Positions 1-35,034 of a stretch of DNA of 35,034 bases are shown piece after piece (within the stretch, counting starts at the first letter, position 1; each line of letters opens with the position of its first letter). The DNA lies in assembly GCA_937873275.1 (NCBI GenBank), contig CALMRC010000007.1, positions 1-35,034 on the forward strand, written 5' to 3'. A model generated the notes under the pieces. That model saw nothing but the letters and a program-made list of their open reading frames with translations, was not told where the DNA came from and ran no database searches. The position numbers and the translations under genes were made by a program. The DNA is from an uncultured Spirochaetota bacterium. GTDB taxonomy: Bacteria; Spirochaetota; Spirochaetia; Treponematales; UBA12059.

Positions 1-6
1 CCGGCC

Positions 7-633
7 TTAGCGTCCCGGCAGTTCCGGCACGACCCCCGCCAGCCGGTCCCAGTCCGGTTCGGGCAGGTCCGCGGGATAGAGCCCGTCTATTCGGATCAGC
101 ACGAGGCCGTGGATGTAGGCCCAGGCCGCGGCGGTGGCGTCCAGGTCCGGATGTCCGGCCCGGCGGGCGCCCCGACCCTTCGCCGAATCGGCCCGGGACG
201 CTTCCAGGGTTTCCGCCAGCAGGAGTAGGGATTTTCGCGCCCAGCCTATGAACTCCGCCGGCATCCGGCACATCAGGGGGGAGTTCATGAGGCGGTAGAG
301 GGCCGGCCGGGAAACCGCGAAGGCCATGTAGGCCCGGCCCATCGCGGCGACCGGGCTTTCGGCGCGGCGCCGTTTTGGGCCCGCTTCCACGGAGGCCGTC
401 AGGGCTTCGTGGAGGCGCCGGTATCCTTCGTCGGCCAGGGCTCCCAGGAAGAGGTCCTTGTCCTTGAAATGCCGATAGGGGGCCGTCTTGGAAACCCCCG
501 CCGCCTCGGCCAAGGACCGGAGGCTCAGGGTTTCCGCTCCTTCCCTCTCCAACGCCTCCAGCCCGCGGCGGATCAATTCCTCCCGGAGATGACCGTGGTG
601 GTAGGTGTCCTTTCTCGGTTCCGGTTCGCTCAT
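7..633 (-). CDS. TetR/AcrR family transcriptional regulator
   Basis: A 208-residue DNA-binding repressor. The N-terminal helix-turn-helix is clear: a YHHGHLREELI segment, then a recognition region reading SLRSLAEAAGVSKTAPYRHFKDKDLFLGALADEG, typed here in family terms as the classic TetR 'G-V-S-x-x-x-x-Y-x-H-F' signature. The C-terminal half looks like the WHG-type ligand domain (established family knowledge). I chose the ATG at 631-633, which has a GGGGG Shine-Dalgarno-like run about 7 bases upstream, rather than the GTG at 658-660, because that GTG abuts the predicted -10 box. The gene diverges from the lipoprotein at 875, so it may control that gene, itself, or both. The ligand cannot be read from the sequence. 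Confidence 0.85.
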   Translation of the reverse strand: MSEPEPRKDTYHHGHLREELIRRGLEALEREGAETLSLRSLAEAAGVSKTAPYRHFKDKDLFLGALADEGYRRLHEALTASVEAGPKRRRAESPVAAMGRAYMAFAVSRPALYRLMNSPLMCRMPAEFIGWARKSLLLLAETLEASRADSAKGRGARRAGHPDLDATAAAWAYIHGLVLIRIDGLYPADLPEPDWDRLAGVVPELPGR

Positions 634-660
634 TCCGACGACCCCCGCTTGCTCCTCCAC

Positions 661-688
661 TCTATCGTCTCGACCCTTGACCGGTCAA
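661..688 (-). promoter_or_regulatory. tetR promoter with a TTGACCGGTCAA palindrome
   Basis: On the minus strand a -35 TTGACC (683-688) and a -10 GATAGA (661-666) are 16 bases apart. The perfect 12-bp palindrome TTGACCGGTCAA at 677-688 covers the -35 box and would suit an autoregulatory TetR operator. The assignment of the palindrome to this regulator is inference. Confidence 0.5.
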
Positions 689-797
689 AGGGCGGCCGGC
701 CCACGGGCCCGGCCCCCGGGGCGACGTGCGATCCGCTCATTCTTTCCTCCCAGTTCCGCGGCCGCTTCACGGGTCGCAAGATTATTTTATCGAACCA

Positions 798-844
798 TGT
801 TGACACCGCCAACACGCCTCAGTATAATGTTGGAAGTGCCAACA
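798..844 (+). promoter_or_regulatory. Consensus sigma70 promoter with twin TGTTG...CCAACA operators
   Basis: A perfect TTGACA (800-805), 17-base spacer and TATAAT (823-828) precede the lipoprotein gene. Two 17-base near-palindromes of the form TGTTG-N6-CCAACA lie at 798-814 (over the -35) and 828-844 (over the -10 end and start point). Their starts are 30 bases apart, close to three helical turns. A strong promoter blocked by two operators is the simplest reading; the cognate regulator is unknown and the motif differs from the palindrome in front of tetR. Confidence 0.65.
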
Positions 845-874
845 ATCAAGAGGATTCGGCACGAAGGAGAGATC

Positions 875-1579
875 ATGGTTGACAACAACATGAGGAGGAC
901 GGGCGGGATCGCCGTCCTCGTACTGGCCGGCCTTACCCTGGCGGCCTGCGCGGGCGAACCCGCCGCGCTGCCCGAGCCCAAGCCCGGGGCCGTTTCGGGG
1001 CCGCGCATCGAACTGAACCTGGAGCCGGGACCCCACTACTCGAAGGACATGAAGGTGCTGTGGATCGAGTACACCGTCTGGCCCCAGGTCGCGGCGTGGA
1101 TCGAGACTCCCGACGGCCGGTTCCTGGACACCCTCTACGTGACCGAACTGGCCGTGACGGGAAACTACCGGGCGGCCCCCAAGGCCGGACGGCCCGAGGC
1201 CCTGCCCGTGTGGTCCGCCCGGAAGTCCGGGTCCGCGGACGCCGTGTCCTCCCCGACCACGGTCGGATCCGCGGTGGTCTACGGCAACGGGATCGCCTCC
1301 CGCCTTCCCGCGGGAACCTACGTCGTGAAGCTCGAGGTGAACCGCTCCTACGACTGGAACGAAACCTTCACCAAGAAGAACGCCGGCGTGAACGGCCAGC
1401 CCTCCGTCGTCTACCGGGCGGAGCTCGAGATCGGCTCGGGTCCGAGGGAGGCCCGGTTCGAGCCGATCGGCGTCGGTTCCGTGGACGGCTCGGACGGCGA
1501 GGTTCGGCCGGGCCTGGACGGGATCGAAACGGCCCTGGAGCTGTTCTCGTCGTTGACGGTGAAGTACCTGGAGAATTGA
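875..1579 (+). CDS. DUF2271-like periplasmic lipoprotein
   Basis: A 234-residue lipoprotein. The N-terminus has basic residues (MRR), a hydrophobic stretch and a lipobox LTLAAC with the acceptor cysteine near residue 30. The mature part contains a W-I-E-Y...VAAWIETPDGRFLDTLYVT pattern and a closing strand segment that resemble DUF2271 proteins, periplasmic beta-rich proteins of unknown role. The ATG at 875 has an AAGGAGA ribosome site 4 bases upstream; an ATG at 890 is an alternative and would still keep the signal peptide. It is transcribed alone from the strong regulated promoter upstream and converges on the gene ending at 1659. The function is not known. Confidence 0.75.
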   Translation: MVDNNMRRTGGIAVLVLAGLTLAACAGEPAALPEPKPGAVSGPRIELNLEPGPHYSKDMKVLWIEYTVWPQVAAWIETPDGRFLDTLYVTELAVTGNYRAAPKAGRPEALPVWSARKSGSADAVSSPTTVGSAVVYGNGIASRLPAGTYVVKLEVNRSYDWNETFTKKNAGVNGQPSVVYRAELEIGSGPREARFEPIGVGSVDGSDGEVRPGLDGIETALELFSSLTVKYLEN

Positions 1580-1584
1580 GAAGT

Positions 1585-1600
1585 CGGGACCCGGGTCCCG
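1585..1600. terminator. Possible transcript-end hairpin
   Basis: A perfect 16-base palindrome CGGGACCCGGGTCCCG lies 5 bases after the lipoprotein stop codon, in the gap between two convergent genes. It has no T tract, so it is at best a weak or factor-assisted terminator. Confidence 0.3.
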
Positions 1601-1658
1601 GGGTGGCAACCGCGAGCGGTCGGCCGGGAGGGGGCGACGCCGGTCCGACGGATCCGGC

Positions 1659-3563
1659 TCACACCACCCGGCAGGATCGCACGATCCGCCCCCCGACCGC
1701 GAGCCGGGACGCGGCGTCCCGGCCCGACGCGGCCTCCAAGGCGTCATAGTAGCCTTCCCACGCCTCCGATTCCCAGGACCATCGCTCCCGGACCGAGGGG
1801 GCCTTCCCCTCGTCCGCGTCCAGCAGGGGCGACAGCCGTTCGGCGGCCAAGGATACTAGGGCCCGGGCTTCCGCCGTCTCCCCGGATCGGATCGCCTCGG
1901 CGGCCTTCAGGGACAGCCTTAGGTACTGGAGGGTCCAGGGGAGCCGGGTGATGAAGCAGCCGGTGAACGGATCGAGCTGGGCCTTGGTGGCTTCGTATCC
2001 CCAGGGGACCGCCTCCGCATAGCGGCTGAAATAGTAGGTCCGGGCGAGGTCCCCGACGAAGCGTCCGAGACGGGCGGCCTCGATGGAGGGGCCCGCGAAG
2101 GCTTCCTTGTCGTGCCGCATGATCAGGCCCGGCTCGTGGAGGTACCGGAGGAAGGGACCCTCTCCCTTGTACAGGACGGACAAAATGTACGCCTGGTCCT
2201 CCGCCCGGCCCAGGAAGGTCGGGGTGAAGGGGCGGTGCCGGAGCAGGGCATCCACCCGGGCGCCGTTGGTCCCGCCGGTGACATGGAATCGCTGGAGGCA
2301 GGTCCGGATTCCGTCCAGGTCCGTCCCGGAACCGTACCGGGCCATCATCTCCGCCCGGGTGCTGAGGGCCATGGGCACCCGGTTGTAGAACACCGAGGAT
2401 TCCCCGGGGGGGATGGACTCGGGGGGAGTCACGTCCGGCGTGAAGAGCCCCCGGCCGATGTCCTTCTCGTTGACCAGGGCTCCGGCGATCATGCCGAGCT
2501 CGACGGGCCGGTCCTCCGCGTCCCGTCCGAGGGCGCCCCAGAGAGGGGTGCGGAAGTGACCGAACGCCGAGGCCCCGGACTCGCGGAGCAGGGTTTCCTG
2601 GGGGAAGACCTGGTCCAGGTCGATCTTGAAGGTGGCCTTCACGGCGGGATCCACGAACAGCCGCCAGAAGGGAGCGACGGCCTTCAGGAAGCTGTAGTGC
2701 CGGCCGTACTCGCCGTCCACGCCGAACACCTCGAGGATCCGTCGGGTCGTATCCTCGGCGTCGCCGAGGGGACCGGGGGACAGGAAGGGGGACAGAGCTT
2801 TCCGCACCAGGCGTATACAGTCGAGCTCCGTGAAGACGTACACCCGGAGATGCCGGAGCGGGGGGATTTCGGCGAGGAGGGATCGAATATAGGCTCCGGC
2901 GGCTTCTCGAAGCCCCGTGTGGGTGACCGACACGGAGAGCACGACGGTGGCCTTGTCCCGCGCCCCGGCGGCGCCGGCGGCCTTTTCCCATTCGATCGCT
3001 CGGTCCAGTCCCCGAAGCCCGTACACGATCTCGTTGCTTGCCGGCGGTTCCCCGATGTGGACGGGGTGGTCGAAGAAGAACGCCTGGCGTTCCGTCCCGG
3101 CGGCCCGTATACGATCCCGACAGTCCTCGTCCAGGTCCAGTGTATCCAGGGAAGCCGGAGAAGAAGGTATCGTGAGCAGGATGTTGGAGGTGAACAGGAC
3201 CTCCCGGATCGGATCGACGATCGGGTCGGGGCCGGCCCGGAGGACGCGGATCCTCCTCTTTTCCCGAAGGGCGCGGACCTCGGCCTCGGGATCCGCCCGG
3301 AGCCTCGCTCCCTCGGGAAACAGGAGGGGCCAGTACAGGCCCGGCGGAACCGGGCCCGGCCGAACCGCTTCTTCGAGGGTCTTCCCGAGCAGACGGCGAA
3401 AGTCCGGATCCCGGTCCGCCCGGACCGAAAGTTCACCCCGGGCCGCCCCGCGGCATCGCTTCAGGAAGCGGGATGCCGCCGGGTCCCCGCCGACCCCGGC
3501 CGCAGCGGCGGGAGCTTCGGATTCCAGGATTCGTCGAAGAAGTTCGTCGGCTTGTCCCTGCAT
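1659..3563 (-). CDS. Uncharacterised protein with glycosyltransferase (GT-A)-like motifs
   Basis: A 634-residue soluble protein with no signal peptide or membrane segment. I do not recognise the family with certainty. A strand-acidic motif FKIDLDQVFP (residues about 312-320) resembles the DxD nucleotide-sugar/metal motif of GT-A glycosyltransferases. A later GRAEDQAYI (about 452-460) resembles the acidic ED base motif, and a histidine pair follows at IMRHDK. A stretch around 205-250 (VVLSVSVTHTG..., VYVFTEL) looks like alternating Rossmann strands. The start ATG at 3561-3563 has GGAGG 5 bases upstream. It lies 80 bases after iorB on the same strand and is probably in that operon. The dispersed 12-mer is in frame and gives ALSP at about residues 256-259. 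A sugar or polymer transferase is a guess. Confidence 0.6.
   Translation of the reverse strand: MQGQADELLRRILESEAPAAAAGVGGDPAASRFLKRCRGAARGELSVRADRDPDFRRLLGKTLEEAVRPGPVPPGLYWPLLFPEGARLRADPEAEVRALREKRRIRVLRAGPDPIVDPIREVLFTSNILLTIPSSPASLDTLDLDEDCRDRIRAAGTERQAFFFDHPVHIGEPPASNEIVYGLRGLDRAIEWEKAAGAAGARDKATVVLSVSVTHTGLREAAGAYIRSLLAEIPPLRHLRVYVFTELDCIRLVRKALSPFLSPGPLGDAEDTTRRILEVFGVDGEYGRHYSFLKAVAPFWRLFVDPAVKATFKIDLDQVFPQETLLRESGASAFGHFRTPLWGALGRDAEDRPVELGMIAGALVNEKDIGRGLFTPDVTPPESIPPGESSVFYNRVPMALSTRAEMMARYGSGTDLDGIRTCLQRFHVTGGTNGARVDALLRHRPFTPTFLGRAEDQAYILSVLYKGEGPFLRYLHEPGLIMRHDKEAFAGPSIEAARLGRFVGDLARTYYFSRYAEAVPWGYEATKAQLDPFTGCFITRLPWTLQYLRLSLKAAEAIRSGETAEARALVSLAAERLSPLLDADEGKAPSVRERWSWESEAWEGYYDALEAASGRDAASRLAVGGRIVRSCRVV
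2788..2799 (+). repeat. Dispersed 12-mer GGGGACAGAGCT, exact copy
   Basis: An exact copy inside the GT-A-like gene. On the gene strand it reads AGCTCTGTCCCC and encodes ALSP. Confidence 0.9.
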
Positions 3564-3643
3564 GGATCCTCCGCGGAATTGGTTGGCGTCGCCGGCGATT
3601 CCTCCGCTCGTCGGAGCGTAGTCCCGGGGGTCGAAGCGGGGAG

Positions 3644-4213
3644 TCAGTCCTCCAGCAGCCGGAGATTCGCCTCCAGGGCCGGGCCGGCCATCAGGTCGGA
3701 CAGGGCCGCACGGGCGTGCTCCGGGCCCAGCCCCGGTACCAGGCCCTGCCGGCAGATCGCCGACAGGACGGCGGTGTTCTGCATCCGGGGGTCCGGGGCC
3801 GAGTCCGCGGGGACCCGGACGGCCCGGCCCCGGCGCAGGGCGGCGACCTCCGCCACGTCGGACGCCGCCGCGGGGCCCTCCTCGCCCAGCCGGACGGCCA
3901 GGGGCTGCCAGGAGGCGTCGAACCATACCAGGGTCCCGCCCTCCTTGAGGTAGGCTCGGCCCGCGGACACGGCCTCGTGGATCTCCAGGGCGACGACCAG
4001 GTCGGCGCTCGCCTCCGAGACGAGGGCGGAGTGGCATCGGGACCCGATCCGGACGTGGCTGGCCACGGATCCGCCCCTCTGGGCCAGGCCGTGGGTGTCG
4101 CAGCCCCGCGCCGGAAGCCCCGCCGCGTCGGCGGCTCGGATCAGGGCCTCCGACAATAGGCCTATCCCCTGGCCTCCCACCCCCGCGATGTAGATGTCGA
4201 AGCGGTCGGTCAT
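3644..4213 (-). CDS. iorB: Indolepyruvate:ferredoxin oxidoreductase beta subunit
   Basis: A 189-residue subunit, the usual length for IorB. The N-terminus reads DRFDIYIAGVGGQGIGLLSEAL, the glycine-rich start of the pyruvate-ferredoxin oxidoreductase gamma-type domain, followed by AARGCDTHGLAQRGGSVASHVR, a strongly conserved stretch of this family. Together with IorA it oxidatively decarboxylates aryl-pyruvates from aromatic amino acid breakdown, passing electrons to ferredoxin and forming aryl-acetyl-CoA (family knowledge). Its ATG overlaps the iorA stop as ATGA (4210-4213), which implies translational coupling. The 3' end is followed after 80 bases by the GT-A-like gene. Confidence 0.9.
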   Translation of the reverse strand: MTDRFDIYIAGVGGQGIGLLSEALIRAADAAGLPARGCDTHGLAQRGGSVASHVRIGSRCHSALVSEASADLVVALEIHEAVSAGRAYLKEGGTLVWFDASWQPLAVRLGEEGPAAASDVAEVAALRRGRAVRVPADSAPDPRMQNTAVLSAICRQGLVPGLGPEHARAALSDLMAGPALEANLRLLED

Positions 4214-6102
4214 CGCCCTTCCTCCTTGTCCTGGACCAGGGCCCCGGCGGGGCAGGTCTGCCGGCACGAACCGTCCCCGATGCAGAGGTCCCGGCTGACT
4301 TCCACGGCCCCGTCCTCCCGGGCCTGGAAGCTCGGGCAGGCGAAGCGCTCGATGCACTCGTGATTCTTCACGCAGGTATCCGGATCCACCCGCACCTGCC
4401 GGACCTTCCAGCCGGCCCCCGCCCTTCGCCGGGCCTCCCGGGTGAGCTTGAGCATGCAGGGGTGCCGGGCGATGATGACCTTGAAGCCCGGCTCGGCCAG
4501 GGCTTCCCGGACCATCGAGGTCAGCTCCGTCTGGCGGTAGGTATCCACCTCCCGGATGTTACCCACCCCCAGGCCCTCCAGGGCCGCCCGTACCGACAGC
4601 TTGGGCGCCGGGCCGTTGAAGGACTTGCCCGTGCCGGGGTGGTCCTGGTGCCCCGTCATGGCGGTGGTCCCGTTCTCCATCACCACCAGGAGGACCTCGT
4701 GGCCGTTGTAGACGGCGTTGACGATCCCGGGCAGGCCCGCGTGGAAGAAGGTGGAATCCCCCAGGAAGCACACCACCCGACGCCCCTCCCGGAAGATCGA
4801 GAGCCCCGAGGCGGTGGAAGTGGAGTGTCCCATGGAAAGCAGCACCCCCCCCATGCGGTAGGGGGGCAGGTATCCCAGGGTGTGGCAGCCGATGTCCGCC
4901 ACGGTGACGTCCCCGGGGGACAGAGCTTGCTTGATCGCGTAGAAGGCCGAGCGGTGACCGCAGCCCGGGCACATCTGGGGGGGCCGGGGAGCCGCCACCG
5001 CGGGGAGGGGGGCCGGCCGGGGGCCGTCGAAGAGGTCCGGCCAGGTTCCCGTCAGGATGTCCCGGACCTTGGCGGGGACGTATTCGCCCATCCGCTCCTC
5101 GACGTCCCGCTTGCCCAGGATCCGTGTCGGAAGGCCCTCGTCGTAGGCCAGGGCCTTGATCTCGGTCTCCAGCACGGGGTCCAGCTCCTCCAGGATCTTC
5201 ACCTCCTCGTGGGCGGCCAGGAAATCCTGGACCGCCTGCCGGGGCAGGGGATGGACCAGGCCCAGTTTCAGGATGTCCGGCCGCACCGAGCCGGGCCGCG
5301 ACTCCTCCAGGGCATCCCGGAGGGACAGCCAGGCGGTCCCCGCGGTGATCACCCCCCGCCGGGATCCCGTCCCCTCGACGACGTTCACTCCCCGGGCATC
5401 GGGGTCCTCCTCGACCGCGGCCAGGCGTTCCAGGGCCCGCCGCTTCAAGGGGAAGACCGAGGAGGCCAGGGGCACGTAGTTTTCCCGGGCGGGGTCGAAT
5501 CCCCAGGCCGGATTGGGGACCGCGGGGGGCCGGGCGGCGAAGTCGACCTTCTCCTTGGCGTGGCAGACGTGGGTGGTCAGGCGGAGGATCACCGCGGTTC
5601 GGTGGCGGGCGGCCAGGCGCGCGGCGGTCTTGAACATCCCGTAAGCCTCCCGGGCTCCCGAGGGCTCCAGGAGGGGCATGTAGCTCATCCGGGCGTAGTG
5701 GCGGTTGTCCTGCTCGTTCTGGCTGGAATTGGCCCCGGGATCGTCCCCCAGGATCACCACGAGCCCCCCGGGGATGTCCAGCAGGGGCAGTTGGACGAAG
5801 GAGTCCGCGGCCACGTTGAGGCCCACGCTCTTGAAGAAAACCGCGGACAGGCGGCCCGCCAGGGCGGATCCGAAAGCTACCTCGGTGGCCACCTTCTCGT
5901 TGGTGGAGAACTCGAAGCGGAAGGGCCGTTTCTCCGCGGGGATGGCCGCGATGGCGTCCGCGATCTCCGGGGTCGGGGATCCCGGGTAGGCCGAGACGGA
6001 CCGAACCCCCGCCTCCACCAGGGCCCGCACGACCGCTGTGTTTCCGATGACGATCTCCGAAAAAGCCTCCTCCCGGAGCAGGGTCTGGCCGAGGTCCTTC
6101 AT
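4210..6102 (-). CDS. iorA: Indolepyruvate:ferredoxin oxidoreductase alpha subunit
   Basis: A 630-residue thiamine diphosphate enzyme. The N-terminal pyrimidine-binding domain has GNTAVVRALVEAGVRSVSAYPGSPTPEI (YPGSP at 39-43). The TPP domain has CPGCGHRSAFY (378-383), DIGCHTLGYLPPY, and FLGDSTFFHAG (GDS near 448-450) with MENGTTAMTGHQDHPGTG after it. The C-terminus is ferredoxin-like, with cysteines at about 577, 583, 589, 607, 613 and 617; the first cluster motif is irregularly spaced compared with a canonical 2[4Fe-4S] ferredoxin. The ATG at 6100-6102 has GGAGG 5 bases upstream. Longer upstream reading frame is not coding; it runs through the 12-mer repeat cluster. A weak GATACT box lies at 6140-6145. 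The repeat inside the gene gives ALSP at 394-397. Confidence 0.92.
   Translation of the reverse strand: MKDLGQTLLREEAFSEIVIGNTAVVRALVEAGVRSVSAYPGSPTPEIADAIAAIPAEKRPFRFEFSTNEKVATEVAFGSALAGRLSAVFFKSVGLNVAADSFVQLPLLDIPGGLVVILGDDPGANSSQNEQDNRHYARMSYMPLLEPSGAREAYGMFKTAARLAARHRTAVILRLTTHVCHAKEKVDFAARPPAVPNPAWGFDPARENYVPLASSVFPLKRRALERLAAVEEDPDARGVNVVEGTGSRRGVITAGTAWLSLRDALEESRPGSVRPDILKLGLVHPLPRQAVQDFLAAHEEVKILEELDPVLETEIKALAYDEGLPTRILGKRDVEERMGEYVPAKVRDILTGTWPDLFDGPRPAPLPAVAAPRPPQMCPGCGHRSAFYAIKQALSPGDVTVADIGCHTLGYLPPYRMGGVLLSMGHSTSTASGLSIFREGRRVVCFLGDSTFFHAGLPGIVNAVYNGHEVLLVVMENGTTAMTGHQDHPGTGKSFNGPAPKLSVRAALEGLGVGNIREVDTYRQTELTSMVREALAEPGFKVIIARHPCMLKLTREARRRAGAGWKVRQVRVDPDTCVKNHECIERFACPSFQAREDGAVEVSRDLCIGDGSCRQTCPAGALVQDKEEGR
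4916..4927 (+). repeat. Dispersed 12-mer, exact copy
   Basis: An exact GGGGACAGAGCT inside iorA. It encodes ALSP on the gene strand, between the CPGCGH block and the DIGCHTLG block. Confidence 0.9.
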
Positions 6103-6199
6103 GCCGCCTCCGATCCCGCGTTCCGTCCGCGGATGCTCCAGTATCGCACGTACGGGGCCCGGGTGGAAGGCGGAATCCGGCCGACGCGGTGCCGGTATC

Positions 6200-6307
6200 G
6201 AGCTCTGTCCCCGGGGCGGACTCGAGCTCCGTCCCCGTTCCGCCGGTTCTGGAGCCGCCTCGTCGAAATCGAGCTCTGTCCCCGGGTCGGACTCGAGCTC
6301 TGTCCCC
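6200..6307 (-). repeat. Cluster of four dispersed repeats as two paired units
   Basis: Four copies of GAGCTCTGTCCCC lie in the iorA/patatin gap at 6200-6212, 6224-6236 (variant GAGCTCCGTCCCC), 6271-6283 and 6295-6307. In each pair the two starts are exactly 24 bases apart and the intervening bases are nearly identical, so the locus holds two copies of a roughly 45-base composite unit 71 bases apart. Confidence 0.9.
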
Positions 6308-6331
6308 TTTCGCCGATTTCCCGGCCACCCG

Positions 6332-6361
6332 TTGACACTCCGGGCCCGGAATCCCGACAAT
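6332..6361 (+). promoter_or_regulatory. Promoter of the patatin gene, probably leaderless
   Basis: TTGACA (6332-6337), an 18-base spacer and GACAAT (6356-6361). The start codon follows the -10 box after 6 bases, so transcription should begin at or next to the ATG. No ribosome site is present. Confidence 0.6.
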
Positions 6362-6367
6362 CCGGAC

Positions 6368-7690
6368 ATGGCCAAGTCCATTCCGCGGAAATACAAGTTC
6401 GACCCCGAACGCCCCTACTGCCTGGTCCTGGGCGGGGGCGGCGCGAAGGGGGTCTACCACATCGGGGCCTGGAAGGCCCTCCGGGAACTGGGCGTCCCGG
6501 TGAACGCCTTCGTCGGCAATTCCATCGGGGCCATCATCGGGGCCTTCCTGGCCCAGGGGCTCGAAAAGGAGCTCCAGGAGATCGGGGCGTCCATCAAGCT
6601 CGAGTCCATCGTGGACGTCGGTCCCGACGCCGCAGGCCTCCCGGACGGGGCCGAGATGATGTCCCGGATCAAGAAGGTCTCCCGCAGTCTTGCCCGGAAG
6701 GGGGGCCTGGACACTTCCCCCCTGCGCGCCACCCTCCAGAAGCACATCGACGAGGGGGCGATCCGCGCCCGGGGCGTGGACCTGGGCATCACGACGGTGA
6801 ACGTCAGCGACCTGGAGCCCCGGGAGCTCTTCCTGGACTTTATGCCGCCGGGAAGCCTGATCGATTACCTGATGGCCAGCTCCGCGGTGCCGGGCTTCAC
6901 CCTGCCCAAGATCGATGGCAAGACCTACGTGGACGGGGGGGTCTACGACAACGTCCCCTACGAGATGGCCCGCCGCCGGGGATACCGCCGGATCATCGTG
7001 GTGGACGTCTCCGGGGCGGGGGTCAACCTCAAGCCCGACGTGGAGGGCTCCGAGACGGTCTATGTCAAGAACTCCATCCAGATGGGCGGAATCCTGGACT
7101 TCGACCGGACCTTCCTGGACCGTTTCACCCTCCTGGGATACCTGGACACCCTGCGGGTCTTCGGCCGCCTGTCCGGATATTCCTACTTCCTGCGTCCGGA
7201 CCCGGAGGCGGAGGCCCGGTTCCGCGGCGTCGCCTCGGGCCTGGGGGCTCCGCTGGCCGAGGAGGCGAAGCGTCCGTCCCGGGGATTCTTCCCGGACCGT
7301 ATGCGCCTGGACGGCCGGCTCCTGTTGAAGTGCCTGGAATGCGCCGCCGCCTCCCTGCACGTGGATCGGATCCGGGAGTACTCGTACGCGGATCTCGCCG
7401 GGGAAATCGCCCGGAAGAAATCCGAGGAGGAGGATCGGGCGGCCCGGGCCATCGGGTCCGGGGAGGCCCGAGGAGCTGCCCGACTGGAAAAATTACTGGT
7501 AGGAGCCTGGAAGGACGGCCGCTTCGAGAAGCCGCCGTACTTCTACCTGCTCCTTGCCCGGGCCACCCCCGCGGGGAAAGCCCGGGAGGCGGTCCATATG
7601 CTCCTGGACCGTTTTTTCCCGGAGCTCAAGGCCGCGGAAGCCTGGTTCGGGGTGGACCCGAAGGTCGCGGAAGGCGTCATTTCTCGCTGA
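6368..7690 (+). CDS. Patatin-like phospholipase
   Basis: A 440-residue cytoplasmic or membrane-associated lipid acyl hydrolase. The catalytic features are complete: the oxyanion loop GGGGAKG (22-28), the nucleophile elbow GNSIG with Ser52, and the DGG motif at 189-191 (TYVDGGVYDNVPYEM). These form the Ser-Asp dyad of bacterial patatins. The C-terminal 200 residues are an alpha-rich extension of unknown role with several charged stretches. The ATG at 6368 was chosen because the GXGXXG region then starts near residue 20 as in the family and because the promoter ends 6 bases before it. The last 14 bases overlap the convergent cyclase gene. The substrate is unknown. Confidence 0.88.
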   Translation: MAKSIPRKYKFDPERPYCLVLGGGGAKGVYHIGAWKALRELGVPVNAFVGNSIGAIIGAFLAQGLEKELQEIGASIKLESIVDVGPDAAGLPDGAEMMSRIKKVSRSLARKGGLDTSPLRATLQKHIDEGAIRARGVDLGITTVNVSDLEPRELFLDFMPPGSLIDYLMASSAVPGFTLPKIDGKTYVDGGVYDNVPYEMARRRGYRRIIVVDVSGAGVNLKPDVEGSETVYVKNSIQMGGILDFDRTFLDRFTLLGYLDTLRVFGRLSGYSYFLRPDPEAEARFRGVASGLGAPLAEEAKRPSRGFFPDRMRLDGRLLLKCLECAAASLHVDRIREYSYADLAGEIARKKSEEEDRAARAIGSGEARGAARLEKLLVGAWKDGRFEKPPYFYLLLARATPAGKAREAVHMLLDRFFPELKAAEAWFGVDPKVAEGVISR

Positions 7691-10499
7691 AGACCGTGAC
7701 TCCCTTCCAGCCCGCCGGGGCGCTCTCCCGGGCGTAGCGCCGGCAGCGTTCCAGAAGGAGGACCGCCGGAGGGTCCTCTTCCGCCCGCTCCAGGTGAGCC
7801 TGGAAGGCTTTCCCCGCGCCTTCGAAGTCGCCCCGGGCGTACAGCTCGAAGGCCTCCTTGTACAATTTCCGGCCGGCCAGCTTCCCTTCCCGAAGGGGAT
7901 CCCCTCGGCCCACGAGCTCGAAGATACGGACGGACCGGGTCTTGCCCTTGACCTGGACGGCGTCCAGGAAGCGGAGGGGGTAGCCTTTCTCCTCGAGGCT
8001 GTCCACCGAATCCCCGGACATTAAAGCCCGGACGCCGTAATACTTGGCCAGGCTCTCCAGCCGGGAGGCCAGGTTTACCGTGTCCGCGATGGCCGTGCCC
8101 TCGTACCGCTCCGCCTCCCCGATGATGCCCAGCATCAGGTGGCCCGTGTGGATCGCCACCCCCGAGTGGAGCTCGGGACGGCCCGCGGCGCGGAGCGTGG
8201 CGTTGTATTGCTCCAGGGAGTCCATCATCCCCAGCATGGACCGCACGGCCTTGTCGACCGGGGCCGGGAAGAGGGCCATGATGGCGTCCCCGATGTACTT
8301 GTCGATGAAGCCGCCGGAGCCGCGGATGACGGGGCCCATGCGGGACAGGTACTCGTTCAACAGCTCGATGGTTTCCCGGGGACCCAGGCTTTCGGAGAGG
8401 GCCGTGAAGTCCCGAATGTCCGAGAAGAGGACCGTCATCTCCGTGAGGATCTGGTCCCCCAGGCGGACGCTGGTGATGCTGTCCCGTCCCAGGCTCTCGA
8501 TGAACTCCTTGGGCACGAAGCGGGCGTTGGCGCGGCTGAAGTCCGCCAACCGGTCCACGTAGCCCTTGATCTCCGCGGACATGCCGTTGAAAGCCTCCCC
8601 CAGGTCCTCGATCTCGTCCTTCGAGTCGATGTCCACCCGGATGTCGTAGTCCCCCGAGGAGATCCGGCTGACCCCGTGCTGGAGCTTCCGCACCGACCGC
8701 AGGAGCATGTAGGTGAAGCCCGCCAGCATGGCCAGGAAGACCACCAGGATGGCCCCACCCCCGATCGCGGCGCGGGCTGCGAACCTCCGGCCCGCCTCGT
8801 CCAGGGAGTCCCCCCGCATGGACGCCTCGAAGACCCCGACCGTCCGGCCCTGGGGATCCCGGATCGGGGCCAGGGCGGAGAGCCAGGCGCCGTAGATGTC
8901 GTCGTACCGGAAGTACCGGAACTCCCCGGTGTCCAGCACCTCCTGGTGCTCCGGCTTGGCGTAGGGATAGGGTTCCACGTAGTCGAAGGATCCCAGGATC
9001 CACCAGGTCGGTCCGTCCCGGAGGTAGACGTAGGGGAAGATGGAGGAATCCCAGGGATCCTCGTTCAGGTTCACCAGCTCGTCCAGCACCTCGATCAGGC
9101 TGCGGGCCTCCGGGGACTCCAGGAGCTCCATGTACGAGGTGTTCCGGAAATCCAGGGCCGCCGCGGCCTCGGGATCGGTCCGGGCGGCCCCCTGGTGGGC
9201 CAGATGCACCAGCCGGTCCCGGAGCTGGCCGTTCAGGGAATCCGAGAGGGTCTGGTAGACGAAGACCGCGACGCTGGCGACCATCAGGGCGATCACGGGC
9301 ATCATGATCGACAGCTGCTTGAGCAAGAGGGGAGTCCGGCGGCCCAGGATCCGGGCGTACAGGGCGATCACGGCACCCAGGGCGCAGGCGGCTCCCAGGA
9401 CGAGGGCGGCCCAGGATCCCAGGTGGAGCATCCGGAATTTCGGGCCGAACCGGGCGGTACGCAGGACCCATGCCGATCCCTCCGGCCCGATCCGGACGAG
9501 GCTGCCGGACAGCTCGTCGCAGAGGGCGAGCCCCCCGTCCGGGGCGGCCGCCGCGGTCTGGAACATCACGGGGATCCGGGTACCGTCCTCCCCCGCATAG
9601 GCGCCGTCGAAGATCGTCTCGACGCCGCCGGCGGCGGAGCCGGGCCGGAACCGGTACACCCGGGACTTGAAGTCCACGGCCAGGACCGAGCCGTCCCACC
9701 CGGGAAGCAGCGTGGTCGGAAACCGGAGCCGGAAGCCGGCCTCGCCGGGATCTCCGTCCCCGGCCGCGACCGCACCGTCCGCTTGAGCTCTGTCCCCTTC
9801 CGGTCTCCAGCCTTCGATCCGGCCGTCGGGCCGCAGGAACCAGATCTCCGAGTCCGACAGGACCGCCGCCCCCGCGGCGTCGTACACGTCGATCCCCGGG
9901 AGCGCCGTTGGGACCGCCCCGTCCCCCCGGGACGCGTCCAGGGTTATCAGGGACCAGGTTCCGTCCTCCCCCTTCTTGAACCAATGGAGGACGTCCCCCC
10001 GCATCTGCCCGAAGACCGGGTGGCTTTCCCAGTCCGACATGGCCTCGCCCTCGAACCGGTACTCGAGGACCGTGCCCAGGAACCGGCCGGAGGAGGAGAA
10101 TTTCTGGATCCTCCGGGCCTCCACGTTGTCGGTTTCCAGGTCGTAGACCGTGTCGTCCACGTAGAAGGCCCCCGCGGAGTCGAAGCCCAGGGGCCGGCCG
10201 CTGTAGAAGCCGCCGGTCCTCCGGCCGCCCTTGAGGATGAACCGGAGCTCCCCCCGGGGGGACAGCCCCAGGATGCGGCGCTCCCCGGAGTCGGTCAGGA
10301 CCGCGGACCCGTCCGGGGCGATCCGGGCGGAATAGGGGTACGAGAGGTCGAGGCCGGCCTTCCCCGGGGAGACCCGGAGAAAGTCCCGGCCCAGCCATGC
10401 GGGCAGGGCGAGGAGGGCGGCCATTAGGAAAAGGATCGCGTAAACGGGCGACCGGGGACGCGCGGTCGGATTCCCGGGGGTGGTTTCGGATTCCGGCAT
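7677..10499 (-). CDS. Membrane sensor class III adenylate/guanylate cyclase with HAMP domain
   Basis: A 940-residue signalling enzyme. In order: a short cytoplasmic N-terminus; a membrane segment (about 18-37); an extracytoplasmic region of NHL/beta-propeller-like repeats (about 50-350, e.g. ARIAPDGSAVLTDSGERRILGLSPRGEL); two more hydrophobic segments near 365-415; a Cache-like region to about 570; a fourth membrane segment; a HAMP domain (SRISSGDYDIRV...DEIEDLGEAFNGM); a cyclase domain (VLFSDIRDFTALSE, then FIDKYIGDAIMALF, giving both metal aspartates and the substrate-contacting lysine); and a TPR-like C-terminal tail. It would make cyclic nucleotide in response to an outside signal. The start ATG at 10499 follows a TATACT box by 7 bases. 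A 12-mer copy encodes GDRA near residue 236, in a propeller loop. It converges on the patatin gene. Confidence 0.88.
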   Translation of the reverse strand: MPESETTPGNPTARPRSPVYAILFLMAALLALPAWLGRDFLRVSPGKAGLDLSYPYSARIAPDGSAVLTDSGERRILGLSPRGELRFILKGGRRTGGFYSGRPLGFDSAGAFYVDDTVYDLETDNVEARRIQKFSSSGRFLGTVLEYRFEGEAMSDWESHPVFGQMRGDVLHWFKKGEDGTWSLITLDASRGDGAVPTALPGIDVYDAAGAAVLSDSEIWFLRPDGRIEGWRPEGDRAQADGAVAAGDGDPGEAGFRLRFPTTLLPGWDGSVLAVDFKSRVYRFRPGSAAGGVETIFDGAYAGEDGTRIPVMFQTAAAAPDGGLALCDELSGSLVRIGPEGSAWVLRTARFGPKFRMLHLGSWAALVLGAACALGAVIALYARILGRRTPLLLKQLSIMMPVIALMVASVAVFVYQTLSDSLNGQLRDRLVHLAHQGAARTDPEAAAALDFRNTSYMELLESPEARSLIEVLDELVNLNEDPWDSSIFPYVYLRDGPTWWILGSFDYVEPYPYAKPEHQEVLDTGEFRYFRYDDIYGAWLSALAPIRDPQGRTVGVFEASMRGDSLDEAGRRFAARAAIGGGAILVVFLAMLAGFTYMLLRSVRKLQHGVSRISSGDYDIRVDIDSKDEIEDLGEAFNGMSAEIKGYVDRLADFSRANARFVPKEFIESLGRDSITSVRLGDQILTEMTVLFSDIRDFTALSESLGPRETIELLNEYLSRMGPVIRGSGGFIDKYIGDAIMALFPAPVDKAVRSMLGMMDSLEQYNATLRAAGRPELHSGVAIHTGHLMLGIIGEAERYEGTAIADTVNLASRLESLAKYYGVRALMSGDSVDSLEEKGYPLRFLDAVQVKGKTRSVRIFELVGRGDPLREGKLAGRKLYKEAFELYARGDFEGAGKAFQAHLERAEEDPPAVLLLERCRRYARESAPAGWKGVTVFSEK
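9785..9797 (-). repeat. Dispersed repeat, exact copy
   Basis: GAGCTCTGTCCCC on the plus strand. In the cyclase gene it encodes E-G-D-R-A-Q in an apparently non-conserved loop of the sensor region, using the rare arginine codon AGA. Confidence 0.9.
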
Positions 10500-10506
10500 A
10501 GTACGG

Positions 10507-10535
10507 AGTATAGGGTACCCGGCGATCGGCCGCAA
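10507..10535 (-). promoter_or_regulatory. Promoter of the cyclase gene, probably leaderless
   Basis: On the minus strand TTGCGG (10530-10535), a 17-base spacer and TATACT (10507-10512), then 7 bases to the ATG. No ribosome site is seen. Confidence 0.6.
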
Positions 10536-10557
10536 ACGGAATACCCGACGGGGGACG

Positions 10558-11064
10558 TCAGCCCCGGGTCCGACCCGTCAGCCGGCGGCGGCCCAGGCTG
10601 GCGCCCCGCTTGGCGGCCATCCGCTCGAGCCAGTCCGGGAACTCGTTCTCCACGAACTCGAAGATGTCGTGGGCTTCGTAGAGCCGTTCCTTGAGGGCGG
10701 GATCCTTGCCGTCCAGGATGCCCAGGCCCTTGTCCGTGATGTCGTGGAGGGCGGCCATGATCTCCATCCGCTGGCGCATGAAGGCGAGCCAGCCCCCCTT
10801 CCGGTAGCGGAAGTAATCCCTCCGGGGGACGGGGGAGGGGACCTGCTCGATCAGGCCCGCCGAGGCCAGGAGCCGGGTCATGGTGGACACGGAGGCCTTG
10901 GACGCCCGGGCTGCCTCCCCGATTTCGTTCAGGGACTGCTCGGGAGGATCGCAGATCAGGAGTACCCCCAGGATGCGTCCCGCCATCCGGGGCATGCCCA
11001 TCTGCTCGAAGAAGAGTCCGATGTCCTCGATGAAGTGCAGTTCCCGGATCTCGGTTCCGACCAT
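10558..11064 (-). CDS. MarR/GbsR-type transcriptional regulator
   Basis: A 168-residue winged-helix protein. The central part carries a helix-turn-helix (LNEIGEAARASKASVSTMTRLLASAGLIEQVPSP) followed by a wing (PRRDYFRYRKGGW) and a helical C-terminus likely used for dimerisation. The pattern of an N-terminal MAGRILGVLLICDPPEQSL segment is typical of the GbsR-like branch of the MarR superfamily. The ATG at 11062-11064 has GGAGG 5 bases upstream. It diverges from the P-type ATPase gene across a perfect 16-bp inverted repeat, so it very probably represses both itself and the ATPase operon. The inducer is not evident; a metal or cation stress is a reasonable guess given the neighbour. Confidence 0.82.
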   Translation of the reverse strand: MVGTEIRELHFIEDIGLFFEQMGMPRMAGRILGVLLICDPPEQSLNEIGEAARASKASVSTMTRLLASAGLIEQVPSPVPRRDYFRYRKGGWLAFMRQRMEIMAALHDITDKGLGILDGKDPALKERLYEAHDIFEFVENEFPDWLERMAAKRGASLGRRRLTGRTRG

Positions 11065-11108
11065 GGCGGCCTCCGGGGGTAGTATGGCTCCCCGGCCTTT
11101 CCCCGTCA

Positions 11109-11162
11109 AGTATAACGTTTTTAACGTTCAGTATTGACTGAACGTTAAAAACGGATTATCCT
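11109..11162. promoter_or_regulatory. Divergent promoters overlapping a perfect inverted-repeat operator
   Basis: CGTTTTTAACGTTCAG at 11116-11131 is repeated as its exact reverse complement at 11138-11153, with a 6-base centre TATTGA. The rightward promoter is TTGACT (11134-11139), 17 bases, TATCCT (11157-11162). The leftward -10 is TATACT at 11109-11114 on the minus strand, with a poor -35. The operator therefore covers both promoters. This AT-rich patch stands out from the GC-rich surroundings. Confidence 0.8.
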
Positions 11163-11223
11163 GGCGATGTCGGGGTTCCACGCCGGAACGAGCCGACGGC
11201 AACACCCATTTCAGGAGTTCAGA

Positions 11224-13797
11224 ATGCCCGAATCGTTTCAGCCGGCCGACCTGGGGGGTCTCACCTCCGAGGAGGTCCTCGAGCGCGTCGCCCGGGAAGG
11301 CTACAACGAGCTTCCCCAAACCCGGAAACGCGGAATCCTCCATATCGTCCTGGAAGTATTCCGGGAACCCATGTTCCTCCTGCTGGTCGCCTGCGGCCTG
11401 CTCTACCTCATCCTGGGGGACCCCGGGGAGGCCCTGATGCTCCTGGGGTTCGTGGCGGTCATCATCGGGATCACCGTGTACCAGGAGGGCAAGACCGAGC
11501 GGGCCCTGGACGCGCTCCGGGACCTTTCCAGTCCCCGGGCCCTGGTGGTCCGGGACGGGGAGCAGCGGCGCATCGCCGGCCGGGAGGTGGTCCGGGACGA
11601 CATCATCCTCCTGGCCGAGGGCGACCGGGTGCCCGCGGACGCCCAGGTCCTCCACCAGGTGAACCTCTCGGCGGACGAGTCCCTCCTTACCGGGGAATCC
11701 GTGCCGGTCGGGAAGGCCGTCTGGGACGGGGCCTCGGAACCCGGCCGCCCCGGGGGGGACGGCCAGTCCATGGTCTACTCGGGCAGCATGATCGTACGGG
11801 GCCAGGGCGTGGCCCGGGTTACCGCGACGGGGATCCGGACGGAGATGGGCAAGATCGGGAAGGCCCTGCAATCCCTGGTGCCCGGGCAGACCCGCCTCCA
11901 GTCCGAGACGGGCCGGATCGTCCGGAGCTTCGCCCTCGCGGGGCTCGCCCTCTGCGCCGTCGTGGTCCTCGTGTTCGGCTTCACCCGGGGCGACTGGCTC
12001 CGGGGCGTGCTGGCGGGTCTGTCCCTGGCGATGGCCACCCTGCCGGAGGAGTTCCCGGTCGTCCTGACCGTCTTCCTGGCCCTGGGGGCTTGGCGCATCT
12101 CCAAGCGCTCGGTGCTGACCCGCCGGATGCCCGCGGTGGAGACCCTCGGGTCCGCGACGGTGCTCTGCACGGACAAGACGGGGACCCTGACCCTGAACCG
12201 CATGACCGTGACGACCCTCTGCGTCGGCACCCGGACCCACCGGATCGGGAACGCCGACGACCGCCTGCCCGAGGAGTACCACGAGCTGGTCGAGCACGCC
12301 CTCCTGGCCAGTCCCCGGGACCCCTTCGACCCCATGGAGAAGGCCATGCGGGAGCTGGGGTCGAGGACCCTCCTCAACACGGAGCACCTCCGGGAGGACT
12401 GGAACCTGCTCCGGGAGTACCCCCTCTCGGAGCGCCTATTGGCCATGAGTCGCGTCTGGGAGTCCGCCTCGGGCGGGGGCTTCATCGTGGCCGCCAAGGG
12501 AGCCCCCGAGGCGATCACCGACCTCTGCCACATGGACGGGACGTCCGCGGCCGGTATCCGCGAGTGCGTGGACCGGCTGGCCTCCGAAGGGCTCCGGGTG
12601 ATCGCCGTCGGATCCGCCCGGGTTCCCCCGGGAGGGCTCCCCGAGGGCCAGCATGATTTCCCCTTCCAGTTCCTGGGCCTCCTGGGCCTTCAGGACCCCA
12701 TCCGACCCCAGGTCCCGGACGCCGTCGCCCTGTGCCGCCGGGCCGGGATCCGGGTCCTCATGATCACCGGGGACTACCCGGGCACCGCGTCGAACATCGC
12801 CCGCGCCGCGGGCATCGAGAATCCCGAGGACGTCCTGACGGGCCCCGAGATCGAGACCCTGGACGCCGGGGAGCTCCGGGTTCGGCTGGCCCGGACCAAC
12901 GTCGTCGCCCGGGCCGTGCCGGAGCACAAACTCCGCATCGTGGAGGCCCTGAAGTCGAACGGCGAGGTGGTCGCCATGACCGGGGACGGGGTGAACGACG
13001 CCCCGGCCCTCAAGGCCGCGGACATCGGCGTGGCCATGGGGGGGCGCGGCACGGACGTCGCCCGGGAGGCCTCGGACATCGTCCTTCTGGACGACGACTT
13101 CGCCTCCATCGTGCAGGCGGTGCGGACCGGCCGGCGCATCTACGACAACCTCCGGAAGGCCATCGCCTTCATCCTGGCCGTCCACCTGCCCATCGCGGGG
13201 ATGGCCCTCCTGCCGGTCCTCTTAGGCTGGCCGTTGGCCCTGCTCCCGGTCCACATCCTCTTCCTGGAGCTCATCATCGACCCCGCCTGCTCGGTGGTGT
13301 TCGAGATGGAGGACGAGGAGGAGGACGTCATGGACCGCCCGCCCCGCAAGGCGACGGAGCGGCTCTTCGGACGGCACCTGGTCGTCCTGGCCGTCGTCCA
13401 GGGTCTGGCGGTGCTCGCCCTGGTCGCCGCGGTGTACGCATGGTCCCTGGCCTCCGGATTCGGGGAGGGCGAGGCCCGGGCCCTCTCCTTCGTGGGGCTT
13501 GTGTTCGGGAACCTGGGGATGATCATCTCGAACCGTTCCCGGACCCAGGGCTTCTTCCGCATCCTCGCCCGGCCCAACCCGGCCCAAACCTGGGTAATCG
13601 CGGGGGCCCTGGTCTTCCTGGCCGCCGCCATATTCGTGCCCGCCCTGAACGGCGTCTTCGGCTTCGCCCCGGTGCACCTCTGGCAGGTACCCTTCTCCCT
13701 GGCCACGGGCGTCGTGGCCGCGGGAGCCTCGGAGATCGTCAAGGTGCCGGACCTGCTCCGGGCGCGTCGGTCGATCCGGAAACGGAGCGGCGTATGA
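11224..13797 (+). CDS. P-type cation-transporting ATPase
   Basis: An 857-residue inner-membrane pump. Actuator motif TGES near residue 156, phosphorylation motif CTDKTGTLT (aspartate about 317), and the hinge TGDGVNDAPALK near 586 are all intact, as are about ten membrane segments. The N-terminal cation-ATPase domain (LTSEEVLERVAREGYNELP) is that of P2-type pumps. The ion-binding segments are unusual: M4 reads MATLPEEFPVVLT where Ca2+ pumps have PEGLP, and M6 reads LELIIDPACSVVFEME. This marks a less studied P2-like branch, so the ion (Ca2+, Mn2+ or other) cannot be assigned. The ATG at 11224 has AGGAG 7 bases upstream. The stop overlaps the next gene as ATGA. It is likely controlled by the adjacent MarR-type protein. 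Confidence 0.88.
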   Translation: MPESFQPADLGGLTSEEVLERVAREGYNELPQTRKRGILHIVLEVFREPMFLLLVACGLLYLILGDPGEALMLLGFVAVIIGITVYQEGKTERALDALRDLSSPRALVVRDGEQRRIAGREVVRDDIILLAEGDRVPADAQVLHQVNLSADESLLTGESVPVGKAVWDGASEPGRPGGDGQSMVYSGSMIVRGQGVARVTATGIRTEMGKIGKALQSLVPGQTRLQSETGRIVRSFALAGLALCAVVVLVFGFTRGDWLRGVLAGLSLAMATLPEEFPVVLTVFLALGAWRISKRSVLTRRMPAVETLGSATVLCTDKTGTLTLNRMTVTTLCVGTRTHRIGNADDRLPEEYHELVEHALLASPRDPFDPMEKAMRELGSRTLLNTEHLREDWNLLREYPLSERLLAMSRVWESASGGGFIVAAKGAPEAITDLCHMDGTSAAGIRECVDRLASEGLRVIAVGSARVPPGGLPEGQHDFPFQFLGLLGLQDPIRPQVPDAVALCRRAGIRVLMITGDYPGTASNIARAAGIENPEDVLTGPEIETLDAGELRVRLARTNVVARAVPEHKLRIVEALKSNGEVVAMTGDGVNDAPALKAADIGVAMGGRGTDVAREASDIVLLDDDFASIVQAVRTGRRIYDNLRKAIAFILAVHLPIAGMALLPVLLGWPLALLPVHILFLELIIDPACSVVFEMEDEEEDVMDRPPRKATERLFGRHLVVLAVVQGLAVLALVAAVYAWSLASGFGEGEARALSFVGLVFGNLGMIISNRSRTQGFFRILARPNPAQTWVIAGALVFLAAAIFVPALNGVFGFAPVHLWQVPFSLATGVVAAGASEIVKVPDLLRARRSIRKRSGV

Positions 13798-14783
13798 CGG
13801 GCGCACATTCTCCCGCTCCGGGGACAGAGCTCGCAGGCATTCGCCTCCGGATCGCCGTGGTGGGAGCCGGAGTGATCGGGAGCCTGTACGCGGCCCGCCT
13901 TGCGGAGGCGGGGTACGAGGTCGCGGTACTCGCCCGGGGCGAGCGGGTCCGGAGCCTCCGGGACGACGGGATCCTCCTCGAGGACGAACGCTCGAAGCGC
14001 CGTACCGCGATACGGGTTGCCGTCCCGGAAACCCTCCGGGAGTTCCGGCCGGACGCGGTCCTCGTGGCGGTCCGCAAGGACCAGGCCGGGGAGGCCGCCC
14101 GGGTCCTCGCGGGGGACGACCCCGGGGGCCTCGTCGTACCCATGGTGAACGCCGCGGACGGACATCCCGAGTTCCGATCCCGGTTCCCGGAGGCCCGGTT
14201 GGCCTTCGCCTTTCCCGGCGCCGGGGGGACAAAGCTTCCGGACGGCACCGTGCGGTACACCATCGTCCCGGGGATCGTGCAGGCCACCACCCTGGGGCCG
14301 TCGGGGCCCGGAACGGACCGGACAATCCTGCGCAAGCTCCTCGGGGCGATGCGGGACGCGGGCTTCCCGGCCCGGCTGGAACGGGACATGGACGCCTGGC
14401 AGAAGACCCACGTCGCCCTGGTGAGTCCCATCGCGGACGCCGTCTACGCCAAGGCGGGAGACCACCGGGCCCTGGCCCGGGACACCCGGACCCTTCGGCT
14501 CATGGCCTCCGCGATCCGGGACGGGTTCCGGGCCCTCCGGGCTTCCGGGACGGCGATCCGTCCCGCCCGGCTGGGTATCCTGGCCGTCCTGCCCGCCCCC
14601 CTCGTCGCGGCGGCCTTCGCCCCGGTGATCGGCTCCTCCTGGGGGGAGACGGTGATCGCCCGGCACGCGAACGCCGCACGTGCGGAGATGGAGATGCTGG
14701 CCGGGGAACTCCGGGCCCTGGTGGAGTCCTCGGGAGCCGAGGCCCCGAGCCTTCGGGAACTCTGGGCCCGGGTCCGGGGCTGA
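13794..14783 (+). CDS. Ketopantoate reductase-like (PanE/ApbA) protein
   Basis: A 329-residue NAD(P)-dependent reductase. The Rossmann motif RIAVVGAGVIGSLYAARLAEAGYEVAVLARG begins near residue 19. The middle has the family's VAVRKDQ and VVPMVNAADG segments; the C-terminal helical domain contains WQKTHVALVSP, where ApbA proteins carry the conserved lysine. Ketopantoate reduction in pantothenate synthesis is the family role, but many paralogues act on other substrates and this gene sits with a cation pump rather than pan genes. The ATG overlaps the ATPase stop. The first 17 residues are an extension not expected in the family and contain the dispersed repeat, read as PGTEL. Confidence 0.78.
   Translation: MTGAHSPAPGTELAGIRLRIAVVGAGVIGSLYAARLAEAGYEVAVLARGERVRSLRDDGILLEDERSKRRTAIRVAVPETLREFRPDAVLVAVRKDQAGEAARVLAGDDPGGLVVPMVNAADGHPEFRSRFPEARLAFAFPGAGGTKLPDGTVRYTIVPGIVQATTLGPSGPGTDRTILRKLLGAMRDAGFPARLERDMDAWQKTHVALVSPIADAVYAKAGDHRALARDTRTLRLMASAIRDGFRALRASGTAIRPARLGILAVLPAPLVAAAFAPVIGSSWGETVIARHANAARAEMEMLAGELRALVESSGAEAPSLRELWARVRG
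13820..13832 (+). repeat. Dispersed repeat, exact copy
   Basis: GGGGACAGAGCTC in the N-terminal extension of the ketopantoate reductase-like gene, encoding GTEL. Its 19-base context, GAGCTCTGTCCCCGGAGCG on the other strand, is identical to the copy at 28289. Confidence 0.9.
14225..14236 (+). repeat. Degenerate repeat-like 12-mer
   Basis: GGGGACAAAGCT differs from the consensus at one base and encodes GTKL in the reductase. It may be coincidental. Confidence 0.35.
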
Positions 14784-14829
14784 AGCCGGGCCGGTTCGAG
14801 CCGGGGGGCGGGCCGGCCGCCCGAAGCGC

Positions 14830-14856
14830 GAGCTCTGTCCCCGCGGCTCCGTCCCC
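14830..14856 (-). repeat. Dispersed repeat pair upstream of the radical SAM gene
   Basis: An exact GAGCTCTGTCCCC at 14830-14842 is followed by a variant GCTCCGTCCCC at 14846-14856. The second copy ends 2 bases before the -35 box of the next promoter. Confidence 0.85.
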
Positions 14857-14858
14857 GG

Positions 14859-14887
14859 CTGACCTTTTCCCGGCCCCCGCGTATACT
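14859..14887 (+). promoter_or_regulatory. Promoter of the radical SAM gene, probably leaderless
   Basis: CTGACC (14859-14864), a 17-base spacer, TATACT (14882-14887), then 6 bases to the ATG with no ribosome site. Confidence 0.6.
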
Positions 14888-14893
14888 CCCGTC

Positions 14894-15835
14894 ATGGCCG
14901 TAACCGAGCGCCCGCGGATCCTCTCGACCGTCTCCGAACCCGGCCCCGCGGGCGGAACGGTCAAGTTCCGGTTCGGTCTGGAGGACGGGGCCGCCGTCGA
15001 GACCGTCGCGGTCCCCATGTTCGGGGGCACCTACACCGCCTGCGTCTCCTCCCAGGTCGGCTGCGCCCGCCTCTGCGCCTTCTGCGAGACCGGAACCGCG
15101 GGCCTCTCACGGAACCTTGCGGCCGCCGAGATCGTCGGCCAGGTCGAGGCCGCGGCGGAAGCCCTGGGGATCCGGTTCCGGAACGTCGTGTTCATGGGCA
15201 TGGGGGAGCCCCTGGACAACCCCGAGGGGGTCTTCGGCGCCCTGGAGGTTCTGCGGGATCCGAGGGGCCTCTCGTACGCCCAGGAGCGGATCACGGTGTG
15301 CACCGCCGGCCATGTCGAGGGCATTCGCCGCCTCGGGGCCCTCGGGCTCCGGCGGCTGAACCTTTCCGTGAGCCTGGCGGCCGCCCGGGACGAGCTGCGG
15401 GACCGCCTCATGCCCATCAACCGGATTTGGCCCCTCGCGGATCTCGCCGCGGCCCTGGAGGCCTATCCCCGGCGGAGGAATTTCGCCTTCGGGGTGAACT
15501 ACTGCCTGATCCCGGGGCTGAACGACCTGCCCGAGGACCTGGACGCCGTCGCGGCCTTCACGGTCCGGATCGGCCGGTCCCTGGTGAACGTGATCCCCTA
15601 CAATCCGGGCCGGCATCCGATCGGCCGGACCCCCTCGGAGCCCGAGATCGAGGCCTTCCTGGCCGGCCTGGCCGCCCGGGGCGTGTTCGTTCGCCGCCGA
15701 ATCGAAAAAGGCCGATCCCTCATGGCCGCCTGCGGCCAGCTGGGAGGCGGGAGCGCCGGGAACCCCGGCAAGTCCGAAAGCCCGACCGCGCCCGAAAGTC
15801 CCGTCGAGCCTCCACTCGCATCCCAAGCTTCGTGA
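14894..15835 (+). CDS. RlmN/Cfr-family radical SAM RNA methyltransferase-like protein
   Basis: A 313-residue iron-sulphur enzyme. The radical SAM motif CARLCAFC (Cys57, 61 and 64) lies in the family context VSSQVGCARLCAFCETGTAGLSRNL, followed by VFMGMGEPLDN, which binds S-adenosylmethionine. Near the C-terminus MAACGQLGG supplies the methyl-carrying cysteine (about 280) of RlmN. RlmN methylates C2 of A2503 in 23S rRNA and some tRNAs. This protein is short: typical RlmN has some 60-70 more N-terminal residues with a helical RNA-binding domain, and here the conserved core begins near residue 20. A divergent paralogue is possible. The C-terminal 35 residues are S/P/E-rich and probably disordered. 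Confidence 0.82.
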   Translation: MAVTERPRILSTVSEPGPAGGTVKFRFGLEDGAAVETVAVPMFGGTYTACVSSQVGCARLCAFCETGTAGLSRNLAAAEIVGQVEAAAEALGIRFRNVVFMGMGEPLDNPEGVFGALEVLRDPRGLSYAQERITVCTAGHVEGIRRLGALGLRRLNLSVSLAAARDELRDRLMPINRIWPLADLAAALEAYPRRRNFAFGVNYCLIPGLNDLPEDLDAVAAFTVRIGRSLVNVIPYNPGRHPIGRTPSEPEIEAFLAGLAARGVFVRRRIEKGRSLMAACGQLGGGSAGNPGKSESPTAPESPVEPPLASQAS

Positions 15836-15884
15836 CACTATAGTTGAGGTGCGCCCCCGGAACGGGGACGCGGGGAGGCTTGCC

Positions 15885-16736
15885 GTGCGGTACCGAACCA
15901 TCCGCAAGATCGTGACCGGCGCTCCCGCCGTGGACGGGGCGGGTGTCCGGCTGGTCCGGGTCCTGGGCCACCGGGACACCCAGGACTTCGATCCCTTCCT
16001 CCTGCTGGACGCCTTCGATTCTACGAACCCCGACGACTACGTACGGGGCTTCCCCTGGCACCCTCACCGGGGGATCGAGACGGTCACCTTCCTGGTGGCC
16101 GGGGATATCGAGCACGGGGACAGCCTGGGGAACGCGGGGAGCATCCTGGACGGGGGCTGCCAATGGATGACCGCCGGGAGCGGAATCGTCCACCAGGAGA
16201 TGCCCCGGGCCTCGCCGCGGATGCTGGGCCTCCAGCTCTGGCTCAACATGCCCGCGGCCCGCAAGATGTCCCCGCCGGCGTACGGAGACCTCCCCCGGGA
16301 GAAGATTCCCGTGGTCGTGGAGCCGGGCGTGCGGATCGCCGTGGTGGGCGGCTCCTTCCGGGGCACCCCCGGAGCCAAGCGGGGGGACTACGTGGACGCG
16401 ACCCTCCTGGACATCGCCCTGGAGCCCGGGGCCTCCCTCGAGATCCCGGTACCCGCAGGGGACACCGCTTTCGTGTACATAATGGAGGGCACGTTGTCCT
16501 TCGACGCGTCGGAGGCCGGGACCTTCCAGGACCGCCGGCGGGCCGTGCTCCTGGCGGACGGGGACGCGGTGCGCCTGACCGCCTCGGCCGCGGGGCCGGT
16601 GCGCTGCGTGTTCTGCGCCGGGACCCCGTTGCGAGAACCGATCGCCTGGGGAGGCCCCATCGTCATGAACACCCGGGACGAGCTGGAGACCGCCTTCCGG
16701 GAGCTGGACGAGGGGACCTTCATCCGGAAGGGGTGA
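15885..16736 (+). CDS. Pirin family protein
   Basis: A 283-residue bicupin. The metal-site histidines are visible in FPWHPHRGIETVTFLVAGDIEHGDS, with the further His-Gln-Glu of SGIVHQEMP completing the usual 3-His/1-Glu iron site. The second cupin half (RRAVLLADGDAVRLTASA, then VMNTRDELETAFRELDEG) matches the pirin C-terminal domain. Bacterial pirins include quercetin dioxygenases and redox-linked regulators of central metabolism; the role here is not known. I chose the GTG at 15885, which has GGGGAGG 6 bases upstream and puts the conserved RxIxKIVTG start at the N-terminus, over an earlier GTG at 15849. A TATAGT box is at 15839-15844. Confidence 0.87.
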   Translation: MRYRTIRKIVTGAPAVDGAGVRLVRVLGHRDTQDFDPFLLLDAFDSTNPDDYVRGFPWHPHRGIETVTFLVAGDIEHGDSLGNAGSILDGGCQWMTAGSGIVHQEMPRASPRMLGLQLWLNMPAARKMSPPAYGDLPREKIPVVVEPGVRIAVVGGSFRGTPGAKRGDYVDATLLDIALEPGASLEIPVPAGDTAFVYIMEGTLSFDASEAGTFQDRRRAVLLADGDAVRLTASAAGPVRCVFCAGTPLREPIAWGGPIVMNTRDELETAFRELDEGTFIRKG

Positions 16737-16752
16737 GGGGGACGGCCGCCCT

Positions 16753-17901
16753 TCACCCGGGCCCGACTCCGGCGCCCGCCTTCCCCCGGGCCATCCGGAT
16801 CCCCCCCAGGCATGCCAGGGTCGCGGCCTGGCTCGCAGCTATCAGGACCGGAAACACCGTCCCCCCGGATGCCTCGAAGAACCTCCCGATCAGCCACGGC
16901 AGGGCCATCCCTCCCAGGGAGCTGGCGGCCCCGAACAGGCCCGCCGCGGTTCCCGACAGGATCCCCAAGTCTCCGGCCAGGGTGAAGGAGGCGGGCACGA
17001 CGGAAGCCTGGAAAAAGCCCAACAGGACGGCGGCCGTCCAGATCGCCCCGAGGGAATCCGGGAAGGCGAGGAAGACGACGGACCCGGCGAGCGCACCCGG
17101 GACGATCAACGTCAACAGGCGGAACGGACCGAGTCGCCGCACCAGGACGATCCCGGCCAGCCGGCCGAGGGTCAGGGAAGTCCAGAAGGCCGAGGTCAGG
17201 AGGCCGGCCCCCGCCTCCGAGGCCAGGCCGGTCTTCCGGGCGTAGCTGAACGCCCAGTTCGCGAATCCCGCCTCCCCCGCGATAGTGAAGAAGAGCAGGC
17301 CGGCGATCGCCCAGAAGGCCCGGGAGTCCCGGCGGGCTCCCCCGGCGCTCCGGGGGGTGGCCGGGGGGGCGGGCAGCCGGAGGATCCCGATGCCCGCCAG
17401 GACGGCCAGGAGGGCGAAGAACACGTAGGCCGCCCGGAAGGAGCCCGTCATGGCCCGGGACGCCGAGACGAGGAGGGGGGAGAGCAGGGCTCCCACGCCG
17501 AAAGACAGGTGGAGGCCGTTCATGTACGGTCCGGCTCTGTCCCCGTGGAGCCGGACGACGCCGGTGTTCGAGCCCGTCTCGGCCGCGCCCTGGGCCAGGC
17601 CCAGGACCAGGATGCTCCCCAGGAGGACCGGCAGGGCAGCGGCCCGGGACAGGAGGACGAGGGACACGGCGATGACCGCCAGGACGAGCCCCGTCAGGCG
17701 GTTGGGCCGGGTCCGGTCCAGGAGCCTCCCGCCCCCCAGGGATCCGGCGATGTAGCCCGCCCGGTGGAAGAGGAAGAGGCTCGACAGGGCGGCGAGGCTC
17801 GAGCCGGTGTTCCGGGCGAACTCCGGCAGGCCGGGGCCCAGGGACGCGGTGGCCAGGCCGATGATGAGGAAGGCCAGGTAGAAAGCGAGGGTCTGGAGCA
17901 T
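16753..17901 (-). CDS. Major facilitator superfamily transporter
   Basis: A 382-residue permease with about 12 hydrophobic segments. The sequence FHRAGYIAGSLGGGRLLDRTRPNR after the second helix is the MFS A-type loop, and the pattern of a GxLxGGxxxDR motif recalls the fucose/glucose-type branch. No substrate can be assigned. A repeat copy gives GDRAG in the loop before NGLHLSFGVGALLSPLL. The ATG at 17901 is 6 bases from a CATACT box. It ends 16 bases from the convergent pirin gene. Confidence 0.8.
   Translation of the reverse strand: MLQTLAFYLAFLIIGLATASLGPGLPEFARNTGSSLAALSSLFLFHRAGYIAGSLGGGRLLDRTRPNRLTGLVLAVIAVSLVLLSRAAALPVLLGSILVLGLAQGAAETGSNTGVVRLHGDRAGPYMNGLHLSFGVGALLSPLLVSASRAMTGSFRAAYVFFALLAVLAGIGILRLPAPPATPRSAGGARRDSRAFWAIAGLLFFTIAGEAGFANWAFSYARKTGLASEAGAGLLTSAFWTSLTLGRLAGIVLVRRLGPFRLLTLIVPGALAGSVVFLAFPDSLGAIWTAAVLLGFFQASVVPASFTLAGDLGILSGTAAGLFGAASSLGGMALPWLIGRFFEASGGTVFPVLIAASQAATLACLGGIRMARGKAGAGVGPG
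17533..17544 (-). repeat. Dispersed repeat, 11 of 12 bases
   Basis: GGCTCTGTCCCC on the plus strand; the outermost base differs from the consensus. It encodes GDRA in the MFS gene. Confidence 0.7.
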
Positions 17902-17907
17902 GCGGGG

Positions 17908-17936
17908 AGTATGCCGGAGCGGGGGGCGGGCCGCAA
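17908..17936 (-). promoter_or_regulatory. Promoter of the MFS gene, probably leaderless
   Basis: On the minus strand TTGCGG (17931-17936), a 17-base spacer, CATACT (17908-17913) and 6 bases to the ATG. Confidence 0.55.
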
Positions 17937-17997
17937 GGGATCGCACGAAGCGGCGTCTCGGTTCCAAGGATCGTCGACCTGCTTGGACGCGGGGCCG

Positions 17998-19074
17998 TCA
18001 GGAAGCCTGTCCCGGATTCCTTCGATACTCGGTCGGCGTCACGCCGACGGTCTTCCGGAACACCTCATTGAAGGTGGACTTGGCCTGGAAGCCCGATTCC
18101 AGGGCGATCTCGAGGATGGTCGCCTGCGGCCGCGTCTCGAGAAGGGACTTGGCTCGGGAGATCCTGTGCTCGTTCACGAGGTCGGCGACCGACTTGCCCT
18201 CCGACTCGTTCACTACCCGGGAGACGAGGTAGTACGGCTCGCCGAGGCGTTCGGCGAGCCGCCGGGGCGACACTTCCGAGGAGGAGAGTTCTTCCGCGGT
18301 CGACAGCAAGGCCCGGAGCCGTTTCATGACCAGGGCGCGATCCGCGTCGGCCAGACTTCTTCCCCCGTATTTCGGACCCGCGGCCCGCACCGTATCGGCG
18401 CTCCACAGGGCGCAGAGTCCGAGGGTCCAGATAAGGAAGACGGCGACGATGGATGAGGATACGTCGATGCCGGGAATGGCGCCGACGCGCCGGCCGAGGA
18501 CTTCGGACGCCAGCAGGGTCCCGATTCCGATCCAGGAGAATGCCACGAATATCCCGTAGCCGGCCAACGCCGCGACGATGGCCCTGCGCGGCCACTCGGC
18601 GCCTCCCGTTGCCGTTCCCGCAGCGCAGAGCCGGAGTCCGGCCCGGCCGTAGACGACGAGCTGAACGGTTTGCGCCAGGGGCACGCAGCCCATATAGAGG
18701 GCGAGCGGCCAGCCGCCGCGGAAGCCGCGGCTCGCCGCGTCGGCCGCGAGTGCCGTCCCGAGGACCGCCGCCACGCCGGCGGGGATGAAGTGGGGGAGGG
18801 GCCTCGCAGGCCTGCGTCCGAGCGATTCCTCCGCGAAGAAGTAGAGCGCCGGGACGCCGTAGAAATTGCTGCCCAGGGAAAGGGCGAAGGCGATGCCCTG
18901 CGCGATCGCCTTCGCCGAGAGGAAGTCGCCGAGGAAGAAGATGGCCGCCTCGAGGAAGAGGAGGGAAAGGAAGGGACGCCGCTCCGGTCGGCTGCGGGAG
19001 AGGGCGAGGACGGCGAAGATCAGGGCGAAGCTGACGATGAAGCCGACGGTGTCCAGGATCGGTCGGTATCCCAT
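17998..19074 (-). CDS. Membrane-anchored AraC family transcriptional regulator
   Basis: A 358-residue protein with an N-terminal membrane part and a C-terminal AraC-type DNA-binding domain. Six or seven hydrophobic helices cover roughly residues 5-240. The last 100 residues hold the two helix-turn-helix units, with NEHRISRAKSLLE and the signature ILEIALESGFQAKSTFNEVFRKTVGVTPTEYR split across about residues 300-350. Such multi-helix AraC proteins usually sense an envelope signal and act at nearby genes. It diverges from the CocE-like hydrolase, its probable target. The ATG at 19074 follows TATACT by 6 bases. The 133-base gap to the hydrolase would hold the operator, but I see no clear repeat there. 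Confidence 0.85.
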   Translation of the reverse strand: MGYRPILDTVGFIVSFALIFAVLALSRSRPERRPFLSLLFLEAAIFFLGDFLSAKAIAQGIAFALSLGSNFYGVPALYFFAEESLGRRPARPLPHFIPAGVAAVLGTALAADAASRGFRGGWPLALYMGCVPLAQTVQLVVYGRAGLRLCAAGTATGGAEWPRRAIVAALAGYGIFVAFSWIGIGTLLASEVLGRRVGAIPGIDVSSSIVAVFLIWTLGLCALWSADTVRAAGPKYGGRSLADADRALVMKRLRALLSTAEELSSSEVSPRRLAERLGEPYYLVSRVVNESEGKSVADLVNEHRISRAKSLLETRPQATILEIALESGFQAKSTFNEVFRKTVGVTPTEYRRNPGQAS

Positions 19075-19080
19075 GGCCCG

Positions 19081-19109
19081 AGTATAAGCTGGCGCCGGAG
19101 GCTGGGCAA
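19081..19109 (-). promoter_or_regulatory. Promoter of the AraC gene, probably leaderless
   Basis: On the minus strand TTGCCC (19104-19109), a 17-base spacer, TATACT (19081-19086) and 6 bases to the ATG. Confidence 0.6.
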
Positions 19110-19206
19110 TCACGCGGGATTCCGTCCGGATCGATCGTTTCGGACGCCGGAACGGGCGGGTCCCGCTACCTTGAAGCCGCGACAATCGTACTTGGAAGGA
19201 GTTTCT

Positions 19207-21072
19207 ATGGTTTCAAGGTACAGAGGCTGGAGGGCGGCCGTCTTCCGGCTATTGCTAGGGCTGCTCGCGGCGGGAACCCTCGTCATACTCGCCGCCGGCC
19301 TCGTCCCCCGTCCGGTCCCGAAGACGGCCGGAGGCGCACCCCGCTTCTCGTCCGCCTACGTCGCCATGCGGGACGGCGTCCGCCTCGCCGTCCGCGTCGC
19401 GTTGCCCGAATCGATGGCCATGGCCGGGCGCGTTCCCGCCGTCCTGGAGGTCACCCGCTACGGCACGGAGAGCAGGCCGAGCTTTCTCCTCAACGTGCTC
19501 CTCAATCTCAAGATAGCGAAAGTGGCCCGGGAAGGGGCCGTGGACGGCGCGTTCACAAATGCGGGGTTTGCCTTCGTGGCGGTCGACGCGCGCGGATCGG
19601 GAGCGTCCTTCGGCACGCGGGAAATGGAGTTCTCCCGCGAGGAAGTGGCGGACCTCGGAGAGGTCATCGACTGGATATCTCGGCAACCCTGGTCGGACGG
19701 CAACGTGGCGAGCTACGGCATGTCGTACAGCGGGAACGCGGCGGAGTTCGCGGCGGCCTCCCGGAGACCCGCCCTGGTCGCCGCGGCCCCCCTCTATCCC
19801 GACTTCGATCCCATCGCGGAGAACGCCCTCCCGGGCGGGATCCTGAACGAGCATCTGGTCAAGGCGTGGAACGAGGCCAACCAGGCGATGGACCGTAACC
19901 TGGGCCACGGCCCCCTTTTCACGGGGCCCGCACCGGTGGACGAAGACCGCCGGGGGACGCTCCTCAAGGCCGCCATTGCGGGCCACCGAAGCCTGGATAC
20001 CTATGCGGCGATGCGGACGGTCACCTTCGTGGACGACTTCTTCGGACCGGGCTACAGGACCCGGGATATCGCGCCCTGGATTAGGAAGGCCGACATCGAG
20101 GCGGCCGGGACGCCGCTGTTCGTCCGTGTCGGCTGGATGGACGCGGCGACCGTGACCGGGGCGCTCGAGCGCTACTTGAGCTATTCCAATCCCCAGATCC
20201 TCGTCATCGGGCCTTGGAGCCATGGCGGCCGGCATGCCTACGATCCGTTCCTCTCCATCGAGAGACCCAGGGCGGAGCTCGATGCCCTCCAGGCGAAGGA
20301 GCTGGTCGATTTCTTCCGCGGGAGCATAGCGGGCGGTCCGTCCGGATCGGCGGGTCGGAGCGAAATCCGCTATTACACCTTCGGGGAGGGACTTTGGAAG
20401 CGCACGGAATCCTGGCCCGTACCCGGTTTCGAAACCCGGCGACTATACCTTGGCGACGGGATGGCCCTCTCCCCTGCTTCCCGGGGCGAGCCGGCGGAGC
20501 ATCGCCACCTCGTCGATTTTTCGGCGAGCACGGGAGAATCAAACCGGTGGAAGACGAACCTGGGCGGAGGCGCGGTGGCGTATCCGGACCGCGCGGAGGA
20601 GGATAGGAAACTCCAGTGCTATACGAGCCCTCCGCTGGAACGGGATGTCGAGATCACCGGCACTCCCGTCGTGAGGCTCCGCCTGACCACCACGGCCGGC
20701 GACGGTGCTGTCTACGTCTATCTCGAGGACGTGGCGCCGGACGGCAAGGTCACCTATATCACCGAGGGACTCCTCCGGCTCCTGCACCGGAAGCTGTCCT
20801 CCTCGACGCCGCCGCACGCTGTCGTAGGGCCCTGGCACTCGATGGAACGGGCCGATGGGCTCCCGGTCGTGCCCGGCGAGGAGATGGAACTGGATATCGG
20901 CATGATTCCCACCTCCGTACTCCTCCGTGCGGGGCACCGTGTCCGGCTGGCCATCGCGGGCCACGATGCCGCGAACTTCGTGCGGCTGCCGGCCGAGGGC
21001 GTTCCCGAGCTGACGGTGAAATGCGGCGGCGGACAGGAATCTTGGATCGATCTGCCTGTACTGGACAGATAG
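19207..21072 (+). CDS. CocE/NonD family serine hydrolase
   Basis: A 621-residue alpha/beta hydrolase of the X-Pro dipeptidyl-peptidase (S15) type. The nucleophile elbow is GMSYSG with Ser173; the likely acid is Asp312 in VGWMDAATVTG and the histidine is His339 in IGPWSHGG. The C-terminal jelly-roll domain begins around YTSPPLERDVEITGTP and contains YVYLEDVAPDGKVTYITEG. An uncleaved or cleavable N-terminal hydrophobic segment (about 11-32) predicts export or membrane anchoring. The family cleaves acyl, ester or peptide bonds; the substrate is unknown. The ATG at 19207 has AAGGAG 7 bases upstream. The divergent AraC gene is its likely regulator. This gene pair contains no copy of the dispersed 12-mer. 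Confidence 0.87.
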   Translation: MVSRYRGWRAAVFRLLLGLLAAGTLVILAAGLVPRPVPKTAGGAPRFSSAYVAMRDGVRLAVRVALPESMAMAGRVPAVLEVTRYGTESRPSFLLNVLLNLKIAKVAREGAVDGAFTNAGFAFVAVDARGSGASFGTREMEFSREEVADLGEVIDWISRQPWSDGNVASYGMSYSGNAAEFAAASRRPALVAAAPLYPDFDPIAENALPGGILNEHLVKAWNEANQAMDRNLGHGPLFTGPAPVDEDRRGTLLKAAIAGHRSLDTYAAMRTVTFVDDFFGPGYRTRDIAPWIRKADIEAAGTPLFVRVGWMDAATVTGALERYLSYSNPQILVIGPWSHGGRHAYDPFLSIERPRAELDALQAKELVDFFRGSIAGGPSGSAGRSEIRYYTFGEGLWKRTESWPVPGFETRRLYLGDGMALSPASRGEPAEHRHLVDFSASTGESNRWKTNLGGGAVAYPDRAEEDRKLQCYTSPPLERDVEITGTPVVRLRLTTTAGDGAVYVYLEDVAPDGKVTYITEGLLRLLHRKLSSSTPPHAVVGPWHSMERADGLPVVPGEEMELDIGMIPTSVLLRAGHRVRLAIAGHDAANFVRLPAEGVPELTVKCGGGQESWIDLPVLDR

Positions 21073-21157
21073 CGCGGCCAGCCCGGACGGAACCGTTCGC
21101 CCGCACCGGAGTCGGGGCGGACTTGGATGTCCTCGCCTGCGCTCGCCACGGCGCCTC

Positions 21158-21177
21158 GGTTCAAATCCACTCAGCCC
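21158..21177 (+). repeat. Inverted 20-base copy of the tRNA-Pro 3' end
   Basis: GGTTCAAATCCACTCAGCCC on the plus strand is identical to the T-loop and acceptor 3' part of the tRNA-Pro gene, which lies on the minus strand at 21227-21246. The preceding bases do not complete a T stem, so this is a fragment and not a second tRNA. Confidence 0.85.
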
Positions 21178-21184
21178 AAGAAAT

Positions 21185-21220
21185 AAGAACCCCGACCGGC
21201 GAAAGCCGGTCGGGGTTCTT
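21185..21220 (-). terminator. tRNA-Pro terminator, 16-bp perfect stem
   Basis: The arms 21185-21200 and 21205-21220 are perfect reverse complements around a 4-base loop. On the minus strand it follows tRNA-Pro by 4 bases and ends in TTCTTATTT. It sits in the centre of the larger inverted repeat made by the tRNA fragment. Confidence 0.85.
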
Positions 21221-21224
21221 GAAG

Positions 21225-21297
21225 TCGGGCTGAGTGGATTTGAACCACCGACATCTTGGTCCCGAACCAAGCGCGCTAGCCCCTGCGCTACAGCCCG
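21225..21297 (-). tRNA. tRNA-Pro (anticodon CGG)
   Basis: The minus strand folds as a cloverleaf of 73 bases. Acceptor CGGGCTG pairs with CAGCCCG, discriminator A. The anticodon stem CTTGG/CCAAG encloses the loop TTCGGGA, giving CGG. The T loop is TTCAAAT with stem GGTGG/CCACT. The 3' CCA is not encoded. C1-G72 and the loop match bacterial proline tRNA (CGG). Confidence 0.95.
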
Positions 21298-21300
21298 TAG

Positions 21301-21327
21301 AAAGAAAAATCCCGCCGCGAGGCGGGA
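21301..21327 (-). terminator. Hairpin between the two tRNAs
   Basis: On the minus strand TCCCGCC, a 4-base loop and GGCGGGA are followed by TTTTTCTTT. It lies 3 bases after tRNA-Asp and could give partial termination or a processing site before tRNA-Pro. Confidence 0.75.
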
Positions 21328-21329
21328 TA

Positions 21330-21404
21330 CGGGAGCGACGGGGCTTGAACCCGCGATCTCCGGCTTGACAGGCCGGCGCGATAAACCAGCTTCGCTACGC
21401 CCCC
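21330..21404 (-). tRNA. tRNA-Asp (anticodon GTC)
   Basis: A 75-base cloverleaf on the minus strand. Acceptor GGGGGCG pairs with CGCTCCC (one G-U), discriminator G. The anticodon stem CCGGC/GCCGG holds the loop CTGTCAA, giving GTC. The T loop is TTCAAGC. CCA is not encoded. Confidence 0.95.
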
Positions 21405-21427
21405 AGCGTCATCGCTGACAGGAGGGA

Positions 21428-21456
21428 ACTATAGTGATACGGCCTTCCCGTGTCAA
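21428..21456 (-). promoter_or_regulatory. tRNA operon promoter
   Basis: On the minus strand a perfect TTGACA (21451-21456), 17-base spacer and TATAGT (21428-21433) lie 23 bases before tRNA-Asp. The -35 box contains the TGA stop codon (21453-21455) of the Rsm22-like gene. Confidence 0.85.
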
Positions 21457-23075
21457 GGGCCCGCGATAACGGCCCCGGACTTCTCGTCCCGATCGATCCG
21501 GGCGGGGCGGTCCAGGTCCAACAGGCTTCCGGCGCCTTCCCGGGCCGCGGTTCCCACGACCAGGGTGTAGCCGAGGTCCGAGCAGGCGTAGCGGCCGTCC
21601 CAGCCGCCGGGCAGGCGGATGGGGTCCGAGACGAGGCGGGTGCGGAGGAGGCCCTTCTGCTCGGCTTCGGGAGCTCTGTCCCCGCCGGAGGGTTTCCGGA
21701 GAGCCATCCACGAGACGGTCAGGCGGTCCTTGGGCAGTCCCACTTCCCCGGAGAACCGGGTCAACGCCGGGGGGGCCGTGTCGAGGGGCACCGGGAAGTG
21801 GCACCAGGGCATCTTGGGACGCCACTTCGGCGAGTGGACCGGAAGCAGGGCGGATCGAGCCTTGCCGTCCACCCGATCTCCGAGGCCCCCGAAAGCCCCG
21901 GGCATGGGGCAGGCTCGGGAGTGGGGGCAGGGGGATTCGACCCGGAGCCCGGAGAGGAGGGCCGCCTCCCGGAGGGCGGAAAGCATGGCCCCGGAGCGGG
22001 GTTCCCCGGGCTCGGCCACCAGGATCGCCCCTCCGGCCTTGCAGGCCCCGGCCAGGGCGGAAAGAAGATCCGAGGCCCTCTCGCCCAGGTTGCTCTCCCG
22101 GCGGGCGGTGGAACTCCAGAAGAATTCGGTGAAGGCGTTGGCGGAGGCGACGAGATCCGCCTTGACGTGACCTCCCGTGTCCGGGAAGACGGCGTGCCGC
22201 AGGTCCACCTTCCAGGCGCCCGGCCCTAGCACGGGTCCCCCGGTCTTTAGCCGTAGGGCGTCCAGCAGGGCCGCCCCGGACTCCATGGGCTTCCGGACCC
22301 GGTCCGTGCAGAGGACGCGCAGCCCCCGGTCCCGAAGGTCCGGTCGAGCGATCCACAAGGCGATGGGCAGGGTGAGGGGACCGGAACCGATATCCAGGAC
22401 TGTCCCGCCCTCGGGCAGGTCCAGGGGGAGGCTGGCCAGGACGGGGACGAGCCGGACCACGTTCCAGGCCATGAAGTACCGGACGTACGCGGCGAGGACC
22501 GAGGGCTTGCCCAGATAGTCCGCGAACCGGAGGCTCCTCTCGCTGGTAAGGTCCTTCCAGAGCCGGAGGACATCCTCCTTCAGGTACCTTCGTCGGGACT
22601 CCTGTACCGGAAAAATCTCCGCCACCGCGGCCAGGAAGGCTTCCAGGTCCGGTCCTGCGTCCTTGGGAGCCCCGAAGGGCGCTACGAACCGGGCCTTCAT
22701 GCCTCCTCCGGCGCGCGCGCCCTCCTGTCGGGCCAGGTAGGAGGCGATCGGGTCGCCGTCCTCGTGGCGGGCGTGGACGGGACCTTCCGGGCGGTCCGGC
22801 TCCCGATTTCGGGGAGCTCTGTCCCCGCCGCGGAACGGCCGGGTTCCAGGAGTCGCGGGACGGCGGGCGCGGTCCTCCCCGGAGCCCCGCTCCGGCCCGG
22901 GGTCCCGGCGCACGGGGGGTCGGCCCTCCTGTATGTCCCGGCGGGGGGGGCGGCGATCTTCCGCTCCGCGCCCGGAGTCGGGGCGGCTTCCGCCGGGGGA
23001 CGCCGGTCGGCGGTCGAAATTCCGGGGATTTCCACGCGGTTCGGAACCGGGCCGCTTTTTGTTGGGTTCGCTCAC
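21453..23075 (-). CDS. Rsm22-like small-subunit rRNA methyltransferase
   Basis: A 540-residue protein. The first 120 residues are R/P/G/D-rich and very probably disordered and RNA-binding. A SAM-binding methyltransferase fold starts with GGTVLDIGSGPLTLPIAL. The later SPCPHSRACPMP and MPWCHFPVP segments supply the four cysteines that in Rsm22/METTL17 proteins hold an iron-sulphur cluster (family knowledge). These proteins act in assembly of the ribosomal small subunit. Two dispersed repeats give GGDRAP, once in the disordered N-terminus and once in a linker near residue 470. The start is a GTG at 23075, 6 bases from a CATACT box. An internal ATG before KARFVAPFG (22700 region) is an alternative that would omit the basic tail. 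Confidence 0.82.
   Translation of the reverse strand: MSEPNKKRPGSEPRGNPRNFDRRPASPGGSRPDSGRGAEDRRPPRRDIQEGRPPVRRDPGPERGSGEDRARRPATPGTRPFRGGDRAPRNREPDRPEGPVHARHEDGDPIASYLARQEGARAGGGMKARFVAPFGAPKDAGPDLEAFLAAVAEIFPVQESRRRYLKEDVLRLWKDLTSERSLRFADYLGKPSVLAAYVRYFMAWNVVRLVPVLASLPLDLPEGGTVLDIGSGPLTLPIALWIARPDLRDRGLRVLCTDRVRKPMESGAALLDALRLKTGGPVLGPGAWKVDLRHAVFPDTGGHVKADLVASANAFTEFFWSSTARRESNLGERASDLLSALAGACKAGGAILVAEPGEPRSGAMLSALREAALLSGLRVESPCPHSRACPMPGAFGGLGDRVDGKARSALLPVHSPKWRPKMPWCHFPVPLDTAPPALTRFSGEVGLPKDRLTVSWMALRKPSGGDRAPEAEQKGLLRTRLVSDPIRLPGGWDGRYACSDLGYTLVVGTAAREGAGSLLDLDRPARIDRDEKSGAVIAGP
21671..21683 (-). repeat. Dispersed repeat, exact copy
   Basis: GAGCTCTGTCCCC, encoding GGDRAP in a C-terminal linker of the Rsm22-like protein. 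Confidence 0.9.
22814..22826 (-). repeat. Dispersed repeat, exact copy
   Basis: GAGCTCTGTCCCC, encoding GGDRAP in the disordered N-terminal tail of the Rsm22-like protein. The flanking GCGGGGACAGAGCTCC is shared with the copy at 21671 on the gene strand apart from the outer bases. Confidence 0.9.
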
Positions 23076-23081
23076 GGTTCG

Positions 23082-23110
23082 AGTATGCCCGGGTGCGGGG
23101 TTCTGTACAA
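23082..23110 (-). promoter_or_regulatory. Promoter of the Rsm22-like gene, probably leaderless
   Basis: On the minus strand TTGTAC (23105-23110), a 17-base spacer, CATACT (23082-23087) and 6 bases to a GTG start codon. The -35 box is poor. Confidence 0.5.
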
Positions 23111-23178
23111 GACCGCCCCGACCCGGGTATTCCTAGGATCGCGGTGCGGAATCGACACGCGCCGATCCCGCGGGAAGG

Positions 23179-24201
23179 TCAGAACGAGAGCACCACCTTG
23201 CCGGATTGCCCGGAGAGCATGTCCGAGAATCCCTTCTCGAAGTCGTCGAAGGAGTACCGGTGGGTGATGACCGGACTGATGTCCAGGCCGGACAGGACCA
23301 TGGCCTGCATCTTGTACCAGGTCTCGAACATCTCCCGGCCGTAGATCCCCTTGATGAACAGGCCCTTGAAGATGACCTTCTCCCAGTCGATCCCGGTGCC
23401 GCTGGGAAGGAGTCCCAGGAGGGCGATACGGCCGCCGTTGTACATGCTGGCGAGCATCTCCTCGAAGGCCGCGGGGGATCCGGACATCTCCAGCCCCACG
23501 TCGAAACCTCCCACCATGCCCAGCTCCTTCTGGACGTCCTTGAGGCTTTCCCGGGCCACGTTGACGGTCCGGCTGGCCCCGAGCTTCTTGGCCAGGTCCA
23601 GACGGTAGTCGTTCACGTCCGTGACCACCACGTTCCGGGCCCCCACGTGCCGGGCTATCGCCGCGGCCATGCAGCCGATCGGACCGGCCCCGGTGATCAG
23701 GACATCCTCCCCGACCATGTCGAAGGACAGGGCGGTGTGGGTAGCGTTCCCGAAGGGGTCGAAGATCGAGGCGATCTCGTCGGGGATGGAGTCGTGGATG
23801 TGCAAGGCGTTGTAGGAGGGCACGGAGACGTATTCGGCGAAGCAACCGTCCCGGTTGACTCCGATGCCCTTGGTGTTCGGGCAGAGATGGTGCTTGCCGG
23901 CCCGACAGGCCCGGCAGACCCCGCAGACGATGTGTCCCTCCGCGGAGACCCGTTCCCCGACCTTGTAGCCCTCCACCGCTCGGCCCATTTCCACGATCTC
24001 GCCCACGAACTCGTGGCCCACGGTCTGCCCGATGGTGATCGTCTTCTGCGCCCAGGCGTCCCACTTCCATATATGCACGTCGGTACCGCAGATCGCCGTC
24101 TTCCTCACCTTGATGAGGAGGTCGTTGTCGCCCACCTTGGGCATCGGGACATCCTCCATCCAGAGGCCGGGCTTGGCGTATTTCTTGACGAGGGCTTTCA
24201 T
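23179..24201 (-). CDS. tdh: L-threonine 3-dehydrogenase
   Basis: A 340-residue zinc alcohol dehydrogenase-type enzyme, the same length as characterised Tdh proteins. Catalytic zinc residues are Cys38 ([10 protein letters not shown]) and His63-Glu64 ([10 protein letters not shown]). The structural zinc site is formed by Cys93, 96, 99 and 107 ([15 protein letters not shown]). The segment [14 protein letters not shown] and the nucleotide motif [13 protein letters not shown] are diagnostic of Tdh. It oxidises L-threonine to 2-amino-3-ketobutyrate with NAD+. No kbl ligase gene is adjacent. The ATG at 24201 has GGAG about 6 bases upstream and a 60-base leader from the predicted promoter. Confidence 0.93.
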
Positions 24202-24268
24202 GTCGTCTCCTTGGGCATGCCGGGCGGCTCTCCGCGGGGGTCGGGGCGGCCCGGCTCGGGTGGACAGT

Positions 24269-24297
24269 AGTATACAACCCTTTCGGACGGCCGGGAA
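24269..24297 (-). promoter_or_regulatory. Promoter of tdh
   Basis: On the minus strand TTCCCG (24292-24297), a 17-base spacer and TATACT (24269-24274). The -35 is weak and directly abuts a degenerate copy of the dispersed repeat. Confidence 0.45.
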
Positions 24298-24324
24298 GTT
24301 CTGTCCCCTGTATGCTCTGTCCCC
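24297..24324 (-). repeat. Two degenerate dispersed repeats between tdh and the AI-2E gene
   Basis: AGTTCTGTCCCC at 24297-24308 and GCTCTGTCCCC at 24314-24324, in the same orientation and 17 bases apart. Confidence 0.75.
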
Positions 24325-24407
24325 CACGTTGGAAGCTTGACCTTTCGGGGTATGCCGCGCCATGCTGGAGCCATCGGCGCGAGGTTCCCGATCTCAAGGA
24401 ATCCTCT

Positions 24408-24417
24408 GGGGGGGGGG
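24408..24417 (+). repeat. Run of ten G immediately before a start codon
   Basis: Ten consecutive G residues end 1 base before the ATG of the AI-2E family gene and occupy the position of its ribosome site. Slippage here would change spacing or strength of translation initiation. Confidence 0.8.
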
Positions 24418-24418
24418 T

Positions 24419-25561
24419 ATGTCCGATCGTCTCAAGAACTTCAACTCCGGCAGGTCCAATTTCTACCTGCTCGGTTTCATCGCCCTGATCCTGGCGGGGG
24501 CCGTCCTCAAGGTCACCGCGCCGGTTCTGCTTCCCTTCACAATCGCCGTGCTCCTGTCCTTCGTCTTGGAGCCCCTGGTTTCCGCGCTGGAAAAAATCCG
24601 GATTCCGCGCATCGTCGGTATCCTCCTCTCCATCTCTTTCATCGGCGCCGGCCTCTACCTCATCGGAGTCATCCTGTTCTCCTCGGGGCGGACGATCCTG
24701 ACCCTCTACCCGAAGTACGAGCGGAGGTTCTCGGAGATATATTCCCGGGTCGCCGATATGTTCAGCCTGCCCTACGACGAGCACCTGACCTTCTTCCAGA
24801 ATCTCTGGGGTCAGCTGGGCCTGCGGGTCCGGGTCCAGGGGATGGCGTTCCAGCTTTCCGAGGCCTTCCTGGTGTTCCTCAAGGACGCCGTCATGGTCCT
24901 GCTTTTCGTGGCCTTCCTGCTCCTGGAGATCTCCCACTTCCGGGACAAGATCGAGCTGGCCTTCGAGGACAAGCTGTCCGGCAGGATCAAGAGGGCGGCG
25001 TCGGACGTCGTGAACCAGGTAGCCCGCTACCTTTCCGTAAAGTTCCTCATATCCCTGGCCACAGGCATCCTGGTCACCCTGGGTCTGTCCCTTTTGAGGA
25101 TGGACTTCCCCGTCGTGTGGGGAGTGGTGTCCTTCATCCTGAACTTCATCCCGAATATCGGGAGCGTGGCGGCCGGGGCGGGAGTGGGCATCTTCGCCCT
25201 GGTACAGTTCTGGCCGGATCCGGGTCCCATCGCCGGGGCCCTGGCGATCATGGTCGGGGTGAACATGGTCCTGGGCAACGTCCTGGAGCCCAAGGTCCAG
25301 GGCGACAACCTCGGACTCTCGCCCTTCGTGATCCTGGTGTCCATGCTGGCCTGGGGCTGGCTCTGGGGCTTCGCGGGCCTAGTTCTTGCGGTCCCCATGA
25401 CGGTGATCGTCAAGATCGTCTGCGAGAACGTACCGGTACTGGAGCCCGTCTCCATCATCCTGGGATCCTTCCGGGCCGCGGTCCGGAAGAAGGGATCCGA
25501 TCCGGAGCATGCGGCTTCCGACCCCTCGACCGAGCCCGCCAATCCGTCCCAAGGTTCGTAA
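24419..25561 (+). CDS. AI-2E family (TqsA/PerM-type) membrane transporter
   Basis: A 380-residue inner-membrane protein with about eight hydrophobic segments. The pattern is that of the AI-2E/PerM family: an N-terminal pair of helices (LGFIALILAGAVLKVTAPVLLPFTIAVLLSFVLEPLV), a soluble helical region (about 90-150), and a C-terminal membrane block with ILNFIPNIGSVAAGAG, NMVLGNVLEPKVQGDNLGLSPFVILVSMLAWGWLWG and VPMTVIVKIV. Members export small molecules or ions; the AI-2 name does not fix the substrate. I chose the ATG at 24419 preceded by a G10 run; an upstream in-frame ATG at 24362 would add 19 residues. The next MFS gene starts 21 bases downstream, so the two are probably co-transcribed. Confidence 0.85.
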   Translation: MSDRLKNFNSGRSNFYLLGFIALILAGAVLKVTAPVLLPFTIAVLLSFVLEPLVSALEKIRIPRIVGILLSISFIGAGLYLIGVILFSSGRTILTLYPKYERRFSEIYSRVADMFSLPYDEHLTFFQNLWGQLGLRVRVQGMAFQLSEAFLVFLKDAVMVLLFVAFLLLEISHFRDKIELAFEDKLSGRIKRAASDVVNQVARYLSVKFLISLATGILVTLGLSLLRMDFPVVWGVVSFILNFIPNIGSVAAGAGVGIFALVQFWPDPGPIAGALAIMVGVNMVLGNVLEPKVQGDNLGLSPFVILVSMLAWGWLWGFAGLVLAVPMTVIVKIVCENVPVLEPVSIILGSFRAAVRKKGSDPEHAASDPSTEPANPSQGS

Positions 25562-25582
25562 CATCGACCGAAAGGAGCGAAC

Positions 25583-26869
25583 ATGACCAAGGCGCAGAAA
25601 ACTCTCCTCCTGGTCCTGATGGCCGCCTCCATGGTGGCCCTGAACGCCGACACCCAGGTCATGGCCCCCATGCTGGTCACCATCGAGGCCGAGTTCGGGG
25701 TGGACGACTCCGCCGTGGGCGCCATGATGGCCCTTTTTACCGTCGTGGGCGCCGTCGTCTCCCTGCTCTGGGGCTACTTCGCGGACAAGGCCAGCCGGAA
25801 GAAGCTTTTCGTGCTCTCCGTGGCCCTGGGGGAGATCCCCTGCGCCTTAACAGCTCTGTCCCCCTCATGGGAGGTCTTCTTCGTCCTGCGAATCCTGACC
25901 GGAATCGGGGTGGGGGCTGCCTTCCCCCTCGTCTTCTCCATCCTGGGGGACATCTACGACGAGAAGGAGCGGCCCATGGCTTCCGCCATACTGACCACAT
26001 CCTTCGGACTCGGAGCTATCGCAGGACCGGTCCTCGGGGGCTTCGTGGGGCAAGTCATGGGCTGGCGGCTTCCCTTCGTCCTGGCGGCGGTTCCGAACGT
26101 CCCGCTACTCCTGGCCTTCTGGTTCCTGGTGCCCGAGCCTCGGGCTGCGGCCAGCGAGGAGGCCACCCGGGAGCTCGTGGAGGCGGGGATCCTCTACCCC
26201 AAGCACATACGAGTCCAGGATTACGCCCGCCTGGGGAAGGTACCGACGAACGTCTACCTCTTCATCCAGGGCCTCGCGGGGACTATCCCCTGGGGAGCCT
26301 TTTTCTTCCTGAACAAGTTCCTGGAGACGGATAAAGGCTTAACGATCGGACAGGCTACAGCGGTCTATATGGTCTTCGGCGCCGGGATGGTGGCGGGGAA
26401 CCTCGCGGGAGGCAAGCTCGGGGAGTTCGTGTTCCGCCGTTCCGCCAAGGACCTGCCTCTTTTCTGCGGAGCGACGACTTTCCTGGGTTGCCTGGGTACC
26501 CTTGGGGTGGTGACGATGTCCGGCTCCATACCCCTGCTGTCCGCCGCAGGCTTCCTGGCAGCCTTCTTCGCCGCCATGACGGGCCCCAATATGCGGACCA
26601 TGCTCCTGGACGTGAATCCTCCGGAGGACAGGGGACCCATCTTCTCGATCTTCAACCTTACCGATTCCCTGGGCACGGGTCTGGGTCGCTGGGTCGCCGG
26701 GATGCTCTCCGTTGCCCTGGGCTTGGCCGGTGCCATCGCCGTGAGCGCCTCTTTCTGGGTGCTCTGCGGGATCGTGCTTCTCCTCACGGCGCGAATATTC
26801 CCGAGGGACATAGGCATTCTGAAGGAGCGGATGGCTCGAGCCGCACAGGAGATGCGGGGACAGAGCTAA
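25583..26869 (+). CDS. Major facilitator superfamily transporter (spinster-like)
   Basis: A 428-residue permease with about 12 membrane helices. DTQVMAPMLVTIEAEFGV, the loop GYFADKASRKKLF and ILTGIGVGAAFPLVFSILGDIYDEKER give the standard MFS N-domain motifs and resemble spinster-type lipid/organic anion carriers. The ATG at 25583 has AAAGGAG upstream with 6 bases between. One repeat copy encodes ALSP in helix 3 (ALTALSPSWEVFFVLR), where the family also often has an A-P pair. A second copy ends the gene: the last residues GQS and the TAA stop lie in the repeat at 26856-26867. The natural C-terminus may have been replaced. Confidence 0.85.
   Translation: MTKAQKTLLLVLMAASMVALNADTQVMAPMLVTIEAEFGVDDSAVGAMMALFTVVGAVVSLLWGYFADKASRKKLFVLSVALGEIPCALTALSPSWEVFFVLRILTGIGVGAAFPLVFSILGDIYDEKERPMASAILTTSFGLGAIAGPVLGGFVGQVMGWRLPFVLAAVPNVPLLLAFWFLVPEPRAAASEEATRELVEAGILYPKHIRVQDYARLGKVPTNVYLFIQGLAGTIPWGAFFFLNKFLETDKGLTIGQATAVYMVFGAGMVAGNLAGGKLGEFVFRRSAKDLPLFCGATTFLGCLGTLGVVTMSGSIPLLSAAGFLAAFFAAMTGPNMRTMLLDVNPPEDRGPIFSIFNLTDSLGTGLGRWVAGMLSVALGLAGAIAVSASFWVLCGIVLLLTARIFPRDIGILKERMARAAQEMRGQS
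25852..25863 (-). repeat. Dispersed 12-mer, exact copy
   Basis: AGCTCTGTCCCC in the MFS gene, encoding ALSP at the start of a membrane segment. Confidence 0.85.
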
Positions 26870-26936
26870 AATGTCGGCGACGAGGACCGATTTGGGGACA
26901 GATCTCAACTAGGAAGAGGGCCCAGGGGACAGAGCT
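26856..26936 (+). repeat. Cluster of three dispersed repeats upstream of the transposase
   Basis: GGGGACAGAGCT at 26856-26867, variant GGGGACAGATCT at 26894-26905, and GGGGACAGAGCT at 26925-26936, all in the same orientation as the transposase gene. The first overlaps the MFS stop codon, the last ends 61 bases before the transposase ATG. Confidence 0.9.
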
Positions 26937-26997
26937 TTTAATCGGTCTTGTCGCCTTCAATTCAAGTGTAGCACCCTTTTTATGGCGTATCCCTGGC

Positions 26998-27531
26998 ATG
27001 AGAAAGCCAAGGGAGCTTCAAAAAGGGGCCGTATACCATGTTACGGCCCGGGCGAACCGAGGGGAAATGAGCCTCGACGATAAGGGGATGAAGGACCTGT
27101 TTCTTCGGGTCCTTGCCAGAGCGAGGGCGAGGTATCGGTTCCGGGTAGAGAACTTCTGTGTGCTGGGGAACCATATCCATCTCATTATACGTCCTGTGGG
27201 AGGGGAATCGCTTTCCCGGATTATGCAATGGATCCTGAGCGTATTCGCGATGGCGTTTAACCGCCAGCACGGGTACACGGGCCATGTCTGGGGATCCCGT
27301 TTTTTCTCACGCATAATGGCCAACTTCCAACAGTTCGCAAAAGTCTTTGAATATATTGACAAGAACCCGGTGGTTGCGAATCGGGTGGAAACTGCGAACG
27401 ACTGGTTTTATGGGGGCCTTTGGCATCACCGTCACGGGGTTCGAGGAATCGTGGAAGTGCTTGGAGAGTATGCGGTGCTGGCCTTTCCAGACCATGGGTT
27501 GATTCTTATAGGAGGCGACTCGTCGTCCTGA
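26998..27531 (+). mobile_element. Y1 (IS200-like, REP-associated type) transposase gene
   Basis: A 177-residue HUH single-strand transposase. The N-terminus RELQKGAVYHVTARANRGE is the standard REP-associated tyrosine transposase (RAYT) start. The HUH motif is His59-Ile-His61 in LGNHIHLIIRP, and the catalytic tyrosine is probably Tyr109 in KVFEYIDKNPVVANRV, the usual RAYT context. FNRQHGYTGHVWGSRFFSR is another conserved block. The gene is complete and appears functional. Its base composition is clearly lower in GC than its neighbours, which suggests acquisition. The reading frame stays open upstream to beyond 26880 and reads through the repeats (GTEL), but the ATG at 26998 fits the family start; no good ribosome site is visible. 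A repeat cluster precedes it and another copy follows at 28289 in the opposite orientation. Confidence 0.9.
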
Positions 27532-27671
27532 ACAGGACCTTCTACGTTCCCTTCCGCCTTGGCCGGGGCCTTCCGGGAAGAAGGAATGCTCAATCGGGAG
27601 TCCGGTTGCCCACAAGCCGCCGCTCCGGTCGGTTGCCGGCTCAACGGGAAATGCGGAATGACACCCAGCTT

Positions 27672-28154
27672 TTAGGCCCTCACTTCTATTCTGAAAAAAT
27701 TCTTGAGCAGGGCGTCGATGTCGTCCTTGCTCTCGAACGCCAGCTCCAGGTTCGCCTCCCGGAGCTTGGCCAGTAGGCTGCAGATGGTCATGAACAGCAT
27801 CCGGGTATCTGCGGAGGAGCGTTCGCGGATTGAGCGCCGGAATTCGGTTCGCCGTACCTGCAGGATCGGCGCCCTGTCGTCCGCCGCGGCCTCGTTCGGG
27901 GCCCGCCTCAAATTCGGGAAGAGTCTCGCCTATCCGAATACCTCTCCAGCACCGTGGGTGCAGGTGTACACCTCCCGCCGGTTTTTGTCGACGGTCACGC
28001 GAACACTTCCATTCTGGACGATGTAGAGTCTGTCACCTGGTTCTTTTTTGGTGATGGTCCGTTCGTCCTTGACGAGGACCATCTGCTCGCAGGTCCCCAG
28101 CAGGACGGAGACCTCCGGCTCGCTCGGTATGAAAAGGCGGGAGGACCCCGCCAC
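27672..28154 (-). pseudogene. Cyclic nucleotide-binding protein broken by an in-frame TAG
   Basis: Two fragments in one frame add up to one protein. The first reads KKEPGDRLYIVQNGSVRVTVDK and EVYTCTHGAGEVFG, the phosphate-cassette part of a cNMP-binding domain. A TAG at 27930-27932 then falls where the family has the glutamate of the FGE motif, so a GAG-to-TAG change would explain it. The second fragment continues in the same frame (ARLFPNLRRAPNEAAADDRAPILQVRRTEF...) with the C-terminal helices and ends at TAA. The N-terminus before about 28154 is uncertain. A sequencing error or readthrough cannot be excluded. It lies in the lower-GC islet next to the transposase. Confidence 0.7.
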
Positions 28155-28192
28155 GGGGAGTGTTGCCGCCTGGAAAAGGGGGACGGTTTACA

Positions 28193-28239
28193 TGGCGTTC
28201 CATACAACATTCCCATGACAAGGTGGCGTACATACAACA
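28193..28239. repeat. Direct repeat TGGCGT..CATACAACA
   Basis: TGGCGTTCCATACAACA at 28193-28209 and TGGCGTACATACAACA at 28224-28239 are a 31-base-spaced direct repeat upstream of the cNMP pseudogene on the minus strand. It could be an old operator or promoter duplication. Confidence 0.5.
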
Positions 28240-28288
28240 CGAGGCTCCCCTCAGCGCCAAGCCGGCAACCCATCCGGCGTTCCCCGAT

Positions 28289-28301
28289 GAGCTCTGTCCC
28301 C
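28289..28301 (-). repeat. Dispersed repeat, exact copy
   Basis: GAGCTCTGTCCCC in the gap before the CNNM gene, oriented opposite to the cluster upstream of the transposase. Confidence 0.9.
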
Positions 28302-28409
28302 GGAGCGCCTCCGCCTCCTTGCAGTCCCCAGGCCGCTTCGTATATCATTGCACGATATGGACGACCCATACCCTAGTATTCAGGGCTCTCGTTCCGCGGG
28401 AGCGGTGCG

Positions 28410-29666
28410 ATGAGTCCATCCCTCGCCGGCGTCATCGTCTGCTTGGTCTTTTCCGCCGTATTCTCCGCCTCAGAAACCGCCTTCACCTCCCTCTCGATCT
28501 TTCAGATCCAGAATCTCCGGAAGAAGTATCGCCAGGGACGCATCGTTGAGAAGCTGGCCCGGGAACCGGAGGTTTTTCTGTCCACGATCCTGATCGGGAA
28601 CAACGTGGTCAACATCCTGGCCTCCGTCCTGGCCACGGAGTATACCTTGGAGCGCTGGGGGGACAGAGCTCTAGGAGCCGTTACGGGGGTGATCACCCTG
28701 GCGGTCCTGATCTTCGGGGAGGTCACCCCCAAGCGCCTGGCCATCGCCCACAACGAACTCATTGCGGTCCGGGCTGCCCGGTTCATCCTGATCCTCTCGT
28801 ATCTGCTGCGCCCCGCGGTTGCGGTCATCAATGCGGTGAGCTCCCTGGTCACCCGGATCTTCGGAAAGACCTCCAAGGCCGAACTCTCCCTGGAGACCAT
28901 GACACAGATGCTGGCGGTGGCCGAGAGCGCGGGGGTCATCGACTTCGCCAAGAGTTCCATGGTCAAGAACATCTTCCGCCTGGGCACCATGACGGTCCAG
29001 GCGGTGATGACCCACCGGATCGATGTGTTCAGCTTGGACTGCCGGACCACGGCTCAGGAGGCGGCCACGGCGGCGGTGGATGAGCTCCATTCTCGTTTCC
29101 CGGTCTACGACGAGGATCCCGAGAAGATCATGGGGGTCGTCGCGCTCAAGCGGGTCCTGGATGAGGTCGTCCACGGCCGCCGGGATCGTCCGATCCGGGA
29201 GATCATGACGGAGCCCCTGCTGGTGATGTCCACGAAGCCCCTGGGGGAGCTTTTCGACCTCATGAAACGCCGCAAGGAGTCCTTCGCGGTGGTTTTGGAC
29301 GAGTACGGCGGCCTGGCCGGGGTCGTGACCATGCGGGACGTGATCGAGGAGATCGTCGGGGAGATTTATGAGGACGGGGACGAGGAGCCCCGGGAGCGTC
29401 TAAGGCGCCGGGCGGACGGCTCCTACACGGTCTACGGGGACGCACCTCTGTCCCTGGTCGCGGATATCACCGGCGCGGAATCGCCGGGCACCGTGGATAT
29501 CCAGACCGTGGCGGGCTACGTGGCCTGGATCTTGGACCGAATCCCTGTGGAGGGGGATGTAGCCCACACCCCCCTGGGCCGGTTCACGGTGCTCCGGGTG
29601 GAAGCCAACCGGGTGGAGGAGGCGGTCTTCCGGCCCGCTCTCCAGGGACCCGCGGAGACCGAATAA
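28410..29666 (+). CDS. CNNM/CorC (hemolysin C-like) transporter-associated protein
   Basis: A 418-residue protein with the full family layout: an N-terminal CNNM (DUF21) membrane domain with about four helices to residue 150 (SASETAFTSLS, LIGNNVVNILASVLATEYT, FGEVTPKRLAI), two CBS domains (about 190-320: IMTEPLLVMSTKPLGELFD and VVLDEYGGLAGVVTMRDVIEEIVGEI) and a C-terminal CorC/HlyC domain. The family is linked to Mg2+ or Co2+ efflux and cation homeostasis. The ATG at 28410 has GGGAGCGG just upstream. A repeat copy encodes GDRAL in the membrane domain, where the alignment length appears normal. It converges with the permease gene after 27 bases. Confidence 0.9.
   Translation: MSPSLAGVIVCLVFSAVFSASETAFTSLSIFQIQNLRKKYRQGRIVEKLAREPEVFLSTILIGNNVVNILASVLATEYTLERWGDRALGAVTGVITLAVLIFGEVTPKRLAIAHNELIAVRAARFILILSYLLRPAVAVINAVSSLVTRIFGKTSKAELSLETMTQMLAVAESAGVIDFAKSSMVKNIFRLGTMTVQAVMTHRIDVFSLDCRTTAQEAATAAVDELHSRFPVYDEDPEKIMGVVALKRVLDEVVHGRRDRPIREIMTEPLLVMSTKPLGELFDLMKRRKESFAVVLDEYGGLAGVVTMRDVIEEIVGEIYEDGDEEPRERLRRRADGSYTVYGDAPLSLVADITGAESPGTVDIQTVAGYVAWILDRIPVEGDVAHTPLGRFTVLRVEANRVEEAVFRPALQGPAETE
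28659..28671 (+). repeat. Dispersed repeat, exact copy
   Basis: GGGGACAGAGCTC in the CNNM gene, encoding GDRAL between two membrane helices. Confidence 0.9.
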
Positions 29667-29693
29667 ACCATACCAGGGGAATCGACCGGTCGC

Positions 29694-30866
29694 CTACTCG
29701 ATCGGCACGAGGGATCCCACCGCCATGGCCAGGTACGCGGCCACGGCAAGCCAGTCCCAGGCCCGTCCCGAGATCCCCGCAGGCAGGATCGCCGGTCCGC
29801 CCCTGCGGTTCCGATATCTTCGGTAGGCGGGCACGAAGAGGATGGCCACCAATACGGCGATCGCCCCGCCTGCGGTCCTCATGAACTCGAGGAAGCCCCC
29901 GAACCCCGCCAGGGCCAGGATCAGGGTGGGGACGGTGGACAGGAGCCAGGCGGGAAAGTTCCCTAGCCCCAGGCGTTCCCGGATCATGGAGGAAAGGGCG
30001 AAGGAGATGGACCAATAGCTGGTCAGCATGGCCAGGAGTACGAAACCCGTGCCCGCCAGCTCGGCCCAGGGTCCGAGGGCCCGGCCCCACGCGACCGTTG
30101 CGATGGTGGTGGGTTCCGGTGACAGAAGTAGGGACAAAGTCGTCACCAGGAGTATCAGGGTGAAATTGACGCCCAGGCCAGCGGCCACCGCCCGGGGGAT
30201 CAGTCCCGGCCGATCCGCCAGTCCCAAGGCGGCCTGAGGCACCGAGAAAAAGGCGGCGAAGCAGAACATAGCCATGCCGTAGAGGGCCAGGAGCCGGGAT
30301 GCGTCCGGGGACAGAGCTGGGGCGGGGGCCGGAGCGGAGAACCCGGACTTCGCCAGGGCAGCAAAAGATGTGACCACCAGGGCGGTGAAGAGGACGGCCA
30401 TCAACCCCACGGCCCATTTCTCGGCAATGCCCAGGACCTTGAGCCCGAAGGCCGCCACCGCGGCGGCGGCGACATAGAACGCGAGTCCTCCCCAAGGCTC
30501 CGCCAGGCCCAGGGCGGCCAGGATTTCGTTGCCCCCGGAGACGTAGGCCGCCAGATTGGCGACGAAGACAACTCCCATCACCCCGAAGAATATCCAGGTG
30601 AATGTTCGGCCTCCCTTGCCGGTGAACAGATACTCCCCGAAGAGCTCCACGATCTGTCGACCGCTCCCATCCCCCGCGGCCAGTTCCGCGATCATGAGGT
30701 GCAAGAGGAGGGACAGAGCATAGGCTCCCGCCAGAATCAGGGCCGAAGGGCCGATGCCGTTCAGGGAAACCAGGTAGGGCAGTGCGAGCATGCCTCCCCC
30801 GATCCCGTAGCCCGCGATGATGGCCGTGGCCTCGGGAAAGCTCAAGCGCCGGGCGGGTGCGTTCAT
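29694..30866 (-). CDS. Amino acid permease-like membrane transporter
   Basis: A 390-residue protein with about eleven hydrophobic segments. The N-terminus FPEATAIIAGYGIGGGMLALPYLVSLNG has the unwound first helix (GxGIGGGMLALPY) seen in hydroxy/aromatic amino acid permeases and SLC38-type transporters. The ATG at 30866 has AGGAGG 6 bases upstream and overlaps the amidohydrolase stop by ATGA, so it is translationally coupled to that enzyme. The pair could import and process an amino acid derivative (inference). A repeat encodes ALSP in the loop SAPAPAPALSPDAS, and a partial copy encodes part of YALSLLL in helix 2. Confidence 0.82.
   Translation of the reverse strand: MNAPARRLSFPEATAIIAGYGIGGGMLALPYLVSLNGIGPSALILAGAYALSLLLHLMIAELAAGDGSGRQIVELFGEYLFTGKGGRTFTWIFFGVMGVVFVANLAAYVSGGNEILAALGLAEPWGGLAFYVAAAAVAAFGLKVLGIAEKWAVGLMAVLFTALVVTSFAALAKSGFSAPAPAPALSPDASRLLALYGMAMFCFAAFFSVPQAALGLADRPGLIPRAVAAGLGVNFTLILLVTTLSLLLSPEPTTIATVAWGRALGPWAELAGTGFVLLAMLTSYWSISFALSSMIRERLGLGNFPAWLLSTVPTLILALAGFGGFLEFMRTAGGAIAVLVAILFVPAYRRYRNRRGGPAILPAGISGRAWDWLAVAAYLAMAVGSLVPIE
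30307..30318 (+). repeat. Dispersed 12-mer, exact copy
   Basis: GGGGACAGAGCT in a loop region of the permease gene; on the gene strand it reads ALSP. Confidence 0.9.
30710..30719 (+). repeat. Partial dispersed repeat
   Basis: GGGACAGAGC, 10 bases of the consensus, encodes part of YALSL in the permease gene. Confidence 0.5.
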
Positions 30867-32485
30867 ATCTTCCTCCTGGGGGATGCGAGGGCACGAACCA
30901 GGAACCCGGCCAGGTCCTCCGGGGGCGGCTCCAGGGGGCGGCCTTCCGTCCACGTACCCAAGGGCCGGATCCGGTGGAGTTCGGCCGGGGGAGTCTCGAA
31001 GGGATCCCGGTCCAGGGGGGCGAAATCGGCGTACTTGCCCGTCTCCAGGGTGCCCCGGTCGCCCTCCTCGAAGGCTCCGTAGGCTCCGGCTCGGGAATAG
31101 GCCCGGAGGGCTTCGTACACGGACAGGGACTCCGAGGCCACGGGATGCTCCACGGCCCCGGCGATCTGCAGGAAGGGGTCGAAGGGCTGGACCGGGGCGT
31201 CCGTGGAGAGGGCGGGTACCGCCCCCGCCTGGAGCAGGGACCGCAGGGGCGTGAAAGAGGCGAGGGTCTCGTCGTCCAGAGCCTCGGGATAGGACTTGTG
31301 GAATCGTGCGTCGATCCAGGCGAACCCGGGTTGGACGGGCAGGATCAGGCCCAGACGGCCCGCCCGCTCGACCTGGTCCGGCCGGGGGAACTCGAAGTGG
31401 TCGATCCGATGCCGTCTCGCCCGGGCCGTGCCGCCGGGACCTCCGGATAGTCGCTCGTAGGCCGAGAGGATGGACTCGATGCCCCGGGGACCGATGGCGT
31501 GGGCGGAGATCTGGTAGCCCGCTTCGTGAAAGGGGCGACAGAGTGCGAATGCATCCTCGGGACTTCGGTATAGCTTGCCGGCATGATCCCGGTCCCGGTA
31601 GGGGCGGTCCATCGCGGCGCTCCGGGAAGAGATGGATCCGTCCATCTCCCAGTGGAGGCAGCCCCCGGCTCGGGGCCGGGCCATCCGGTCCTCGTACCGC
31701 CTCACCCGTTCCGGAAGGGTGTACTGGAGCCAGAGTCGGAGCCGGAGGGGCAGGCGCCCCCCTATCCGGGCCAGGATCTCCGTGCCGGGCTCCCGACGTT
31801 CGTTCCCGAAGCCCTCCATGCAATCCACCGCGGCCAGCCCGGCCTGGGCGGCTTCCCGGATCGTCCGGGAGATACCCCGAGCCAGTGCCGCGGGGGACAG
31901 AGCTCGCATCGCATAGGCCATGACCCGGTCCATGTTGAACTCGTGGGCCTCCCCGGTGAGGACTCCGTCCCGGGCTTGAGATTCCAGACCGAGGATCCTG
32001 AGGGCTAAGCTGGAGTAGGAGCTGGAGTGCCCGTCGAAGGACAGGACGATCACCGGGCGACCCGGAATCCAGGCGTCCAGTTCCGGGGCGGAGGGAAGCC
32101 GCTTTTCCGCCAGGACACCCGGCGCCAAGCCGTAGCCGATGACCGGGCCCCGGAACTTCTCCCGGGCGGCCTCCACGAGGAGGACTCTTACCCCTTCCAG
32201 GCAATCCGGGAGGACACGACCGTCCTCAAGGCGGGACAGGATCGTGACCAAGGAGCCCATGGCGGCCTTGGTCAGAAAATGCACGTGGCTGTCCGTAAAG
32301 GCCGGGACGCAGGCGGCGGTTCCGGAGGGCAGGGGAGGGCGGGGAAGATCCGGGGGGAGGGGCTCCCCTTCGGCATAGGTACCGCGGATGCGGCCGTCGG
32401 GCCCCACCCGGAGGGCGGAGAACCGTTCGCCCTCCCGGGCGAGGCTGTAGAAGCGTCCCACCAGTAGCGTGTCGCCGATGCTCAT
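30863..32485 (-). CDS. YtcJ-type amidohydrolase (amidohydrolase 3)
   Basis: A 540-residue metal-dependent hydrolase. The first metal motif is His67-Val-His69 in VPAFTDSHVHFLTKAA. Further metal-type histidines follow in ISAHAIGPRGIESIL and HRIDHFEF, and the aspartate in VPALSTDAPVQPFDPF. The C-terminal segment GTLETGKYADFAPLDRDPF is the family hallmark of the amidohydrolase 3 group. The substrate (amide, formamide or cyclic amide) is not known. The ATG at 32485 lies 8 bases from the predicted -10 box. It is translationally coupled with the permease gene. A 12-mer gives ALSP after AYAMR. Confidence 0.87.
   Translation of the reverse strand: MSIGDTLLVGRFYSLAREGERFSALRVGPDGRIRGTYAEGEPLPPDLPRPPLPSGTAACVPAFTDSHVHFLTKAAMGSLVTILSRLEDGRVLPDCLEGVRVLLVEAAREKFRGPVIGYGLAPGVLAEKRLPSAPELDAWIPGRPVIVLSFDGHSSSYSSLALRILGLESQARDGVLTGEAHEFNMDRVMAYAMRALSPAALARGISRTIREAAQAGLAAVDCMEGFGNERREPGTEILARIGGRLPLRLRLWLQYTLPERVRRYEDRMARPRAGGCLHWEMDGSISSRSAAMDRPYRDRDHAGKLYRSPEDAFALCRPFHEAGYQISAHAIGPRGIESILSAYERLSGGPGGTARARRHRIDHFEFPRPDQVERAGRLGLILPVQPGFAWIDARFHKSYPEALDDETLASFTPLRSLLQAGAVPALSTDAPVQPFDPFLQIAGAVEHPVASESLSVYEALRAYSRAGAYGAFEEGDRGTLETGKYADFAPLDRDPFETPPAELHRIRPLGTWTEGRPLEPPPEDLAGFLVRALASPRRKI
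31893..31905 (+). repeat. Dispersed repeat, exact copy
   Basis: GGGGACAGAGCTC in the amidohydrolase gene, encoding RALSP on the gene strand. Confidence 0.9.
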
Positions 32486-32493
32486 CCGCCTCG

Positions 32494-32522
32494 AGTGTGG
32501 GGCCGCCGGGGCGGGAAGTCAA
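32494..32522 (-). promoter_or_regulatory. Promoter of the amidohydrolase-permease operon
   Basis: On the minus strand TTGACT (32517-32522), a 17-base spacer and CACACT (32494-32499), 8 bases before the ATG. It is back to back with the RlmD promoter; the -35 boxes are 13 bases apart. Confidence 0.5.
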
Positions 32523-32535
32523 GCCTGCCCTCGGC

Positions 32536-32564
32536 TTTACGCCCCGGGCGGCGGCGGATATACT
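32536..32564 (+). promoter_or_regulatory. Promoter of the RlmD-like gene
   Basis: TTTACG (32536-32541), a 17-base spacer and TATACT (32559-32564), 11 bases before the ATG, so the leader would be only about 5 bases. Confidence 0.5.
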
Positions 32565-32575
32565 CGATCCTCGGC

Positions 32576-33751
32576 ATGCGTGACGGGAATACCGTGGAAC
32601 TGAAGATCGAGAAACTCGCCGTAGGGGGGGACGGCTTGGCGTTCCCGGAGGGGAAGGCCGTCTTCGTGCCCGGCTCTGTCCCCGGGGAGACCGTCCGTGC
32701 GTTCCTAGCGGAGCGCGGCAAGACTTCCGGGGATTGGGCGTCCGCGGAGGTGGAGGAGATCCTGGAGGCCTCCCCGGACCGGGTGGAGCCTCCCTGTCCG
32801 CTCTACGGAGTCTGCGGGGGCTGCTCCCTGCAGCACCTGTCCTATCCCCGGCAGGTACGGGAAAAGGTCGAGATCCTCCGGGACTGCCTGTCCCGGCTCG
32901 GTGGCCTCTCCGTCCCGGAGATCGAGGACGTCCCTTCGGAACCCTATTCCTATCGCAACCGGATGCAGTTCCATCTCTCCCCGTCGGGACGGATCGGCCT
33001 TATGCGCCGGTCCAGCTCCGAAGTGGTGGAGACTCCGGCCTGCCCGGTGGCGGACCTGCCGATTCGGCGCTGGATGGAAGCCCGGGAAGGCCGAGGTCGA
33101 GCCCGGGAGGACCTCCGGTCCTACCTGGAGGGCAGGGACCGCTTCCTGGTATTCGCCGACGGCCGCGGCGGCCAGGATGGCCGAGTCTTCCTGGAAGGCC
33201 GGGACGGGGAGGTCGGGGTGAACGTGGCGGGCCATGAGATCCGGTTCCATGTGAAGGGCTTCTTCCAGAGCAACCTTCGGGCACTCGACATTCTCGCTCC
33301 CTCCGCAGTGGTGGGCCTCTCGGGAGGCCGGGCCGCGGACCTCTACTGCGGAGTCGGACTCTTCGGCTCCTTCCTCCGGGAGTCCTTCGAGGACCTGGTC
33401 TGCGTGGAGCACAATCCCTTCGCCCTGGAGTACGCCCGGACCAACGCCGGGGGCCGGGCGGAGTACCACGCCCGGGCGGTGGAGGACTGGGTCCGGACCC
33501 CTTCCGCCCGGAAGGACTTTCACGCGGTAATCCTGGACCCGCCCCGGGCCGGTCTGGCTCCCGCGGTCCGGGACTGGCTGGCGGACCGCCGGATCCCTGC
33601 GGTGTCCTACGTCTCCTGCGATCCCGCCACCCTCGCCCGTGACCTCAAGGACCTGACCGGCCGGGGCTACCGGATCGAAACCGTCCGGATGCACGATTTC
33701 TTCCCCCAGACGGGACACCTGGAAACCCATGTCCGCCTACGGGGGGATTGA
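32576..33751 (+). CDS. TrmA/RlmD-family 23S rRNA (uracil-C5)-methyltransferase
   Basis: A 391-residue SAM enzyme. It has an N-terminal TRAM domain (VELKIEKLAVGGDGLAFPEGKAVFVPGSVPGETV), an iron-sulphur cluster motif with Cys74, Cys80 and Cys83 (CPLYGVCGGCSLQHLSY), the target-binding FFQSNLRAL segment, the SAM motif DLYCGVGLFGSFL, and the catalytic ILDPPRAGL and SYVSCDPATLARD motifs. It methylates C5 of a uracil in 23S rRNA or tRNA; RlmD versus RlmC or another paralogue cannot be decided here. The repeat core is in frame as GSVPGE, which is also what the TRAM family naturally shows (VPGxxPGE). The 3' end overlaps the next gene by 23 bases. Confidence 0.9.
   Translation: MRDGNTVELKIEKLAVGGDGLAFPEGKAVFVPGSVPGETVRAFLAERGKTSGDWASAEVEEILEASPDRVEPPCPLYGVCGGCSLQHLSYPRQVREKVEILRDCLSRLGGLSVPEIEDVPSEPYSYRNRMQFHLSPSGRIGLMRRSSSEVVETPACPVADLPIRRWMEAREGRGRAREDLRSYLEGRDRFLVFADGRGGQDGRVFLEGRDGEVGVNVAGHEIRFHVKGFFQSNLRALDILAPSAVVGLSGGRAADLYCGVGLFGSFLRESFEDLVCVEHNPFALEYARTNAGGRAEYHARAVEDWVRTPSARKDFHAVILDPPRAGLAPAVRDWLADRRIPAVSYVSCDPATLARDLKDLTGRGYRIETVRMHDFFPQTGHLETHVRLRGD
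32673..32683 (-). repeat. Dispersed repeat core
   Basis: GCTCTGTCCCC in the TRAM domain of the RlmD-like gene, encoding part of PGSVPG. It may be partly dictated by the conserved protein sequence. Confidence 0.6.
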
Positions 33752-35034
33752 GCCCGGCCGGAAGGCGGGCGGATCCGGCCCGGGCGCCGGCACTCCGCGT
33801 TCTCAAGCCCTCCTCGCTGCCGTCCTCCCCCTCCTGGCCTTCCTCGTGGCGCGTCCCCTGTCCGCCCAATCCCCGGAACCGGACATCCTGGCCTTCCGGT
33901 TTACCCTGGCGGGAGCCGCCGTCGCGGGACCCGAGGCCGGGTCGGGCCGGGTCTGGATCGTCTCGGAGGACCGGACCCTCTACATCCTGGACGACTCGGG
34001 GCGGGCCGTTGGCCGTCGGGTCTGGACGGACGGCATCCCCGGGTGGATCGCCCCGGATCCCTTCGGCCGGGCCCTCCTTCCCGCGGTGGACGGCTCCCTG
34101 GTCCTGGTCAATCGGGCGGGGTTGGAGGTCTGGCGGGTCCGACCCGGGGCGCCCGTGGCCAGGCCCCCGGTTTTCGGGGCGGACGGCCGGTCCTTCGCAG
34201 CCGCGGACTCCCGTCTCCTGACCTGGTCCGCCTCGGGAAGGCTTCTATGGTCCGCCGATCAAGCCGCTGGAGTCGTCATCGGCCCCTATGTGCGCTTCAC
34301 GGCCTCCGGGGAGACTCGGGTGGTCGTCGCCCTGGGGGACGGGACCGTCCGGGAGTATCGGGAGGACGGGATCCTTCTGAGCTCTGTCCCCGGCGACCAA
34401 GTCAGAATCCGCTCGAGCTCTGTCCCCTCCGATGTCCCTGCCGTCGGGCCTCCCTCGACCCTCTGCGGCCTAGGGGACGGCCTTCTCCTGGCGTACCGGG
34501 ACGGCTCGGTCTCGATACGGGACGAGAGGGGGGAGGAAACGGTTCGGCTCCGTCTGGCCTCCCCGGTTATCGCCGCGGCGGGGGACAGAGCTGAGGCTTG
34601 GCTCCTTCTTTCCGGGGGTAGCGTAGTCCGCCTCCGGGAGGACGGCACCGTCTCCGGCACGACGCCCACGGGGATCCGGGACGCACGGGACATCCGGGTC
34701 TTCCCGGAGCGGGTCCTGGTCCTCGGGCCCCGGGGGGTAGCGAGCCTGGCCAAGGACGGCCAGGTCTACCGAGATCTGTCCCTCCGCAACGCCCCCCGGA
34801 TGCCGGCGGCCACCTCCTCGGGCATCGTCCTGTCCGCGGGGGAAGACTGGATCCTCTACGCCTACCGCTTCGAGGGTGCCCTGGGGGAACCTTCGCGTCC
34901 GGCTCCGGGGTACGTGGACTTCGCGGCGGCCCGGGCCCGGGCGGAGGAGGAGATTTTCTGGAACCCGGGATTCGGGGACGACGCGGCCCTCCGGGAGCTC
35001 GACCTCGATGGGGCTTCCTTCTTCGATCGGCTGA
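33729..35034 (+). CDS. Secreted beta-propeller-like protein, 5' part only
   Basis: The frame from the ATG at 33729 stays open for 435 codons to the window edge. The ATG overlaps the end of the RlmD-like gene. A signal peptide is evident around residues 25-46 (ALLAAVLPLLAFLVARPLSAQ), so the true start could be further downstream. The mature part has repeated blade-like motifs such as GRVWIVSEDRTLYILDDSGR, DGSLVLVNRAGLEVWRV, TWSASGRLLWSA and DGTVREYREDG, which resemble PQQ/WD-type propellers. The dispersed repeat occurs three times in frame (SSVP, SSVP and GDRA). The function is unknown. Confidence 0.7.
   Translation, partial: MSAYGGIEPGRKAGGSGPGAGTPRSQALLAAVLPLLAFLVARPLSAQSPEPDILAFRFTLAGAAVAGPEAGSGRVWIVSEDRTLYILDDSGRAVGRRVWTDGIPGWIAPDPFGRALLPAVDGSLVLVNRAGLEVWRVRPGAPVARPPVFGADGRSFAAADSRLLTWSASGRLLWSADQAAGVVIGPYVRFTASGETRVVVALGDGTVREYREDGILLSSVPGDQVRIRSSSVPSDVPAVGPPSTLCGLGDGLLLAYRDGSVSIRDERGEETVRLRLASPVIAAAGDRAEAWLLLSGGSVVRLREDGTVSGTTPTGIRDARDIRVFPERVLVLGPRGVASLAKDGQVYRDLSLRNAPRMPAATSSGIVLSAGEDWILYAYRFEGALGEPSRPAPGYVDFAAARARAEEEIFWNPGFGDDAALRELDLDGASFFDRL
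34379..34427 (-). repeat. Two exact dispersed repeats in the propeller gene
   Basis: GAGCTCTGTCCCC at 34379-34391 and 34415-34427, 36 bases apart and therefore in the same reading frame; both encode SSVP. Confidence 0.9.
34581..34592 (+). repeat. Dispersed 12-mer, exact copy
   Basis: GGGGACAGAGCT in the propeller gene, encoding GDRA. It is inverted with respect to the pair at 34379-34427. A more degenerate AGATCTGTCCCT lies near 34773. Confidence 0.9.

Follow-up and report, generated by a model that had tools for sequence, protein, structure and literature searches.

Our data suggest, with good though incomplete confidence, that the inverted copy of a tRNA-Pro 3′ end found in a 35,034-nt stretch of spirochaete DNA (hereafter the window) belongs to a truncated tRNA-linked repeat cassette, a member of a repeat family of spirochaetes. 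The inverted tRNA end is thereby explained as the arm of a broken cassette; the interesting part is the family that stands behind the window copy.

An earlier note on this DNA had described how 20 nt of the tRNA-Pro 3′ end recur exactly, in inverted orientation, beyond a 16-bp terminator stem, and a repeat search bore this out. The features of the locus are the following:

21329-21405, minus strand: tRNA-Asp(gtc) (ARAGORN)
21224..21297, minus strand: tRNA-Pro(CGG), host gene of the cassette (ARAGORN)
21227..21246, minus strand: D1, the tRNA 3′ strand (T-loop, 3′ side of the T-stem, 3′ side of the acceptor), template of the cassette arms (ARAGORN and repeat search)
21185..21220, minus strand: terminator hairpin that separates the tRNA from the inverted arm; its stems are 21185-21200 and 21205-21220 (repeat search)
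21158..21177, minus strand: I, the inverted arm, exact reverse complement of D1 (repeat search)
21132..21157, minus strand: what is left of the cassette core, namely hairpin P2a and the 5′ strand of P2 (alignment to the complete unit of sister genome G001, locus L034)

The two arms (21158-21177 and 21227-21246) are 100% complementary over 20 nt at a spacing of 49 nt, and nested within them is the terminator's inverted repeat of 16 bp with a 4-nt loop. Since the tRNA-Pro called by ARAGORN spans 21224-21297 on the minus strand, the second of these arms is the T-loop/acceptor 3′ strand of that tRNA. Judged from 4^20, an exact 20-nt match some 50 nt away would lie far beyond chance. A palindrome private to the host genome – produced by chance or by replication folding back at the terminator – would place the terminator hairpin at the centre, where fold-back synthesis would turn, and this is indeed where the hairpin lies; but the family occurs in many other genomes (see below), its core is conserved, and a remnant of that core is present in the window. 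As a full account this explanation is refuted, and we give it next to no weight.

Evidence that the window copy is incomplete comes from comparison with the same tRNA in G001, which carries a complete unit. Homology extends 26 nt beyond the arm, to 21132, and then ends; arm and remnant together align with the complete unit over 44 nt with four mismatches. Given the complete unit in the sister genome, the abrupt stop at 21132 marks the window feature as the broken edge of a larger element. Missing are the remainder of the core and D2, the direct copy of the tRNA-Pro 3′ end, which was not found within 700 nt downstream of the arm. The absence of a direct repeat had been a puzzle to the earlier note, given its proposal that integration had left a scar here: D2 is present in the intact units of relatives and was lost from the window by truncation. 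The AraC/CocE side of the locus (an AraC-type regulator and an S15-type hydrolase) starts where the unit breaks off, and the suggested check for its absence from the same locus in relatives was made in G001, where the CocE part of the window has no similarity at the tRNA-Pro locus (DNA matches cover only positions 333-376 and 426-901 of the 901-nt query). Because the copy is cut short it scores weakly against our models (R2, 18.9 bits, E 0.72; R1, 16.3 bits, E 0.29; both described below). Without hairpins P2b and P3 it is probably dead. Elsewhere in the window, a reading frame at 26980-27531 (plus strand) matches Y1_Tnp, an IS200-like transposase (E 5e-11), which from its motifs we take to be of the REP-associated type. 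In relatives (L011, L013 and L025) tyrosine-integrase-like frames, recognised by eye, begin directly behind the same tRNA-Pro.

Intact units have one order: the tRNA 3′ end (D1), usually a terminator (T), the inverted copy (I), a core of about 100 nt, and the direct copy (D2), sometimes followed by a second terminator and by further units, so that a tandem arrangement is possible. I and D2 pair with one another to close a long stem (P1), and full-length units span about 100-230 nt, with a consensus structure of 45 pairs. Covariance models served as search tools. The first, R1, was built on six units; across 45 loci it matched 31 times at E below 0.01, a figure that includes its own six units and one place counted twice. 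The second, R2, was built on 33.

The host genome alone holds 15 places that match R2 at E up to 1, and every one of them follows a tRNA in the same orientation. The 13 tRNA genes concerned are Val-TAC, two Met-CAT, Leu-CAG (two tandem units), Glu-CTC, Cys-GCA, Ala-CGC, Ser-GCT, Pro-GGG, Leu-CAA, Lys-TTT, Leu-GAG (two pieces) and Pro-CGG, the window copy and the weakest. Beyond the host genome, R2 was positive in 22 of 23 genomes of the window's family (E 0.001), with as many as 16 copies detected in a single genome. Of the 241 genomes sampled from the order it was positive in 142 (E 0.0001), including 100 of the 162 of good quality and representing 54 of 81 genera, and of the 344 sampled across the phylum it was positive in 61 (E 0.00001). 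These counts are lower bounds, since filtering was stricter in the larger searches and few candidates were scored in each genome. The phylum figure takes in members of the order, seven genomes from other parts of the class and two from beyond it (G271 and G291, 76-77% complete), which may reflect contamination. Among named isolates, Breznakiella homolactica RmG30 carries units at L211 and L222. A DNA pattern scan for spread beyond the spirochaetes matched at least 118 genome stretches. From the 80 matches listed, the model upheld 44 at a threshold of E 0.01: 43 lie in spirochaete records (Breznakiella checked) and one in 'bacterium BP7.bin59'. The Streptomyces and other matches among these 80 were not confirmed. 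Carriage by viruses was considered and set aside, none of seven IMG/VR pattern matches being confirmed by the model.

The association with tRNA genes holds well outside the host genome. In the 126 loci searched, out of a set of 158, R2 gave 160 matches, 149 of them distinct once 11 identical rows had been removed; these loci were reached through earlier matches and are not a random sample. An intact tRNA lies upstream on the same strand, within the fetched stretch, at 123 of the 149 units (94 of these no more than 90 nt from it), and the nearest tRNAs represent 23 anticodons. The gap between tRNA and unit is mostly 40-55 nt, though larger in arrays, where it reaches 595 nt. The other 26 units comprise five behind tmRNA, six behind tRNA 3′ halves, 13 near contig edges and two that are unclear (L131, L154). 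Those behind tmRNA are found at L092, L094, L100 and L136, with the tmRNA confirmed by Rfam at all but L092, where the call is ARAGORN's alone. The 3′ halves, seen by eye at L040, L110, L111, L112, L118 and L137, begin near the anticodon, and the units behind them probably mark attR sides of islands by which the tail of the tRNA was displaced along with its cassette.

The arms copy the local tRNA. In the 94 units within 90 nt of a tRNA, the mean match to it over 16 positions is 14.05 for I and 14.57 for D2, compared with 9.08 and 8.87 when tRNAs for other amino acids are used instead. A profile by position, drawn from 66 units chosen for at least 12 matches in 17, shows that the arms differ in how far the copy reaches. 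Identity of I to the tRNA is 98-100% in the T-loop, falls to 47% at position 72 and is about 20% – the level of chance – at 73, whereas D2 holds 88-100% throughout the 17 positions that end at 72 and 82% at 73, and remains above chance well into the flank. Departures from the tRNA are mostly one-sided (I alone at 82 positions, D2 alone at 35), and at only 6 of 1104 positions do the arms pair with each other although both differ from it. Because both arms track the tRNA, covariation in P1 does not independently demonstrate an RNA fold, and we dropped it as evidence for an RNA stem.

These observations bear on two further explanations. The arms could be att remnants of an integrative element that uses the tRNA 3′ end; direct repeats of that end do flank the units, and the units behind tRNA 3′ halves do resemble attR sides of larger islands. 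However, one and the same covarying core sits behind many different tRNAs with arms that are local in each case, the direct repeat takes in locus-specific flank outside the tRNA, and we know of no counterpart to the inverted arm in att sites. The units also differ from tRNA-integrated islands in that, direct repeats notwithstanding, 100-230 nt is too short for an integrase gene. We therefore judge an attachment-site scar very improbable, although the broader suggestion of the earlier note – that the arm is tied to an insertion event – stands: the units of relatives are flanked by direct repeats, and pairs of loci with and without the insertion exist.

The second explanation, likewise raised by the earlier note, is antisense control of tRNA-Pro: in a read-through transcript the arm would pair with the tRNA 3′ end and block folding of the tRNA or its 3′ processing. 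Folding the read-through RNA of the window does predict such pairing at equilibrium (-104.7 kcal/mol), and the minimum free energy fold of an intact Val unit together with its tRNA uses the arm in like manner. Nascent tRNA folds before the downstream arm is synthesised; in intact units D2 offers the arm a second partner; the arrangement recurs behind many tRNAs and behind tmRNA; and decay of the arm from the T-loop towards the acceptor end runs the wrong way for an antisense specific to one tRNA. As the purpose of the arm, antisense control is unsupported, and its likelihood is if anything a shade lower than that of the attachment-site scar; a side effect of the arm on the tRNA is nonetheless possible, judging by the predicted folds. 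The earlier note would have taken absence of the inverted arm from relatives with identical gene order, together with the lack of a read-through transcript, as a refutation; in relatives the arm is present, in shorter form.

It is very probable that the cassettes spread by inserting at tRNA 3′ ends and duplicate the target in the process; filled and empty versions of the same site exist. The spacer that separates tRNA-Ser(tga) from tRNA-Ser(gct) holds a unit in G018 and none in G006, the remainder of the compared stretch being identical; the insertion measures 175 bp and has a direct repeat of 27 bp, which extends 9 bp beyond the tRNA. In seven genomes of the family (L055, L113, L125, L132, L140, L143 and L144) this spacer is short, at 13-38 nt, and free of units, which makes gain likelier than loss. 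An eighth family genome (L147) has a spacer of 135 nt with no recognisable unit, and at four loci outside the family (L102, L192, L202 and L235) the spacer does hold one. At tRNA-Ser(cga), a second filled/empty pair shows a repeat of 18 bp, with the native terminator displaced to a position behind D2. Within the window's genus the Val and Pro units have cores that look alike by eye, as though a core had passed from one tRNA to another and acquired new arms there.

This movement does not require a Y1 transposase, and the analysis turned up no enzyme that would move the cassettes. We considered a Y1/RAYT enzyme as the required mover and rejected it: Y1_Tnp was not found in G006, G011, G013, G014 or G020, all five of them rich in units, and the dependence that characterises REP/RAYT systems is thus not seen here.

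Mobility of this kind raises the question of whether the units are anything other than selfish. A purely selfish miniature insertion element would use single-stranded DNA hairpins as substrates for a transposase or recombinase, would use tRNA ends as a landing site, and would need no RNA function. Such an element would leave direct repeats at insertions, as in both filled/empty pairs, as well as tandem arrays with differing terminators and decayed copies such as that of the window; the tyrosine-integrase-like frames behind the same tRNA in relatives would also be in keeping with it. Against it stands that no Y1 transposase was found in the five unit-rich genomes. We hold this reading to be a serious contender at rather less than even probability; further evidence on it comes from the core.

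The core forms a multi-hairpin fold. In 87 units aligned without P1, 91.8% of cells are paired (63.3% in shuffled alignments), double changes number 620 against 179, and the covariation score of 0.618 compares with 0.153 for shuffled and 0.044-0.093 for slid versions; fitting the alignment to the structure favours this score, although the slid controls still lie far lower. Two units folded singly are far more stable than their shuffles (z -5.7 and -9.0). On the tRNA-sense strand G.U pairs in the core outnumber A.C pairs by 82 to 33 (binomial p 6e-6, relatedness ignored), from which it follows that a folded single strand of tRNA sense is under constraint. This asymmetry counts against a purely selfish element, and the overall rarity of G.U pairs (149 of 6309 cells) is a point in its favour. 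For the constrained strand RNA would be the simpler reading and single-stranded DNA the alternative. It is probable – somewhat less firmly so than insertion at tRNA ends – that the folded tRNA-sense strand matters, most likely as a read-through RNA trimmed at the copied tRNA end. According to the mechanism that we propose, a cassette would insert at a tRNA 3′ end and duplicate its target; read-through of the tRNA terminator would then yield an RNA to be trimmed at the copied tRNA end; and GGA-loop hairpins would bind CsrA, such that the units would titrate CsrA in step with tRNA synthesis.

The last of these steps draws on the loops. Those of P2b are mostly A-N-GGA-N or AGGAN, with GGA in 135 of 149 units (126 of 139 among loops of up to 9 nt); those of P3 are mostly AGGAN or ACGAN, with GGA in 97 of 149. 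As controls, GGA occurs in the P2a loop of 19 of the same 149 units and in 3 of 74 terminator hairpins of the same loci, though the latter control is soft because terminator loops are shorter (59 of the 74 have 3-4 nt; GGA is found in none of the 15 with 5 nt or more). GGA in the loops is conserved while the stems vary freely, another observation that counts against a purely selfish element. GGA in a hairpin loop is the known CsrA site (PMC8144298). CGA takes the place of GGA in 39 of 149 P3 loops and 9 of 149 P2b loops, and these hairpins would not fit CsrA. As in RNAs of the CsrB/RsmZ type, GGA thus lies in hairpin loops; the many sites per molecule of that type are not seen, each unit having two conserved GGA-loop hairpins as against about 18 sites in CsrB and nine in CsrC (PMC8144298).

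The host genome has a single csrA gene (G000:C64), and the gene was detected in 205 of 241 genomes of the order. Units occur in 131 of these 205 and in 11 of the 36 genomes without csrA (Fisher p 0.0004, relatedness ignored), an association that scores genomes absent from the listing as negative and leans on one family, f4, in which all eight genomes without csrA have no detected units and all four with csrA have them. Eleven genomes have units but no detected csrA – among them G090 (99% complete), G062 and G014 (94%) – and 74 have csrA with no detected units. CsrA binding is the leading candidate function for the GGA-loop hairpins. That they bind and titrate CsrA, as rRNA-linked members of E. 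coli bind it in vitro, is a real possibility to which we would give slightly less than even weight.

The closest known kind of element is the tRNA-linked repeat (TLR) of E. coli, and by definition the spirochaete units are TLRs, an identity that for the family we regard as nearly certain. Like TLRs, both the family and the window copy lie downstream of a tRNA or rRNA gene in the same orientation; the family also has the identity to the 3′ end of the upstream gene, which the window copy, having no direct copy, lacks. According to PMC8144298, E. coli TLRs have been known since 1978 and number 22 copies at ten loci, the tyrT/tyrV repeats included, with between one and five at each locus; they follow tRNA or rRNA genes, their final 18-19 bp are identical to the 3′ end of the preceding gene, and the tRNA-linked ones were in 2021 still described as having no known function. 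Three TLRs that follow 5S rRNA arise as transcripts through read-through of a terminator, and their GGA motifs mediate binding to CsrA in vitro; deletion or overexpression of the rRNA-linked TLRs had modest effects only, and the 19 TLRs of tRNA operons are predicted non-binders with scores below 0.01 (PMC8144298).

Our re-check of E. coli, in which 13 of 14 retrieved windows were scanned, recovered ten direct copies behind tRNAs. Three of these ten are accompanied by 8-10 nt in exact inverted form, and four by no inverted stretch of 6 nt or more. When models trained on spirochaete units only were run against 58.5 kb of E. coli tRNA and rRNA loci, the best matches were the tyrT/tyrV repeats (R3, 19.3 bits, E 0.0077; R2, 19.1 bits, E 0.011); the proK repeat (E 0.69 with R3, 2.1 with R2) fell amid matches in tRNA genes (E 0.2-1.7), and most other TLRs went unmatched. 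Common descent is plausible on these similarities, which are suggestive only. The spirochaete units are unlike E. coli TLRs in their long inverted arm, their 45-pair consensus structure, their occurrence behind tmRNA and the presence of GGA loops in most tRNA-linked members. The E. coli repeats rrA, rrB and rrF share with them the order terminator, repeat with the upstream gene's 3′ end, terminator, as well as GGA in hairpin loops (PMC8144298), but are found behind 5S rRNA at three loci, are more than 98% identical to one another and also bind Hfq; conservation within the Enterobacteriales has been reported for them.

Rfam has the tyrT repeats as RtT RNA (RF00391), which matches the four E. 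coli copies at 133-138 bits and found no match in the spirochaete loci tested (six loci with a limit of E 1 and six with a limit of E 0.1). Only tRNA, tmRNA and SRP RNA reached gathering scores in the spirochaete loci tested, and no Rfam family covers the units there. The 3′ external transcribed spacer 3′ETS-leuZ of E. coli titrates small RNAs by base pairing, not CsrA. It is also the 3′ trailer of a tRNA with a regulatory role as an RNA (NC_000913 annotation; named in PMC8144298), but unlike the spirochaete units it forms no repeat family. For spirochaetes, the part of the literature consulted on Leptospira (PMC8668096) gives FliW and one CsrA-like ncRNA as candidates for control of CsrA; no CsrB homologue of spirochaetes was found reported there, only the CsrA-like ncRNA of Leptospira biflexa.

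A wider reading would unite these elements. TLRs could represent one ancient family of structured mobile RNA cassettes spread across distant bacteria on tRNA, tmRNA and rRNA genes, with arms that copy the processing end of the host gene and with the effect of coupling CsrA activity to stable-RNA synthesis; in spirochaetes they would form a dispersed counterpart of CsrB, excised by tRNA-processing enzymes by way of the outer stem. The outer stem does end at the end of the tRNA acceptor stem, yet taken as a whole we consider this reading unlikely, well below CsrA binding by the units. Covariation, copy number, empty sites and GGA loops make the origin, mobility and function of TLRs directly testable outside the enterobacteria, and if CsrA does bind the units they would constitute an RNA arm of CsrA control in spirochaetes that is tied to tRNA output.

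Several loci hold repeats of other kinds. Other small hairpin repeats, of a CAATCNNTTCCAC-like motif, are nested by eye in the loops or arms of units at L014, L038, L041, L048 and L064. Behind tRNA-Pro at L026 (G023) there are tandem repeats of about 90 bp, each comprising the tRNA-Pro 3′ end and a terminator, with no recognisable core. At L032 (G034), again behind tRNA-Pro, tandem units combine inverted and direct tRNA ends with a core of a different type, which suggests a second family of tRNA-linked repeats.

Follow-up and report, generated by a model that had tools for sequence, protein, structure and literature searches.

In the stretch of DNA analyzed here (35,034 nucleotides, hereafter the window; its source genome, G000, is a 200-contig assembly), a gene for a RAYT-type Y1 endonuclease lies among many copies of a 12-nt word, GGGGACAGAGCT. 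In this genome and its relatives such words form local gradients around RAYT genes and are not dispersed genome-wide; each word belongs to the RAYT lineage nearby, and the copies are all-or-none and strongly retained. Pairing and locality can be counted directly; how the words are made we infer from genome comparison, and the explanation that we favor, at slightly below an even chance, is that the Y1 endonuclease of this RAYT/TIRYT locus would read one 12-nt word and act mainly in cis, overwriting near-matches. The initial annotation had proposed the locus as the source of a dispersed word; the source-locus part is strongly supported, since words cluster at RAYTs and RAYT and word co-occur, but the known TIRYT/TIRtron class, the local dispersal and the mostly intragenic position of the copies had all been missed.

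The locus is arranged as follows:

26856–26867, + strand: word GGGGACAGAGCT, exact; upstream copy 1, overlapping the last codons and stop of the MFS gene
26857–28399: stretch absent in the same-genus genome G002, where MFS directly overlaps the CBS gene
26894–26905, + strand: word GGGGACAGATCT, one mismatch; upstream copy 2, free of the mismatch in the same-genus genome G001
26925–26936, + strand: word, exact; upstream copy 3
26998–27531, + strand: RAYT/TIRYT gene, Y1 (HUH plus single Tyr) endonuclease, from Pfam, NCBIfam and motifs
about 27672–28154, − strand: broken cyclic-nucleotide-binding protein gene, inside the stretch that G002 lacks; a remnant is present in G001 too
28290–28301, − strand: word, exact; downstream, inverted relative to the upstream copies

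The transposase gene is complete, as first annotated: the ORF is intact, encodes about 177 amino acids from the ATG at 26998, and its product matches Pfam Y1_Tnp (5.7e-11) and, just over the cut-off of 80, NCBIfam NF047646 (REP_Tyr_transpos; 80.5 bits). The motifs NHIH (HUH), VWGSRF (W) and YIDKNP (Y---NP; single Tyr) are largely conserved in 68 homologues, with the second His altered (NHIE) in three rows of the alignment, and together with the NF047646 match they place the protein in TnpAY1 class 2 (RAYT/TnpAREP). It falls outside subclass 2.1, defined by a C-terminal HTH and about 238 residues, as judged by its length and by a Pfam search that detected no C-terminal HTH (Bac_DnaA_C/HTH). Its named relatives come from spirochaete assemblies, and we therefore treat the window as Spirochaetota DNA. 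The three upstream repeats in one orientation and the single opposite one downstream were correctly described, except that the latter starts at 28290 and not at 28289; among relatives, this inverted downstream copy is not constant. The decaying gene reported in the same stretch is the broken cyclic-nucleotide-binding protein gene. The reported lower-GC islet is real as a dip (0.54–0.61 at 26.5–28.5 kb against about 0.68–0.70 over most of the window), but its edge is soft, GC being already 0.60–0.66 from about 23 to 29.5 kb. Elsewhere in the window, positions 17001–17500 show a strong local AT skew (0.49).

The exact word occurs 20 times in the window; allowing up to one mismatch raises the count to 27, where shuffles predict 0.36. 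The whole genome holds 71 words, patchily spread over contigs, and none of the reversed pattern; with shuffle and reversed-pattern controls at about 0, a chance origin is ruled out. A sequence logo of the aligned copies gives a sharp 12-mer, (G/A)GGGACAGAGCT, with no conserved flank beyond the 12 nt, and we found no palindrome in GGGGACAGAGCT, only a short self-complementary AGCT. By heuristic gene calls, 124 of 156 words (about 79%) lie inside predicted ORFs, in all frames, in a region that is about 86% coding; other lineages have a lower intragenic share. Word-carrying genes include those for transketolase, MnmG, an IMS-family DNA polymerase, an ABC protein and a pyruvate-formate-lyase-like enzyme. 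The remaining words of the window are:

2788–2799, + strand: word, from the word scan
4916–4927, + strand: word in a TPP-enzyme gene, common to G001
6201–6307, − strand: four words (6201, 6225 with one mismatch, 6272, 6296) within the N-terminal region of a TPP-enzyme gene, an indel-rich stretch
9786–9797, − strand: word, from the word scan
13820–13831, + strand: word, from the word scan
14831–14842, − strand: word, from the word scan
21672–21683, − strand: word in an Rsm22-like gene, from genome comparison
22815–22826, − strand: word in an Rsm22-like gene, from genome comparison
25852–25863, − strand: word in the MFS gene (ALSP); G002 has GGCGCCAGGGCC in place
28659–28670, + strand: word in the CorC/CNNM-CBS gene (WGDRALG); G002 has GGAGACCTCGCC and G011 GGCGACGCGGCC, same place and length
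30307–30318, + strand: word, antisense in a transporter-like ORF (29694–32204, −), left intergenic by the gene caller; G001 has GGGGACAGAGCC, G002 GGAGCCGGGAGG
31893–31904, + strand: word in an amidohydrolase gene; G002 has GGAGAGAGGCCT in place
34380–34427, − strand: two words (34380, 34416), both common to G001, with different spacing
34581–34592, + strand: word, common to G001

The words at 6201–6307 encode repeated GTEL-type peptides and differ from G001 by indels.

Judged by its sequence, the locus can be assigned to a described class, TIRYT/TIRtron, in which a Y1 gene is flanked by inverted GGGGWSAS words: the copies at 26856, 26894 and 26925 (+) and at 28290 (−) contain GGGGACAG, which fits this motif. 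Di Nocera et al. 2013 (PMC3733652), in the excerpts considered here, give the name TIRYT/TIRtron to RAYT-like genes that have inverted GGGGWSAS repeats on either side, the likeness that the window locus shares, and describe the TIRs as gene-flanking, some of them forming repeat families of modest or moderate copy number. Those excerpts, within a partial coverage of the literature, yielded no TIRtron with a local gradient, intragenic in-place copies, a sharp 12-nt length or RAYT-by-RAYT words; a literature search for GGGGACAG returned only primers and unrelated matches. Most TIRYTs belong to TnpAY1 subclass 2.1, reported to be without REPs (Quentin et al. 2018; PMC6006769). Words of such subclasses may have escaped notice because searches sought hairpins or intergenic repeats.

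In RAYT/TnpAREP systems an HUH and Tyr (Y---NP) enzyme lies by dispersed repeat copies in lineage-specific pairing, and the REPs are 20–40-nt palindromes that have a GT[AG]G foot and lie outside genes, dispersed over the genome (PMC2817692, PMC3116915, PMC6006769). The window locus resembles REPtrons and REPINs in having such an enzyme adjoining its repeat, again with lineage-specific pairing; it differs in that the word is an unpalindromic 12-mer, mostly intragenic and local. A REPtron or hairpin reading was rejected: there is no palindrome, no conserved flank and no GT[AG]G foot, and the 124 intragenic copies do not fit the extragenic position of REPs. IS200/IS605 insertion sequences, of the same catalytic superfamily as the window RAYT, differ in that they mobilize whole elements with subterminal hairpins at 4–5-nt targets. 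The window gene is not one of them, as its product scores 21 bits against the IS200 model NF033573 (cut-off 55) and RAYT copies within one genome are only 58–67% identical to it, i.e. there is no high-identity multicopy element.

Locality was evaluated in G001, which is assembled into 10 contigs and carries five RAYTs. There, 61 of 66 words lie within 50 kb of a RAYT against 8.9 expected, expected counts being approximate for multi-contig genomes, and the density falls with distance through 0.70, 0.375, 0.28, 0.13, 0.05, 0.01 and 0.0014 per kb, about 500-fold from within 1 kb to beyond 160 kb. In the complete single-contig genome G034, one RAYT has 14 of the 42 words within 10 kb, where 0.2 would be expected (p about 1.5e-4 in a rotation test on collapsed clusters); for its other two RAYTs the top words are less clear-cut, as some of them appear in both windows. 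Words also cluster near RAYTs in G010 and G008, more broadly. The four RAYT genes of G000 are on contigs C7, C1, C70 and C130, all among the word-bearing contigs. Around two RAYTs of the genus (G001 C7 and G000 C130) words are few.

Each RAYT lineage has its own word. Among 59 genomes, the window's own included, a RAYT match is present in 17 of the 18 with at least 10 main words, compared with 12 of the 41 others. One word-rich genome without a detected RAYT, a case counted in advance against the source-locus reading, was found (G002), but it consists of about 550 contigs and is broken where a relative's RAYT lies. More distant homologues do carry other repeats, likewise anticipated as a counterargument, and these are instances of pairing. 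An unsupervised search covered 60 RAYTs from across the phylum, each with a surrounding window of up to 20 kb; the top 9-mer reached z of at least 15 in 30 of these, compared with 2 of 27 control windows. The two controls, L237 (G240:C12) and L242 (G079:C9), hold high-copy spaced repeats, putatively CRISPR-like. The local words vary with RAYT clade yet look alike: GGGGACAGAGCT, GGGGACAGACC, GGGGACAGACAC, GGGGTCAGAGC, GGTGTCAGAGC, GGTGCCAGGTTT, GGGGACGGTTCTC and others. Within the single genome G009, all 41 copies of GGTGCCAGGTTT are on contig C82, none farther than about 15 kb from the RAYT there, and 41 of 44 copies of GGTACCAGGTGT, which differs at two positions, are on contig C45, up to about 32 kb from a different RAYT; part of these words sit in arrays. 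No local word was detected around several RAYTs (G009 C132, G010 C11 and most G042 copies). G042, a 2.3-Mb genome in many contigs, has 27 RAYT copies, mostly 40–49% identical to the window RAYT, and of its four RAYT windows that were checked, three show no clear local word. Many bacteria have RAYTs; from a word that is local, intragenic and specific to one RAYT, the activity of these enzymes can be read directly in genomes, and such a word predicts the target and range of each enzyme and provides a simple assay.

To follow the origin of individual copies, we compared G000, G001 and G002, three species of one genus that are about 82–85% identical here. In G002 (contig C351, L112) the RAYT stretch is missing, with its left edge exactly at the first word (upstream copy 1, at 26856). 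This may be the empty site for which comparison with relatives had been advised, or else a deletion, because other family members share with G000 and G001 the leader in front of the CBS gene; we no longer take G002 as a clean ancestral site. Its 10.5-kb contig at this locus holds no word, and G002 has none at 10 sites where G000 or G001 does; words are present in G002 at loci matching the G001 clusters C8, C13 and C1:555k, which are other RAYT neighborhoods. In G002 the CBS, MFS and amidohydrolase sites are occupied by ordinary coding sequence of the same length as the word, and the CBS site is also wordless and of equal length in G011, G016, G018 and G006 of the family and in the more distant G009. 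A gain is seen most clearly in the gene for a zinc-dependent dehydrogenase, where G000 and G002 both read GGGGATGGAGTC and G001 reads GGGGACAGAGCT: 4 of 12 bases differ, compared with a rate of 0.046 elsewhere (p 0.0016 for this single site alone). Only two gains are firmly polarized, G001:C1:452186 and, less cleanly, G001:C1:443405; at the other in-place sites G002 could in principle have lost a word. Several copies are in-place replacements of near-matching sequence at unchanged length. Word–spacer arrays and word-bounded indels, which are found in non-coding or loose stretches, suggest that DNA is also cut and joined at words.

Relative to shuffled words, the exact word is enriched 980-fold near RAYTs, whereas for one-mismatch forms the figure is 26-fold (36 of 66 being AGGGACAGAGCT); we found no enrichment there of two- and three-mismatch forms (1.15- and 0.75-fold), and therefore no visible intermediates span the 3–5-base gaps at gains. 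At alignable sites of G000 and G001, 33 of 46 words are shared (70–72%), compared with about 7% expected from flank identity, and flanks within 20 bp of words are 0.64–0.68 identical against 0.82 overall. Retention beside diverged flanks would be compatible with either constant rewriting or permissive sites under drive.

In the explanation that we favor, RAYT would work close to its own gene on single-stranded DNA, e.g. the lagging-strand template, and would cut at the word; strand transfer, or provoked template switching to a nearby copy, could then replace near-matches (about 6–9 of 12 bases) with the exact word, and in non-coding stretches the same cut-and-join would yield word–spacer arrays and indels. 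A Y1 enzyme that cuts single-stranded DNA near its own gene would account for locality and pairing, and one-step overwriting for the in-place, all-or-none pattern. We know of no step by which a RAYT would produce a 12-nt patch, and the units that known Y1 enzymes mobilize are longer and flanked by hairpins. The most specific form, in which the endonuclease writes near-matching 12-mers around its own gene, also in other genes, into the exact word in one step and at unchanged length as a private, distance-graded mark, is possible but doubtful; if true, it would give a mobile-element-derived enzyme a new means of altering protein-coding genes.

The strong rival to writing is a local drive or selection like that of DNA uptake sequences (DUS/USS), a serious possibility that we rate tentatively, somewhat short of probable. 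Here RAYT would improve the cutting of word-bearing DNA, its release or its recombination into other cells; words would arise by mutation or recombination and, since RAYT-linked words would help it spread, would be retained near RAYT, with the distance decay reflecting linkage and not enzyme reach. Like the window word, DUS/USS are short exact words that originate in place in permissive gene parts and are conserved while their flanks diverge, and many recent DUS are too divergent for an origin by point mutation (PMC2397512, PMC1939737). The word retention seen here (70–72% against about 7%) and the flank identity of 0.65 against 0.82 overall fit such a drive; in DUS the same combination is caused by biased uptake and recombination (PMC2397512), which by analogy would count against writing. 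However, over-representation of DUS declines gradually with mismatch load (PMC1939737), whereas two-mismatch forms are unenriched here. DUS are also genome-wide and competence-tied, and the window word, with its about 500-fold drop in density away from RAYT, stays within tens of kb of a Y1 endonuclease gene. To our knowledge, RAYTs have no uptake or transfer function.

It is rather improbable that the locus is an ordinary TIRtron whose words are the ends of small RAYT-mobilized elements (REPIN- or MITE-like), inserted near their source and later trimmed. The known TIRYT class with GGGGWSAS ends, in the excerpts cited (PMC3733652), the arrays and word-bounded indels of non-coding or loose stretches, the partly arrayed words of G009, and the upstream words within 1 kb of RAYTs in G001, which follow RAYT orientation in 6 of 6 cases, would all suit such elements; the absence of a conserved flank beyond 12 nt and the in-gene copies that substitute sequence at unchanged length argue against them. 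A host-factor binding site that organizes or regulates these regions, with RAYT as passenger or reader, would explain the strong retention of the word, but different RAYTs of one genome have different words and the neighborhoods hold unrelated housekeeping genes, and we consider it quite improbable. That word-rich contigs come from another organism, as the patchy words of a 200-contig assembly might suggest, has a negligible probability, and chimeric assembly is refuted, because the word-rich G000 contigs align with the RAYT-centered clusters of G001 and the complete genome G034 clusters alike. On one further contig, G000 C73, which matches the G001 cluster C1:565k where the RAYT is complete, a 51-residue RAYT remnant (G000:C73:25973-26125) is still surrounded by words.
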